DNA of 64,000 nucleotides from Auricularia sp. M13. Its lineage: Eukaryota > Basidiomycota > Agaricomycetes > Auriculariales > Auriculariaceae. The notes beneath the pieces were generated by a model. That model did no database searches. It saw only the letters and a list, made by a program, of their open reading frames with translations, and was not told the DNA's origin. Position numbers and translations under genes: made by a program. Positions within the stretch are counted from its first letter, which is position 1. Each line of letters starts with the position of its first letter. Below, piece by piece: positions 1-64,000 of this stretch. Location of the stretch: positions 2,170,001 through 2,234,000 of the forward strand of contig CM073199.1 in NCBI GenBank assembly GCA_037042915.1, read 5' to 3'.

Positions 1-718
1 GGAAGACGCGCGGGGTCAGTCGTAATGCATGGCCGCAGGGAGCGGATGGCCTTGAAGCCGGCGCCTGGCATGCGGACGCGCTTGAGAATGAGCGAAGGTA
101 TAGACAGATTTACAGAGCGCTCAATACGGGCCGGCAGGAAAGCAGGCAGCGGACGCGTGTCAAGCAGCAGCGGCTGGCGCTCTGTTAGCTCGAGGGTGTG
201 GAACAGCTCGCGTGGATGCATGATCTGCGGATTGTGCACGTCATCGTCGACAGCGTCATTGGGCGTCGCTGGAGACTGCTCGCTCGCTGGGCGTCGCATA
301 CTTTGGACTATAAAGTGAGGGGAATATTCGTCTATAGGCGTGCAGTAAACTGAGCCCGGCGTCGATGGCAAGGCCAGACTCGAGGCATTCGAGCCCGCCC
401 CCGCGCGCGTCCCGTCGTCGGGCCAGCAATGAGCGCGTTGCCTATAGGTCTTAATTGCAGGTTCTGGCGCACTGACTGGCGCAGCTCCTCGAGGCGGGCG
501 AGCTCCTCGAGCACGGGGTCCGTTGCCGACACGGCCGAGTCGACGAGCGGCTGGTCGACCGAGGGGTGCGACGCGTGGCCGCCGGGGATGGCGAGGCGCG
601 CAGGCCGCCCAGTCGCTGCTGGGATTGCCCGAGTTTGCCTCCGTCTCTTTCCCCACACCCGCCCACTCTCGCCTTCGCCGCGGCACGGGCGCGTCAGCGC
701 CCGTGCCCTCGTCGTCAT
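1..718 (-). pseudogene. MAPK-phosphatase-like copy, 5' half only in window
   Basis: This is the 5' part of a phosphatase copy whose catalytic half lies left of the window. It holds the N-terminal acidic, leucine-rich stretch (motif VLEELARLEELRQS) and part of the rhodanese-like domain. As in all unit copies, one base is missing in the segment encoding EYSPSLYSPK (about 318-330), so the frame before and after it differ. Position 718 is the first ATG of the upstream frame, chosen as a convenient limit and not as a proven start. Confidence 0.75.
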
Positions 719-1009
719 TCACCGCCAGCTCGCGGCCTTGGCGCCGTCGCGCTGTTCGCCGTCGCGCCTCTCGCCCGCCCAGGCAACTCGCGCGCACTCG
801 CTGCTCACGACGCCGCCCATGCGCCGCCCTCTTGCGCAGGCCGCAGCACACGCATGCCGGCGTCCGTGCCGCCCGCCAGGCTGTGCAAGCAGCGCCACGC
901 CAGCTCGCGCCTACAGCTCGAGCTGGTGCGGCATGCATGGCGCTCATTTTCCCCTCGCCGCCCTCAGCGACACTGAAGCCATTCTTTAGCGCCCACACCC
1001 CGCGCAACA

Positions 1010-1198
1010 TCATCGGCAACGGCTCCCTTCCGCGGCGGCCTCGATGCTCATTGCCTGACGCGGTGAGCCCGCGAGCTGCTGCTCTGTGATCTCCAGCTCA
1101 TCGTTCACGACCTGCAGATTCAGCGCTGAATGTTCGTTCAGCGCTGAATCTTTCTCGACGGCGGCGTCGACGAGCACGCTCGATCCGCCAATCTCCAA
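1010..1198 (-). CDS. Short unassigned frame upstream of the phosphatase copy
   Basis: Open for 62 codons in unit 1 and 161 codons in unit 5 (43020-43505), where a length change lets it run on. It begins MEIGGSSVLVDAAVEK and is rich in Glu, Gln, Leu and Ala, like a helical or coiled-coil segment. Further upstream, in another frame, lies a similar Gln/Leu/Glu-rich stretch near 1300-1345. I do not recognise the family. A paired palindrome (1117-1150) lies inside the frame and makes its codons repeat (SALNEHSALN). It could be a leftover exon, a 5' exon of the phosphatase gene, or chance. Confidence 0.2.
   Translation of the reverse strand: MEIGGSSVLVDAAVEKDSALNEHSALNLQVVNDELEITEQQLAGSPRQAMSIEAAAEGSRCR
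1117..1150. promoter_or_regulatory. Paired 12-bp palindrome TTCAGCGCTGAA
   Basis: TTCAGCGCTGAA is its own reverse complement and occurs twice, separated by TGTTCG, with matching outer bases, so the 34 bases also form one large inverted repeat. Every unit has it at the same place (for example from 11697). It lies several hundred bases upstream of the phosphatase coding region. Two adjacent dyads look like a binding site for a dimeric factor, but no factor is identified. Confidence 0.5.
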
Positions 1199-1831
1199 AA
1201 TATCACCTTACAGGTACGCCTTCGATTCCTCGACGCGCGACGTGACGGGAACTCAGGATGCCTGCTTAGATCGGTCATCGACCTCGTCGTGCGTGCTCGC
1301 CCTGCCGCGTGGCGAGCAGTTCGAGCTGCTGCCGCTGCTTTGCAGCGGGGCGCGCTGCAGCGTCTCGCGGAAACCCCAAGGCGACATGCAGAGCGCGGGC
1401 AGGCGGCAAAGAGCACTCCAGGCTCGGGGAATGCGGGCATAGGTAGAATGCTGTACGTACCGCGCTAACCAATATAATGCCTGTTGCCCAACTTCCCCGT
1501 GTGTCTAAGGAACGAATGAGTTTCGGTCTCGCGTGCGCGCAAACTAAATCCACGCACCAAGGACAACATCCTCGGCATGTCCGAGCTCTCCGTCTCGTTC
1601 TCCTCAGCTCGACTGTGACCTAGATAGGACGTCGAGTCGCGTCAAGTACCCGCGAATGCTGAGGCTGAGAAGTACAAAAGTAATGGAAGACCGGACACTA
1701 ACACGTTACTCACAGGCAATAACAAGACGGGCTACGCGGTGCACGACCTGGAGTCGCACCGCTGTCGACCCTCAGGCCATTGCGAGGATGGCGGACGCGA
1801 ATCGGCGGACGCGCAGGTCGCTGGTCGGACG

Positions 1832-1966
1832 CGGCCGGTCGCGACTCTGCTCTCGTCATCCAACGGCTCAATTATCTGCGACAAAAACAACATGAGCGTG
1901 TGCGCGTGAACTATGGCTACAGGTACGTACCTTTCACTTTGGATTCTGAAAATATCCTGTCAAAGT
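1832..1966 (+). repeat. Internal duplication, copy A
   Basis: About 70% similar to 2128-2263 by eye. Both begin CGGCCGGTC, share CAATTATCTGC, then GTACGTACC, then a TTTCACT..CTGAAAA core and AAGT. The repeat spans the end of an exon-like segment plus the start of the following intron, so an exon-intron module was duplicated, long before the array formed. Confidence 0.6.
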
Positions 1967-2056
1967 CGCGACTGGTCAGTACTTGCTCGCGATCAATGTG
2001 AAGCTGACCTTTTTTGCGCAGGGATTAGCGATGGACCTCGAATCGTACACCTAAAA

Positions 2057-2080
2057 CCTCCTCCGATTGTTTGGAGGAGG
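2057..2080. other. Hairpin CCTCCTCC / GGAGGAGG
   Basis: Perfect 8-base stem with an 8-base loop, present in all six units between the two copies of the internal duplication. It could form in DNA or RNA. No terminator or RNA family is recognised. Confidence 0.5.
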
Positions 2081-2127
2081 CGGGATCGGTTTTGCGGATA
2101 CGAAGATGACTTGCGCGCCGCCGGTGA

Positions 2128-2263
2128 CGGCCGGTCAATACTCTCTCTCCTCCACTCAACCGCGCAATTATCTGCAACACAAACTATATCAGCGCGTGCG
2201 CGCGATTTAGTGCTACACGTACGTACCATTTTCACTCGAAACTGAAAACATTTTTGCGCAAGT
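2128..2263 (+). repeat. Internal duplication, copy B
   Basis: Partner of 1832-1966. Like copy A it ends in a GTACGTACC donor-like site, followed by its own branch site and acceptor (intron 2219-2288), so both halves keep splice signals despite about 30% divergence. Confidence 0.6.
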
Positions 2264-2823
2264 TGTATCTGACCGGATTTTAATCTAGAGCACTCAAATA
2301 AAATCCAATCAGCGCAGGGACCCCGCTGTGAGACGCGCTCTATGTGGTCTTCTTATAGGTGCGAGTCGATTTGCGCTATTCGCTGTGCTCATTTACTGAC
2401 GACTTGTTGTAGATCGGCCATTATCCAGCATGTCGCGCGCTTGCGTCAGAGGCCTCGGCGCCGCTGAAAACGGGCCAAAGACGTTCATTGGATGCACCGC
2501 GCTTCTTGCGCGCCATTCAGCTGCGCGTGCAAGGCGCGGTTCGATTCGGACGGTCCTGGTCAGCCCGCCGATGCCAAAGTCGCGATCGCAAGCACGGCAC
2601 GATATTCCGACATAACAACGCTTCCCAGGGCACGTCCATATGCCCATTATGACGCTCACAAAATTTCAGAGCGCGCGGATAAATGCTGCGAGCTCGAAAA
2701 CTTCGGCTCGGTCGTCGGAGGGCAACCGACTTCAGCCACGCGCGCACGCAACAATCTCGGCGTTCAATGGCATTTTCACGAAGGGCTTATACCCCTCGAC
2801 GACCCCCGCGAAGGAATAACGCC

Positions 2824-2852
2824 CCGAGTCGGCGTGGAAGCCGCCGACTCGG
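2824..2852. other. Perfect 11-bp inverted repeat CCGAGTCGGCG
   Basis: CCGAGTCGGCG and its exact reverse complement are separated by seven bases (TGGAAGC). It lies within the 177-codon frame and is conserved in every unit. It may be a structural hairpin or a dyad binding site. No function is assigned. Confidence 0.5.
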
Positions 2853-3374
2853 ATTGTGTGGTCTCGGTGCATCGAGGCGTACCGCGGACGGTGCGCTCAT
2901 TATTTCGCGATTCCGCGCTCATGGTATCACTCAGGGGCATTTACTGCATCACCCCCGACCGCAGGAAGCGCGGATTTGACGGTATGAATTTGGACCGTCC
3001 GCAGACGACCGCCGAGCGCGTTTGAGCTGACGACCTCGCGCAGACGCCCGCCGCGCGTTCGGACGGCCGGGGTACGTCGCTGCGACCAACCTGCATCGAC
3101 AGCTCGCATGCAGAGCGCGCGCTTCGAGCGGTTCGGGTCCTACAGCCTTTGGCCGACCCGACCGACTCGGACACTCGTCAGCGCCAGAAACGCGTGCGGC
3201 GCGGTATCCCGGCCGCTGGACGTGCGCGACGGTGTGGGGAACCGTATGCATATGCCCGATAGGCAGAAAAATGACGGGGTTGATGTGTACGTACCGTAGC
3301 GTAGTTTGCGGCAATGAACACGGCATTTTGCACGATCCACCGTTCCGCGCCTCGACGGCGCTGTGTGAATGCGG

Positions 3375-3977
3375 CTACAGTATCGGAATGTCAGCGTCAA
3401 CGATAGTCAGAGCAAAAAATGTGGATTGGCAACGTGCCTGAGTTGACGATCGATGGTGACGCCGACCTGCGCCGACTGAGTGAACCCCGTCCGACGTTGT
3501 CTTGGCCGTCTCTAATTTGAATTCCAGGAGATGATGATGTATCAGTACATCTCATTGACACAGTTCAAATAGAAGACTGACCGTGTGTGTGTGTGACGTC
3601 GGCGCGGCGGCGACGACATTGGTTGAGGTTTGCGGATCGGACGACTTGCACGCGCACGGACGTTCTCTGCATGCAATCGAGGACAGTGTGAGCTATTGGC
3701 AGTGGCAATACAGTGAACAACAACTGCTTACCTGTACAATCGACGGCGAGGTCGGACGACGCGAGGAACGACGACGACGCTCGCGGATGGCAGGAACTGC
3801 ATGCACGCAGCTCCATCTGCCAGCGACGGAGCGTGAGCGCGGAGCGTCGACGGCAGCTACGAGCACACTACCTGTACCGAGCAGCACGAGCGGTGAGGCG
3901 TCGAGGACGACAGGAAGAGCGGAAAGGAAGGGGCAGGTCGGATGCGGAGAGGGAGTCGTTCCCGCACCGACTTTATA
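3375..3977 (-). pseudogene. Small minus-strand gene, unit 1 copy (frame shifted)
   Basis: Same locus as the open copies in units 2 and 4. A TATAAA box lies at 3972-3977, followed by a pyrimidine-rich leader, a candidate 5'-UTR intron (3817-3871), the ATG at 3816, introns 3667-3731 and 3512-3581, and a stop at 3375. In this copy a one-base difference in exon 2 and another beside the exon 3 acceptor put the two frames out of step. Whether these are real mutations or read errors cannot be told from sequence alone. Confidence 0.35.
3972..3977 (-). promoter_or_regulatory. TATA box for the small minus-strand gene
   Basis: On the minus strand the sequence reads GGGTATAAAGTCGG, followed about 30-90 bases on by a CT-rich run typical of fungal transcription starts, then a 5'-UTR intron and an ATG. 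It is conserved in all units (14553, 25128, 35703, 46274 and 56838). Confidence 0.45.
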
Positions 3978-4231
3978 CCCTCGTAGGAAGCCTGCCGCGC
4001 CCGTATCTATTCCGGGCGGTGACTGCGCAGGCTTACGCGCGGCGGATCGTACGATGGGTGCCGTGCGAAGCACGACGAGTCGGTGCCGAGGCCCCGGTGT
4101 GCCTGTGTAATGCATTTAGCCACCCCGGCGGCGCTCGCGACGTCCATTCCACGCCGCCCGACGCATCCCCTGCCACGATACTTTGCAAGCACGTTGGATT
4201 GGCCATACTCAGCGCGATTAAGCGCCCGTGA

Positions 4232-5653
4232 AGTAGAGAGCGAGCGCAGGGGGTACCCCTATGCGCTCTGGACGCGAAAATGGTGCTAGAGCTCGGACAC
4301 CGCCCAAGCGCCTTTCCTGCGCGTATCATCGGCGGTTCTGACTCGTGATCGACCGGAGATTGATGGCCGTGCGTTGAGAAGCTCGGGAAACCAAGGGGAA
4401 CTGAACAGCGTGCGAAATGCGCCGCGTATGCAGATCTCGACCCAGACTTTGTTTCATGACGAATTCTTTCTTTTCCAAGCAGAATATGAATGCCGTCATC
4501 CATGCGCAGCATGTGACGTAGAAGGGAGACAGGCGCCGGCCGGCGGCGGCGAGTTCTGGGTTGTTCTTGGTGTCTCGAGCGGAGTTTGCACGGTGCCTTC
4601 CCGCCCGCTCCCGCACGTGAGAATGAAATTTTCGTTGCCCACAGGCATTCTGACGCTGAATTTGCTTAGTCAGCGCATGCATCAGCCTGCCTGAGCTCAA
4701 ATAAGCGCCCGTCATGGCGAGGGTGAGGGGCTGGTGCCCCATACCCCTGGATGTTGAATTCGCGCGTATCGTCAAGCGACGCGCCGTAACCGCTACAACT
4801 CGGAGGGATCTACACGCCATCAAGCTTCTAATGCGAAGCTGATGGCCGTGAAACCAGGAGAGACCGCGCTGGGCGCAGTTTCCGCTGAATGCGCGGAATC
4901 GCTTCCCAGCCTCCGGCGTGTTTCTGGGCCTCGTCTCGCCAAAGTTTTATGCGGAACAGCTGACCAAGCCAGTTAGATATTGATTTCCGCAGCCGCACGC
5001 CGGGGAAGCTGCTCCAAGACCGCGGCGACTGTCTCTGCGCGGGCGTTGTCCATGCTGGGCGGAGTTCGAAACATGGCTTCCTGGTCCCGTGCGCGCAATC
5101 CAGCCGGTTTTCTGCGCCATTCTGATCCTCGCGCCCCTCAGCTCACGGGCGCTTAATATATTTGAGCAAACATGAATTCACTATGCATACATTAATTCTG
5201 AAATGAGGTTTTATGTTTCTCAGGCTCATGTGAAGTTCTCGCTGAGTTCTCGACCTTTCCCGCAGCACCCGTCGTTGCTTCTGCATGGGAGCGCTAATAA
5301 TTGGTTACTTAAGCCAGCTCCCACTTACTGTGCGGCATAGAATTCACGGCGACGTTTCATAGATGACGATGATGGTAGGCCAAATGCGCGCCATCCAGCT
5401 CTCTTCGGCGCTTCGGCCTCGGGATACAAATATTGTGATGCATACATGCCCATGTCAATCGATTTCGACGTGGGAGTGTGGGAACGCCGGCGGGATGACG
5501 AGACGAACCGCCGGTGGCTGCACATCGGCTAAAACTGAATGGCTCGCTTAACCTGACGAAGCGGTCGCACCGCCGCGGTTGGTCGTCGGAGAATGAACAG
5601 TTTTCATCAGCTCTCTTTGACCTGCGACTCGCTCCTGCTGGGGTTTTGCTCTT
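4232..5653. other. Unassigned stretch between divergent genes
   Basis: This stretch lies between the promoter side of the small minus-strand gene and the plus-strand TATA box. It contains a minus-strand frame of 165 codons (4326-4823), open in units 1 and 4 and slightly shorter in 3, 5 and 6, with no recognisable domain and no splice or promoter context that would support it. The part around 5150-5220 is the most AT-rich of the unit. I call no gene here. Confidence 0.4.
5209..5219 (+). other. AT-rich patch with a yeast-ARS-like 11-mer
   Basis: TTTTATGTTTC matches the budding-yeast ARS consensus WTTTAYRTTTW at 10 of 11 positions and sits in the most AT-rich patch of the unit. Short matches like this are common by chance, and fungal origins outside budding yeasts rarely depend on this motif. 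Confidence 0.12.
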
Positions 5654-5659
5654 TATAAA
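5654..5659 (+). promoter_or_regulatory. TATA box for the plus-strand gene tract
   Basis: TATAAA in the context CTCTTTATAAATCCCGC, upstream of CTCAAC and ATG codons near 5712 and 5755. All six units carry it unchanged (16234, 26808, 37385, 47953 and 58522). It is the most canonical core-promoter match in the unit. Confidence 0.5.
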
Positions 5660-8565
5660 TCCCGCTGCGAAACCCACCTCAACATTTCGCCCAACCCGTC
5701 ACGCTGCTCTCATGTTGTCCGAGCTCTGCACCATGCGTCTCTCTCAAAACACTCATGCTTTCAAGCATATTGCTCTGCTGCACTTGGACGTCGTTGCTGC
5801 AACCTGATCACGTGGTCAGCACTGTACAGTTTCTAACTGCTGTTCACAAACTGAATTTCGCGCTCGTTGCTTGCAGCAGACACCTGTGTCAGTTTGGATG
5901 GCACTGTATTCATGGGAGGTACGTCTCTTTCTTCTTGCTGACGACCGCGGTGTCCTGACTGCCAGTTTTCAAGTCCGACGCTGGCGCTCTTCTTCTCACC
6001 ATCATGCACGTCGCTCCTCCGATGGCGCCCGTCGCCGCATCGGTGAACGCCAGCAATGGACCACTGAACAGTCGCCCGCAGGCGCGCTTCCGAAACTCCG
6101 TGCTCAACCTGGCGGCGGGCCGCAAATCCAAGGACCAGGACACCTGGGTGAGTAAAATTTCGGTCTTCCTCACGTCACCCTTTCTCTGCCGTCGGACTGG
6201 CAAGCCGGTGTTGGTGTGCGGTCATCCAACAGCGCTGATGCTGCGCATCACCGCGTAGCTCGACGAAACCGGCGACCGCGCCTTCGCATCGAGGGCGGTC
6301 CGCATCACGTGATGTTTTCAACATCAGTGTCAGCATGCGCTTGTCCGGACGGATTCATGATTCATTCGGCTTTCGACGTTATCTCCTCACGAGCGTCACG
6401 AGCAATACTGACGCATTTCATTTGTAGGAATACATGCATTCGTCTCCATCGAAGCCTGGGCGCTCCCTATGGCCGCCATGGGCACTGAGACGGTGTATCC
6501 ACCCGCCGCAACGTGCGGCTGGCCCGCGCCGTCCCCACATCTGCCCGACCTCGCGTGTCACGTCCAGCCACAAACCTCACCCCGCCGATTTCTCGAGCCC
6601 CAGGCCGTCACTATGCGCTTGGACCGTTCTGCGACGCCGTCACTGTGCTTCTCCGTCCGCAGCCACGAGTGGGCCGCGCACGAGGACGCCGAGCCGCGCT
6701 TGGAGTCGCTCTCAGTCACCGTCCTCAAGCAGGTCTCCTTTCTGTAATTGGAACTTGTACGGTGAGTCGCGTGCTCGTCTCGGGTCGGCTCGCGCTCACT
6801 TCCGAGGTGCAGTGTCGTTTACCGCGGATCACCGCCACGTTCTCCACATCGTCCGCACCGCGGCGATCACATCCTCGAACACGAAGACGTCGGTGGCCAC
6901 CGTTATCACTGACCGTTGCCGCCGTCGCCGACTTGATGCCATGCGCGCAAGCAATCAAGGGCGCGCCGCGGCTATTTTTTGGATGTCACAAAGGTGCGTC
7001 GTTTCGTTCCAACGGCGCCCGCTGTGACTGACTATGCGACGCGCAGATATCTCCTCATACTTGCCCGCACCGTCGAGTGGGAACCACACCGTGCCGCGGA
7101 GGCCGGTGCAGGGCAAGGCTCGCCCACGATCGTCCATGTACCGCGGCCGCTGCGCAGAGAACCGTGCTCAGCGCCGCTCAAACATCGCCGCTGCGGCGGA
7201 GCTCGCGGATAGCGATGTGGGTTCAGTGCACAATGCGCGGGACATACGAGCCGCGGTGGGCAAGCACGATGTGAGTTCGTTTTTGTTTCCCCCTTCCCGC
7301 TGCCGACGCTAACAGAAAAGCTCACAGCTCTTCGTGCAGGCTTCCGCTCGTCGTCTCTCGCGTCGGCCACAAGAACCAACAGCCGTATGAGTCAGCACAC
7401 CGCGCGCTTATGCGTGGAGACCGGCGCCTAGTGAGTCATCGTCCGTTTCGTATCTCCCGCGATTCCGACGCAGCGAGCGACACGTCGAGCATCTCGCGCC
7501 CTCGTGGTGCGCGGACGTGGGCGGACAACTGGGCATTGCATTGCCACGTTGTTTCGCGTGCTGCGCTCGACGGCGGCCGGCGCTCATCGCAATCTTCGTC
7601 CGCCAACGCTGACCCTCTCGCAGATGCATTCCGCGCAGCGGCGTGCGCCCGTCGCCTGCAAGTGGCCTATATGCATGACATCTACGCCCACACCGCGCGA
7701 TGCGCTCAGGACCGGCGCTTAGTGAGTCGCGCGACTTTTTGATTTTCATCGCTAACAGTTTTGGCCGCGGTGAGTGCTACAGTACTCAGCGTGCGCCCTC
7801 GATCTACTCAGGTGATTCGTACGCGTCTCTGAGCTGAGGACGATAGTTTTTTTTATGGTGCGTTGCTCGTCGCCGCGCGCAGCACCGACGACGTTTGCTG
7901 ATCAGCGCGCTCAGGTTGTGTTGCCCGCCGCGTCAGGCGGGCTCGCCGCAGTGCTCTAAGACGCTCAGAATGCTCAGATACCGCGCGCCAAGTCCGGGCC
8001 TCGCGCCGTTCGTGAGATCTCGCCGTTCGTGCTCGCCGCGGTCGCCGACGGCGAGGGGCAAAATTTGACTGCGGCGGCTCGAAACTTCGGCCTCGCTATC
8101 GCCAATGGTGACTCACTACTGGCGCCGAAGCCCCAGTGTCGACGTTGCGCGGTTCGACGCGGGTGAGCCATTTTTGTCGGTTTTGGCCGCAACCGCTCCA
8201 CAGCGCTGACCGTCATCCGCAGCGCCAAACCACACCACACCGGCGCTTATGCGTCCGAAACGACTCCAGAGACGTGCCCCAGCGTGTCTCGCACGACGCC
8301 GACGTTGCACACGAATTTTGTGTCCACCGCGGTTCCCATTGCCCACGACGTTTCCGCCGTCCGCTCCCCAAACTGCCCCATTTCGCTGTCCGTGTTGTCT
8401 CGTACAACAACGGGCACATACCCATTAGTTAGCGCCAATACAGACGTTTTCTTCCTCACCGTCCGAGCCGTTTGCCGTCCCCAGCAAGCCTCTGGACACC
8501 GTTCCTCACGACGTTGAGCCCTCCAAACGCCCAGTTCCCGTTGCTCGCACCTCGCTAAGATAACG
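5654..8565 (+). CDS. Multi-exon gene tract of unknown function, unit 1
   Basis: Plus-strand gene-like tract from the TATA box to about 8565, convergent with the phosphatase. Candidate introns: 6148-6427 (GTGAGT, branch ACTGAC, TTTGTAG), 6994-7046 (GTGCGT, branch GACTGAC, GCGCAG), 7271-7339 (GTGAGT, branch GCTAAC, GTGCAG) and 8163-8222 (GTGAGC, branch GCTGACC, CCGCAG). Removing 7271-7339 keeps one frame open from 7047 past 7700. Removing 8163-8222 joins 7969-8162 to the last exon in frame (phase 2). The joined end reads SPFVLAAVADGEGQNLTAAA, then a Ser/Thr/Pro-rich tail. I could not link all exons and recognise no domain; the LTAAARNFG stretch faintly recalls a helix-turn-helix, which is not enough for a call. 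Confidence 0.4.
6303..6314. promoter_or_regulatory. 12-bp palindrome CATCACGTGATG (E-box core)
   Basis: CATCACGTGATG is a perfect palindrome around CACGTG and matches the RTCACRTG type bound by Cbf1-like bHLH proteins. It is followed at once by GATGTT..AACATC, a second small dyad. A related imperfect palindrome (TGATCACGTGGTCA) lies near 5806. All units carry both. It falls inside the candidate intron 6148-6427, so regulatory function is only a possibility. Confidence 0.3.
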
Positions 8566-8864
8566 GCCAGCCAATGAGAGCCCTCAAAAAACGGCCAAAT
8601 TTCCCCTCGAAAGTCGGAAAACCTGAAATTTCCGCGATACTTAGGAAACCGACAAAGAAACACGGTACGCCGAACCAAAGACGCGGCGCATGAGTCGCGC
8701 TTTTCTATTGATCGCATAGATAGTGCAGGCGCGGCATGCAAGTGCAACTTGGTCCGATAAAACATATTCTTACAACGGACGTATGTATATGCTGGAAACG
8801 AACCGAGAGACAGGATAACAAGCCTTTCCAAAAGACAAAAGCACAAAAGCCAGCCACAGCAAGT
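8566..8864. other. Convergent 3' intergenic spacer
   Basis: About 300 bases between the end of the plus-strand tract and the stop of the minus-strand phosphatase. It includes a CCAAT motif (near 8572) and A/T-rich runs, but no AATAAA and no open frame I trust. It probably carries both 3' ends. It is nearly identical in all units. Confidence 0.4.
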
Positions 8865-11297
8865 CTACCAATCGCTCCCCGACCCCTCCGAGTGCGCGCC
8901 GTCGCGCCAGTCTGTGCTCTCGAGGCCGGCCTTGGACACTCTGCGCGTGGGCTGGAGCGTGCGCTCGTCGACGGGGCGCGGCGCTGGTGGCGGTAGCGCC
9001 CGCTGGCGTCCTTGACCTCGAGCTCCTCGCCCGCGTCGGCCAGCAGCGCGCCGAGGTACTGCGGCACGCGCGACTCGCTGTGCTGCGGCGGCAGGCTCTC
9101 GCGGATGTGCGCCGGCCGCCGCGGGCCCGGCGCCACCGCGTCGCCCGGCACCTGCTGCACGCCCACCGACTTGCCGCCCAGCTCGCGCTCCTCGAACGTC
9201 ATCAGCTCAGACACGAACCCGATGTTCGGCGAGATGCCCTTCCGCCGCTCCAGCACGAACGCGTACGCCCGAGAGAGCGTCCAGTGGTTCGCGTGGATCA
9301 GGTATGCCATGACGGCTGTCACCGACCGCGACTTGCCCGCCTTGCAGTGCACGTACGTCGCGCTCGAGTGCAGTCGTGCGTCGTCTGCGGTGATGAGAAG
9401 GCGTTTGCTGTTGCGGGATGCACTTACCGAGGAACTTGCACACCTCCTGCACGCCCGCGCGATGTTTTCCTCCTCCACCGTGTCGCGGATCGGAATGTGC
9501 ATGTACTTGTCGAATCGCTCCTTGAGGAACAAACCGTGGTCGTCGTCGCACTCTGCCGCAATGTTCAAAATGCGTCGAATGCCGTGCTGCTCGAGCGCCT
9601 CGACGTGCTCGGGTAAGGTGATTTCTGGGCCAAGGAACAAAAAGTGTGGCAAGATCTCGCTGATGACAAACTGCGCCGGCATCTCGCTGCTATCCGGCGT
9701 GCTGAGCGGCCGCGCGGTGTGAGGCGAGCGGCGGCGACGGCGGCGGAGACGACGACGACGAGTCCTGCGAGCTGCTCGACGACCAGTCGAACCGCGCGTT
9801 GCTCGACGTGTCGATCGCGCTATGCGCGTGCACGAGGAACGACGGCGACGGCGGCGGCGGGCCTGTATTCGTGTTGGCCGCTAACCGCGGGAGGTCGCGA
9901 GGAGCGGGAGGGGCCAGCAGCATCGGCGGCGCGCCAGGGAAGCGCTCGCCCTTCCCGCGAATCCCGGACGGCGGGACGGCGCTGAATGCGAATGGATGGG
10001 CCGATGTCGACGCCGAGTCAGTGTTCTGCAGACGAGGAAGGGTGGGGCCAGTGGAAGATGAAGGTCAGCGCACGTGAGCAAGATGTCGAGCAAAAGAAAA
10101 TTGAGGCTGAGAACGCGTGGACGCGATCGCTGTGCTGCGCGCGTTGGACCCGGGCGACGGCGGAGGCAGCGGGATGTCGATGAGCAGGCGGCCCGCGAGC
10201 GCGCAATGATGAGGCGCCGCGTGGGCGGGCACGGGACGCCATGGGAATGGGAGAGTCCCCGATGGACCGGGAGAGCGGCGCGGTGATGTCGGTACGCAGA
10301 TGGAAGCACAAGCCGATGCTCGTCCGCTGGCCAGGATTGGAGACGGCGATGCGTGGAGGCTCAGGCTGCAGCGGCAGATCCGAGGTAATCGATGTAGCAA
10401 GGTCTGGCAGCGAGCGCACGAGCTGGAAGCCGCCGCGCGAGACGGTGCCGGAGGGCAGGAGCGCGACGGGCACGACGGCGAAGAGCGTCCAAGTCGGGCT
10501 GCTCATGTCGGCCTCGTCCATCTCGTTGTCGACGAGCACGACGCTGCGGCCCTATTTTCCGGGCGTCGCGAGCATGTCGTCCCGGAAGACGCGCGCGGGG
10601 TCAGTCGTAATGCATGGCCGCAGGGAGCGGATGGCCTTGAAGCCGGCGCCTGGCATGCGGACGCGCTTGAGAATGAGCGAAGGTATAGACAGATTTACAG
10701 AGCGCTCAATACGGGCCGGCAGGAAAGCAGGCAGCGGACGCGTGTCAAGCAGCAGCGGCTGGCGCTCTGTTAGCTCGAGGGTGTGGAACAGCTCGCGTGG
10801 ATGCATGATCTGCGGATTGTGCACGTCATCGTCGACGGCGTCATTGGGCGTCGCTGGAGACTGCTCGCTGGGCGTCGCATACTTTGGACTATAAAGTGAG
10901 GGGAATATTCGTCTATAGGCGTGCAGTAAACTGAGCCCGGCGTCGATGGCAAGGCCAGACTCGAGGCATTCGAGCCCGCCCGCGCGCGTCCCGTCGTCGG
11001 GCCAGCAATGAGCGCGTTGCCTATAGGTCTTAATTGCAGGTTCTGGCGCACTGACTGGCGCAGCTCCTCGAGGCGGGCGAGCTCCTCGAGCACGGGGTCC
11101 GTTGCCGACACGGCCGAGTCGACGAGCGGCTGGTCGACCGAGGGGTGCGACGCGTGGCCGCCGGGGATGGCGAGGCGCGCAGGCCGCCCAGTCGCTGCTG
11201 GGATTGCCCGAGTTTGCCTCCGTCTCTTTCCCCACACCCGCCCACTCTCGCCTTCGCCGCGGCACGGGCGCGTCAGCGCCCGTGCCCTCGTCGTCAT
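8865..11297 (-). pseudogene. MAPK-phosphatase-like copy 1
   Basis: The catalytic part keeps the signature HCKAGKSRS and the intron (9385-9427). Relative to copy 2, a C is missing in a C-run just upstream of the intron, a CG run near 8977 is altered in the C-terminal tail, and the GGC/GAC run near 9730 is rearranged. The rhodanese half carries the defects common to all unit copies: a TAG where the intact gene has Trp in TPGKW, and frameshifts in the linker and around EYSPSLYS. Confidence 0.8.
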
Positions 11298-11696
11298 TCA
11301 CCGCCAGCTCGCGGCCTTGGCGCCGTCGCGCTGTTCGCCGTCGCGCCTCTCGCCCGCCCAGGCAACTCGCGCGCACTCGCTGCTCACGACGCCGCCCATG
11401 CGCCGCCCTCTTGCGCAGGCCGCAGCACACGCATGCCGGCGTCCGTGCCGCCCGCCAGGCTGTGCAAGCAGCGCCACGCCAGCTCGCGCCTACAGCTCGA
11501 GCTGGTGCGGCATGCATGGCGCTCATTTTCCCCTCGCCGCCCTCAGCGACACTGAAGCCATTCTTTAGCGCCCACACCCCGCGCAACATCATCGGCAACG
11601 GCTCCCTTCCCGCGGCGGCCTCGATGCTCATTGCCTGACGCGGTGAGCCCGCGAGCTGCTGCTCTGTGATCTCCAGCTCATCGTTCACGACCTGCA

Positions 11697-11730
11697 GATT
11701 CAGCGCTGAATGTTCGTTCAGCGCTGAATC
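11697..11730. promoter_or_regulatory. Paired palindrome, unit 2 copy
   Basis: Same double TTCAGCGCTGAA dyad as at 1117-1150, unchanged. The bases just after it vary between units (TCTTCTCG, TCTTTCTCG, TCTTTTCG) while the dyads themselves do not. Confidence 0.5.
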
Positions 11731-12223
11731 TTCTCGACGGCGGCGTCGACGAGCACGCTCGATCCGCCAATCTCCAAAATATCACCTTACAGGTACGCCT
11801 TCGATTCCTCGACGCGCGACGTGACGGGAACTCAGGATGCCTGCTTAGATCGGTCATCGACCTCGTCGTGCGTGCTCGCCCTGCCGCGTGGCGAGCAGTT
11901 CGAGCTGCTGCCGCTGCTTTGCAGCGGGCGCGCTGCAGCGTCTCGCGGAAACCCCAAGGCGACATGCAGAGCGCGGGCAGGCGGCAAAGAGCACTCCAGG
12001 CTCGGGGAATGCGGGCATAGGTAGAATGCTGTACGTACCGCGCTAACCAATATAATGCCTGTTGCCCAACTTCCCCGTGTGTCTAAGGAACGAATGAGTT
12101 TCGGTCTCGCGTGCGCGCAAACTAAATCCACGCACCAAGGACAACATCCTCGGCATGTCCGAGCTCTCCGTCTCGTTCTCCTCAGCTCGACTGTGACCTA
12201 GATAGGACGTCGAGTCGCGTCAA

Positions 12224-13604
12224 GTACCCGCGAATGCTGAGGCTGAGAAGTACAAAAGTAATGGAAGACCGGACACTAACACGTTACTCACAGGCAATAA
12301 CAAGACGGGCTACGCGGTGCACGACCTGGAGTCGTACCGCTGTCGACCCTCAGGCCATTGCGAGGATGGCGGACGCGAATCGGCGGACGCGCAGGTCGCT
12401 GGTCGGACGCGGCCGGTCGCGACTCTGCTCTCGTCATCCAACGGCTCAATTATCTGCGACAAAAACAACATGAGCGTGTGCGCGTGAACTATGGCTACAG
12501 GTACGTACCTTTCACTTTGGATTCTGAAAATATCCTGTCAAAGTCGCGACTGGTCAGTACTTGCTCGCGATCAATGTGAAGCTGACCTTTTTTTGCGCAG
12601 GGATTAGCGATGGACCTCGAATCGTACACCTAAAACCTCCTCCGATTGTTTGGAGGAGGCGGGATCGGTTTTGCGGATACGAAGATGACTTGCGCGCCGC
12701 CGGTGACGGCCGGTCAATACTCTCTCTCCTCCACTCAACCGCGCAATTATCTGCAACACAAACTATATCAGCGCGTGCGCGCGATTTAGTGCTACACGTA
12801 CGTACCATTTTCACTCGAAACTGAAAACATTTTTGCGCAAGTTGTATCTGACCGGATTTTAATCTAGAGCACTCAAATAAAATCCAATCAGCGCAGGGAC
12901 CCCGCTGTGAGACGCGCTCTATGTGGTCTTCTTATAGGTGCGAGTCGATTTGCGCTATTCGCTGTGCTCATTTACTGACGACTTGTTGTAGATCGGCCAT
13001 TATCCAGCATGTCGCGCGCTTGCGTCAGAGGCCTCGGCGCCGCTGAAAACGGGCCAAAGACGTTCATTGGATGCACCGCGCTTCTTGCGCGCCATTCAGC
13101 TGCGCGTGCAAGGCGCGGTTCGATTCGGACGGTCCTGGTCAGCCCGCCGATGCCAAAGTCGCGATCGCAAGCACGGCACGATATTCCGACATAACAACGC
13201 TTCCCAGGGCACGTCCATATGCCCATTATGACGCTCACAAAATTTCAGAGCGCGCGGATAAATGCTGCGAGCTCGAAAACTTCGGCTCGGTCGTCGGAGG
13301 GCAACCGACTTCAGCCACGCGCGCACGCAACAATCTCGGCGTTCAATGGCATTTTCACGAAGGGCTTATACCCCTCGACGACCCCCGCGAAGGAATAACG
13401 CCCCGAGTCGGCGTGGAAGCCGCCGACTCGGATTGTGTGGTCTCGGTGCATCGAGGCGTACCGCGGACGGTGCGCTCATTATTTCGCGATTCCGCGCTCA
13501 TGGTATCACTCAGGGGCATTTACTGCATCACCCCCGACCGCAGGAAGCGCGGATTTGACGGTATGAATTTGGACCGTCCGCAGACGACCGCCGAGCGCGT
13601 TTGA
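12224..13604 (+). other. Plus-strand exon/intron tract, unit 2
   Basis: Same four intron signatures as unit 1. The 177-codon frame (13071-13604) is intact. The pyrimidine run before the TTGCGCAG acceptor has one extra T, as in units 5 and 6. Confidence 0.4.
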
Positions 13605-13953
13605 GCTGACGACCTCGCGCAGACGCCCGCCGCGCGTTCGGACGGCCGGGGTACGTCGCTGCGACCAACCTGCATCGACAGCTCGCATGCAGAGCGCGCG
13701 CTTCGAGCGGTTCGGGTCCTACAGCCTTTGGCCGACCCGACCGACTCGGACACTCGTCAGCGCCAGAAACGCGTGCGGCGCGGTATCCCGGCCGCTGGAC
13801 GTGCGCGACGGTGTGGGGAACCGTATGCATATGCCCGATAGGCAGAAAAATGACGGGGTTGATGTGTACGTACCGTAGCGTAGTTTGCGGCAATGAACAC
13901 GGCATTTTGCACGATCCACCGTTCCGCGCCTCGACGGCGCTGTGTGAATGCGG

Positions 13954-14397
13954 CTACAGTATCGGAATGTCAGCGTCAACGATAGTCAGAGCAAAAAATG
14001 TGGATTGGCAACGTGCCTGAGTTGACGATCGATGGTGACGCCGACCTGCGCCGACTGAGTGAACCCCGTCCGACGTTGTCTTGGCCGTCTCCTAATTTGA
14101 ATTCCAGGAGATGATGATGTATCAGTACATCTCATTGACACAGTTCAAATAGAAGACTGACCGTGTGTGTGTGTGACGTCGAGCGCGGCGGCGACGACAT
14201 TGGTTGAGGTTTGCGGATCGGACGACTTGCACGCGCACGGACGTTCTCTGCATGCAATCGAGGACAGTGTGAGCTATTGGCAGTGGCAATACAGTGAACA
14301 ACAACTGCTTACCTGTACAATCGACGGCGAGGTCGGACGACGCGAGGAACGACGACGACGCTCGCGGATGGCAGGAACTGCATGCACGCAGCTCCAT
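13954..14397 (-). CDS. Small three-exon gene, 102 aa, unknown function
   Basis: Best copy of this gene. Coding exons are 14313-14397, 14162-14247 and 13954-14091. The introns are 14248-14312 (donor GTAAGC, acceptor TGCATGCAG) and 14092-14161 (GTCAGT, branch TACTGATAC, acceptor AATTAG). A candidate 5'-UTR intron (14398-14452) and a TATA box at 14553-14558 lie upstream. The spliced frame runs from ATG to TAG without interruption for 102 codons plus stop. The product starts MELRACSSCHPRASSS, has a basic Arg/His/Ser-rich middle and ends in a hydrophobic tail, FFALTIVDADIPIL. I see no signal peptide or known domain. The unit 4 copy is equally open; single-base differences break the others. Confidence 0.45.
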
Positions 14398-16233
14398 CTG
14401 CCAGCGACGGAGCGTGAGCGCGGAGCGTCGACGGCAGCTACGAGCACACTACCTGTACCGAGCAGCACGAGCGGTGAGGCGTCGAGGACGACAGGAAGAG
14501 CGGAAAGGAAGGGGCAGGTCGGATGCGGAGAGGGAGTCGTTCCCGCACCGACTTTATACCCTCGTAGGAAGCCTGCCGCGCCCGTATCTATTCCGGGCGG
14601 TGACTGCGCAGGCTTACGCGCGGCGGATCGTACGATGGGTGCCGTGCGAAGCACGACGAGTCGGTGCCGAGGCCCCGGTGTGCCTGTGTAATGCATTTAG
14701 CCACCCCGGCGGCGCTCGCGACGTCCATTCCACGCCGCCCGACGCATCCCCTGCCACGATACTTTGCAAGCACGTTGGATTGGCCATACTCAGCGCGATT
14801 AAGCGCCCGTGAAGTAGAGAGCGAGCGCAGGGGGTACCCCTATGCGCTCTGGACGCGAAAATGGTGCTAGAGCTCGGACACCGCCCAAGCGCCTTTCCTG
14901 CGCGTATCATCGGCGGTTCTGACTCGTGATCGACCGGAGATTGATGGCCGTGCGTTGAGAAGCTCGGGAAACCAAGGGGAACTGAACAGCGTGCGAAATG
15001 CGCCGCGTATGCAGATCTCGACCCAGACTTTGTTTCATGACGAATTCTTTCTTTTCCAAGCAGAATATGAATGCCGTCATCCATGCGCAGCATGTGACGT
15101 AGAAGGAGACAGGCGCCGGCCGGCGGCGGCGAGTTCTGGGTTGTTCTTGGTGTCTCGAGCGGAGTTTGCACGGTGCCTTCCCGCCCGCTCCCGCACGTGA
15201 GAATGAAATTTTCGTTGCCCACAGGCATTCTGACGCTGAATTTGCTTAGTCAGCGCATGCATCAGCCTGCCTGAGCTCAAATAAGCGCCCGTCATGGCGA
15301 GGGTGAGGGGCTGGTGCCCCATACCCCTGGATGTTGAATTCGCGCGTATCGTCAAGCGACGCGCCGTAACCGCTACAACTCGGAGGGATCTACACGCCAT
15401 CAAGCTTCTAATGCGAAGCTGATGGCCGTGAAACCAGGAGAGACCGCGCTGGGCGCAGTTTCCGCTGAATGCGCGGAATCGCTTCCCAGCCTCCGGCGTG
15501 TTTCTGGGCCTCGTCTCGCCAAAGTTTTATGCGGAACAGCTGACCAAGCCAGTTAGATATTGATTTCCGCAGCCGCACGCCGGGGAAGCTGCTCCAAGAC
15601 CGCGGCGACTGTCTCTGCGCGGGCGTTGTCCATGCTGGGCGGAGTTCGAAACATGGCTTCCTGGTCCCGTGCGCGCAATCCAGCCGGTTTTCTGCGCCAT
15701 TCTGATCCTCGCGCCCCTCAGCTCACGGGCGCTTAATATATTTGAGCAAACATGAATTCACTATGCATACATTAATTCTGAAATGAGGTTTTATGTTTCT
15801 CAGGCTCATGTGAAGTTCTCGCTGAGTTCTCGACCTTTCCCGCAGCACCCGTCGTTGCTTCTGCATGGGAGCGCTAATAATTGGTTACTTAAGCCAGCTC
15901 CCACTTACTGTGCGGCATAGAATTCACGGCGACGTTTCATAGATGACGATGATGGTAGGCCAAATGCGCGCCATCCAGCTCTCTTCGGCGCTTCGGCCTC
16001 GGGATACAAATATTGTGATGCATACATGCCCATGTCAATCGATTTCGACGTGGGAGTGTGGGAACGCCGGCGGGATGACGAGACGAACCGCCGGTGGCTG
16101 CACATCGGCTAAAACTGAATGGCTCGCTTAACCTGACGAAGCGGTCGCACCGCCGCGGTTGGTCGTCGGAGAATGAACAGTTTTCATCAGCTCTCTTTGA
16201 CCTGCGACTCGCTCCTGCTGGGGTTTTGCTCTT

Positions 16234-19140
16234 TATAAATCCCGCTGCGAAACCCACCTCAACATTTCGCCCAACCCGTCACGCTGCTCTCATGTTGTCC
16301 GAGCTCTGCACCATGCGTCTCTCTCAAAACACTCATGCTTTCAAGCATATTGCTCTGCTGCACTTGGACGTCGTTGCTGCAACCTGATCACGTGGTCAGC
16401 ACTGTACAGTTTCTAACTGCTGTTCACAAACTGAATTTCGCGCTCGTTGCTTGCAGCAGACACCTGTGTCAGTTTGGATGGCACTGTATTCATGGGAGGT
16501 ACGTCTCTTTCTTCTTGCTGACGACCGCGGTGTCCTGACTGCCAGTTTTCAAGTCCGACGCTGGCGCTCTTCTTCTCACCATCATGCACGTCGCTCCTCC
16601 GATGGCGCCGTACCGCCGCATCGGTGAACGCCAGCAATGGACCACTGAACAGTCGCCCGCAGGCGCGCTTCCGAAACTCCGTGCTCAACCTGGCGGCGGG
16701 CCGCAAATCCAAGGACCAGGACACCTGGGTGAGTAAAATTTCGGTCTTCCTCACGTCACCCTTTCTCTGCCGTCGGACTGGCAAGCCGGTGTTGGTGTGC
16801 GGTCATCCAACAGCGCTGATGCTGCGCATCACCGCGTAGCTCGACGAAACCGGCGACCGCGCCTTCGCATCGAGGGCGGTCCGCATCACGTGATGTTTTC
16901 AACATCAGTGTCAGCATGCGCTTGTCCGGACGGATTCATGATTCATTCGGCTTTCGACGTTATCTCCTCACGAGCGTCACGAGCAATACTGACGCATTTC
17001 ATTTGTAGGAATACATGCATTCGTCTCCATCGAAGCCTGGGCGCTCCCTATGGCCGCCATGGGCACTGAGACGGTGTATCCACCCGCCGCAACGTGCGGC
17101 TGGCCCGCGCCGTCCCCACATCTGCCCGACCTCGCGTGTCACGTCCAGCCACAAACCTCACCCCGCCGATTTCTCGAGCCCCAGGCCGTCACTATGCGCT
17201 TGGACCGTTCTGCGACGCCGTCACTGTGCTTCTCCGTCCGCAGCCACGAGTGGGCGCGCACGAGGACGCCGAGCCGCGCTTGGAGTCGCTCTCAGTCACC
17301 GTCCTCAAGCAGGTCTCCTTTCTGTAATTGGAACTTGTACGGTGAGTCGCGTGCTCGTCTCGGGTCGGCTCGCGCTCACTTCCGAGGTGCAGTGTCGTTT
17401 ACCGCGGATCACCGCCACGTTCTCCACATCGTCCGCACCGCGGCGATCACATCCTCGAACACGAAGACGTCGGTGGCCACCGTTATCACTGACCGTTGCC
17501 GCCGTCGCCGACTTGATGCCATGCGCGCAAGCAATCAAGGGCGCGCCGCGGCTATTTTTTGATGTCACAAAGGTGCGTCGTTTCGTTCCAACGGCGCCCG
17601 CTGTGACTGACTATGCGACGCGCAGATATCTCCTCATACTTGCCCGCACCGTCGAGTGGGAACCACACCGTGCCGCGGAGGCCGGTGCAGGGCAAGGCTC
17701 GCCCACGATCGTCCATGTACCGCGGCCGCTGCGCAGAGAACCGTGCTCAGCGCCGCTCAAACATCGCCGCTGCGGCGGAGCTCGCGGATAGCGATGTGGG
17801 TTCAGTGCACAATGCGCGGGACATACGAGCCGCGGTGGGCAAGCACGATGTGAGTTCGTTTTTGTTTCCCCCTTCCCGCTGCCGACGCTAACAGAAAAGC
17901 TCACAGCTCTTCGTGCAGGCTTCCGCTCGTCGTCTCTCGCGTCGGCCACAAGAACCAACAGCCGTATGAGTCAGCACACCGCGCGCTTATGCGTGGAGAC
18001 CGGCGCCTAGTGAGTCATCGTCCGTTTCGTATCTCCCGCGATTCCGCACGCAGCGAGCGACACGTCGAGCATCTCGCGCCCTCGTGGTGCGCGGACGTGG
18101 GCGGACAACTGGGCATTGCATTGCCACGTTGTTTCGCGTGCTGCGCTCGACGGCGGCCGGCGCTCATCGCAATCTTCGTCCGCCAACGCTGACCCTCTCG
18201 CAGATGCATTCCGCGCAGCGGCGTGCGCCCCGTCGCCTGCAAGTGGCCTATATGCATGACATCTACGCCCACACCGCGCGCGATGCGCTCAGGACCGGCG
18301 CTTAGTGAGTCGCGCGACTTTTTGATTTTCATCGCTAACAGTTTTGGCCGCGGTGAGTGCTACAGTACTCAGCGTGCGCCCTCGATCTACTCAGGTGATT
18401 CGTACGCGTCTCTGAGCTGAGGACGATAGTTTTTTTTATGGTGCGTTGCTCGTCGCCGCGCGCAGCACCGACGACGTTTGCTGATCAGCGCGCTCAGGTT
18501 GTGTTGCCCGCCGCGTCAGGCGGGCTCGCCGCAGTGCTCTAAGACGCTCAGAATGCTCAGATACCGCGCGCCAAGTCCGGGCCTCGCGCCGTTCGTGAGA
18601 TCTCGCCGTTCGTGCTCGCTGTCGCCGACGGCGGGGGAAATTTGACTGCGGCGGCTCGAAACTTCGGCCTCGCTATCGCCAATGGTGACTCACTACTGGC
18701 GCCGAAGCCCCAGTGTCGACGTTGCGCGGTTCGACGCGGGTGAGCCATTTTTGTCGGTTTTGGCCGCAACCGCTCCACAGCGCTGACCGTCATCCGCAGC
18801 GCCAAACCACACCACACCGGCGCTTATGCGTCCGAAACGACTCCAGAGACGTGCCCCAGCGTGTCTCGCACGACGCCGACGTTGCACACGAATTTTGTGT
18901 CCACCGCGGTTCCCATTGCCCACGACGTTTCCGCCGTCCGCTCCCCAAACTGCCCCATTTCGCTGTCCGTGTTGTCTCGTACAACAACGGGCACATACCC
19001 ATTAGTTAGCGCCAATACAGACGTTTTCTTCCTCACCGTCCGAGCCGTTTGCCGTCCCCAGCAAGCCTCTGGACACCGTTCCTCACGACGTTGAGCCCTC
19101 CAAACGCCCAGTTCCCGTTGCTCGCACCTCGCTAAGATAA
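16234..19140 (+). CDS. Multi-exon gene tract of unknown function, unit 2
   Basis: Same architecture as the unit 1 copy, from TATAAA to the TAA at 19138. The exon before the last intron is six bases shorter than in unit 1 (GCTGTCGCC..GGCGGGGGAAAT) yet stays in frame, giving a protein two residues shorter. The GGTACCGCC-like segment near 16610 reads as in units 3, 5 and 6. Confidence 0.38.
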
Positions 19141-19441
19141 CGGCCAGCCAATGAGAGCCCTCAAAAAACGGCCAAATTTCCCCTCGAAAGTCGGAAAACC
19201 TGAAATTTCCGCGATACTTAGGAAACCGACAAAGAAACACGGTACGCCGAACCAAAGACGCGGCGCATGAGTCGCGCTTTTCTATTGATCGCATAGATAG
19301 TGCAGGCGCGGCATGCAAGTGCAACTTGGTCCGATAAAACATATTCTTACAACGGACGTATGTATATGCTGGAAACGAACCGAGAGACAGGATAACAAGC
19401 CTTTCCAAAAGACAAAAGCACAAAAGCCAGCCACAGCAAGT

Positions 19442-21874
19442 CTACCAATCGCTCCCCGACCCCTCCGAGTGCGCGCCGTCGCGCCAGTCTGTGCTCTCGA
19501 GGCCGGCCTTGGACACTCTGCGCGTGGGCTGGAGCGTGCGCTCGTCGACGGGCGCGCGGCGCTGGTGGCGGTAGCGCCCGCTGGCGTCCTTGACCTCGAG
19601 CTCCTCGCCCGCGTCGGCCAGCAGCGCGCCGAGGTACTGCGGCACGCGCGACTCGCTGTGCTGCGGCGGCAGGCTCTCGCGGATGTGCGCCGGCCGCCGC
19701 GGGCCCGGCGCCACCGCGTCGCCCGGCACCTGCTGCACGCCCACCGACTTGCCGCCCAGCTCGCGCTCCTCGAACGTCATCAGCTCAGACACGAACCCGA
19801 TGTTCGGCGAGATGCCCTTCCGCCGCTCCAGCACGAACGCGTACGCCCGAGAGAGCGTCCAGTGGTTCGCGTGGATCAGGTATGCCATGACGGCTGTCAC
19901 CGACCGCGACTTGCCCGCCTTGCAGTGCACGTACGTCGCGCTCGAGTGCAGTCGTGCGTCGTCTGCGGTGATGAGAAGGCGTTTGCTGTTGCGGGATGCA
20001 CTTACCGAGGAACTTGCACACCTCCTGCACGCCCCGCGCGATGTTTTCCTCCTCCACCGTGTCGCGGATCGGAATGTGCATGTACTTGTCGAATCGCTCC
20101 TTGAGGAACAAACCGTGGTCGTCGTCGCACTCTGCCGCAATGTTCAAAATGCGTCGAATGCCGTGCTGCTCGAGCGCCTCGACGTGCTCGGGTAAGGTGA
20201 TTTCTGGGCCAAGGAACAAAAAGTGTGGCAAGATCTCGCTGATGACAAACTGCGCCGGCATCTCGCTGCTATCCGGCGTGCTGAGCGGCCGCGCGGTGTG
20301 AGGCGAGCGCGGCGACGACGGCGGAGACGACGACGACGAGTCCTGCGAGCTGCTCGACGACCAGTCGAACCGCGCGTTGCTCGACGTGTCGATCGCGCTA
20401 TGCGCGTGCACGAGGAACGACGGCGACGGCGGCGGCGGGCCTGTATTCGTGTTGGCCGCTAACCGCGGGAGGTCGCGAGGAGCGGGAGGGGCCAGCAGCA
20501 TCGGCGGCGCGCCAGGGAAGCGCTCGCCCTTCCCGCGAATCCCGGACGGCGGGACGGCGCTGAATGCGAATGGATGGGCCGATGTCGACGCCGAGTCAGT
20601 GTTCTGCAGACGAGGAAGGGTGGGGCCAGTGGAAGATGAAGGTCAGCGCACGTGAGCAAGATGTCGAGCAAAAGAAAATTGAGGCTGAGAACGCGTGGAC
20701 GCGATCGCTGTGCTGCGCGCGTTGGACCCGGGCGACGGCGGAGGCAGCGGGATGTCGATGAGCAGGCGGCCCGCGAGCGCGCAATGATGAGGCGCCGCGT
20801 GGGCGGGCACGGGACGCCATGGGAATGGGAGAGTCCCGATGGACCGGGAGAGCGGCGCGGTGATGTCGGTACGCAGATGGAAGCACAAGCCGATGCTCGT
20901 CCGCTGGCCAGGATTGGAGACGGCGATGCGTGGAGGCTCAGGCTGCAGCGGCAGATCCGAGGTAATCGATGTAGCAAGGTCTGGCAGCGAGCGCACGAGC
21001 TGGAAGCCGCCGCGCGAGACGGTGCCGGAGGGCAGGAGCGCGACGGGCACGACGGCGAAGAGCGTCCAAGTCGGGCTGCTCATGTCGGCCTCGTCCATCT
21101 CGTTGTCGACGAGCACGACGCTGCGGCCCTATTTTCCGGGCGTCGCGAGCATGTCGTCCCGGAAGACGCGCGCGGGGGTCAGTCGTAATGCATGGCCGCA
21201 GGGAGCGGATGGCCTTGAAGCCGGCGCCTGGCATGCGGACGCGCTTGAGAATGAGCGAAGGTATAGACAGATTTACAGAGCGCTCAATACGGGCCGGCAG
21301 GAAAGCAGGCAGCGGACGCGTGTCAAGCAGCAGCGGCTGGCGCTCTGTTAGCTCGAGGGTGTGGAACAGCTCGCGTGGATGCATGATCTGCGGATTGTGC
21401 ACGTCATCGTCGACGGCGTCATTGGGCGTCGCTGGAGACTGCTCGCTGGGCGTCGCATACTTTGGACTATAAAGTGAGGGGAATATTCGTCTATAGGCGT
21501 GCAGTAAACTGAGCCCGGCGTCGATGGCAAGGCCAGACTCGAGGCATTCGAGCCCGCCCGCGCGCGTCCCGTCGTCGGGCCAGCAATGAGCGCGTTGCCT
21601 ATAGGTCTTAATTGCAGGTTCTGGCGCACTGACTGGCGCAGCTCCTCGAGGCGGGCGAGCTCCTCGAGCACGGGGTCCGTTGCCGACACGGCCGAGTCGA
21701 CGAGCGGCTGGTCGACCGAGGGGTGCGACGCGTGGCCGCCGGGGATGGCGAGGCGCGCAGGCCGCCCAGTCGCTGCTGGGATTGCCCGAGTTTGCCTCCG
21801 TCTCTTTCCCCACACCCGCCCACTCTCGCCTTCGCCGCGGCACGGGCGCGTCAGCGCCGTGCCCTCGTCGTCAT
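19442..21874 (-). pseudogene. MAPK-phosphatase-like copy 2 (catalytic half open)
   Basis: Best preserved unit copy. A frame is open from 20603 to the intron donor, and exon 2 (19962-19442) continues it in phase across intron 19963-20005, giving up to 372 codons with the full phosphatase domain: general-acid Asp in IPIRDTVEE, HCKAGKSRS loop, ISPNIGF motif. Upstream of 20603 the frame is lost and the rhodanese half has the shared TAG and frameshifts. The break coincides with a sequence that looks like a 3' splice site (CTGCAG at 20604-20609, branch-like GCTGACC near 20641). It may be a shortened catalytic-only gene and not a dead one. Confidence 0.7.
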
Positions 21875-22799
21875 TCACCGCCAGCTCGCGGCCTTGGCGC
21901 CGTCGCGCTGTTCGCCGTCGCGCCTCTCGCCCGCCCAGGCAACTCGCGCGCACTCGCTGCTCACGACGCCGCCCATGCGCCGCCCTCTTGCGCAGGCCGC
22001 AGCACACGCATGCCGGCGTCCGTGCCGCCCGCCAGGCTGTGCAAGCAGCGCCACGCCAGCTCGCGCCTACAGCTCGAGCTGGTGCGGCATGCATGGCGCT
22101 CATTTTCCCCTCGCCGCCCTCAGCGACACTGAAGCCATTCTTTAGCGCCCACACCCCGCGCAACATCATCGGCAACGGCTCCCTTCCCGCGGCGGCCTCG
22201 ATGCTCATTGCCTGACGCGGTGAGCCCGCGAGCTGCTGCTCTGTGATCTCCAGCTCATCGTTCACGACCTGCAGATTCAGCGCTGAATGTTCGTTCAGCG
22301 CTGAATCTTTTCGACGGCGGCGTCGACGAGCACGCTCGATCCGCCAATCTCCAAAATATCACCTTACAGGTACGCCTTCGATTCCTCGACGCGCGACGTG
22401 ACGGGAACTCAGGATGCCTGCTTAGATCGGTCATCGACCTCGTCGTGCGTGCTCGCCCTGCCGCGTGGCGAGCAGTTCGAGCTGCTGCCGCTGCTTTGCA
22501 GCGGGCGCGCTGCAGCGTCTCGCGGAAACCCCAAGGCGACATGCAGAGCGCGGGCAGGCGGCAAAGAGCACTCCAGGCTCGGGGAATGCGGGCATAGGTA
22601 GAATGCTGTACGTACCGCGCTAACCAATATAATGCCTGTTGCCCAACTTCCCGTGTGTCTAAGGAACGAATGAGTTTCGGTCTCGCGTGCGCGCAAACTA
22701 AATCCACGCACCAAGGACAACATCCTCGGCATGTCCGAGCTCTCCGTCTCGTTCTCCTCAGCTCGACTGTGACCTAGATAGGACGTCGAGTCGCGTCAA

Positions 22800-24179
22800 G
22801 TACCCGCGAATGCTGAGGCTGAGAAGTACAAAAGTAATGGAAGACCGGACACTAACACGTTACTCACAGGCAATAACAAGACGGGCTACGCGGTGCACGA
22901 CCTGGAGTCGCACCGCTGTCGACCCTCAGGCCATTGCGAGGATGGCGGACGCGAATCGGCGGACGCGCAGGTCGCTGGTCGGACGCGGCCGGTCGCGACT
23001 CTGCTCTCGTCATCCAACGGCTCAATTATCTGCGACAAAAACAACATGAGCGTGTGCGCGTGAACTATGGCTACAGGTACGTACCTTTCACTTTGGATTC
23101 TGAAAATATCCTGTCAAAGTCGCGACTGGTCAGTACTTGCTCGCGATCAATGTGAAGCTGACCTTTTTTGCGCAGGGATTAGCGATGGACCTCGAATCGT
23201 ACACCTAAAACCTCCTCCGATTGTTTGGAGGAGGCGGGATCGGTTTTGCGGATACGAAGATGACTTGCGCGCCGCCGGTGACGGCCGGTCAATACTCTCT
23301 CTCCTCCACTCAACCGCGCAATTATCTGCAACACAAACTATATCAGCGCGTGCGCGCGATTTAGTGCTACACGTACGTACCATTTTCACTCGAAACTGAA
23401 AACATTTTTGCGCAAGTTGTATCTGACCGGATTTTAATCTAGAGCACTCAAATAAAATCCAATCAGCGCAGGGACCCCGCTGTGAGACGCGCTCTATGTG
23501 GTCTTCTTATAGGTGCGAGTCGATTTGCGCTATTCGCTGTGCTCATTTACTGACGACTTGTTGTAGATCGGCCATTATCCAGCATGTCGCGCGCTTGCGT
23601 CAGAGGCCTCGGCGCCGCTGAAAACGGGCCAAAGACGTTCATTGGATGCACCGCGCTTCTTGCGCGCCATTCAGCTGCGCGTGCAAGGCGCGGTTCGATT
23701 CGGACGGTCCTGGTCAGCCCGCCGATGCCAAAGTCGCGATCGCAAGCACGGCACGATATTCCGACATAACAACGCTTCCCAGGGCACGTCCATATGCCCA
23801 TTATGACGCTCACAAAATTTCAGAGCGCGCGGATAAATGCTGCGAGCTCGAAAACTTCGGCTCGGTCGTCGGAGGGCAACCGACTTCAGCCACGCGCGCA
23901 CGCAACAATCTCGGCGTTCAATGGCATTTTCACGAAGGGCTTATACCCCTCGACGACCCCCGCGAAGGAATAACGCCCCGAGTCGGCGTGGAAGCCGCCG
24001 ACTCGGATTGTGTGGTCTCGGTGCATCGAGGCGTACCGCGGACGGTGCGCTCATTATTTCGCGATTCCGCGCTCATGGTATCACTCAGGGGCATTTACTG
24101 CATCACCCCCGACCGCAGGAAGCGCGGATTTGACGGTATGAATTTGGACCGTCCGCAGACGACCGCCGAGCGCGTTTGA
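22800..24179 (+). other. Plus-strand exon/intron tract, unit 3
   Basis: Intron signatures as in unit 1. The 177-codon frame (23646-24179) is intact and identical in translation to units 1, 2, 4 and 5. Confidence 0.4.
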
Positions 24180-24528
24180 GCTGACGACCTCGCGCAGACG
24201 CCCGCCGCGCGTTCGGACGGCCGGGGTACGTCGCTGCGACCAACCTGCATCGACAGCTCGCATGCAGAGCGCGCGCTTCGAGCGGTTCGGGTCCTACAGC
24301 CTTTGGCCGACCCGACCGACTCGGACACTCGTCAGCGCCAGAAACGCGTGCGGCGCGGTATCCCGGCCGCTGGACGTGCGCGACGGTGTGGGGAACCGTA
24401 TGCATATGCCCGATAGGCAGAAAAATGACGGGGTTGATGTGTACGTACCGTAGCGTAGTTTGCGGCAATGAACACGGCATTTTGCACGATCCACCGTTCC
24501 GCGCCTCGACGGCGCTGTGTGAATGCGG

Positions 24529-25133
24529 CTACAGTATCGGAATGTCAGCGTCAACGATAGTCAGAGCAAAAAATGTGGATTGGCAACGTGCCTGAGTTGA
24601 CGATCGATGGTGACGCCGACCTGCGCCGACTGAGTGAACCCGTCCGACGTTGTCTTGGCCGTCTCCTAATTTGAATTCCAGGAGATGATGATGTATCAGT
24701 ACATCTCATTGACACAGTTCAAATAGAAGACTGACCGTGTGTGTGTGTGACGTCGAGCATGCGGCGGCGACGACATTGGTTGAGGTTTGCGGATCGGACG
24801 ACTTGCACGCGCACGGACGTTCTCTGCATGCAATCGAGGACAGTGTGAGCTATTGGCAGTGGCAATACAGTGAACAACAACTGCTTACCTGTACAATCGA
24901 CGGCGAGGTCGGACGACGCGAGGAACGACGACGACGCTCGCGGATGGCAGGAACTGCATGCACGCAGCTCCATCTGCCAGCGACGGAGCGTGAGCGCGGA
25001 GCGTCGACGGCAGCTACGAGCACACTACCTGTACCGAGCAGCACGAGCGGTGAGGCGTCGAGGACGACAGGAAGAGCGGAAAGGAAGGGGCAGGTCGGAT
25101 GCGGAGAGGAGTCGTTCCCGCACCGACTTTATA
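24529..25133 (-). pseudogene. Small minus-strand gene, unit 3 copy
   Basis: TATA box at 25128-25133, ATG at 24973, stop at 24529. Exon 2 has a three-base-longer CG run (GAGCATGCGG), and exon 3 lacks one C of the CCCC run used in units 2 and 4, so the final frame is shifted. Confidence 0.33.
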
Positions 25134-26807
25134 CCCTCGTAGGAAGCCTGCCGCGCCCGTATCTATTCCGGGCGGTGACTGCGCAGGCTTACGCGCGGCG
25201 GATCGTACGATGGGTGCCGTGCGAAGCACGACGAGTCGGTGCCGAGGCCCCGGTGTGCCTGTGTAATGCATTTAGCCACCCCGGCGGCGCTCGCGACGTC
25301 CATTCCACGCCGCCCGACGCATCCCCTGCCACGATACTTTGCAAGCACGTTGGATTGGCCATACTCAGCGCGATTAAGCGCCCGTGAAGTAGAGAGCGAG
25401 CGCAGGGGTACCCCTATGCGCTCTGGACGCGAAAATGGTGCTAGAGCTCGGACACCGCCCAAGCGCCTTTCCTGCGCGTATCATCGGCGGTTCTGACTCG
25501 TGATCGACCGGAGATTGATGGCCGTGCGTTGAGAAGCTCGGGAAACCAAGGGGAACTGAACAGCGTGCGAAATGCGCCGCGTATGCAGATCTCGACCCAG
25601 ACTTTGTTTCATGACGAATTCTTTCTTTTCCAAGCAGAATATGAATGCCGTCATCCATGCGCAGCATGTGACGTAGAAGGGAGACAGGCGCCGGCCGGCG
25701 GCGGCGAGTTCTGGGTTGTTCTTGGTGTCTCGAGCGGAGTTTGCACGGTGCCTTCCCGCCCGCTCCCGCACGTGAGAATGAAATTTTCGTTGCCCACAGG
25801 CATTCTGACGCTGAATTTGCTTAGTCAGCGCATGCATCAGCCTGCCTGAGCTCAAATAAGCGCCCGTCATGGCGAGGGTGAGGGGCTGGTGCCCCATACC
25901 CCTGGATGTTGAATTCCGCGTATCGTCAAGCGACGCGCCGTAACCGCTACAACTCGGAGGGATCTACACGCCATCAAGCTTCTAATGCGAAGCTGATGGC
26001 CGTGAAACCAGGAGAGACCGCGCTGGGCGCAGTTTCCGCTGAATGCGCGGAATCGCTTCCCAGCCTCCGGCGTGTTTCTGGGCCTCGTCTCGCCAAAGTT
26101 TTATGCGGAACAGCTGACCAAGCCAGTTAGATATTGATTTCCGCAGCCGCACGCCGGGGAAGCTGCTCCAAGACCGCGGCGACTGTCTCTGCTTGGGCGT
26201 TGTCCATGCTGGGCGGAGTTCGAAACATGGCTTCCTGGTCCCGTGCGCGCAATCCAGCCGGTTTTCTGCGCCATTCTGATCCTCGCGCCCCTCAGCTCAC
26301 GGGCGCTTAATATATTTGAGCAAACATGAATTCACTATGCATACATTAATTCTGAAATGAGGTTTTATGTTTCTCAGGCTCATGTGAAGTTCTCGCTGAG
26401 TTCTCGACCTTTCCCGCAGCACCCGTCGTTGCTTCTGCATGGGAGCGCTAATAATTGGTTACTTAAGCCAGCTCCCACTTACTGTGCGGCATAGAATTCA
26501 CGGCGACGTTTCATAGATGACGATGATGGTAGGCCAAATGCGCGCCATCCAGCTCTCTTCGGCGCTTCGGCCTCGGGATACAAATATTGTGATGCATACA
26601 TGCCCATGTCAATCGATTTCGACGTGGGAGTGTGGGAACGCCGGCGGGATGACGAGACGAACCGCCGGTGGCTGCACATCGGCTAAAACTGAATGGCTCG
26701 CTTAACCTGACGAAGCGGTCGCACCGCCGCGGTTGGTCGTCGGAGAATGAACAGTTTTCATCAGCTCTCTTTGACCTGCGACTCGCTCCTGCTGGGGTTT
26801 TGCTCTT

Positions 26808-29715
26808 TATAAATCCCGCTGCGAAACCCACCTCAACATTTCGCCCAACCCGTCACGCTGCTCTCATGTTGTCCGAGCTCTGCACCATGCGTCTCTCTCA
26901 AAACACTCATGCTTTCAAGCATATTGCTCTGCTGCACTTGGACGTCGTTGCTGCAACCTGATCACGTGGTCAGCACTGTACAGTTTCTAACTGCTGTTCA
27001 CAAACTGAATTTCGCGCTCGTTGCTTGCAGCAGACACCTGTGTCAGTTTGGATGGCACTGTATTCATGGGAGGTACGTCTCTTTCTTCTTGCTGACGACC
27101 GCGGTGTCCTGACTGCCAGTTTTCAAGTCCGACGCTGGCGCTCTTCTTCTCACCATCATGCACGTCGCTCCTCCGATGGCGCCGTACCGCCGCATCGGTG
27201 AACGCCAGCAATGGACCACTGAACAGTCGCCCCGCAGGCGCGCCTGAAACTCCGTGCTCAACCTGGCGGCGGGCCGCAAATCCAAGGACCAGGACACCTG
27301 GGTGAGTAAAATTTCGGTCTTCCTCACGTCACCCTTTCTCTGCCGTCGGACTGGCAAGCCGGTGTTGGTGTGCGGTCATCCAACAGCGCTGATGCTGCGC
27401 ATCACCGCGTAGCTCGACGAAACCGGCGACCGCGCCTTCGCATCGAGGGCGGTCCGCATCACGTGATGTTTTCAACATCAGTGTCAGCATGCGCTTGTCC
27501 GGACGGATTCATGATTCATTCGGCTTTCGACGTTATCTCCTCACGAGCGTCACGAGCAATACTGACGCATTTCATTTGTAGGAATACATGCATTCGTCTC
27601 CATCGAAGCCTGGGCGCTCCCTATGGCCGCCATGGGCACTGAGACGGTGTATCCACCCGCCGCAACGCGGCTGGCCCGCGCCGTCCCCACATCTGCCCGA
27701 CCTCGCGTGTCACGTCCAGCCACAAACCTCACCCGCCGATTTCTCGAGCCCCAGGCCGTCACTATGCGCTTGGACCGTTCTGCGACGCCGTCACTGTGCT
27801 TCTCCGTCCGCAGCCACGAGTGGGCCGCGCACGAGGACGCGAGCCGCGCTTGGAGTCGCTCTCAGTCACCGTCCTCAAGCAGGTCTCCTTTCTGTAATTG
27901 GAACTTGTACGGTGAGTCGCGTGCTCGTCTCGGGTCGGCTCGCGCTCACTTCCGAGGTGCAGTGTCGTTTACCGCGGATCACCGCCACGTTCTCCACATC
28001 GTCCGCACCGCGGCGATCACATCCTCGAACACGAAGACGTCGGTGGCCACCGTTATCACTGACCGTTGCCGCCGTCGCCGACTTGATGCCATGCGCGCAA
28101 GCAATCAAGGCGCGCCGCGGCTATTTTTGGATGTCACAAAGGTGCGTCGTTTCGTTCCAACGGCGCCCGCTGTGACTGACTATGCGACGCGCAGATATCT
28201 CCTCATACTTGCCCGCACCGTCGAGTGGGAACCACACCGTGCCGCGGAGGCCGGTGCAGGGCAAGGCTTCGCCCACGATCGTCCATGTACCGCGGCCGCT
28301 GCGCAGAGAACCGTGCTCAGCGCCGCTCAAACATCGCCGCTGCGGCGGAGCTCGCGGATAGCGATGTGGGTTCAGTGCACAATGCGCGGGACATACGAGC
28401 CGCGGTGGGCAAGCACGATGTGAGTTCGTTTTTGTTTCCCCCTTCCCGCTGCCGACGCTAACAGAAAAGCTCACAGCTCTTCGTGCAGGCTTCCGCTCGT
28501 CGTCTCTCGCGTCGGCCACAAGAACCAACAGCCGTATGAGTCAGCACACGCGCGCTTATGCGTGGAGACCGGCGCCTAGTGAGTCATCGTCCGTTTCGTA
28601 TCTCCCGCGATTCCGCACGCAGCGAGCGACACGTCGAGCATCTCGCGCCCTCGTGGTGCGCGGACGTGGGCGGACAACTGGGCATTGCATTGCCACGTTG
28701 TTTCGCGTGCTGCGCTCGACGGCGGCCGGCGCTCATCGCAATCTTCGTCCGCCAACGCTGACCCTCTCGCAGATGCATTCCGCGCAGCGGCGTGCGCCCC
28801 GTCGCCTGCAAGTGGCCTATATGCATGACATCTACGCCCACACCGCGCGCGATGCGCTCAGGACCGGCGCTTAGTGAGTCGCGCGACTTTTTGATTTTCA
28901 TCGCTAACAGTTTTGGCCGCGGTGAGTGCTACAGTACTCAGCGTGCGCCCTCGATCTACTCAGGTGATTCGTACGCGTCTCTGAGCTGAGGACGATAGTT
29001 TTTTTTATGGTGCGTTGCTCGTCGCCGCGCGCAGCACCGACGACGTTTGCTGATCAGCGCGCTCAGGTTGTGTTGCCCGCCGCGTCAGGCGGGCTCGCCG
29101 CAGTGCTCTAAGACGCTCAGAATGCTCAGATACCGCGCGCCAAGTCCGGGCCTCGCGCCGTTCGTGAGATCTCGCCGTTCGTGCTCGCCGCGGTCGCCGA
29201 CGGCGAGGGGCAAAATTTGACTGCGGCGGCTCGAAACTTCGGCCTCGACATCGCCAATGGTGACTCACTACTGGCGCCGAAGCCCCAGTGTCGACGTTGC
29301 GCGGTTCGACGCGGGTGAGCCATTTTTGTCGGTTTTGGCCGCAACCGCTCCACAGCGCTGACCGTCATCCGCAGCGCCAAACCACACCACACCGGCGCTT
29401 ATGCGTCCGAAACGACTCCAGAGACGTGCCCCAGCGTGTCTCGCACGACGCCGACGTTGCACACGAATTTTGTGTCCACCGCGGTTCCCATTGCCCACGA
29501 CGTTTCCGCCGTCCGCTCCCCAAACTGCCCCATTTCGCTGTCCGTGTTGTCTCGCACAACAACGGGCACATACCCATTAGTTAGCGCCAATACAGACGTT
29601 TTCTTCCTCACCGTCCGAGCCGTTTGCCGTCCCCAGCAAGCCTCTGGACACCGTTCCTCACGACGTTGAGCCCTCCAAACGCCCAGTTCCCGTTGCTCGC
29701 ACCTCGCTAAGATAA
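26808..29715 (+). CDS. Multi-exon gene tract of unknown function, unit 3
   Basis: Same tract as unit 1. The penultimate exon is identical in length to unit 1 and reads IANGD after FGLD, where units 1, 2 and 4 have FGLA; this uses the CGACATC variant shared with units 5 and 6. Near 27235 the CGCCCCGCAGG and CGCGCCTG runs differ in length from other units. Confidence 0.37.
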
Positions 29716-30014
29716 CGGCCAGCCAATGAGAGCCCTCAAAAAACGGCCATTTCCCCTCGAAAGTCGGAAAACCTGAAATTTCCGCGATACTTAGGAAACC
29801 GACAAAGAAACACGGTACGCCGAACCAAAGACGCGGCGCATGAGTCGCGCTTTTCTATTGATCGCATAGATAGTGCAGGCGCGGCATGCAAGTGCAACTT
29901 GGTCCGATAAAACATATTCTTACAACGGACGTATGTATATGCTGGAAACGAACCGAGAGACAGGATAACAAGCCTTTCCAAAAGACAAAAGCACAAAAGC
30001 CAGCCACAGCAAGT

Positions 30015-32450
30015 CTACCAATCGCTCCCCGACCCCTCCGAGTGCGCGCCGTCGCGCCAGTCTGTGCTCTCGAGGCCGGCCTTGGACACTCTGCGCGTGG
30101 GCTGGAGCGTGCGCTCGTCGACGGGCGCGCGGCGCTGGTGGCGGTAGCGCCCGCTGGCGTCCTTGACCTCGAGCTCCTCGCCCGCGTCGGCCAGCAGCGC
30201 GCCGAGGTACTGCGGCACGCGCGACTCGCTGTGCTGCGGCGGCAGGCTCTCGCGGATGTGCGCCGGCCGCCGCGGGCCCGGCGCCACCGCGTCGCCCGGC
30301 ACCTGCTGCACGCCCACCGACTTGCCGCCCAGCTCGCGCTCCTCGAACGTCATCAGCTCAGACACGAACCCGATGTTCGGCGAGATGCCCTTCCGCCGCT
30401 CCAGCACGAACGCGTACGCCCGAGAGAGCGTCCAGTGGTTCGCGTGGATCAGGTATGCCATGACGGCTGTCACCGACCGCGACTTGCCCGCCTTGCAGTG
30501 CACGTACGTCGCGCTCGAGTGCAGTCGTGCGTCGTCTGCGGTGATGAGAAGGCGTTTGCTGTTGCGGGATGCACTTACCGAGGAACTTGCACACCTCCTG
30601 CACGCCCCGCGCGATGTTTTCCTCCTCCACCGTGTCGCGGATCGGAATGTGCATGTACTTGCTTAATCGCTCCTTGAGGAACAAACCGTGGTCGTCGTCG
30701 CACTCTGCCGCAATGTTCAAAATGCGTCGAATGCCGTGCTGCTCCGAGCGCCTCGACGTGCTCGGGTAAGGTGATTTCTGGGCCAAGGAACAAAAAGTGT
30801 GGCAAGATCTCGCTGATGACAAACTGCGCCGGCATCTCGCTGCTATCCGGCGTGCTGAGCGGCCGCGCGGTGTGAGGCGAGCGCGGCGACGACGGCGGAG
30901 ACGACGACGACGAGTCCTGCGAGCTGCTCGACGACCAGTCGAACCGCGCGTTGCTCGACGTGTCGATCGCGCTATGCGCGTGCACGAGGAACGACGGCGA
31001 CGGCGGCGGCGGGCCTGTATTCGTGTTGGCCGCTAACCGCGGGAGGTCGCGAGGAGCGGGAGGGGCCAGCAGCATCGGCGGCGCGCCAGGGAAGCGCTCG
31101 CCCTTCCCGCGAATCCCGGACGGCGGGACGGCGCTGAATGCGAATGGATGGGCCGATGTCGACGCCGAGTCAGTGTTCTGCAGACGAGGAAGGGTGGGGC
31201 CAGTGGAAGATGAAGGTCAGCGCACGTGAGCAAGATGTCGAGCAAAAGAAAATTGAGGCTGAGAACGCGTGGACGACGCGATCGCTGTGCTGCGCGCGTT
31301 GGACCCGGGCGACGGCGGAGGCAGCGGGATGTCGATGAGCAGGCGGCCCGCGAGCGCGCAATGATGAGGCGCCGCGTGGGCGGGCACGGGACGCCATGGG
31401 AATGGGAGAGTCCCGATGGACCGGGAGAGCGGCGCGGTGATGTCGGTACGCAGATGGAAGCACAAGCCGATGCTCGTCCGCTGGCCAGGATTGGAGACGG
31501 CGATGCGTGGAGGCTCAGGCTGCAGCGGCAGATCCGAGGTAATCGATGTAGCAAGGTCTGGCAGCGAGCGCACGAGCTGGAAGCCGCCGCGCGAGACGGT
31601 GCCGGAGGGCAGGAGCGCGACGGGCACGACGGCGAAGAGCGTCCAAGTCGGGCTGCTCATGTCGGCCTCGTCCATCTCGTTGTCGACGAGCACGACGCTG
31701 CGGCCCTATTTTCCGGGCGTCGCGAGCATGTCGTCCCGGAAGACGCGCGGGGGTCAGTCGTAATGCATGGCCGCAGGGAGCGGATGGCCTTGAAGCCGGC
31801 GCCTGGCATGCGGACGCGCTTGAGAATGAGCGAAGGTATAGACAGATTTACAGAGCGCTCAATACGGGCCGGCAGGAAAGCAGGCAGCGGACGCGTGTCA
31901 AGCAGCAGCGGCTGGCGCTCTGTTAGCTCGAGGGTGTGGAACAGCTCGCGTGGATGCATGATCTGCGGATTGTGCACGTCATCGTCGACGGCGTCATTGG
32001 GCGTCGCTGGAGACTGCTCGCTGGGCGTCGCATACTTTGGACTATAAAGTGAGGGGAATATTCGTCTATAGGCGTGCAGTAAACTGAGCCCGGCGTCGAT
32101 GGCAAGGCCAGACTCGAGGCATTCGAGCCCGCCCGCGCGCGTCCCGTCGTCGGGCCAGCAATGAGCGCGTTGCCTATAGGTCTTAATTGCAGGTTCTGGC
32201 GCACTGACTGGCGCAGCTCCTCGAGGCGGGCGAGCTCCTCGAGCACGGGGTCCGTTGCCGACACGGCCGAGTCGACGAGCGGCTGGTCGACCGAGGGGTG
32301 CGACGCGTGGCCGCCGGGGATGGCGAGGCGCGCAGGCCGCCCAGTCGCTGCTGGGATTGCCCGAGTTTGCCTCCGTCTCTTTCCCCACACCCGCCCACTC
32401 TCGCCTTCGCCGCGGCACGGGCGCGCCAGCGCCCGTGCCCTCGTCGTCAT
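30015..32450 (-). pseudogene. MAPK-phosphatase-like copy 3
   Basis: Intron at 30536-30578 and HCKAGKSRS loop intact. Two private changes: a compact four-base replacement near 30661 turns Phe-Asp into Leu-Ser just before KYMHIPIRD without shifting the frame, and an extra C near 30744 shifts it. The rhodanese half carries the shared defects. Confidence 0.78.
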
Positions 32451-33374
32451 TCACCGCCAGCTCGCGGCCTTGGCGCCGTCGCGCTGTTCGCCGTCGCGCC
32501 TCTCGCCCGCCCAGGCAACTCGCGCGCACTCGCTGCTCACGACGCCGCCCATGCGCCGCCCTCTTGCGCAGGCCGCAGCACACGCATGCCGGCGTCCGTG
32601 CCGCCCGCCAGGCTGTGCAAGCAGCGCCACGCCAGCTCGCGCCTACAGCTCGAGCTGGTGCGGCATGCATGGCGCTCATTTTCCCCTCGCCGCCCTCAGC
32701 GACACTGAAGCCATTCTTTAGCGCCCACACCCCGCGCAACATCATCGGCAACGGCTCCCTTCCGCGGCGGCCTCGATGCTCATTGCCTGACGCGGTGAGC
32801 CCGCGAGCTGCTGCTCTGTGATCTCCAGCTCATCGTTCACGACCTGCAGATTCAGCGCTGAATGTTCGTTCAGCGCTGAATCTTCTCGACGGCGGCGTCG
32901 ACGAGCACGCTCGATCCGCCAATCTCCAAAATATCACCTTACAGGTACGCCTTCGATTCCTCGACGCGCGACGTGACGGGAACTCAGGATGCCTGCTTAG
33001 ATCGGTCATCGACCTCGTCGTGCGTGCTCGCCCTGCCGCGTGGCGAGCAGTTCGAGCTGCTGCCGCTGCTTTGCAGCGGGCGCGCTGCAGCGTCTCGCGG
33101 AAACCCCAAGGCGACATGCAGAGCGCGGGCAGGCGGCAAAGAGCACTCCAGGCTCGGGGAATGCGGGCATAGGTAGAATGCTGTACGTACCGCGCTAACC
33201 AATATAATGCCTGTTGCCCAACTTCCCGTGTGTCTAAGGAACGAATGAGTTTCGGTCTCGCGTGCGCGCAAACTAAATCCACGCACCAAGGACAACATCC
33301 TCGGCATGTCCGAGCTCTCCGTCTCGTTCTCCTCAGCTCGACTGTGACCTAGATAGGACGTCGAGTCGCGTCAA

Positions 33375-34755
33375 GCACCCGCGAATGCTGAGGCTGAGAA
33401 GTACAAAAGTAATGGAAGACCGGACACTAACACGTTACTCACAGGCAATAACAAGACGGGCTACGCGGTGCACGACCTGGAGTCGTACCGCTGTCGACCC
33501 TCAGGCCATTGCGAGGATGGCGGACGCGAATCGGCGGACGCGCAGGTCGCTGGTCGGACGCGGCCGGTCGCGACTCTGCTCTCGTCATCCAACGGCTCAA
33601 TTATCTGCGACAAAAACAACATGAGCGTGTGCGCGTGAACTATGGCTACAGGTACGTACCTTTCACTTTGGATTCTGAAAATATCCTGTCAAAGTCGCGA
33701 CTGGTCAGTACTTGCTCGCGATCAATGTGAAGCTGACCTTTTTTGCGCAGGGATTAGCGATGGACCTCGAATCGTACACCTAAAACCTCCTCCGATTGTT
33801 TGGAGGAGGCGGGATCGGTTTTGCGGATACGAAGATGACTTGCGCGCCGCCGGTGACGGCCGGTCAATACTCTCTCTCCTCCACTCAACCGCGCAATTAT
33901 CTGCAACACAAACTATATCAGCGCGTGCGCGCGATTTAGTGCTACACGTACGTACCATTTTCACTCGAAACTGAAAACATTTTTGCGCAAGTTGTATCTG
34001 ACCGGATTTTAATCTAGAGCACTCAAATAAAATCCAATCAGCGCAGGGACCCCGCTGTGAGACGCGCTCTATGTGGTCTTCTTATAGGTGCGAGTCGATT
34101 TGCGCTATTCGCTGTGCTCATTTACTGACGACTTGTTGTAGATCGGCCATTATCCAGCATGTCGCGCGCTTGCGTCCAGAGGCCTCGGCGCCGCTGAAAA
34201 CGGGCCAAAGACGTTCATTGGATGCACCGCGCTTCTTGCGCGCCATTCAGCTGCGCGTGCAAGGCGCGGTTCGATTCGGACGGTCCTGGTCAGCCCGCCG
34301 ATGCCAAAGTCGCGATCGCAAGCACGGCACGATATTCCGACATAACAACGCTTCCCAGGGCACGTCCATATGCCCATTATGACGCTCACAAAATTTCAGA
34401 GCGCGCGGATAAATGCTGCGAGCTCGAAAACTTCGGCTCGGTCGTCGGAGGGCAACCGACTTCAGCCACGCGCGCACGCAACAATCTCGGCGTTCAATGG
34501 CATTTTCACGAAGGGCTTATACCCCTCGACGACCCCCGCGAAGGAATAACGCCCCGAGTCGGCGTGGAAGCCGCCGACTCGGATTGTGTGGTCTCGGTGC
34601 ATCGAGGCGTACCGCGGACGGTGCGCTCATTATTTCGCGATTCCGCGCTCATGGTATCACTCAGGGGCATTTACTGCATCACCCCCGACCGCAGGAAGCG
34701 CGGATTTGACGGTATGAATTTGGACCGTCCGCAGACGACCGCCGAGCGCGTTTGA
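33375..34755 (+). other. Plus-strand exon/intron tract, unit 4
   Basis: As unit 1, except that the first candidate donor reads GCACCC, not GTACCC. An extra C near 34177 opens a longer alternative frame (34071-34382) through the third intron and into the last exon. The 177-codon frame (34222-34755) is intact. Confidence 0.38.
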
Positions 34756-35104
34756 GCTGACGACCTCGCGCAGACGCCCGCCGCGCGTTCGGACGGCCGG
34801 GGTACGTCGCTGCGACCAACCTGCATCGACAGCTCGCATGCAGAGCGCGCGCTTCGAGCGGTTCGGGTCCTACAGCCTTTGGCCGACCCGACCGACTCGG
34901 ACACTCGTCAGCGCCAGAAACGCGTGCGGCGCGGTATCCCGGCCGCTGGACGTGCGCGACGGTGTGGGGAACCGTATGCATATGCCCGATAGGCAGAAAA
35001 ATGACGGGGTTGATGTGTACGTACCGTAGCGTAGTTTGCGGCAATGAACACGGCATTTTGCACGATCCACCGTTCCGCGCCTCGACGGCGCTGTGTGAAT
35101 GCGG

Positions 35105-35548
35105 CTACAGTATCGGAATGTCAGCGTCAACGATAGTCAGAGCAAAAAATGTGGATTGGCAACGTGCCTGAGTTGACGATCGATGGTGACGCCGACCTGC
35201 GCCGACTGAGTGAACCCCGTCCGACGTTGTCTTGGCCGTCTCCTAATTTGAATTCCAGGAGATGATGATGTATCAGTACATCTCATTGACACAGTTCAAA
35301 TAGAAGACTGACCGTGTGTGTGTGTGACGTCGAGCGCGGCGGCGACGACATTGGTTGAGGTTTGCGGATCGGACGACTTGCACGCGCACGGACGTTCTCT
35401 GCATGCAATCGAGGACAGTGTGAGCTATTGGCAGTGGCAATACAGTGAACAACAACTGCTTACCTGTACAATCGACGGCGAGGTCGGACGACGCGAGGAA
35501 CGACGACGACGCTCGCGGATGGCAGGAACTGCATGCACGCAGCTCCAT
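35105..35548 (-). CDS. Small three-exon gene, 102 aa, unit 4 copy
   Basis: Second fully open copy. Exons are 35464-35548, 35313-35398 and 35105-35242, with introns 35399-35463 and 35243-35312. It translates identically to the unit 2 copy, as far as I checked every coding difference that affects length. TATA box at 35703-35708. Function unknown. Two of six copies sharing an uninterrupted frame across two introns is the main support that this is a gene. Confidence 0.45.
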
Positions 35549-37384
35549 CTGCCAGCGACGGAGCGTGAGCGCGGAGCGTCGACGGCAGCTACGAGCACAC
35601 TACCTGTACCGAGCAGCACGAGCGGTGAGGCGTCGAGGACGACAGGAAGAGCGGAAAGGAAGGGGCAGGTCGGATGCGGAGAGGGAGTCGTTCCGCACCG
35701 ACTTTATACCCTCGTAGGAAGCCTGCCGCGCCCGTATCTATTCCGGGCGGTGACTGCGCAGGCTTACGCGCGGCGGATCGTACGATGGGTGCCGTGCGAA
35801 GCACGACGAGTCGGTGCCGAGGCCCCGGTGTGCCTGTGTAATGCATTTAGCCACCCCGGCGGCGCTCGCGACGTCCATTCCACGCCGCCCGACGCATCCC
35901 CTGCCACGATACTTTGCAAGCACGTTGGATTGGCCATACTCAGCGCGATTAAGCGCCCGTGAAGTAGAGAGCGAGCGCAGGGGGTACCCCTATGCGCTCT
36001 GGACGCGAAAATGGTGCTAGAGCTCGGACACCGCCCAAGCGCCTTTCCTGCGCGTATCATCGGCGGTTCTGACTCGTGATCGACCGGAGATTGATGGCCG
36101 TGCGTTGAGAAGCTCGGGAAACCAAGGGGAACTGAACAGCGTGCGAAATGCGCCGCGTATGCAGATCTCGACCCAGACTTTGTTTCATGACGAATTCTTT
36201 CTTTTCCAAGCAGAATATGAATGCCGTCATCCATGCGCAGCATGTGACGTAGAAGGGAGACAGGCGCCGGCCGGCGGCGGCGAGTTCTGGGTTGTTCTTG
36301 GTGTCTCGAGCGGAGTTTGCACGGTGCCTTCCCGCCCGCTCCCGCACGTGAGAATGAAATTTTCGTTGCCCACAGGCATTCTGACGCTGAATTTGCTTAG
36401 TCAGCGCATGCATCAGCCTGCCTGAGCTCAAATAAGCGCCCGTCATGGCGAGGGTGAGGGGCTGGTGCCCCATACCCCTGGATGTTGAATTCGCGCGTAT
36501 CGTCAAGCGACGCGCCGTAACCGCTACAACTCGGAGGGATCTACACGCCATCAAGCTTCTAATGCGAAGCTGATGGCCGTGAAACCAGGAGAGACCGCGC
36601 TGGGCGCAGTTTCCGCTGAATGCGCGGAATCGCTTCCCAGCCTCCGGCGTGTTTCTGGGCCTCGTCTCGCCAAAGTTTTATGCGGAACAGCTGACCAAGC
36701 CAGTTAGATATTGATTTCCGCAGCCGCACGCCGGGGAAGCTGCTCCAAGACCGCGGCGACTGTCTCTGCGCGGGCGTTGTCCATGCTGGGCGGAGTTCGA
36801 AACATGGCTTCCTGGTCCCGTGCGCGCAATCCAGCCGGTTTTCTGCGCCATTCTGATCCTCGCGCCCCTCAGCTCACGGGCGCTTAATATATTTGAGCAA
36901 ACATGAATTCACTATGCATACATTAATTCTGAAATGAGGTTTTATGTTTCTCAGGCTCATGTGAAGTTCTCGCTGAGTTCTCGACCTTTCCCGCAGCACC
37001 CGTCGTTGCTTCTGCATGGGAGCGCTAATAATTGGTTACTTAAGCCAGCTCCCACTTACTGTGCGGCATAGAATTCACGGCGACGTTTCATAGATGACGA
37101 TGATGGTAGGCCAAATGCGCGCCATCCAGCTCTCTTCGGCGCTTCGGCCTCGGGATACAAATATTGTGATGCATACATGCCCATGTCAATCGATTTCGAC
37201 GTGGGAGTGTGGGAACGCCGGCGGGATGACGAGACGAACCGCCGGTGGCTGCACATCGGCTAAAACTGAATGGCTCGCTTAACCTGACGAAGCGGTCGCA
37301 CCGCCGCGGTTGGTCGTCGGAGAATGAACAGTTTTCATCAGCTCTCTTTGACCTGCGACTCGCTCCTGCTGGGGTTTTGCTCTT

Positions 37385-40291
37385 TATAAATCCCGCTGCG
37401 AAACCCACCTCAACATTTCGCCCAACCCGTCACGCTGCTCTCATGTTGTCCGAGCTCTGCACCATGCGTCTCTCTCAAAACACTCATGCTTTCAAGCATA
37501 TTGCTCTGCTGCACTTGGACGCCGTTGCTGCAACCTGATCACGTGGTCAGCACTGTACAGTTTCTAACTGCTGTTCACAAACTGAATTTCGCTCGTTGCT
37601 TGCAGCAGACACCTGTGTCAGTTTGGATGGCACTGTATTCATGGGAGGTACGTCTCTTTCTTCTTGCTGACGACCGCGGTGTCCTGACTGCCAGTTTTCA
37701 AGTCCGACGCTGGCGCTCTTCTTCTCACCATCATGCACGTCGCTCCTCCGATGGCGCCGTGCACCGCCGCATCGGTGAACGCCAGCAATGGACCACTGAA
37801 CAGTCGCCCGCAGGCGCGCCCGAAACTCCGTGCTCAACCTGGCGGCGGGCCGCAAATCCAAGGACCAGGACACCTGGGTGAGTAAAATTTCGGTCTTCCT
37901 CACGTCACCCTTTCTCTGCCGTCGGACTGGCAAGCCGGTGTTGGTGTGCGGTCATCCAACAGCGCTGATGCTGCGCATCACCGCGTAGCTCGACGAAACC
38001 GGCGACCGCGCCTTCGCATCGAGGGCGGTCCGCATCACGTGATGTTTTCAACATCAGTGTCAGCATGCGCTTGTCCGGACGGATTCATGATTCATTCGGC
38101 TTTCGACGTTATCTCCTCACGAGCGTCACGAGCAATACTGACGCATTTCATTTGTAGGAATACATGCATTCGTCTCCATCGAAGCCTGGGCGCTCCCTAT
38201 GGCCGCCATGGGCACTGAGACGGTGTATCCACCCGCCGCAACGTGCGGCTGGCCCGCGCCGTCCCCACATCTGCCCGACCTCGCGTGTCACGTCCAGCCA
38301 CAAACCTCACCCCGCCGATTTCTCGAGCCCCAGGCCGTCACTATGCGCTTGGACCGTTCTGCGACGCCGTCACTGTGCTTCTCCGTCCGCAGCCACGAGT
38401 GGGCCGCGCACGAGGACGCCGAGCCGCGCTTGGAGTCGCTCTCAGTCACCGTCCTCAAGCAGGTCTCCTTTCTGTAATTGGAACTTGTACGGTGAGTCGC
38501 GTGCTCGTCTCGGGTCGGCTCGCTCACTTCCGAGGTGCAGTGTCGTTTACCGCGGATCACCGCCACGTTCTCCACATCGTCCGCACCGCGGCGATCACAT
38601 CTCGAACACGAAGACGTCGGTGGCCACCGTTATCACTGACCGTTGCCGCCGTCGCCGACTTGATGCCATGCGCGCAAGCAATCAAGGGCGCGCCGCGGCT
38701 ATTTTTTGGATGTCACAAAGGTGCGTCGTTTCGTTCCAACGGCGCCCGCTGTGACTGACTATGCGACGCGCAGATATCTCCTCATACTTGCCCGCACCGT
38801 CGAGTGGGAACCACACCGTGCCGCGGAGGCCGGTGCAGGGCAAGGCTCGCCCACGATCGTCCATGTACCGCGGCCGCTGCGCAGAGAACGTGCTCAGCGC
38901 CGCTCAAACATCGCCGCTGCGGCGGAGCTCGCGGATAGCGATGTGGGTTCAGTGCACAATGCGCGGGACATACGAGCCGCGGTGGGCAAGCACGATGTGA
39001 GTTCGTTTTTGTTTCCCCCTTCCCGCTGCCGACGCTAACAGAAAAGCTCACAGCTCTTCGTGCAGGCTTCCGCTCGTCGTCTCTCGCGTCGGCCACAAGA
39101 ACCAACAGCCGTATGAGTCAGCACACCGCGCGCTTATGCGTGGAGACCGGCGCCTAGTGAGTCATCGTCCGTTTCGTATCTCCCGCGATTCCGCACGCAG
39201 CGAGCGACACGTCGAGCATCTCGCGCCCTCGTGGTGCGCGGACGTGGGCGGACAACTGGGCATTGCATTGCCACGTTGTTTCGCGTGCTGCGCTCGACGG
39301 CGGCCGGCGCTCATCGCAATCTTCGTCCGCCAACGCTGACCCTCTCGCAGATGCATTCGCGCAGCGGCGTGCGCCCCGTCGCCTGCAAGTGGCCTATATG
39401 CATGACATCTACGCCACACCGCGCGCGATGCGCTCAGGACCGGCGCTTAGTGAGTCGCGCGACTTTTTGATTTTCATCGCTAACAGTTTTGGCCGCGGTG
39501 AGTGCTACAGTACTCAGCGTGCGCCCTCGATCTACTCAGGTGATTCGTACGCGTCTCTGAGCTGAGGACGATAGTTTTTTTTATGGTGCGTTGCTCGTCG
39601 CCGCGCGCAGCACCGACGACGTTTGCTGATCAGCGCGCTCAGGTTGTGTTGCCCGCCGCGTCAGGCGGGCTCGCCGCAGTGCTCTAAGACGCTCAGAATG
39701 CTCAGATACCGCGCGCCAAGTCCGGGCCTCGCGCCGTTCGTGAGATCTCGCCGTTCGTGCTCGCTTGCGTCGCCGACGGCGAGGGGCAAAATTTGACTGC
39801 GGCGGCTCGAAACTTCGGCCTCGCTATCGCCAATGGTGACTCACTACTGGCGCCGAAGCCCCAGTGTCGACGTTGCGCGGTTCGACGCGGGTGAGCCATT
39901 TTTGTCGGTTTTGGCCGCAACCGCTCCACAGCGCTGACCGTCATCCGCAGCGCCAAACCACACCACACCGGCGCTTATGCGTCCGAAACGACTCCAGAGA
40001 CGTGCCCCAGCGTGTCTCGCACGACGCCGACGTTGCACACGAATTTTGTGTCCACCGCGGTTCCCATTGCCCACGACGTTTCCGCCGTCCGCTCCCCAAA
40101 CTGCCCCATTTCGCTGTCCGTGTTGTCTCGTACAACAACGGGCACATACCCATTAGTTAGCGCCAATACAGACGTTTTCTTCCTCACCGTCCGAGCCGTT
40201 TGCCGTCCCCAGCAAGCCTCTGGACACCGTTCCTCACGACGTTGAGCCCTCCAAACGCCCAGTTCCCGTTGCTCGCACCTCGCTAAGATAA
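37385..40291 (+). CDS. Multi-exon gene tract of unknown function, unit 4
   Basis: Same tract as unit 1. In the penultimate exon the CCGCGG run is replaced by TTGCGT, which changes residues (LAAVAD to LACVAD) but not the frame. Several other runs are one to two bases shorter (near 38522, 38601, 38888, 39357 and 39414). Confidence 0.36.
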
Positions 40292-40592
40292 CGGCCAGCC
40301 AATGAGAGCCCTCAAAAAACGGCCAAATTTCCCCTCGAAAGTCGGAAAACCTGAAATTTCCGCGATACTTAGGAAACCGACAAAGAAACACGGTACGCCG
40401 AACCAAAGACGCGGCGCATGAGTCGCGCTTTTCTATTGATCGCATAGATAGTGCAGGCGCGGCATGCAAGTGCAACTTGGTCCGATAAAACATATTCTTA
40501 CAACGGACGTATGTATATGCTGGAAACGAACCGAGAGACAGGATAACAAGCCTTTCCAAAAGACAAAAGCACAAAAGCCAGCCACAGCAAGT

Positions 40593-43023
40593 CTACCAAT
40601 CGCTCCCCGACCCCTCCGAGTGCGCGCCGTCGCGCCAGTCTGTGCTCTCGAGGCCGGCCTTGGACACTCTGCGCGTGGGCTGGAGCGTGCGCTCGTCGAC
40701 GGGCGCGCGGCGCTGGTGGCGGTAGCGCCCGCTGGCGTCCTTGACCTCGAGCTCCTCGCCCGCGTCGGCCAGCAGCGCCGAGGTACTGCGGCACGCGCGA
40801 CTCGCTGTGCTGCGGCGGCAGGCTCTCGCGGATGTGCGCCGGCCGCCGCGGGCCCGGCGCCACCGCGTCGCCCGGCACCTGCTGCACGCCCACCGACTTG
40901 CCGCCCAGCTCGCGCTCCTCGAACGTCATCAGCTCAGACACGAACCCGATGTTCGGCGAGATGCCCTTCCGCCGCTCCAGCACGAACGCGTACGCCCGAG
41001 AGAGCGTCCAGTGGTTCGCGTGGATCAGGTATGCCATGACGGCTGTCACCGACCGCGACTTGCCCGCCTTGCAGTGCACGTACGTCGCGCTCGAGTGCAG
41101 TCGTCGCGTCGTCTGCGGTGATGAGAAGGCGTTTGCTGTTGCGGGATGCACTTACCGAGGAACTTGCACACCTCCTGCACGCCCCGCGCGATGTTTTCCT
41201 CCTCCACCGTGTCGCGGATCGGAATGTGCATGTACTTGTCGAATCGCTCCTTGAGGAACAAACCGTGGTCGTCGTCGCACTCTGCCGCAATGTTCAAAAT
41301 GCGTCGAATGCCGTGCTGCTCGAGCGCCTCGACGTGCTCGGGTAAGGTGATTTCTGGGCCAAGGAACAAAAAGTGTGGCAAGATCTCGCTGATGACAAAC
41401 TGCGCCGGCATCTCGCTGCTATCCGGCGTGCTGAGCGGCCGCGCGGTGTGAGGCGAGCGCGGCGACGACGGCGGAGACGACGACGACGAGTCCTGCGAGC
41501 TGCTCGACGACCAGTCGAACCGCGCGTTGCTCGACGTGTCGATCGCGCTATGCGCGTGCACGAGGAACGACGGCGACGGCGGCGGCGGGCCTGTATTCGT
41601 GTTGGCCGCTAACCGCGGGAGGTCGCGAGGAGCGGGAGGGGCCAGCAGCATCGGCGGCGCGCCAGGGAAGCGCTCGCCCTTCCCGCGAATCCCGGACGGC
41701 GGGACGGCGCTGAATGCGAATGGATGGGCCGATGTCGACGCCGAGTCAGTGTTCTGCAGACGAGGAAGGGTGGGGCCAGTGGAAGATGAAGGTCAGCGCA
41801 CGTGAGCAAGATGTCGAGCAAAAGAAAATTGAGGCTGAGAACGCGTGGACGCGATCGCTGTGCTGCGCGCGTTGGACCCGGGCGACGGCGGAGGCAGCGG
41901 GATGTCGATGAGCAGGCGGCCCGCGAGCGCGCAATGATGAGGCGCCGCGTGGGCGGGCACGGGACGCCATGGGAATGGGAGAGTCCCCGATGGACCGGGA
42001 GAGCGGCGCGGTGATGTCGGTACGCAGATGGAAGCACAAGCCGATGCTCGTCCGCTGGCCAGGATTGGAGACGGCGATGCGTGGAGGCTCAGGCTGCAGC
42101 GGCAGATCCGAGGTAATCGATGTAGCAAGGTCTGGCAGCGAGCGCACGAGCTGGAAGCCGCCGCGCGAGACGGTGCCGGAGGGCAGGAGCGCGACGGGCA
42201 CGACGGCGAAGAGCGTCCAAGTCGGGCTGCTCATGTCGGCCTCGTCCATCTCGTTGTCGACGAGCACGACGCTGCGGCCCTATTTTCCGGGCGTCGCGAG
42301 CATGTCGTCCCGGAAGACGCGCGCGGGGTCAGTCGTAATGCATGGCCGCAGGGAGCGGATGGCCTTGAAGCCGGCGCCTGGCATGCGGACGCGCTTGAGA
42401 ATGAGCGAAGGTATAGACAGATTTACAGAGCGCTCAATACGGGCCGGCAGGAAAGCAGGCAGCGGACGCGTGTCAAGCAGCAGCGGCTGGCGCTCTGTTA
42501 GCTCGAGGGTGTGGAACAGCTCGCGTGGATGCATGATCTGCGGATTGTGCACGTCATCGTCGACGGCGTCATTGGGCGTCGCTGGAGACTGCTCGCTGGG
42601 CGTCGCATACTTTGGACTATAAAGTGAGGGGAATATTCGTCTATAGGCGTGCAGTAAACTGAGCCCGGCGTCGATGGCAAGGCCAGACTCGAGGCATTCG
42701 AGCCGCGCCGCCGCGTCCCGTCGTCGGGCCAGCAATGAGCGCGTTGCCTATAGGTCTTAATTGCAGGTTCTGGCGCACTGACTGGCGCAGCTCCTCGAGG
42801 CGGGCGAGCTCCTCGAGCACGGGGTCCGTTGCCGACACGGCCGAGTCGACGAGCGGCTGGTCGACCGAGGGGTGCGACGCGTGGCCGCCGGGGATGGCGA
42901 GGCGCGCAGGCCGCCCAGTCGCTGCTGGGATTGCCCGAGTTTGCCTCCGTCTCTTTCCCCACACCCGCCCACTCTCGCTTCGCCGCGGCACGGGCGCGTC
43001 AGCGCCCGTGCCCTCGTCGTCAT
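40593..43023 (-). pseudogene. MAPK-phosphatase-like copy 4
   Basis: Intron 41113-41155 intact. One extra base in exon 2 (near 41103, GTCGTCGCGTCG) and two missing in the tail (near 40775) disrupt the catalytic frame. A CG-run rearrangement near 42703 affects the N-terminal part. The shared nonsense codon and frameshifts are present. Confidence 0.78.
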
Positions 43024-43505
43024 TCACCGCCAGCTCGCGGCCTTGGCGCCGTCGCGCTGTTCGCCGTCGCGCCTCTCGCCCGCCCAGGCAACTCGCGCGC
43101 GCACCGCTGCTCACGACGCCGCCCATGCGCCGCCCTCTTGCGCAGGCCGCAGCACACGCATGCCGGCGTCCGTGCCGCCCGCCAGGCTGTGCAAGCAGCG
43201 CCACGCCAGCTCGCGCCTACAGCTCGAGCTGGTGCGGCATGCATGGCGCTCATTTTCCCCTCGCCGCCCTCAGCGACACTGAAGCCATTCTTTAGCGCCC
43301 ACACCCCGCGCAACATCATCGGCAACGGCTCCCTTCCCGCGGCGGCCTCGATGCTCATTGCCTGACGCGGTGAGCCCGCGAGCTGCTGCTCTGTGATCTC
43401 CAGCTCATCGTTCACGACCTGCAGATTCAGCGCTGAATGTTCGTTCAGCGCTGAATCTTTCTCGACGGCGGCGTCGACGAGCACGCTCGATCCGCCAATC
43501 TCCAA
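43020..43505 (-). CDS. Unassigned 161-codon frame upstream of phosphatase, unit 5
   Basis: Longest version of the MEIGGSSVLVDAAVEK frame seen in unit 1. The extended part is Arg/Ala-rich and overlaps phosphatase-related sequence in another frame, so only the first 60 or so codons look protein-like. Not recognised. Confidence 0.15.
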   Translation of the reverse strand: MEIGGSSVLVDAAVEKDSALNEHSALNLQVVNDELEITEQQLAGSPRQAMSIEAAAGREPLPMMLRGVWALKNGFSVAEGGEGKMSAMHAAPARAVGASWRGAACTAWRAARTPACVCCGLRKRAAHGRRREQRCARELPGRARGATANSATAPRPRAGGE

Positions 43506-43951
43506 AATATCACCTTACAGGTACGCCTTCGATTCCTCGACGCGCGACGTGACGGGAACTCAGGATGCCTGCTTAGATCGGTCATCGACCTCGTCGTGCG
43601 TGCTCGCCCTGCCGCGTGGCGAGCAGTTCGAGCTGCTGCCGCTGCTTTGCAGCGGGCGCGCTGCAGCGTCTCGCGGAAACCCCAAGGCGACATGCAGAGC
43701 GCGGGCAGGCGGCAAAGAGCACTCCAGGCTCGGGGAATGCGGGCATAGGTAGAATGCTGTACGTACCGCGCTAACCAATATAATGCCTGTTGCCCAACTT
43801 CCCCGTGTGTCTAAGGAACGAATGAGTTTCGGTCTCGCGTGCGCGCAAACTAAATCCACGCACCAAGGACAACATCCTCGGCATGTCCGAGCTCTCCGTC
43901 TCGTTCTCCTCAGCTCGACTGTGACCTAGATAGGACGTCGAGTCGCGTCAA

Positions 43952-45327
43952 GTACCGCGAATGCTGAGGCTGAGAAGTACAAAAGTAATGGAAGACCGGA
44001 CACTAACACGTTACTCACAGGCAATAACAAGACGGGCTACGCGGTGCACGACCTGGAGTCGACCGCTGTCGACCCTCAGGCCATTGCGAGGATGGCGGAC
44101 GCGAATCGGCGGACGCGCAGGTCGCTGGTCGGACGCGCCGGTCGCGACTCTGCTCTCGTCATCCAACGGCTCAATTATCTGCGACAAAAACAACATGAGC
44201 GTGTGCGCGTGAACTATGGCTACAGGTACGCACCTTTCACTTTGGATTCTGAAAATATCCTGTCAAAGTCGCGACTGGTCAGTACTTGCTCGCGATCAAT
44301 GTGAAGCTGACCTTTTTTTGCGCAGGGATTAGCGATGGACCTCGAATCGTACACCTAAAACCTCCTCCGATTGTTTGGAGGAGGCGGGATCGGTTTTGCG
44401 GATACGAAGATGACTTGCGCGCCGCCGGTGACGGCCGGTCAATACTCTCTCCTCCACTCAACCGCGCAATTATCTGCAACACAAACTATATCAGCGCGTG
44501 CGCGCGATTTAGTGCTACACGCACGTACCATTTTCACTCGAAACTGAAAACATTTTTGCGCAAGTTGTATCTGACCGGATTTTAATCTAGAGCACTCAAA
44601 TAAAATCCAATCAGCGCAGGGACCCCGCTGTGAGACGCGCTCTATGTGGTCTTCTTATAGGTGCGAGTCGACGGCGCTATTCGCTGTGCTCATTTACTGA
44701 CGACTTGTTGTAGATCGGCCATTATCCAGCATGTCGCTACGCTTGCGTCAGAGGCCTCGGCGCCGCTGAAAACGGGCCAAAGACGTTCATTGGATGCACC
44801 GCGCTTCTTGCGCGCCATTCAGCTGCGCGTGCAAGGCGCGGTTCGATTCGGACGGTCCTGGTCAGCCCGCCGATGCCAAAGTCGCGATCGCAAGCACGGC
44901 ACGATATTCCGACATAACAACGCTTCCCAGGGCACGTCCATATGCCCATTATGACGCTCACAAAATTTCAGAGCGCGCGGATAAATGCTGCGAGCTCGAA
45001 AACTTCGGCTCGGTCGTCGGAGGGCAACCGACTTCAGCCACGCGCGCACGCAACAATCTCGGCGTTCAATGGCATTTTCACGAAGGGCTTATACCCCTCG
45101 ACGACCCCCGCGAAGGAATAACGCCCCGAGTCGGCGTGGAAGCCGCCGACTCGGATTGTGTGGTCTCGGTGCATCGAGGCGTACCGCGGACGGTGCGCTC
45201 ATTATTTCGCGATTCCGCGCTCATGGTATCACTCAGGGGCATTTACTGCATCACCCCCGACCGCAGGAAGCGCGGATTTGACGGTATGAATTTGGACCGT
45301 CCGCAGACGACCGCCGAGCGCGTTTGA
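43952..45327 (+). other. Plus-strand exon/intron tract, unit 5
   Basis: The second donor reads GTACGCACC (shared with unit 6) and the third GCACGTACC. The last intron is altered inside (ACGGCGC for ATTTGCGC) but keeps its donor, branch site and acceptor. The 177-codon frame (44794-45327) is intact. Confidence 0.37.
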
Positions 45328-45675
45328 GCTGACGACCTCGCGCAGACGCCCGCCGCGCGCGTTCGGACGGCCGGGGTACGTCGCTGCGACCAACCTGCAT
45401 CGACAGCTCGCATGCAGAGCGCGCGCTTCGAGCGGTTCGGGTCCTACAGCCTTTGGCCGACCCGACCGACTCGGACACTCGTCAGCGCCAGAAACGCGTG
45501 CGGCGCGGTATCCCGGCCGCTGGACGCGCGACGGTGTGGGGAACCGTATGCATATGCCCGATAGGCAGAAAAATGACGGGGTTGATGTGTACGTACCGTA
45601 GCGTAGTTTGCGGCAATGAACACGGCATTTTGCACGATCCACCGTTCGCGCCTCGACGGCGCTGTGTGAATGCGG

Positions 45676-46279
45676 CTACAGTATCGGAATGTCAGCGTCA
45701 ACGATAGTCAGAGCAAAAAATGTGGATTGGCAACGTGCCTGAGTTGACGATCGATGGTGACGCCGACCTGCGCCGACTGAGTGAACCCGTCCGACGTTGT
45801 CTTGGCCGCCTCTCTAATTTGAATTCCAGGAGATGATGATGTATCAGTACATCTCATTGACACAGTTCAAATAGAAGACTGACCGTGTGTGTGTGTGACG
45901 TCGGCGCGGCGGCGACGACATTGGTTGAGGTTTGCGGATCGGACGACTTGCACGCGCACGGACGTTCTCTGCATGCAATCGAGGACAGTGTGAGCTATTG
46001 GCAGTGGCAATACAGTGAACAACAACTGCTTACCTGTACAATCGACGGCGAGGTCGGACGACGCGAGAACGACGACGACGCTCGCGGATGGCAGGAACTG
46101 CATGCACGCAGCTCCATCTGCCAGCGACGGAGCGTGAGCGCTGGAGCGTCGACGGCAGCTACGAGCACACTACCTGTACCGAGCAGCACGAGCGGTGAGG
46201 CGTCGAGGACGACAGGAAGAGCGGAAAGGAAGGGGCAGGTCGGATGCGGAGAGGGAGTCGTTCCCGCACCGACTTTATA
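45676..46279 (-). pseudogene. Small minus-strand gene, unit 5 copy
   Basis: TATA box at 46274-46279 and stop at 45676. It carries private changes: one G lost in the AGGAACGAC run of exon 1, CTGGAG for CGGAG in the leader, and an acceptor-side CTCTCTAAT. The frame is therefore broken. Confidence 0.3.
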
Positions 46280-47952
46280 CCCTCGTAGGAAGCCTGCCGC
46301 GCCCGTATCTATTCCGGGCGGTGACTGCGCAGGCTTACGCGCGGCGGATCGTACGATGGGTGCCGTGCGAAGCACGACGAGTCGGTGCCGAGGCCCCGGT
46401 GTGCCTGTGTAATGCATTTAGCCACCCCGGCGGCGCCGCGACGTCCATTCCACGCCGCCCGACGCATCCCCTGCCACGATACTTTGCAAGCACGTTGGAT
46501 TGGCCATACTCAGCGCGATTAAGCGCCCGTGAAGTAGAGAGCGAGCGCAGGGGTACCCCTATGCGCTCTGGACGCGAAAATGGTGCTAGAGCTCGGACAC
46601 CGCCCAAGCGCCTTTCCTGCGCGTATCATCGGCGGTTCTGACTCGTGATCGACCGGAGATTGATGGCCGTGCGTTGAGAAGCTCGGGAAACCAAGGGGAA
46701 CTGAACAGCGTGCGAAATGCGCCGCGTATGCAGATCTCGACCCAGACTTTGTTTCATGACGAATTCTTTCTTTTCCAAGCAGAATATGAATGCCGTCATC
46801 CATGCGCAGCATGTGACGTAGAAGGGAGACAGGCGCCGGCCGGCGGCGGCGAGTTCTGGGTTGTTCTTGGTGTCTCGAGCGGAGTTTGCACGGTGCCTTC
46901 CCGCCCGCTCCCGCACGTGAGAATGAAATTTTCGTTGCCCACAGGCATTCTGACGCTGAATTTGCTTAGTCAGCGCATGCATCAGCCTGCCTGAGCTCAA
47001 ATAAGCGCCCGTCATGGCGAGGGTGAGGGGCTGGTGCCCCATACCCCTGGATGTTGAATTTCGCGCGTATCGTCAAGCGACGCGCCGTAACCGCTACAAC
47101 TCGGAGGGATCTACACGCCATCAAGCTTCTAATGCGAAGCTGATGGCCGTGAAACCAGGAGAGACCGCGCTGGGCGCAGTTTCCGCTGAATGCGCGGAAT
47201 CGCTTCCCAGCCTCCGGCGTGTTTCTGGGCCTCGTCTCGCCAAAGTTTTATGCGGAACAGCTGACCAAGCCAGTTAGATATTGATTTCCGCAGCCGCACG
47301 CGGGGAAGCTGCTCCAAGACCGCGGCGACTGTCTCTGCGCGGGCGTTGTCCATGCTGGGCGGAGTTCGAAACATGGCTTCCTGGTCCGTGCGCGCAATCC
47401 AGCCGGTTTTCTGCGCCATTCTGATCCTCGCGCCCCTCAGCTCACGGGCGCTTAATATATTTGAGCAAACATGAATTCACTATGCATACATTAATTCTGA
47501 AATGAGGTTTTATGTTTCTCAGGCTCATGTGAAGTTCTCGCTGAGTTCTCGACCTTTCCCGCAGCACCCGTCGTTGCTTCTGCATGGGAGCGCTAATAAT
47601 TGGTTACTTAAGCCAGCTCCCACTTACTGTGCGGCATAGAATTCACGGCGACGTTTCATAGATGACGATGATGGTAGGCCAAATGCGCGCCATCCAGCTC
47701 TCTTCGGCGCTTCGGCCTCGGGATACAAATATTGTGATGCATACATGCCCATGTCAATCGATTTCGACGTGGGAGTGTGGGAACGCCGGCGGGATGACGA
47801 GACGAACCGCCGGTGGCTGCACATCGGCTAAAACTGAATGGCTCGCTTAACCTGACGAAGCGGTCGCACCGCCGCGGTTGGTCGTCGGAGAATGAACAGT
47901 TTTCATCAGCTCTCTTTGACCTGCGACTCGCTCCTGCTGGGGTTTTGCTCTT

Positions 47953-50860
47953 TATAAATCCCGCTGCGAAACCCACCTCAACATTTCGCCCAACCCGTCA
48001 CGCTGCTCTCATGTTGTCCGAGCTCTGCACCATGCGTCTCTCTCAAAACACTCATGCTTTCAAGCATATTGCTCTGCTGCACTTGGACGTCGTTGCTGCA
48101 ACCTGATCACGTGGTCAGCACTGTACAGTTTCTAACTGCTGTTCACAAACTGAATTTCGCGCTCGTTGCTTGCAGCAGACACCTGTGTCAGTTTGGATGG
48201 CACTGTATTCATGGGAGGTACGTCTCTTTCTTCTTGCTGACGACCGCGGTGTCCTGACTGCCAGTTTTCAAGTCCGACGCTGGCGCTCTTCTTCTCACCA
48301 TCATGCACGTCGCTCCTCCGATGGCGCCGTACCGCCGCATCGGTGAACGCCAGCAATGGACCACTGAACAGTCGCCCGCAGGCGCGCTTCCGAAACTCCG
48401 TGCTCAACCTGGCGGCGGGCCGCAAATCCAAGGACCAGGACACCTGGGTGAGTAAAATTTCGGTCTTCCTCACGTCACCCTTTCTCTGCCGTCGGACTGG
48501 CAAGCCGGTGTTGGTGTGCGGTCATCCAACAGCGCTGATGCTGCGCATCACCGCGTAGCTCGACGAAACCGGCGACCGCGCCTTCGCATCGAGGGCGGTC
48601 CGCATCACGTGATGTTTTCAACATCAGTGTCAGCATGCGCTTGTCCGGACGGATTCATGATTCATTCGGCTTTCGACGTTATCTCCTCACGAGCGTCACG
48701 AGCAATACTGACGCATTTCATTTGTAGGAATACATGCATTCGTCTCCATCGAAGCCTGGGCGCTCCCTATGGCCGCCATGGGCACTGAGACGGTGTATCC
48801 ACCCGCTGCAACGTGCGGCTGGCCCGCGCCGTCCCCACATCTGCCCGACCTCGCGTGTCACGTCCAGCCACAAACCTCACCCCGCCGATTTCTCGAGCCC
48901 CAGGCCGTCACTATGCGCTTGGACCGTTCTGCGACGCCGTCACTGTGCTTCTCCGTCCGCAGCCACGAGTGGGCTGCGCACGAGGACGCCGAGCCGCGCT
49001 TGGAGTCGCTCTCAGTCACCGTCCTCAAGCAGGTCTCCTTTCTGTAATTGGAACTTGTACGGTGAGTCGCGTGCTCGTCTCGGGTCGGCTCGCGCTCACT
49101 TCCGAGGTGCAGTGTCGTTTACCGCGGATCACCGCCACGTTCTCCACATCGTCCGCACCGCGGCGATCACATCCTCGAACACGAAGACGTCGGTGGCCAC
49201 CGTTATCACTGACCGTTGCCGCCGTCGCCGACTTGATGCCATGCGCGCAAGCAATCAAGGCGCGCCGCGGCTATTTTTTGGATGTCACAAAGGTGCGTCG
49301 TTTGTTCCAACGGCGCCCGCTGTGACTGACTATGCGACGCGCAGATATCTCCTCATACTTGCCCGCACCGTCGAGTGGGAACCACACCGTGCCGCGGAGG
49401 CCGGTGCAGGGCAAGGCTCGCCCACGATCGTCCATGTACCGCGGCCGCTGCGCAGAGAACCGTGCTCAGCGCCGCTCAAACATCGCCGCTGCGGCGGAGC
49501 TCGCGGATAGCGATGTGGGTTCAGTGCACAATGCGCGGGACATACGAGCCGCGGTGGGCAAGCACGATGTGAGTTCGTTTTTGTTTCCCCTTCCCGCTGC
49601 CGACGCTAACAGAAAAGCTCACAGCTCTTCGTGCAGGCTTCCGCTCGTCGTCTCTCGCGCCGGCCACAAGAACCAACAGCCGTATGAGTCAGCACACCGC
49701 GCGCTTATGCGTGGAGACCGGCGCCTAGTGAGTCATCGTCCGTTTCGTATCTCCCGCGATTCCGCACGCAGCGCAGCGAGCGACACGTCGAGCATCTCGC
49801 GCCCTCGTGGTGCGCGGACGTGGGCGGACAACTGGGCATTGCATTGCCACGTTGTTTCGCGTGCTGCGCTCGACGGCGGCCGGCGCTCATCGCAATCTTC
49901 GTCCGCCAACGCTGACCCTCTCGCAGATGCATTCCGCGCAGCGGCGTGCGCCCGTCGCCTGCAAGTGGCCTATATGCATGACATCTACGCCACACCGCGC
50001 GCGATGCGCTCAGGACCGGCGCTTAGTGAGTCGCGCGACTTTTTGATTTTCATCGCTAACAGTTTTGGCCGCGGTGAGTGCTACAGTACTCAGCGTGCGC
50101 CCTCGATCTACTCAGGTGATTCGGGACGCGTCTCTGAGCTGAGGACGATAGTTTTTTTTATGGTGCGTTGCTCGTCGCCGCGCAGCACCGACGACGTTTG
50201 CTGATCAGCGCGCTCAGGTTGTGTTGCCCGCGCGTCAGGCGGCTCGCCGCAGTGCTCTAAGACGCTCAGAATGCTCAGATACCGCGCGCCAAGTCCGGGC
50301 CTCGCGCCGTTCGTGAGATCTCGCCGTTCGTGCTCGCTGTCGCTGACGGCGAGGGGGGAAATTTGAGCGCGGTAGCTTGAAACTTCGGCGTCGACATCGC
50401 CAATGGTGACCCACTACTGGAGCCAAAGACCCAGTGTCGACGCGGCGCGGTTCGACGCGGGTGAGTCATTTTTGTCGGTTTTGGCCGCAACCGCTCCGCA
50501 GCGCTGACTGTCATCCGCAGTGCCAAACCACAGCACACCGGCGCTTATGCGTCCGAAACGACTCCAGAGACGTGCCCCAGCGTGTCTCGCACGACGCCGA
50601 CGTTGCACACGAATTTTGTGTCCACCGCGGTTCCCATTGCCCACGACGTTTCCGCCGTCCGCTCCCCAAACTGCCCCATTTCGCTGTCCGTGTTGTCTCG
50701 TACAACAACGGGCACATACCCATTAGTTAGCGCCAATACAGACGTTTTTTCCTCACCGTCCGAGCCGTTTGCCGTCCCCAGCAAGCCTCTGGACACCGTT
50801 CCTCACGACGTTGAGCCCTCCAAACGCCCAGTTCCCGTTGCTCGCACCTCGCTAAGATAA
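47953..50860 (+). CDS. Multi-exon gene tract of unknown function, unit 5
   Basis: As unit 1 but with the diverged patch 50343-50533, which covers the end of the penultimate exon, the whole last intron and the start of the last exon. The last intron keeps GTGAGT, GCTGACT and CCGCAG. A CGA-to-TGA change in the patch would stop the frame. A base missing at about 50745 gives the last exon a different tail (VPSKPLDTVPHDVEPSKRPV) that looks more protein-like than the tail in the other five units. Confidence 0.33.
50343..50533. other. Diverged patch shared by units 5 and 6 (unit 5 copy)
   Basis: About 190 bases in which units 5 and 6 agree with each other but differ from units 1-4 at about 21 positions, while the flanks are near identical. 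The edges are sharp. The intron inside keeps all splice signals. It is best explained by gene conversion from, or inheritance of, a diverged relative of the unit. Confidence 0.8.
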
Positions 50861-51159
50861 CGGCCAGCCACTGAGAGCCCTCAAAAAACGGCCAAATTTC
50901 CCCTCGAAAGTCGGAAAACCTGAAATTTCCGCGATACTTAGAAACCGACAAAGAAACACGGTACGCCAACCAAAGACGCGGCGCATGAGTCGCGCTTTTC
51001 TATTGATCGCATAGATAGTGCAGGCGCGGCATGCAAGTGCAACTTGGTCCGATAAAACATATTCTTACAACGGACGTATGTATATGCTGGAAACGAACCG
51101 AGAGACAGGATAACAAGCCTTTCCAAAAGACAAAAGCACAAAAGCCAGCCACAGCAAGT

Positions 51160-53586
51160 CTACCAATCGCTCCCCGACCCTCCGAGTGCGCGCCGTCGCG
51201 CCAGTCTGTGCTCTCGAGGCCGGCCTTGGACACTCTGCGCGTGGGCTGGAGCGTGCGCTCGTCGACGGGCGCGCGGCGCTGGTGGCGGTAGCGCCCGCTG
51301 GCGTCCTTGACCTCGAGCTCCTCGCCCGCGTCGGCCAGCAGCGCGCCGAGGTACTGCGGCACGCGCGACTCGCTGTGCTGCGGCGGCAGGCTCGCGGATG
51401 TGCGCCGGCCGCCGCGGGCCCGGCGCCACCGCGTCGCCCGGCACCTGCTGCACGCCCACCGACTTGCCGCCCAGCTCGCGCTCCTCGAACGTCATCAGCT
51501 CAGACACGAACCCGATGTTCGGCGAGATGCCCTTCCGCCGCTCCAGCACGAACGCGTACGCCCGAGAGAGCGTCCAGTGGTTCGCGTGGATCAGGTATGC
51601 CATGACGGCTGTCACCGACCGCGACTTGCCCGCCTTGCAGTGCACGTACGTCGCGCTCGAGTGCAGTCGTGCGTCGTCTGCGGTGATGAGAAGGCGTTTG
51701 CTGTTGCGGGATGCACTTACCGAGGAACTTGCACACCTCCTGCACGCCCGCGCGATGTTTTCCTCCTCCACCGTGTCGCGGATCGGAATGTGCATGTACT
51801 TGTCGAATCGCTCCTTGAGGAACAAACCGTGGTCGTCGTCGCACTCTGCCGCAATGTTCAAAATGCGTCGAATGCCGTGCTGCTCGAGCGCCTCGACGTG
51901 CTCGGGTAAGGTGATTTCTGGGCCAAGGAACAAAAAGTGTGGCAAGATCTCGCTGATGACAAACTGCGCCGGCATCTCGCTGCTATCCGGCGTGCTGAGC
52001 GGCCGCGCGGTGTGAGGCGAGCGCGGCGACGACGGCGGAGACGACGACGACGAGTCCTGCGAGCTGCTCGACGACCAGTCGAACCGCGCGTTGCTCGACG
52101 TGTCGATCGCGCTATGCGCGTGCACGAGGAACGACGGCGACGGCGGCGGCGGGCCTGTATTCGTGTTGGCCGCTAACCGCGGGAGGTCGCGAGGAGCGGG
52201 AGGGGCCAGCAGCATCGGCGGCGCGCCAGGGAAGCGCTCGCCCTTCCCGCGAATCCCGGACGGCGGGACGGCGCTGAATGCGAATGGATGGGCCGATGTC
52301 GACGCCGAGTCAGTGTTCTGCAGACGAGGAAGGGTGGGGCCAGTGGAAGATGAAGGTCAGCGCACGTGAGCAAGATGTCGAGCAAAAGAAAATTGAGGCT
52401 GAGAACGCGTGGACGCGATCGCTGTGCTGCGCGCGTTGGACCCGGGCGACGGCGGAGGCAGCGGGATGTCGATGAGCAGGCGGCCCGCGAGCGCGCAATG
52501 ATGAGGCGCCGCGTGGGCGGGCACGGGACGCCATGGGAATGGGAGAGTCCCGATGGACCGGGAGAGCGGCGCGGTGATGTCGGTACGCAGATGGAAGCAC
52601 AAGCCGATGCTCGTCCGCTGGCCAGGATTGAGACGGCGATGCGTGGAGGCTCAGGCTGCAGCGGCAGATCCGAGGTAATCGATGTAGCAAGGTCTGGCAG
52701 CGAGCGCACGAGCTGGAAGCCGCCGCGCGAGACGGTGCCGGAGGGCAGGAGCGCGACGGGCACGACGGCGAAGAGCGTCCAAGTCGGGCTGCTCATGTCG
52801 GCCTCGTCCATCTCGTTGTCGACGAGCACGACGCTGCGGCCCTATTTTCCGGGCGTCGCGAGCATGTCGTCCCGGAAGACGCGCGGGGTCAGTCGTAATG
52901 CATGGCCGCAGGGAGCGGATGGCCTTGAAGCCGGCGCCTGGCATGCGGACGCGCTTGAGAATGAGCGAAGGTATAGACAGATTTACAGAGCGCTCAATAC
53001 GGGCCGGCAGGAAAGCAGGCAGCGGACGCGTGTCAAGCAGCAGCGGCTGGCGCTCTGTTAGCTCGAGGGTGTGGAACAGCTCGCGTGGATGCATGATCTG
53101 CGGATTGTGCACGTCATCGTCGACGGCGTCATTGGGCGTCGCTGGAGACTGCTCGCTGGGCGTCGCATACTTTGGACTATAAAGTGAGGGGAATATTCGT
53201 CTATAGGCGTGCAGTAAACTGAGCCCGGCGTCGATGGCAAGGCCAGACTCGAGGCATTCGAGCCCGCCCGCGCGCGTCCCGTCGTCGGGCCAGCAATGAG
53301 CGCGTTGCCTATAGGTCTTAATTGCAGGTTCTGGCGCACTGACTGGCGCAGCTCCTCGAGGCGGGCGAGCTCCTCGAGCACGGGGTCCGTTGCCGACACG
53401 GCCGAGTCGACGAGCGGCTGGTCGACCGAGGGGTGCGACGCGTGGCCGCCGGGGATGGCGAGGCGCGCAGGCCGCCCAGTCGCTGCTGGGATTGCCCGAG
53501 TTTGCCTCCGTCTCTTTCCCCACACCCGCCCACTCTCGCCTTCGCCGCGGCACGGGCGCGTCAGCGCCCGTGCCCTCGCTCGTCAT
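51160..53586 (-). pseudogene. MAPK-phosphatase-like copy 5
   Basis: Intron 51678-51720 and HCKAGKSRS loop present. As in copy 1, a C is missing upstream of the intron (CACGCCCGCG). Two bases are missing near 51391 and one near 51180 in the C-terminal tail. The rhodanese half has the shared TAG and frameshifts. Confidence 0.78.
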
Positions 53587-54511
53587 TCACCGCCAGCTCG
53601 CGGCCTTGGCGCCGTCGCGCTGTTCGCCGTCGCGCCTCTCGCCCGCCCAGGCAACTCGCGCGCACTCGCTGCTCACGACGCCGCCCATGCGCCGCCCTCT
53701 TGCGCAGGCCGCAGCACACGCATGCCGGCGTCCGTGCCGCCCGCCAGGCTGTGCAAGCAGCGCCACGCCAGCTCGCGCCTACAGCTCGAGCTGGTGCGGC
53801 ATGCATGGCGCTCATTTTCCCCTCGCCGCCCTCAGCGACACTGAAGCCATTCTTTAGCGCCCACACCCCGCGCAACATCATCGGCAACGGCTCCCTTCCC
53901 GCGGCGGCCTCGATGCTCATTGCCTGACGCGGTGAGCCCGCGAGCTGCTGCTCTGTGATCTCCAGCTCATCGTTCACGACCTGCAGATTCAGCGCTGAAT
54001 GTTCGTTCAGCGCTGAATCTTCTCGACGGCGGCGTCGACGAGCACGCTCGATCCGCCAATCTCCAAAATATCACCTTACAGGTACGCCTTCGATTCCTCG
54101 ACGCGCGACGTGACGGGAACTCAGGATGCCTGCTTAGATCGGTCATCGACCTCGCCGTGCGTGCTCGCCCTGCCGCGTGGCGAGCAGTTCGAGCTGCTGC
54201 CGCTGCTTTGCAGCGGGCGCGCTGCAGCGTCTCGCGGAAACCCCAAGGCGACATGCAGAGCGCGGGCAGGCGGCAAAGAGCACTCCAGGCTCGGGGAATG
54301 CGGGCATAGGTAGAATGCTGTACGTACCGCGCTAACCAATATAATGCCTGTTGCCCAACTTCCCGTGTGTCTAAGGAACGAATGAGTTTCGGTCTCGCGT
54401 GCGCGCAAACTAAATCCACGCACCAAGGACAACATCCTCGGCATGTCCGAGCTCTCCGTCTCGTTCTCCTCAGCTCGACTGTGACCTAGATAGGACGTCG
54501 AGTCGCGTCAA

Positions 54512-55889
54512 GTACCCGCGAATGCTGAGGCTGAGAAGTACAAAAGTAATGGAAGACCGGACACTAACACGTTACTCACAGGCAATAACAAGACGGGCTA
54601 CGCGGTGCACGACCTGGAGTCGCACCGCTGTCGACCCTCAGGCCATTGCGAGGATGGCGGACGCGAATCGGCGGACGCGCAGGTCGCTGGTCGGACGCGG
54701 CCGGTCGCGACTCTGCTCTCGTCATCCAACGGCTCAATTATCTGCGACAAAAACAACATGAGCGTGTGCGCGTGAACTATGGCTACAGGTACGCACCTTT
54801 CACTTTGGATTCTGAAAATATCCTGTCAAAGTCGCGACTGGTCAGTACTTGCTCGCGATCAATGTGAAGCTGACCTTTTTTTGCGCAGGGATTAGCGATG
54901 GACCTCGAATCGTACACCTAAAACCTCCTCCGATTGTTTGGAGGAGGCGGGATCGGTTTGGCGGATACGAAGATGACTTGCGCGCCGCCGGTGACGGCCG
55001 GTCAATACTCTCTCCTCCACTCAACCGCGCAATTATCTGCAACACAAACTATATCAGCGCGTGCGCGCGATTTAGTGCTACACGTACGTACCATTTTCAC
55101 TCGAAACTGAAAACATTTTTGCGCAAGTTGTATCTGACCGGATTTTAATCTAGAGCACTCAAATAAAATCCAATCAGCGCAGGGACCCCGCTGTGAGACG
55201 CGCTCTATGTGGTCTTCTTATAGGTGCGAGTCGATTTGCGCTATTCGCTGTGCTCATTTACTGACGACTTGTTGTAGATCGGCCATTATCCAGCATGTCG
55301 CGCGCTTGCGTCAGAGGCCTGGCGCCGCTGAAAACGGGCCAAAGACGTTCATTGGATGCACCGCGCTTCTTGCGCGCCATTCAGCTGCGCGTGCAAGGCG
55401 CGGTTCGATTCGGACGGTCCTGGTCAGCCCGCCGATGCCAAAGTCGCGATCGCAAGCACGGCACGATATTCCGACATAACAACGCTTCCCAGGGCACGTC
55501 CATATGCCCATTATGACGCTCACAAAATTTCAGAGCGCGCGGATAAATGCTGCGAGCTCGAAAACTTCGGCCTCGGTCGTCGGAGGGCAACCGACTTCAG
55601 CCACGCGCGCACGCAACAATCTCGGCGTTCAATGGCATTTTCACGAAGGGCTTATACCCCTCGACGACCCCCGCGAAGGAATAACGCCCCGAGTCGGCGT
55701 GGAAGCCGCCGACTCGGATTGTGTGGTCTCGTGCATCGAGGCGTACCGCGGACGGTGCGCTCATTATTTCGCGATTCCGCGCTCATGGTATCACTCAGGG
55801 GCATTTACTGCATCACCCCCGACCGCAGGAAGCGCGGATTTGACGGTATGAATTTGGACCGTCCGCAGACGACCGCCGAGCGCGTTTGA
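54512..55889 (+). other. Plus-strand exon/intron tract, unit 6
   Basis: Shares GTACGCACC and the shorter CT run with unit 5. The 177-codon frame (55356-55889) is kept in length by two compensating one-base changes (extra C near 55570, missing G near 55731), so the middle third is read in another frame. Confidence 0.37.
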
Positions 55890-56240
55890 GCTGACGACCT
55901 CGCGCAGACGCCCGCCGCCGCGTTCGGACGGCCGGGGTACGTCGCTGCGACCAACCTGCATCGACAGCTCGCATGCAGAGCGCGCGCTTCGAGCGGTTCG
56001 GGTCCTACAGCCTTTGGCCGACCCGACCGACTCGGACACTCGTCAGCGCCAGAAACGCGTCGCGGCGCGGTATCCCGGCCGCTGGACGTGCGCGACGGTG
56101 TGGGGAACCGTATGCATATGCCCGATAGGCAGAAAAATGACGGGGTTGATGTGTACGTACCGTAGCGTAGTTTGCGGCAATGAACACGGCATTTTGCACG
56201 ATCCACCGTTCCGCGCCTCGACGGCGCTGTGTGAATGCGG

Positions 56241-56843
56241 CTACAGTATCGGAATGTCAGCGTCAACGATAGTCAGAGCAAAAAATGTGGATTGGCAACG
56301 TGCCTGAGTTGACGATCGATGGTGACGCCGACCTGCGCCGACTGAGTGAACCCGTCCGACGTTGTCTTGGCCGTCTCTAATTTGAATTCCAGGAGATGAT
56401 GATGTATCAGTACATCTCATTGACACAGTTCAAATAGAAGACTGACCGTGTGTGTGTGTGACGTCGAGCCGCGGCGGCGACGACATTGGTTGAGGTTTGC
56501 GGATCGGACGACTTGCACGCGCACGGACGTTCTCTGCATGCAATCGAGGACAGTGTGAGCTATTGGCAGTGGCAATACAGTGAACAACAACTGCTTACCT
56601 GTACAATCGACGGCGAGGTCGGACGACGCGAGGAACGACGACGACGCTCGCGGATGGCAGGAACTGCATGCACGCAGCTCCATCTGCCAGCGACGGAGCG
56701 TGAGCGCGGAGCGTCGACGGCAGCTACGAGCACACTACCTGTACCGAGCAGCACGAGCGGTGAGGCGTCGAGGACGACAGGAAGAGCGGAAAGGAAGGGG
56801 CAGGTCGGATGCGGAGAGGAGTCGTTCCCGCACCGACTTTATA
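56241..56843 (-). pseudogene. Small minus-strand gene, unit 6 copy
   Basis: TATA box at 56838-56843, ATG at 56683, stop at 56241. The exon 2 CG run (GAGCCGCGG) and the single-base-shorter CCC run in exon 3 leave the final frame shifted relative to units 2 and 4. Confidence 0.32.
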
Positions 56844-58521
56844 CCCTCGTAGGAAGCCTGCCGCGCCCGTATCTATTCCGGGCGGTGACTGCGCAGGCTT
56901 ACGCGCGGCGGATCGTACGATGGGTGCCGTGCGAAGCACGACGAGTCGGTGCCGAGGCCCCGGTGTGCCTGTGTAATGCATTTAGCCACCCCGGCGGCGC
57001 TCGCGACGTCCATTCCACGCCGCCCGACGCATCCCCTGCCACGATACTTTGCAAGCACGTTGGATTGGCCATACTCAGCGCGATTAAGCGCCCGTGAAGT
57101 AGAGAGCGAGCGCAGGGGGTACCCCTATGCGCTCTGGACGCGAAAATGGTGCTAGAGCTCGGACACCGCCCAAGCGCCTTTCCTGCGCGTATCATCGGCG
57201 GTTCTGACTCGTGATCGACCGGAGATTGATGGCCGTGCGTTGAGAAGCTCGGGAAACCAAGGGGAACTGAACAGCGTGCGAAATGCGCCGCGTATGCAGA
57301 TCTCGACCCAGACTTTGTTTCATGACGAATTCTTTCTTTTCCAAGCAGAATATGAATGCCGTCATCCATGCGCAGCATGTGACGTAGAAGGGAGACAGGC
57401 GCCGGCCGGCGGCGGCGAGTTCTGGGTTGTTCTTGGTGTCTCGAGCGGAGTTTGCACGGTGCCTTCCCGCCCGCTCCCGCACGTGAGAATGAAATTTTCG
57501 TTGCCCACAGGCATTCTGACGCTGAATTTGCTTAGTCAGCGCATGCATCAGCCTGCCTGAGCTCAAATAAGCGCCCGTCATGGCGAGGGTGAGGGGCTGG
57601 TGCCCCATACCCCTGGATGTTGAATTCCGCGCGTATCGTCAAGCGACGCGCCGTAACCGCTACAACTCGGAGGGATCTACACGCCATCAAGCTTCTAATG
57701 CGAAGCTGATGGCCGTGAAACCAGGAGAGACCGCGCTGGGCGCAGTTTCCGCTGAATGCGCGGAATCGCTTCCCAGCCTCCGGCGTGTTTCTGGGCCTCG
57801 TCTCGCCAAAGTTTTATGCGGAACAGCTGACCAAGCCAGTTAGATATTGATTTCCGCAGCCGCACGCCGGGGAAGCTGCTCCAAGACCGCGGCGACTGTC
57901 TCTGCGCGGGCGTTGTCCATGCTGGGCGGAGTTCGAAACATGGCTTCCTGGTCCCGTGCGCGCAATCCAGCCGGTTTTCTGCGCCATTCTGATCCTCGCG
58001 CCCTCAGCTCACGGGCGCTTAATATATTTGAGCAAACATGAATTCACTATGCATACATTAATTCTGAAATGAGGTTTTATGTTTCTCAGGCTCATGTGAA
58101 GTTCTCGCTGAGTTCTCGACCTTTCCCGCAGCACCCGTCGTTGCTTCTGCATGGGAGCGCTAATAATTGGTTACTTAAGCCAGCTCCCACTTACTGTGCG
58201 GCATAGAATTCACGGCGACGTTTCATAGATGACGATGATGGTAGGCCAAATGCGCGCCATCCAGCTCTCTTCGGCGCTTCGGCCTCGGGATACAAATATT
58301 GTGATGCATACATGCCCATGTCAATCGATTTCGACGTGGGAGTGTGGGAACGCATGGCGGGATGACGAGACGTAACCGCCGGTGGCTGCACATCGGCTAA
58401 AACTGAATGGCTCGCTTAACCTGACGAAGCGGTCGCACCGCCGCGGTTGGTCGTCGGAGAATGAACAGTTTTCATCAGCTCTCTTTGACCTGCGACTCGC
58501 TCCTGCTGGGGTTTTGCTCTT

Positions 58522-61430
58522 TATAAATCCCGCTGCGAAACCCACCTCAACATTTCGCCCAACCCGTCACGCTGCTCTCATGTTGTCCGAGCTCTGCACC
58601 ATGCGTCTCTCTCAAAACACTCATGCTTTCAAGCATATTGCTCTGCTGCACTTGGACGTCGTTGCTGCAACCTGATCACGTGGTCAGCACTGTACAGTTT
58701 CTAACTGCTGTTCACAAACTGAATTTCGCTCGTTGCTTGCAGCAGACACCTGTGTCAGTTTGGATGGCACTGTATTCATGGGAGGTACGTCTCTTTCTTC
58801 TTGCTGACGACCGCGGTGTCCTGACTGCCAGTTTTCAAGTCCGACGCTGGCGCTCTTCTTCTCACCATCATGCACGTCGCTCCTCCGATGGCGCCGTACC
58901 GCCGCATCGGTGAACGCCAGCAATGGACCACTGAACAGTCGCCCGCAGGCGCGCTTCCGAAACTCCGTGCTCAACCTGGCGGCGGGCCGCAAATCCAAGG
59001 ACCAGGACACCTGGGTGAGTAAAATTTCGGTCTTCCTCACGTCACCCTTTCTCTGCCGTCGGACTGGCAAGCCGGTGTTGGTGTGCGGTCATCCAACAGC
59101 GCTGATGCTGCGCATCACCGCGTAGCTCGACGAAACCGGCGACCGCGCCTTCGCATCGAGGGCGGTCCGCATCACGTGATGTTTTCAACATCAGTGTCAG
59201 CATGCGCTTGTCCGGACGGATTCATGATTCATTCGGCTTTCGACGTTATCTCCTCACGAGCGTCACGAGCAATACTGACGCATTTCATTTGTAGGAATAC
59301 ATGCATTCGTCTCCATCGAAGCCTGGGCGCTCCCTATGGCCGCCATGGGCACTGAGACGGTGTATCCACCCGCCGCAACGTGCGGCTGGCCCGCGCCGTC
59401 CCCACATCTGCCCGACCTCGCGTGTCACGTCCAGCCACAAACCTCACCCCGCCGATTTCTCGAGCCCCAGGCCGTCACTATGCGCTTGGACCGTTCTGCG
59501 ACGCCGTCACTGTGCTTCTCCGTCCGCAGCCACGAGTGGGCCGCGCACGAGGACGCTGAGCCGCGCTTGGAGTCGCTCTCAGTCACCGTCCTCAAGCAGG
59601 TCTCCTTTCTGTAATTGGAACTTGTACGGTGAGTCGCGTGCTCGTCTCGGGTCGGCTCGCGCTCACTTCCGAGGTGCAGTGTCGCCATCGCGGATCACCG
59701 CCACGTTCTCCACATCGTCCGCACTGCGGCGATCACATCCTCGAACACGAAGACGTCGGTGGCCACCGTTATCACTGACCGCGTTGCCGCCGTCGCCGAC
59801 TTGATGCCATGCGCGCAAGCAATCAAGGGGGCGCGCCGCGGCTATTTTTTGATGTCACAAAGGTGCGTCGTTTCGTTCCAACGGCGCCCGCTGTGACTGA
59901 CTATGCGACGCGCAGATATCTCCTCATACTTGCCCGCACCGTCGAGTGGGAACCACACCGTGCCGCGGAGGCCGGTGCAGGGCAAGGCTCGCCCACGATC
60001 GTCCATGTACCGCGGCCGCTGCGCAGAGAACCGTGCTCAGCGCCGCTCAAACATCGCCGCTGCGGCGGAGCTCGCGGATAGCGATGTGGGTTCAGTGCAC
60101 AATGCGCGGGACATACGAGCCGCGGTGGGCAAGCACGATGTGAGTTCGCTTTTTGTTTCCCCTTCCCGCTGCCGACGCTAACAGAAAAGCTCACAGCTCT
60201 TCGTGCAGGCTTCCGCTCGTCGTCTCTCGCGTCGGCCACAAGAACCAACAGCCGTATGAGTCAGCACACCGCGCGTTATGCGTGGAGACCGGCGCCTAGT
60301 GAGTCATCGTCCGTTTCGTATCTCCCGCGATTCCGACGCAGCGAGCGACACGTCGAGCATCTCGCGCCCTCGTGGTGCGCGGACGGGCGGACAACTGGGC
60401 ATTGCATTGCCACGTTGTTTCGCGTGCTGCGCTCGACGGCGGCCGGCGCTCATCGCAATCTTCGTCCGCCAACGCTGACCCTCTCGCAGATGCATTCCGC
60501 GCAGCGGCGTGCGCCCGTCGCCTGCAAGTGGCCTATATGCATGACATCTACGCCCACACCGCGCGCGATGCGCTCAGGACCGGCGCTTAGTGAGTCGCGC
60601 GACTTTTTGATTTTCATCGCTAACAGTTTTGGCCGCGGTGAGTGCTACAGTACTCAGCGTGCGCCCTCGATCTACTCAGGTGATTCGTGACGCGTCTCTG
60701 AGCTGAGGACGATAGTTTTTTATGGTGCGTTGCTCGTCGCCGCGCGCAGCACCGACGACGTTTGCTGATCAGCGCGCTCAGGTTGTGTTGCCCGCCGCGT
60801 CAGGCGGGCTCGCCGCAGTGCTCTAAGACGCTCAGAATGCTCAGATACCGCGCGCCAAGTCCGGGCCTCGCGCCGTTCGTGAGATCTCGCCGTTCGTGCT
60901 CGCCGCGGTCGCCGACGGCGAGGGGGGAAATTTGAGCGCGGTAGCTTGAAACTTCGGCGTCGACATCGCCAATGGTGACCCACTACTGGAGCCAAAGACC
61001 CAGTGTCGACGCGGCGCGGTTCGACGCGGGTGAGTCATTTTTGTCGGTTTTGGCCGCAACCGCTCCGCAGCGCTGACTGTCATCCGCAGTGCCAAACCAC
61101 AGCACACCGGCGCTTATGCGTCCGAAACGACTCCAGAGACGTGCCCCAGCGTGTCTCGCACGACGCCGACGTTGCACACGAATTTTGTGTCCACCGCGGT
61201 TCCCATTGCCCACGACGTTTCCGCCGTCCGCTCCCCAAACTGCCCCATTTCGCTGTCCGTGTTGTCTCGTACAACAACGGGCACATACCCATTAGTTAGC
61301 GCCAATACAGACGTTTTCTTCCTCACCGTCCGAGCCGTTTGCCGTCCCCAGCAAGCCTCTGGACACCGTTCCTCACGACGTTGAGCCCTCCAAACGCCCA
61401 GTTCCCGTTGCTCGCACCTCGCTAAGATAA
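58522..61430 (+). CDS. Multi-exon gene tract of unknown function, unit 6
   Basis: Same tract as unit 1, ending at the TAA of 61428-61430. It carries the diverged patch (60926-61102) with the same CGA-to-TGA change as unit 5, but the last exon has the common tail. GTCGCCATCGCGG near 59682 replaces GTCGTTTACCGCGG. Confidence 0.35.
60926..61102. other. Diverged patch shared by units 5 and 6 (unit 6 copy)
   Basis: Same variant as 50343-50533, about 21 differences from units 1-4 over about 177 bases, with near-identical flanks. Three of the differences lie in the 60-base intron and none touches the donor GT, the CTGAC branch core or the AG. Confidence 0.8.
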
Positions 61431-61731
61431 CGGCCAGCCAATGAGAGCCCTCAAAAAACGGCCAAATTTCCCCTCGAAAGTCGGAAAACCTGAAATTTCC
61501 GCGATACTTAGGAAACCGACAAAGAAACACGGTACGCCGAACCAAAGACGCGGCGCATGAGTCGCGCTTTTCTATTGATCGCATAGATAGTGCAGGCGCG
61601 GCATGCAAGTGCAACTTGGTCCGATAAAACATATTCTTACAACGGACGTATGTATATGCTGGAAACGAACCGAGAGACAGGATAACAAGCCTTTCCAAAA
61701 GACAAAAGCACAAAAGCCAGCCACAGCAAGT

Positions 61732-64000
61732 CTACCAATCGCTCCCCGACCCCTCCGAGTGCGCGCCGTCGCGCCAGTCTGTGCTCTCGAGGCCGGCCTT
61801 GGACACTCTGCGCGTGGGCTGGAGCGTGCGCTCGTCGACGGGCGCGCGGCGCTGGTGGCGGTAGCGCCCGCTGGCGTCCTTGACCTCGAGCTCCTCGCCC
61901 GCGTCGGCCAGCAGCGCGCCGAGGTACTGCGGCACGCGCGACTCGCTGTGCTGCGGCGGCAGGCTCTCGCGGATGTGCGCCGGCCGCCGCGGGCCCGGCG
62001 CCACCGCGTCGCCCGGCACCTGCTGCACGCCCACCGACTTGCCGCCCAGCTCGCGCTCCTCGAACGTCATCAGCTCAGACACGAACCCGATGTTCGGCGA
62101 GATGCCCTTCCGCCGCTCCAGCACGAACGCGTACGCCCGAGAGAGCGTCCAGTGGTTCGCGTGGATCAGGTAGGCCATGACGGCTGTCACCGACCGCGAC
62201 TTGCCCGCCTTGCAGTGCACGTACGTCGCGCTCGAGTGCAGTCGTGCGTCGTCTGCGGTGATGAGAAGGCGTTTGCTGTTGCGGGATGCACTTACCGAGG
62301 AACTTGCACACCTCCTGCACGCCCCGCGCGATGTTTTCCTCCTCCACCGTGTCGCGGATAGGGATGTGCATGTACTTGTCGAAACGCTCTTTGAGGAATA
62401 AACCGTGGTCGTCGTCGCACTCTGCAGCTATGTTCAAGATGCGTCGAATGCCGTGTTGCTCCAGCGCCTCGACGTGCTCGGGTAAGGTGATTTCTGGACC
62501 AAGGAAGAGGAAATGCGGGAGGATCTCGCTGATAACGAACTGCGCCGGCATCTCGCTGCTATCCGGCGTGCTGAGCGGCCGCGCGGTGTGAGGCGAGCGC
62601 GGCGACGACGGCGGGGACGACGACGACGAGTCTTGCGAGCTGCTCGACGACCAGTCGAACCGCGCGTTGCTCGACGTGTCGATCGCGCTATGCGCGTGCA
62701 CGAGGAACGACGGCGACGGCGGCGGCGGGCCTGTATTCGTGTTGGCCGCTAACCGCGGGAGGTCGCGCGGCGCGGGTGGGGCGAGCAGCATCGGCGGCGC
62801 ACCGGGGAAGCGCTCGCCCTTCCCACGAACACCGGACGGCGGGACGGCGCTAAATGCGAATGGATGAGCCGATGTCGACGCAGAGTCGGTGTTGGTCTGC
62901 AGGCGCGGGAGGGCGGGGTGAGCGGAAGACAAACGGTCACCGCGCGTGAGCGAGGTGTCGAGGGACAATGTCTTGAGACTAGGCACGCGTGGACGCGGCC
63001 GCTGTGCTGCGGGCGTGGGACCGGGCGACGGCGGAGGCGGCGGGATGTCTAGACGCAGCGGTGCTGCTGGCGCGCCGAGGCCAGGTGTCCGCGGCGTGGG
63101 CGGGCGCGGGGATGCCATGGGTGATGGCGTTGGAGAGTGATCGATGGTGGTGCGAGTGCGCGGGGCGGTGATGTCGGTGCGCAGGGTGAAGGCGGAGCCG
63201 ATGCTTGTCGGCTGGCCAGGGTTGGAGACGGCGATGCGTGGAGGCTCGGGCGGCATCGGCGGCTCCGAGGTATCGATATAGGGTGCAAGGTCGGGCAGTG
63301 AGCGCACGAGCTGGAAGCCGCCGCGCAAGAATGAGACTGTGCCGGGCGGCGGGAGCGCAGACTGGAGGACGGCGAAAAGTATCCAGGCTGGGCTGCTCAT
63401 GTCGGCCTCATCCATCTCGTCGTCGAAGATCACAACGTTGCTGTCCCATTTTCCAGGCGTTGCGAGCAAGTCGTCCCAGATGGCGCGTGCAGGCTCAGTT
63501 GTAATATATGGCCGCAATGCGTCGATTGCCTTGAATCCAGCGCCTGGCTTGCGAACGCGCTTGAGAATGAGCGAAGGTATAGACAGATTTATAGAGCCCT
63601 CAATACGGGCCTGCAGGAAAGCTGGCAGTGGACGCGTGTCAAGCAGCAGCGGCCGGCGCTCTGTTAGCTCGAGGCTGTGGAACAGCTCGCGTGGATGCAG
63701 GCTCTGTGGATTGTGCCCGTCGTCGTCGACGGCGTCGTTGGGCGTCGCTGGAGACTGCTCGCTTGGCGTCGCATACTTTGGACTATAAAGTGATGGCGAG
63801 TATTCGTCTATAGGCGTATAGTAAACTGAGCCCGGCGTCGACGGCGAGGCCAGACTCGAGGCATTCGAGCCCGCCCGCGCGCGTCCCGTTGTCGGGCCAG
63901 CAATGGGCGCGTTGCCTATAGGTCTTAATTGCAGGTTCTGGCGCACTGACTGGCGCAGCTCCTCGAGGCGGGCGAGCTCCTCGAGCACAGGGTCCGTTGC
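61732..64000 (-). CDS. MAP-kinase-phosphatase-like protein (rhodanese + DSP), 5' end outside window
   Basis: The only clearly intact gene. It should dephosphorylate phospho-Thr/Tyr on a MAP kinase. Exon 1 is open from the window edge to 62296, intron 62253-62295 (GTAAGT..CCGCAG), exon 2 to the TAG at 61732. The N-terminal rhodanese/CDC25-like domain (about 63300-63690) has LLLDTRPLPAF, IEGSINLSIPSLILKR and FLRGGFQLV, matching MKP-type docking domains, which lack the rhodanese Cys. A long Pro/Ser-rich linker follows, then the phosphatase domain from FVISEILPHFLFLGPEITLP: general-acid Asp at 62351-62353, HCKAGKSRS at 62191-62217, and GISPNIGF. The C-terminal tail is about 100 residues. The family includes yeast Msg5 and Ustilago Rok1; orthology is not claimed. 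The 3' part is identical to the array units, the 5' part is not. Confidence 0.88.
62253..62295 (-). other. Intron of the phosphatase gene (43 nt)
   Basis: GTAAGTGCATCC...CCGCAG splits a codon (G|AC, Asp) just upstream of the HC(X)5R loop. Removing it joins VCKFL to DDARLHSSATYVHCKAG in frame. The same 43-base intron is present in every unit copy: 9385, 19963, 30536, 41113 and 51678. Confidence 0.85.
62345..64000. other. Diverged (non-array) version of the phosphatase 5' half
   Basis: From about 62345 the sequence differs from all six units at about one base in ten, with several in-frame length differences, becoming closer again after about 63800. An isolated difference at about 62172 is the last sign before the switch. 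This segment keeps an open frame where the units do not, so it is likely the original single-copy gene or its paralog. Confidence 0.85.
63478..64000. repeat. Partial seventh copy, diverged type
   Basis: Homologous to the first 520 or so bases of a unit but with scattered substitutions (dense to about 63800, sparser after). It contains only phosphatase coding sequence, open to the window edge. Whether the array ends here or continues beyond 64000 cannot be seen. Confidence 0.9.

Follow-up and report, generated by a model that had tools for sequence, protein, structure and literature searches.

Silent-only divergence of a MAP-kinase-phosphatase-type gene in a tandem array of Auricularia sp. M13, a probable fossil of past purifying selection

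The tandem array and its phosphatase gene

The window, which is the whole stretch of 64,000 nucleotides analysed, comprises a 10.58-kb tandem repeat with five whole units, an end unit (T), and a partial unit at the left edge; the true end of the array lies beyond the window. Every unit carries one version of a phosphatase gene on the minus strand. The units are as follows:

474 to 11052, no strand: array unit c1, 99.7% identity to c2
11053 to 21630, no strand: array unit c2, the reference (copy 2)
21631 to 32205, no strand: array unit c3, 99.5% identity to c2
32206 to 42779, no strand: array unit c4, 99.6% identity to c2
42780 to 53340, no strand: array unit c5, 99.2% identity to c2
53341 to 64000, no strand: end unit T, in which the phosphatase gene is open, running off the window

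Apart from the phosphatase, Pfam gave no convincing domain on 38 ORFs selected from the 96 stop-to-stop ORFs of at least 60 aa, a scan that small spliced exons could escape. One of the scanned ORFs (10555-11781) overlaps the decayed half of the phosphatase gene, and an MCU match among them (E=0.022, under its cut-off) was judged to be due to chance. Approximately 8 kb per unit (11106-18900) showed no recognisable gene in the scanned ORFs. An rDNA origin of the repeat was rejected, as there was no Rfam match in 10000-33000 and no tRNA across the window in a bacterial-code scan. A plasmid collection gave no match to 13000-19000, and no paper on this array was found in excerpts of the open-access literature.

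The gene in T is open over 741 visible codons followed by a stop; no start codon is seen, as the window ends first. The T gene and the open frame of copy 2 are composed of the following elements:

62296 to 64000, minus strand: T gene exon 1, open frame with rhodanese-like domain, linker, and first catalytic half
62253 to 62295, minus strand: T gene intron of 43 nt (GTAAGT...CAG), identical in T and the five units
61732 to 62252, minus strand: T gene exon 2, from the HCKAGKSRS active-site loop to the stop
19442 to 20642, minus strand: copy 2 open frame (exon 20006-20642, intron 19963-20005, exon 19442-19962)

The domain order in T is rhodanese-like domain, linker, and dual-specificity phosphatase (DSP) domain. 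The N-terminal half matches the N-terminal domain of DUSP6 (1hzm) with E=2.4e-4 over 52 residues, in keeping with a rhodanese-like kinase-binding domain, and the Pfam rhodanese profile matches with E=0.0026 and 18.6 bits, which is under its cut-off of 22.2. At E up to 1e-6, 56 distinct solved sequences are matched by the spliced catalytic domain; nearly all of them are titled dual-specificity or related phosphatases, and the domain qualifies as a dual-specificity phosphatase catalytic domain. The top match was 3lj8 (7.3e-20, titled tyrosine-protein phosphatase), followed by DUSP9 and DUSP10 entries and PYST1, another name for DUSP6. PF00782 was found with E=1.4e-18 on the exon-2 frame of copy 2, covering the second half of the profile, while Pfam did not report the half domain with which T exon 1 ends. 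The HCX5R loop is present as HCKAGKSRS in both T and copy 2, and the Asp of PIRD in T, presumably the general-acid residue, is aligned to the PISD Asp of 3lj8. As judged from these features, the T gene is of the MAP-kinase-phosphatase type, combining rhodanese and dual-specificity phosphatase domains. Viral contigs searched for relatives of T exon 1 gave three pattern matches, none of which was confirmed.

Silent-only, decayed, and exchanged parts of the gene

A comparison of T with the units divides the gene and its flank into the following parts:

62335 to 62540, minus strand: silent-only patch in T, with 20 bases unlike those of the units and no amino-acid change
20045 to 20250, minus strand: the silent-only patch in copy 2
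62541 to 62749, minus strand: near-identical linker block with 2 differences, taken to be a conversion tract
62750 to 62911, minus strand: second silent-only block, with 15 silent codons, a single Val/Ile, and one indel of 3 bases
62912 to 63800, minus strand: part of T whose unit counterpart decayed (stop, shared frameshifts)
20604 to 21700, minus strand: decayed rhodanese/linker half in copy 2
60925 to 61105, no strand: noncoding patch, c5 with the T version and c1-c4 with another, with 21 substitutions relative to the unit majority

The original prediction, that copy 2 differs from T by 20 bases that are all synonymous, was correct in its count: between T 62336-62539 and copy 2, there are 20 base differences in 68 codons and no amino-acid change. 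Its paired coordinates were a few bases off, as 62345-62545 corresponds to 20055-20255 and not to 20047-20250. The 20 differences fall on codon positions 1, 2, and 3 in the numbers 2, 0, and 18. When 20 changes were placed at random with the observed number of transitions kept, a mean of 13.7 and a minimum of 6 amino-acid changes resulted (20,000 trials). The value of Nd = 2.0 in the patch corresponds to the path from CTC to TTG, both leucine, through a non-leucine step, and no amino acid differs. All five units carry the identical 20 changes, to which c3 adds three substitutions of its own. The third-base differences of the patch go in both directions (5 S-to-W, 8 W-to-S, 3 S-to-S, and 2 W-to-W), so both lineages would have taken silent changes, as far as the T-unit pair can tell.

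From the end of the patch to 20603, 14 silent codons and one Val/Ile replacement were counted; the replacement had been anticipated, while the expected number of about ten silent changes was too low. The second silent-only block (62750-62911) lies mostly 5' of the first ATG of the unit frame. For 62335-62540 and 62750-62911, dN was approximately 0.01 or less and dS was 0.38-0.84, depending on the segment and the method (NG86 or ML). These values support the view, already put forward in the original prediction, that the two blocks diverged under strong protein-level constraint, and hence purifying selection, before amplification. The suggested check on the whole domain likewise gave a dN/dS near 0 and not near 1, with half of the domain uninformative: T and the units are nearly identical in the second catalytic half (exon 2), the intron, and the 3' flank, which therefore do not inform on selection.

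The decay of the rhodanese half in the units was as described earlier. Among 152 changed gap-free codons of exon 1 (18 gapped codons were dropped), 72 of 116 upstream of 62914 were replacing, vs. 1 of 36 downstream. The best split between replacing and silent codons lay between 62914 and 62911, and none of 2000 shuffles gave an equally strong one. The 72 replacing codons include a change from TGG to a TAG stop in the units at the equivalent of T 63448. Eleven upstream indels are common to at least four of the five units, and seven of them are not a multiple of three, although two of these seven (63284 and 63271) lie 13 bp apart and jointly keep the frame. The array units have no intact reading frame through the rhodanese and DSP domains. 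In 62901-63600, dN/dS was approximately 0.3-0.5. In the stretch aligned to DUSP6, T and the units differ at 6 of 52 residues; T alone has the DUSP6 residue at three of these, neither has it at the other three, and the units alone have it at none. This comparison, read by hand from two alignments, suggests that the units are the departed versions.

Third bases in 63301-63600 are one-sided, with A/T in T against G/C in the units at 19 positions and the reverse at 1, and the neighbouring blocks differ in this respect. Repeat-induced point mutation was rejected, as C-to-T-type differences are about equal in both directions (52 and 54).

Silent divergence (NG86) changes abruptly along the gene: 0.01 (61900-62334), 0.60 (62335-62540), 0.04 (62541-62749), 0.38 (62750-62900), 0.42 (62901-63300), 0.40 (63301-63600), and 0.12 (63601-64000). 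In terms of silent differences per site, the values were 1/~145 for 61735-62334, where T and the units differ by one silent change, 18-20/44 for 62335-62540, 2/54 for 62541-62749, and 12/41 for 62750-62900. Fisher tests on rounded site numbers separated the patch from exon 2 (p = 6.5e-14) and from the linker block (p = 7.7e-7). The 20 patch changes form one 205-bp island adjoining the 209-bp linker block with its 2 differences, and such heterogeneity between adjacent blocks is that of a homogenised array with conversion tracts. A silent divergence of 0.60 beside one of 0.04 is not readily explained by a single history with a single age.

The diverged gene block extends from approximately 62335 to at least 64000, the window end, while T and the units hardly differ in exon 2, the intron, and approximately 9 kb of flank. 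Over the 8923 bp that lie outside this block, 41 substitutions and 36 indel columns separate T from the unit majority, and 21 of the 41 substitutions are concentrated in the noncoding patch 60925-61105 (18640-18815 in copy 2), where c3 is without two of the changes. This patch is likely to be an exchange tract inside the array, and the pattern of sharing indicates that tracts probably moved between units. Much of the pattern is probably shaped by conversion or crossover tracts.

The most private differences were found in c5 (40 indel and 31 substitution columns), and 17 of the 31 substitutions fall in one 250-bp bin that holds the T-like patch. GC3 of T is 0.96 in 61735-62334 and 0.91 in 62541-62749, compared with 0.67-0.76 in its other blocks; GC-biased conversion, as a reading of this high GC3, was not relied on, as the equally homogenised 3' flank (61103-61731) has a GC of 0.54.

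A past selected gene or a selected truncated copy

On balance, we favour the reading that the array is young and homogenised and that its units, as decayed copies, preserve a fossil of a working version of the gene. Two gene versions would have diverged for long (silent divergence of about 0.4-0.8), during which both would have had 62335-62911 translated within a functional phosphatase that was probably full-length. In the unit version, the upstream half would then have decayed; after this, the array would have been amplified, and unequal crossing-over or gene conversion would have erased the differences, sparing only some blocks close to the visible end of the array, where the gene is still open in T. 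The silent-only stretch would accordingly represent past purifying selection, with its bounds set by the ends of recombination tracts.

The start of the unit frame bears directly on this reading. The copy 2 frame opens after an in-frame TGA at 20643-20645, and its first ATG is at 62791 (20501 in copy 2). The silent-only zone begins at 62911, about 120 bp before that ATG, and the intervening codons (62793-62900) include 8 silent and 1 replacing changes; these changes probably arose while the region was being translated. A silent-only zone that reaches upstream of the ATG needs no extra assumptions if the version was full-length and working. Three observations count against the preferred reading. 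Silent divergence is alike on the two sides of 62911 (0.39 and 0.44, NG86), for which one lineage under unequal selection suffices and two sources are uncalled for. The switch lies within ~25 nt of the opening of the unit frame, a coincidence that selection on the frame explains better. The disabling changes also exceed the expectation for a common recent death of both halves (P about 0.03, at a rough assumed rate).

The same observations are the strength of an alternative that we regard as unlikely, although it is the most serious rival, namely that the unit lineage lost the rhodanese half and made a catalytic-only phosphatase under purifying selection until amplification. The downstream piece gathered at most one replacing change in ~266 replacement sites against a silent divergence of 0.4-0.6, so that its neutral period would span no more than about 4-16% of the unit branch, depending on the branch share assumed, while upstream exon 1 gathered its 72 replacing codons and 7 frame-shifting indels. 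A joint death of the two halves makes at least 6 disabling changes unlikely at the above P, which assumes 0.15 disabling events per neutral change. The closeness of the frame opening to the switch speaks for the catalytic-only target proposed earlier; against it, there is no ATG until 20501, and silent codons outnumber replacing ones 8:1 upstream of that ATG.

The splice signals are similarly divided. On the minus strand, the units show a branch-site-like CTGAC (20646), a pyrimidine-rich run, and an acceptor-like CTGCAG (20604) that abuts 20603, which is consistent with a catalytic-only transcript; T is without the CTGAC at the equivalent place. Against this, no GTRNGT donor was found in 20560-21900 of copy 2, which has weak donor-like sites, and three of the five CTRAY sites in this range have a paired YAG, i.e., such pairs are common by chance. 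A splice joining the decayed half to 20603 was rejected for want of a good donor in that range. The near-identical linker block, a sign of tract exchange, also speaks against the catalytic-only enzyme. A broader proposal is that the array stores catalytic-only genes of the MAP-kinase-phosphatase type, truncated at the N terminus and so freed of their kinase-docking domain, which were selected for much of their history and then amplified to at least five copies for gene dosage; this appears improbable to us.

We give still slightly less weight to an explanation of the silent/replacing contrast that dispenses with tract exchange and holds that the catalytic half was simply more constrained in a full-length gene whose death came shortly before amplification. 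It would fit the weak rhodanese match below the Pfam cut-off and the dN/dS upstream, which is not 1. Nevertheless, the switch is placed inside the linker, away from a domain edge, adjacent linker blocks are ~tenfold apart in silent divergence, and the disabling changes are somewhat many for a recent death at the assumed rate.

Copy 2 alone (one of five) is open to the stop as assembled, and c1, c3, c4, and c5 are frameshifted. Eight indel events among the units fall in 19442-20603 (1162 bp) vs. 68 in ~8.3 kb elsewhere, and the resulting densities of 6.9 (ORF) and 8.2 (outside) per kb do not differ (p = 0.86). Indels account for 85 of the 135 private difference columns among the units, and 51 of the 66 private indel events involve a single base. 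An excess of one-base indels is typical of unpolished long reads, and much of the private indel load may be sequencing error. If the indels are real, there is no present constraint on the units; if they are errors, the units are too young to tell. The idea that selection perhaps continued after amplification was not upheld, as four of the five copies are frameshifted and the indel density of the ORF is like that of the flank. It is thus very doubtful that the units are still expressed and selected today as catalytic-only phosphatases, although the frame of copy 2 runs uninterrupted past the active site to the stop, and the one-base indels would be uninformative in both directions if they were errors. 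The units most likely make no useful enzyme.

The same excess of private indels and one-base events could be taken to indicate that the contrast is an assembly artefact of collapsed or mis-joined haplotypes, and two real haplotypes may have been mis-joined at T. Error cannot make 20 silent changes that are codon-structured and identical in five units, and we consider an artefact the least probable of the explanations, being extremely unlikely.

Blocks of purely silent differences are easily mistaken for proof of a functional truncated copy. In this array, the silent block belongs to a mosaic formed by exchanged tracts and so points to a working ancestor rather than to a working unit. If the catalytic-only alternative were true, a signalling phosphatase would have lost its docking domain and been amplified in tandem.

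Comparison with known systems

The T gene resembles the MAP kinase phosphatases of the DUSP6 type in its order of rhodanese-like domain, linker, and DSP domain and in its HCKAGKSRS loop. It differs from them in a long low-complexity linker, a C-terminal tail, and a rhodanese match below the Pfam cut-off, and the array units further differ in having lost the rhodanese half.

In human GBA and CYP21A2, a functional gene lies beside a pseudogene with conversion tracts. These pairs show, like the array, identical blocks interspersed with diverged ones when the working gene is compared with the dead copy; the array has many tandem decayed copies instead of one.

Concerted evolution with gene conversion is described, in the excerpts available, for tandem gene arrays of Trypanosoma brucei (PMC1855330) and for rRNA pseudogenes in ascomycetes (PMC5555474). 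According to these excerpts, both systems share with the Auricularia array near-identical units, patchy exchange, and diverged copies alongside; unlike in those systems as excerpted, the repeated gene here has decayed, and one open version stands at the visible end.
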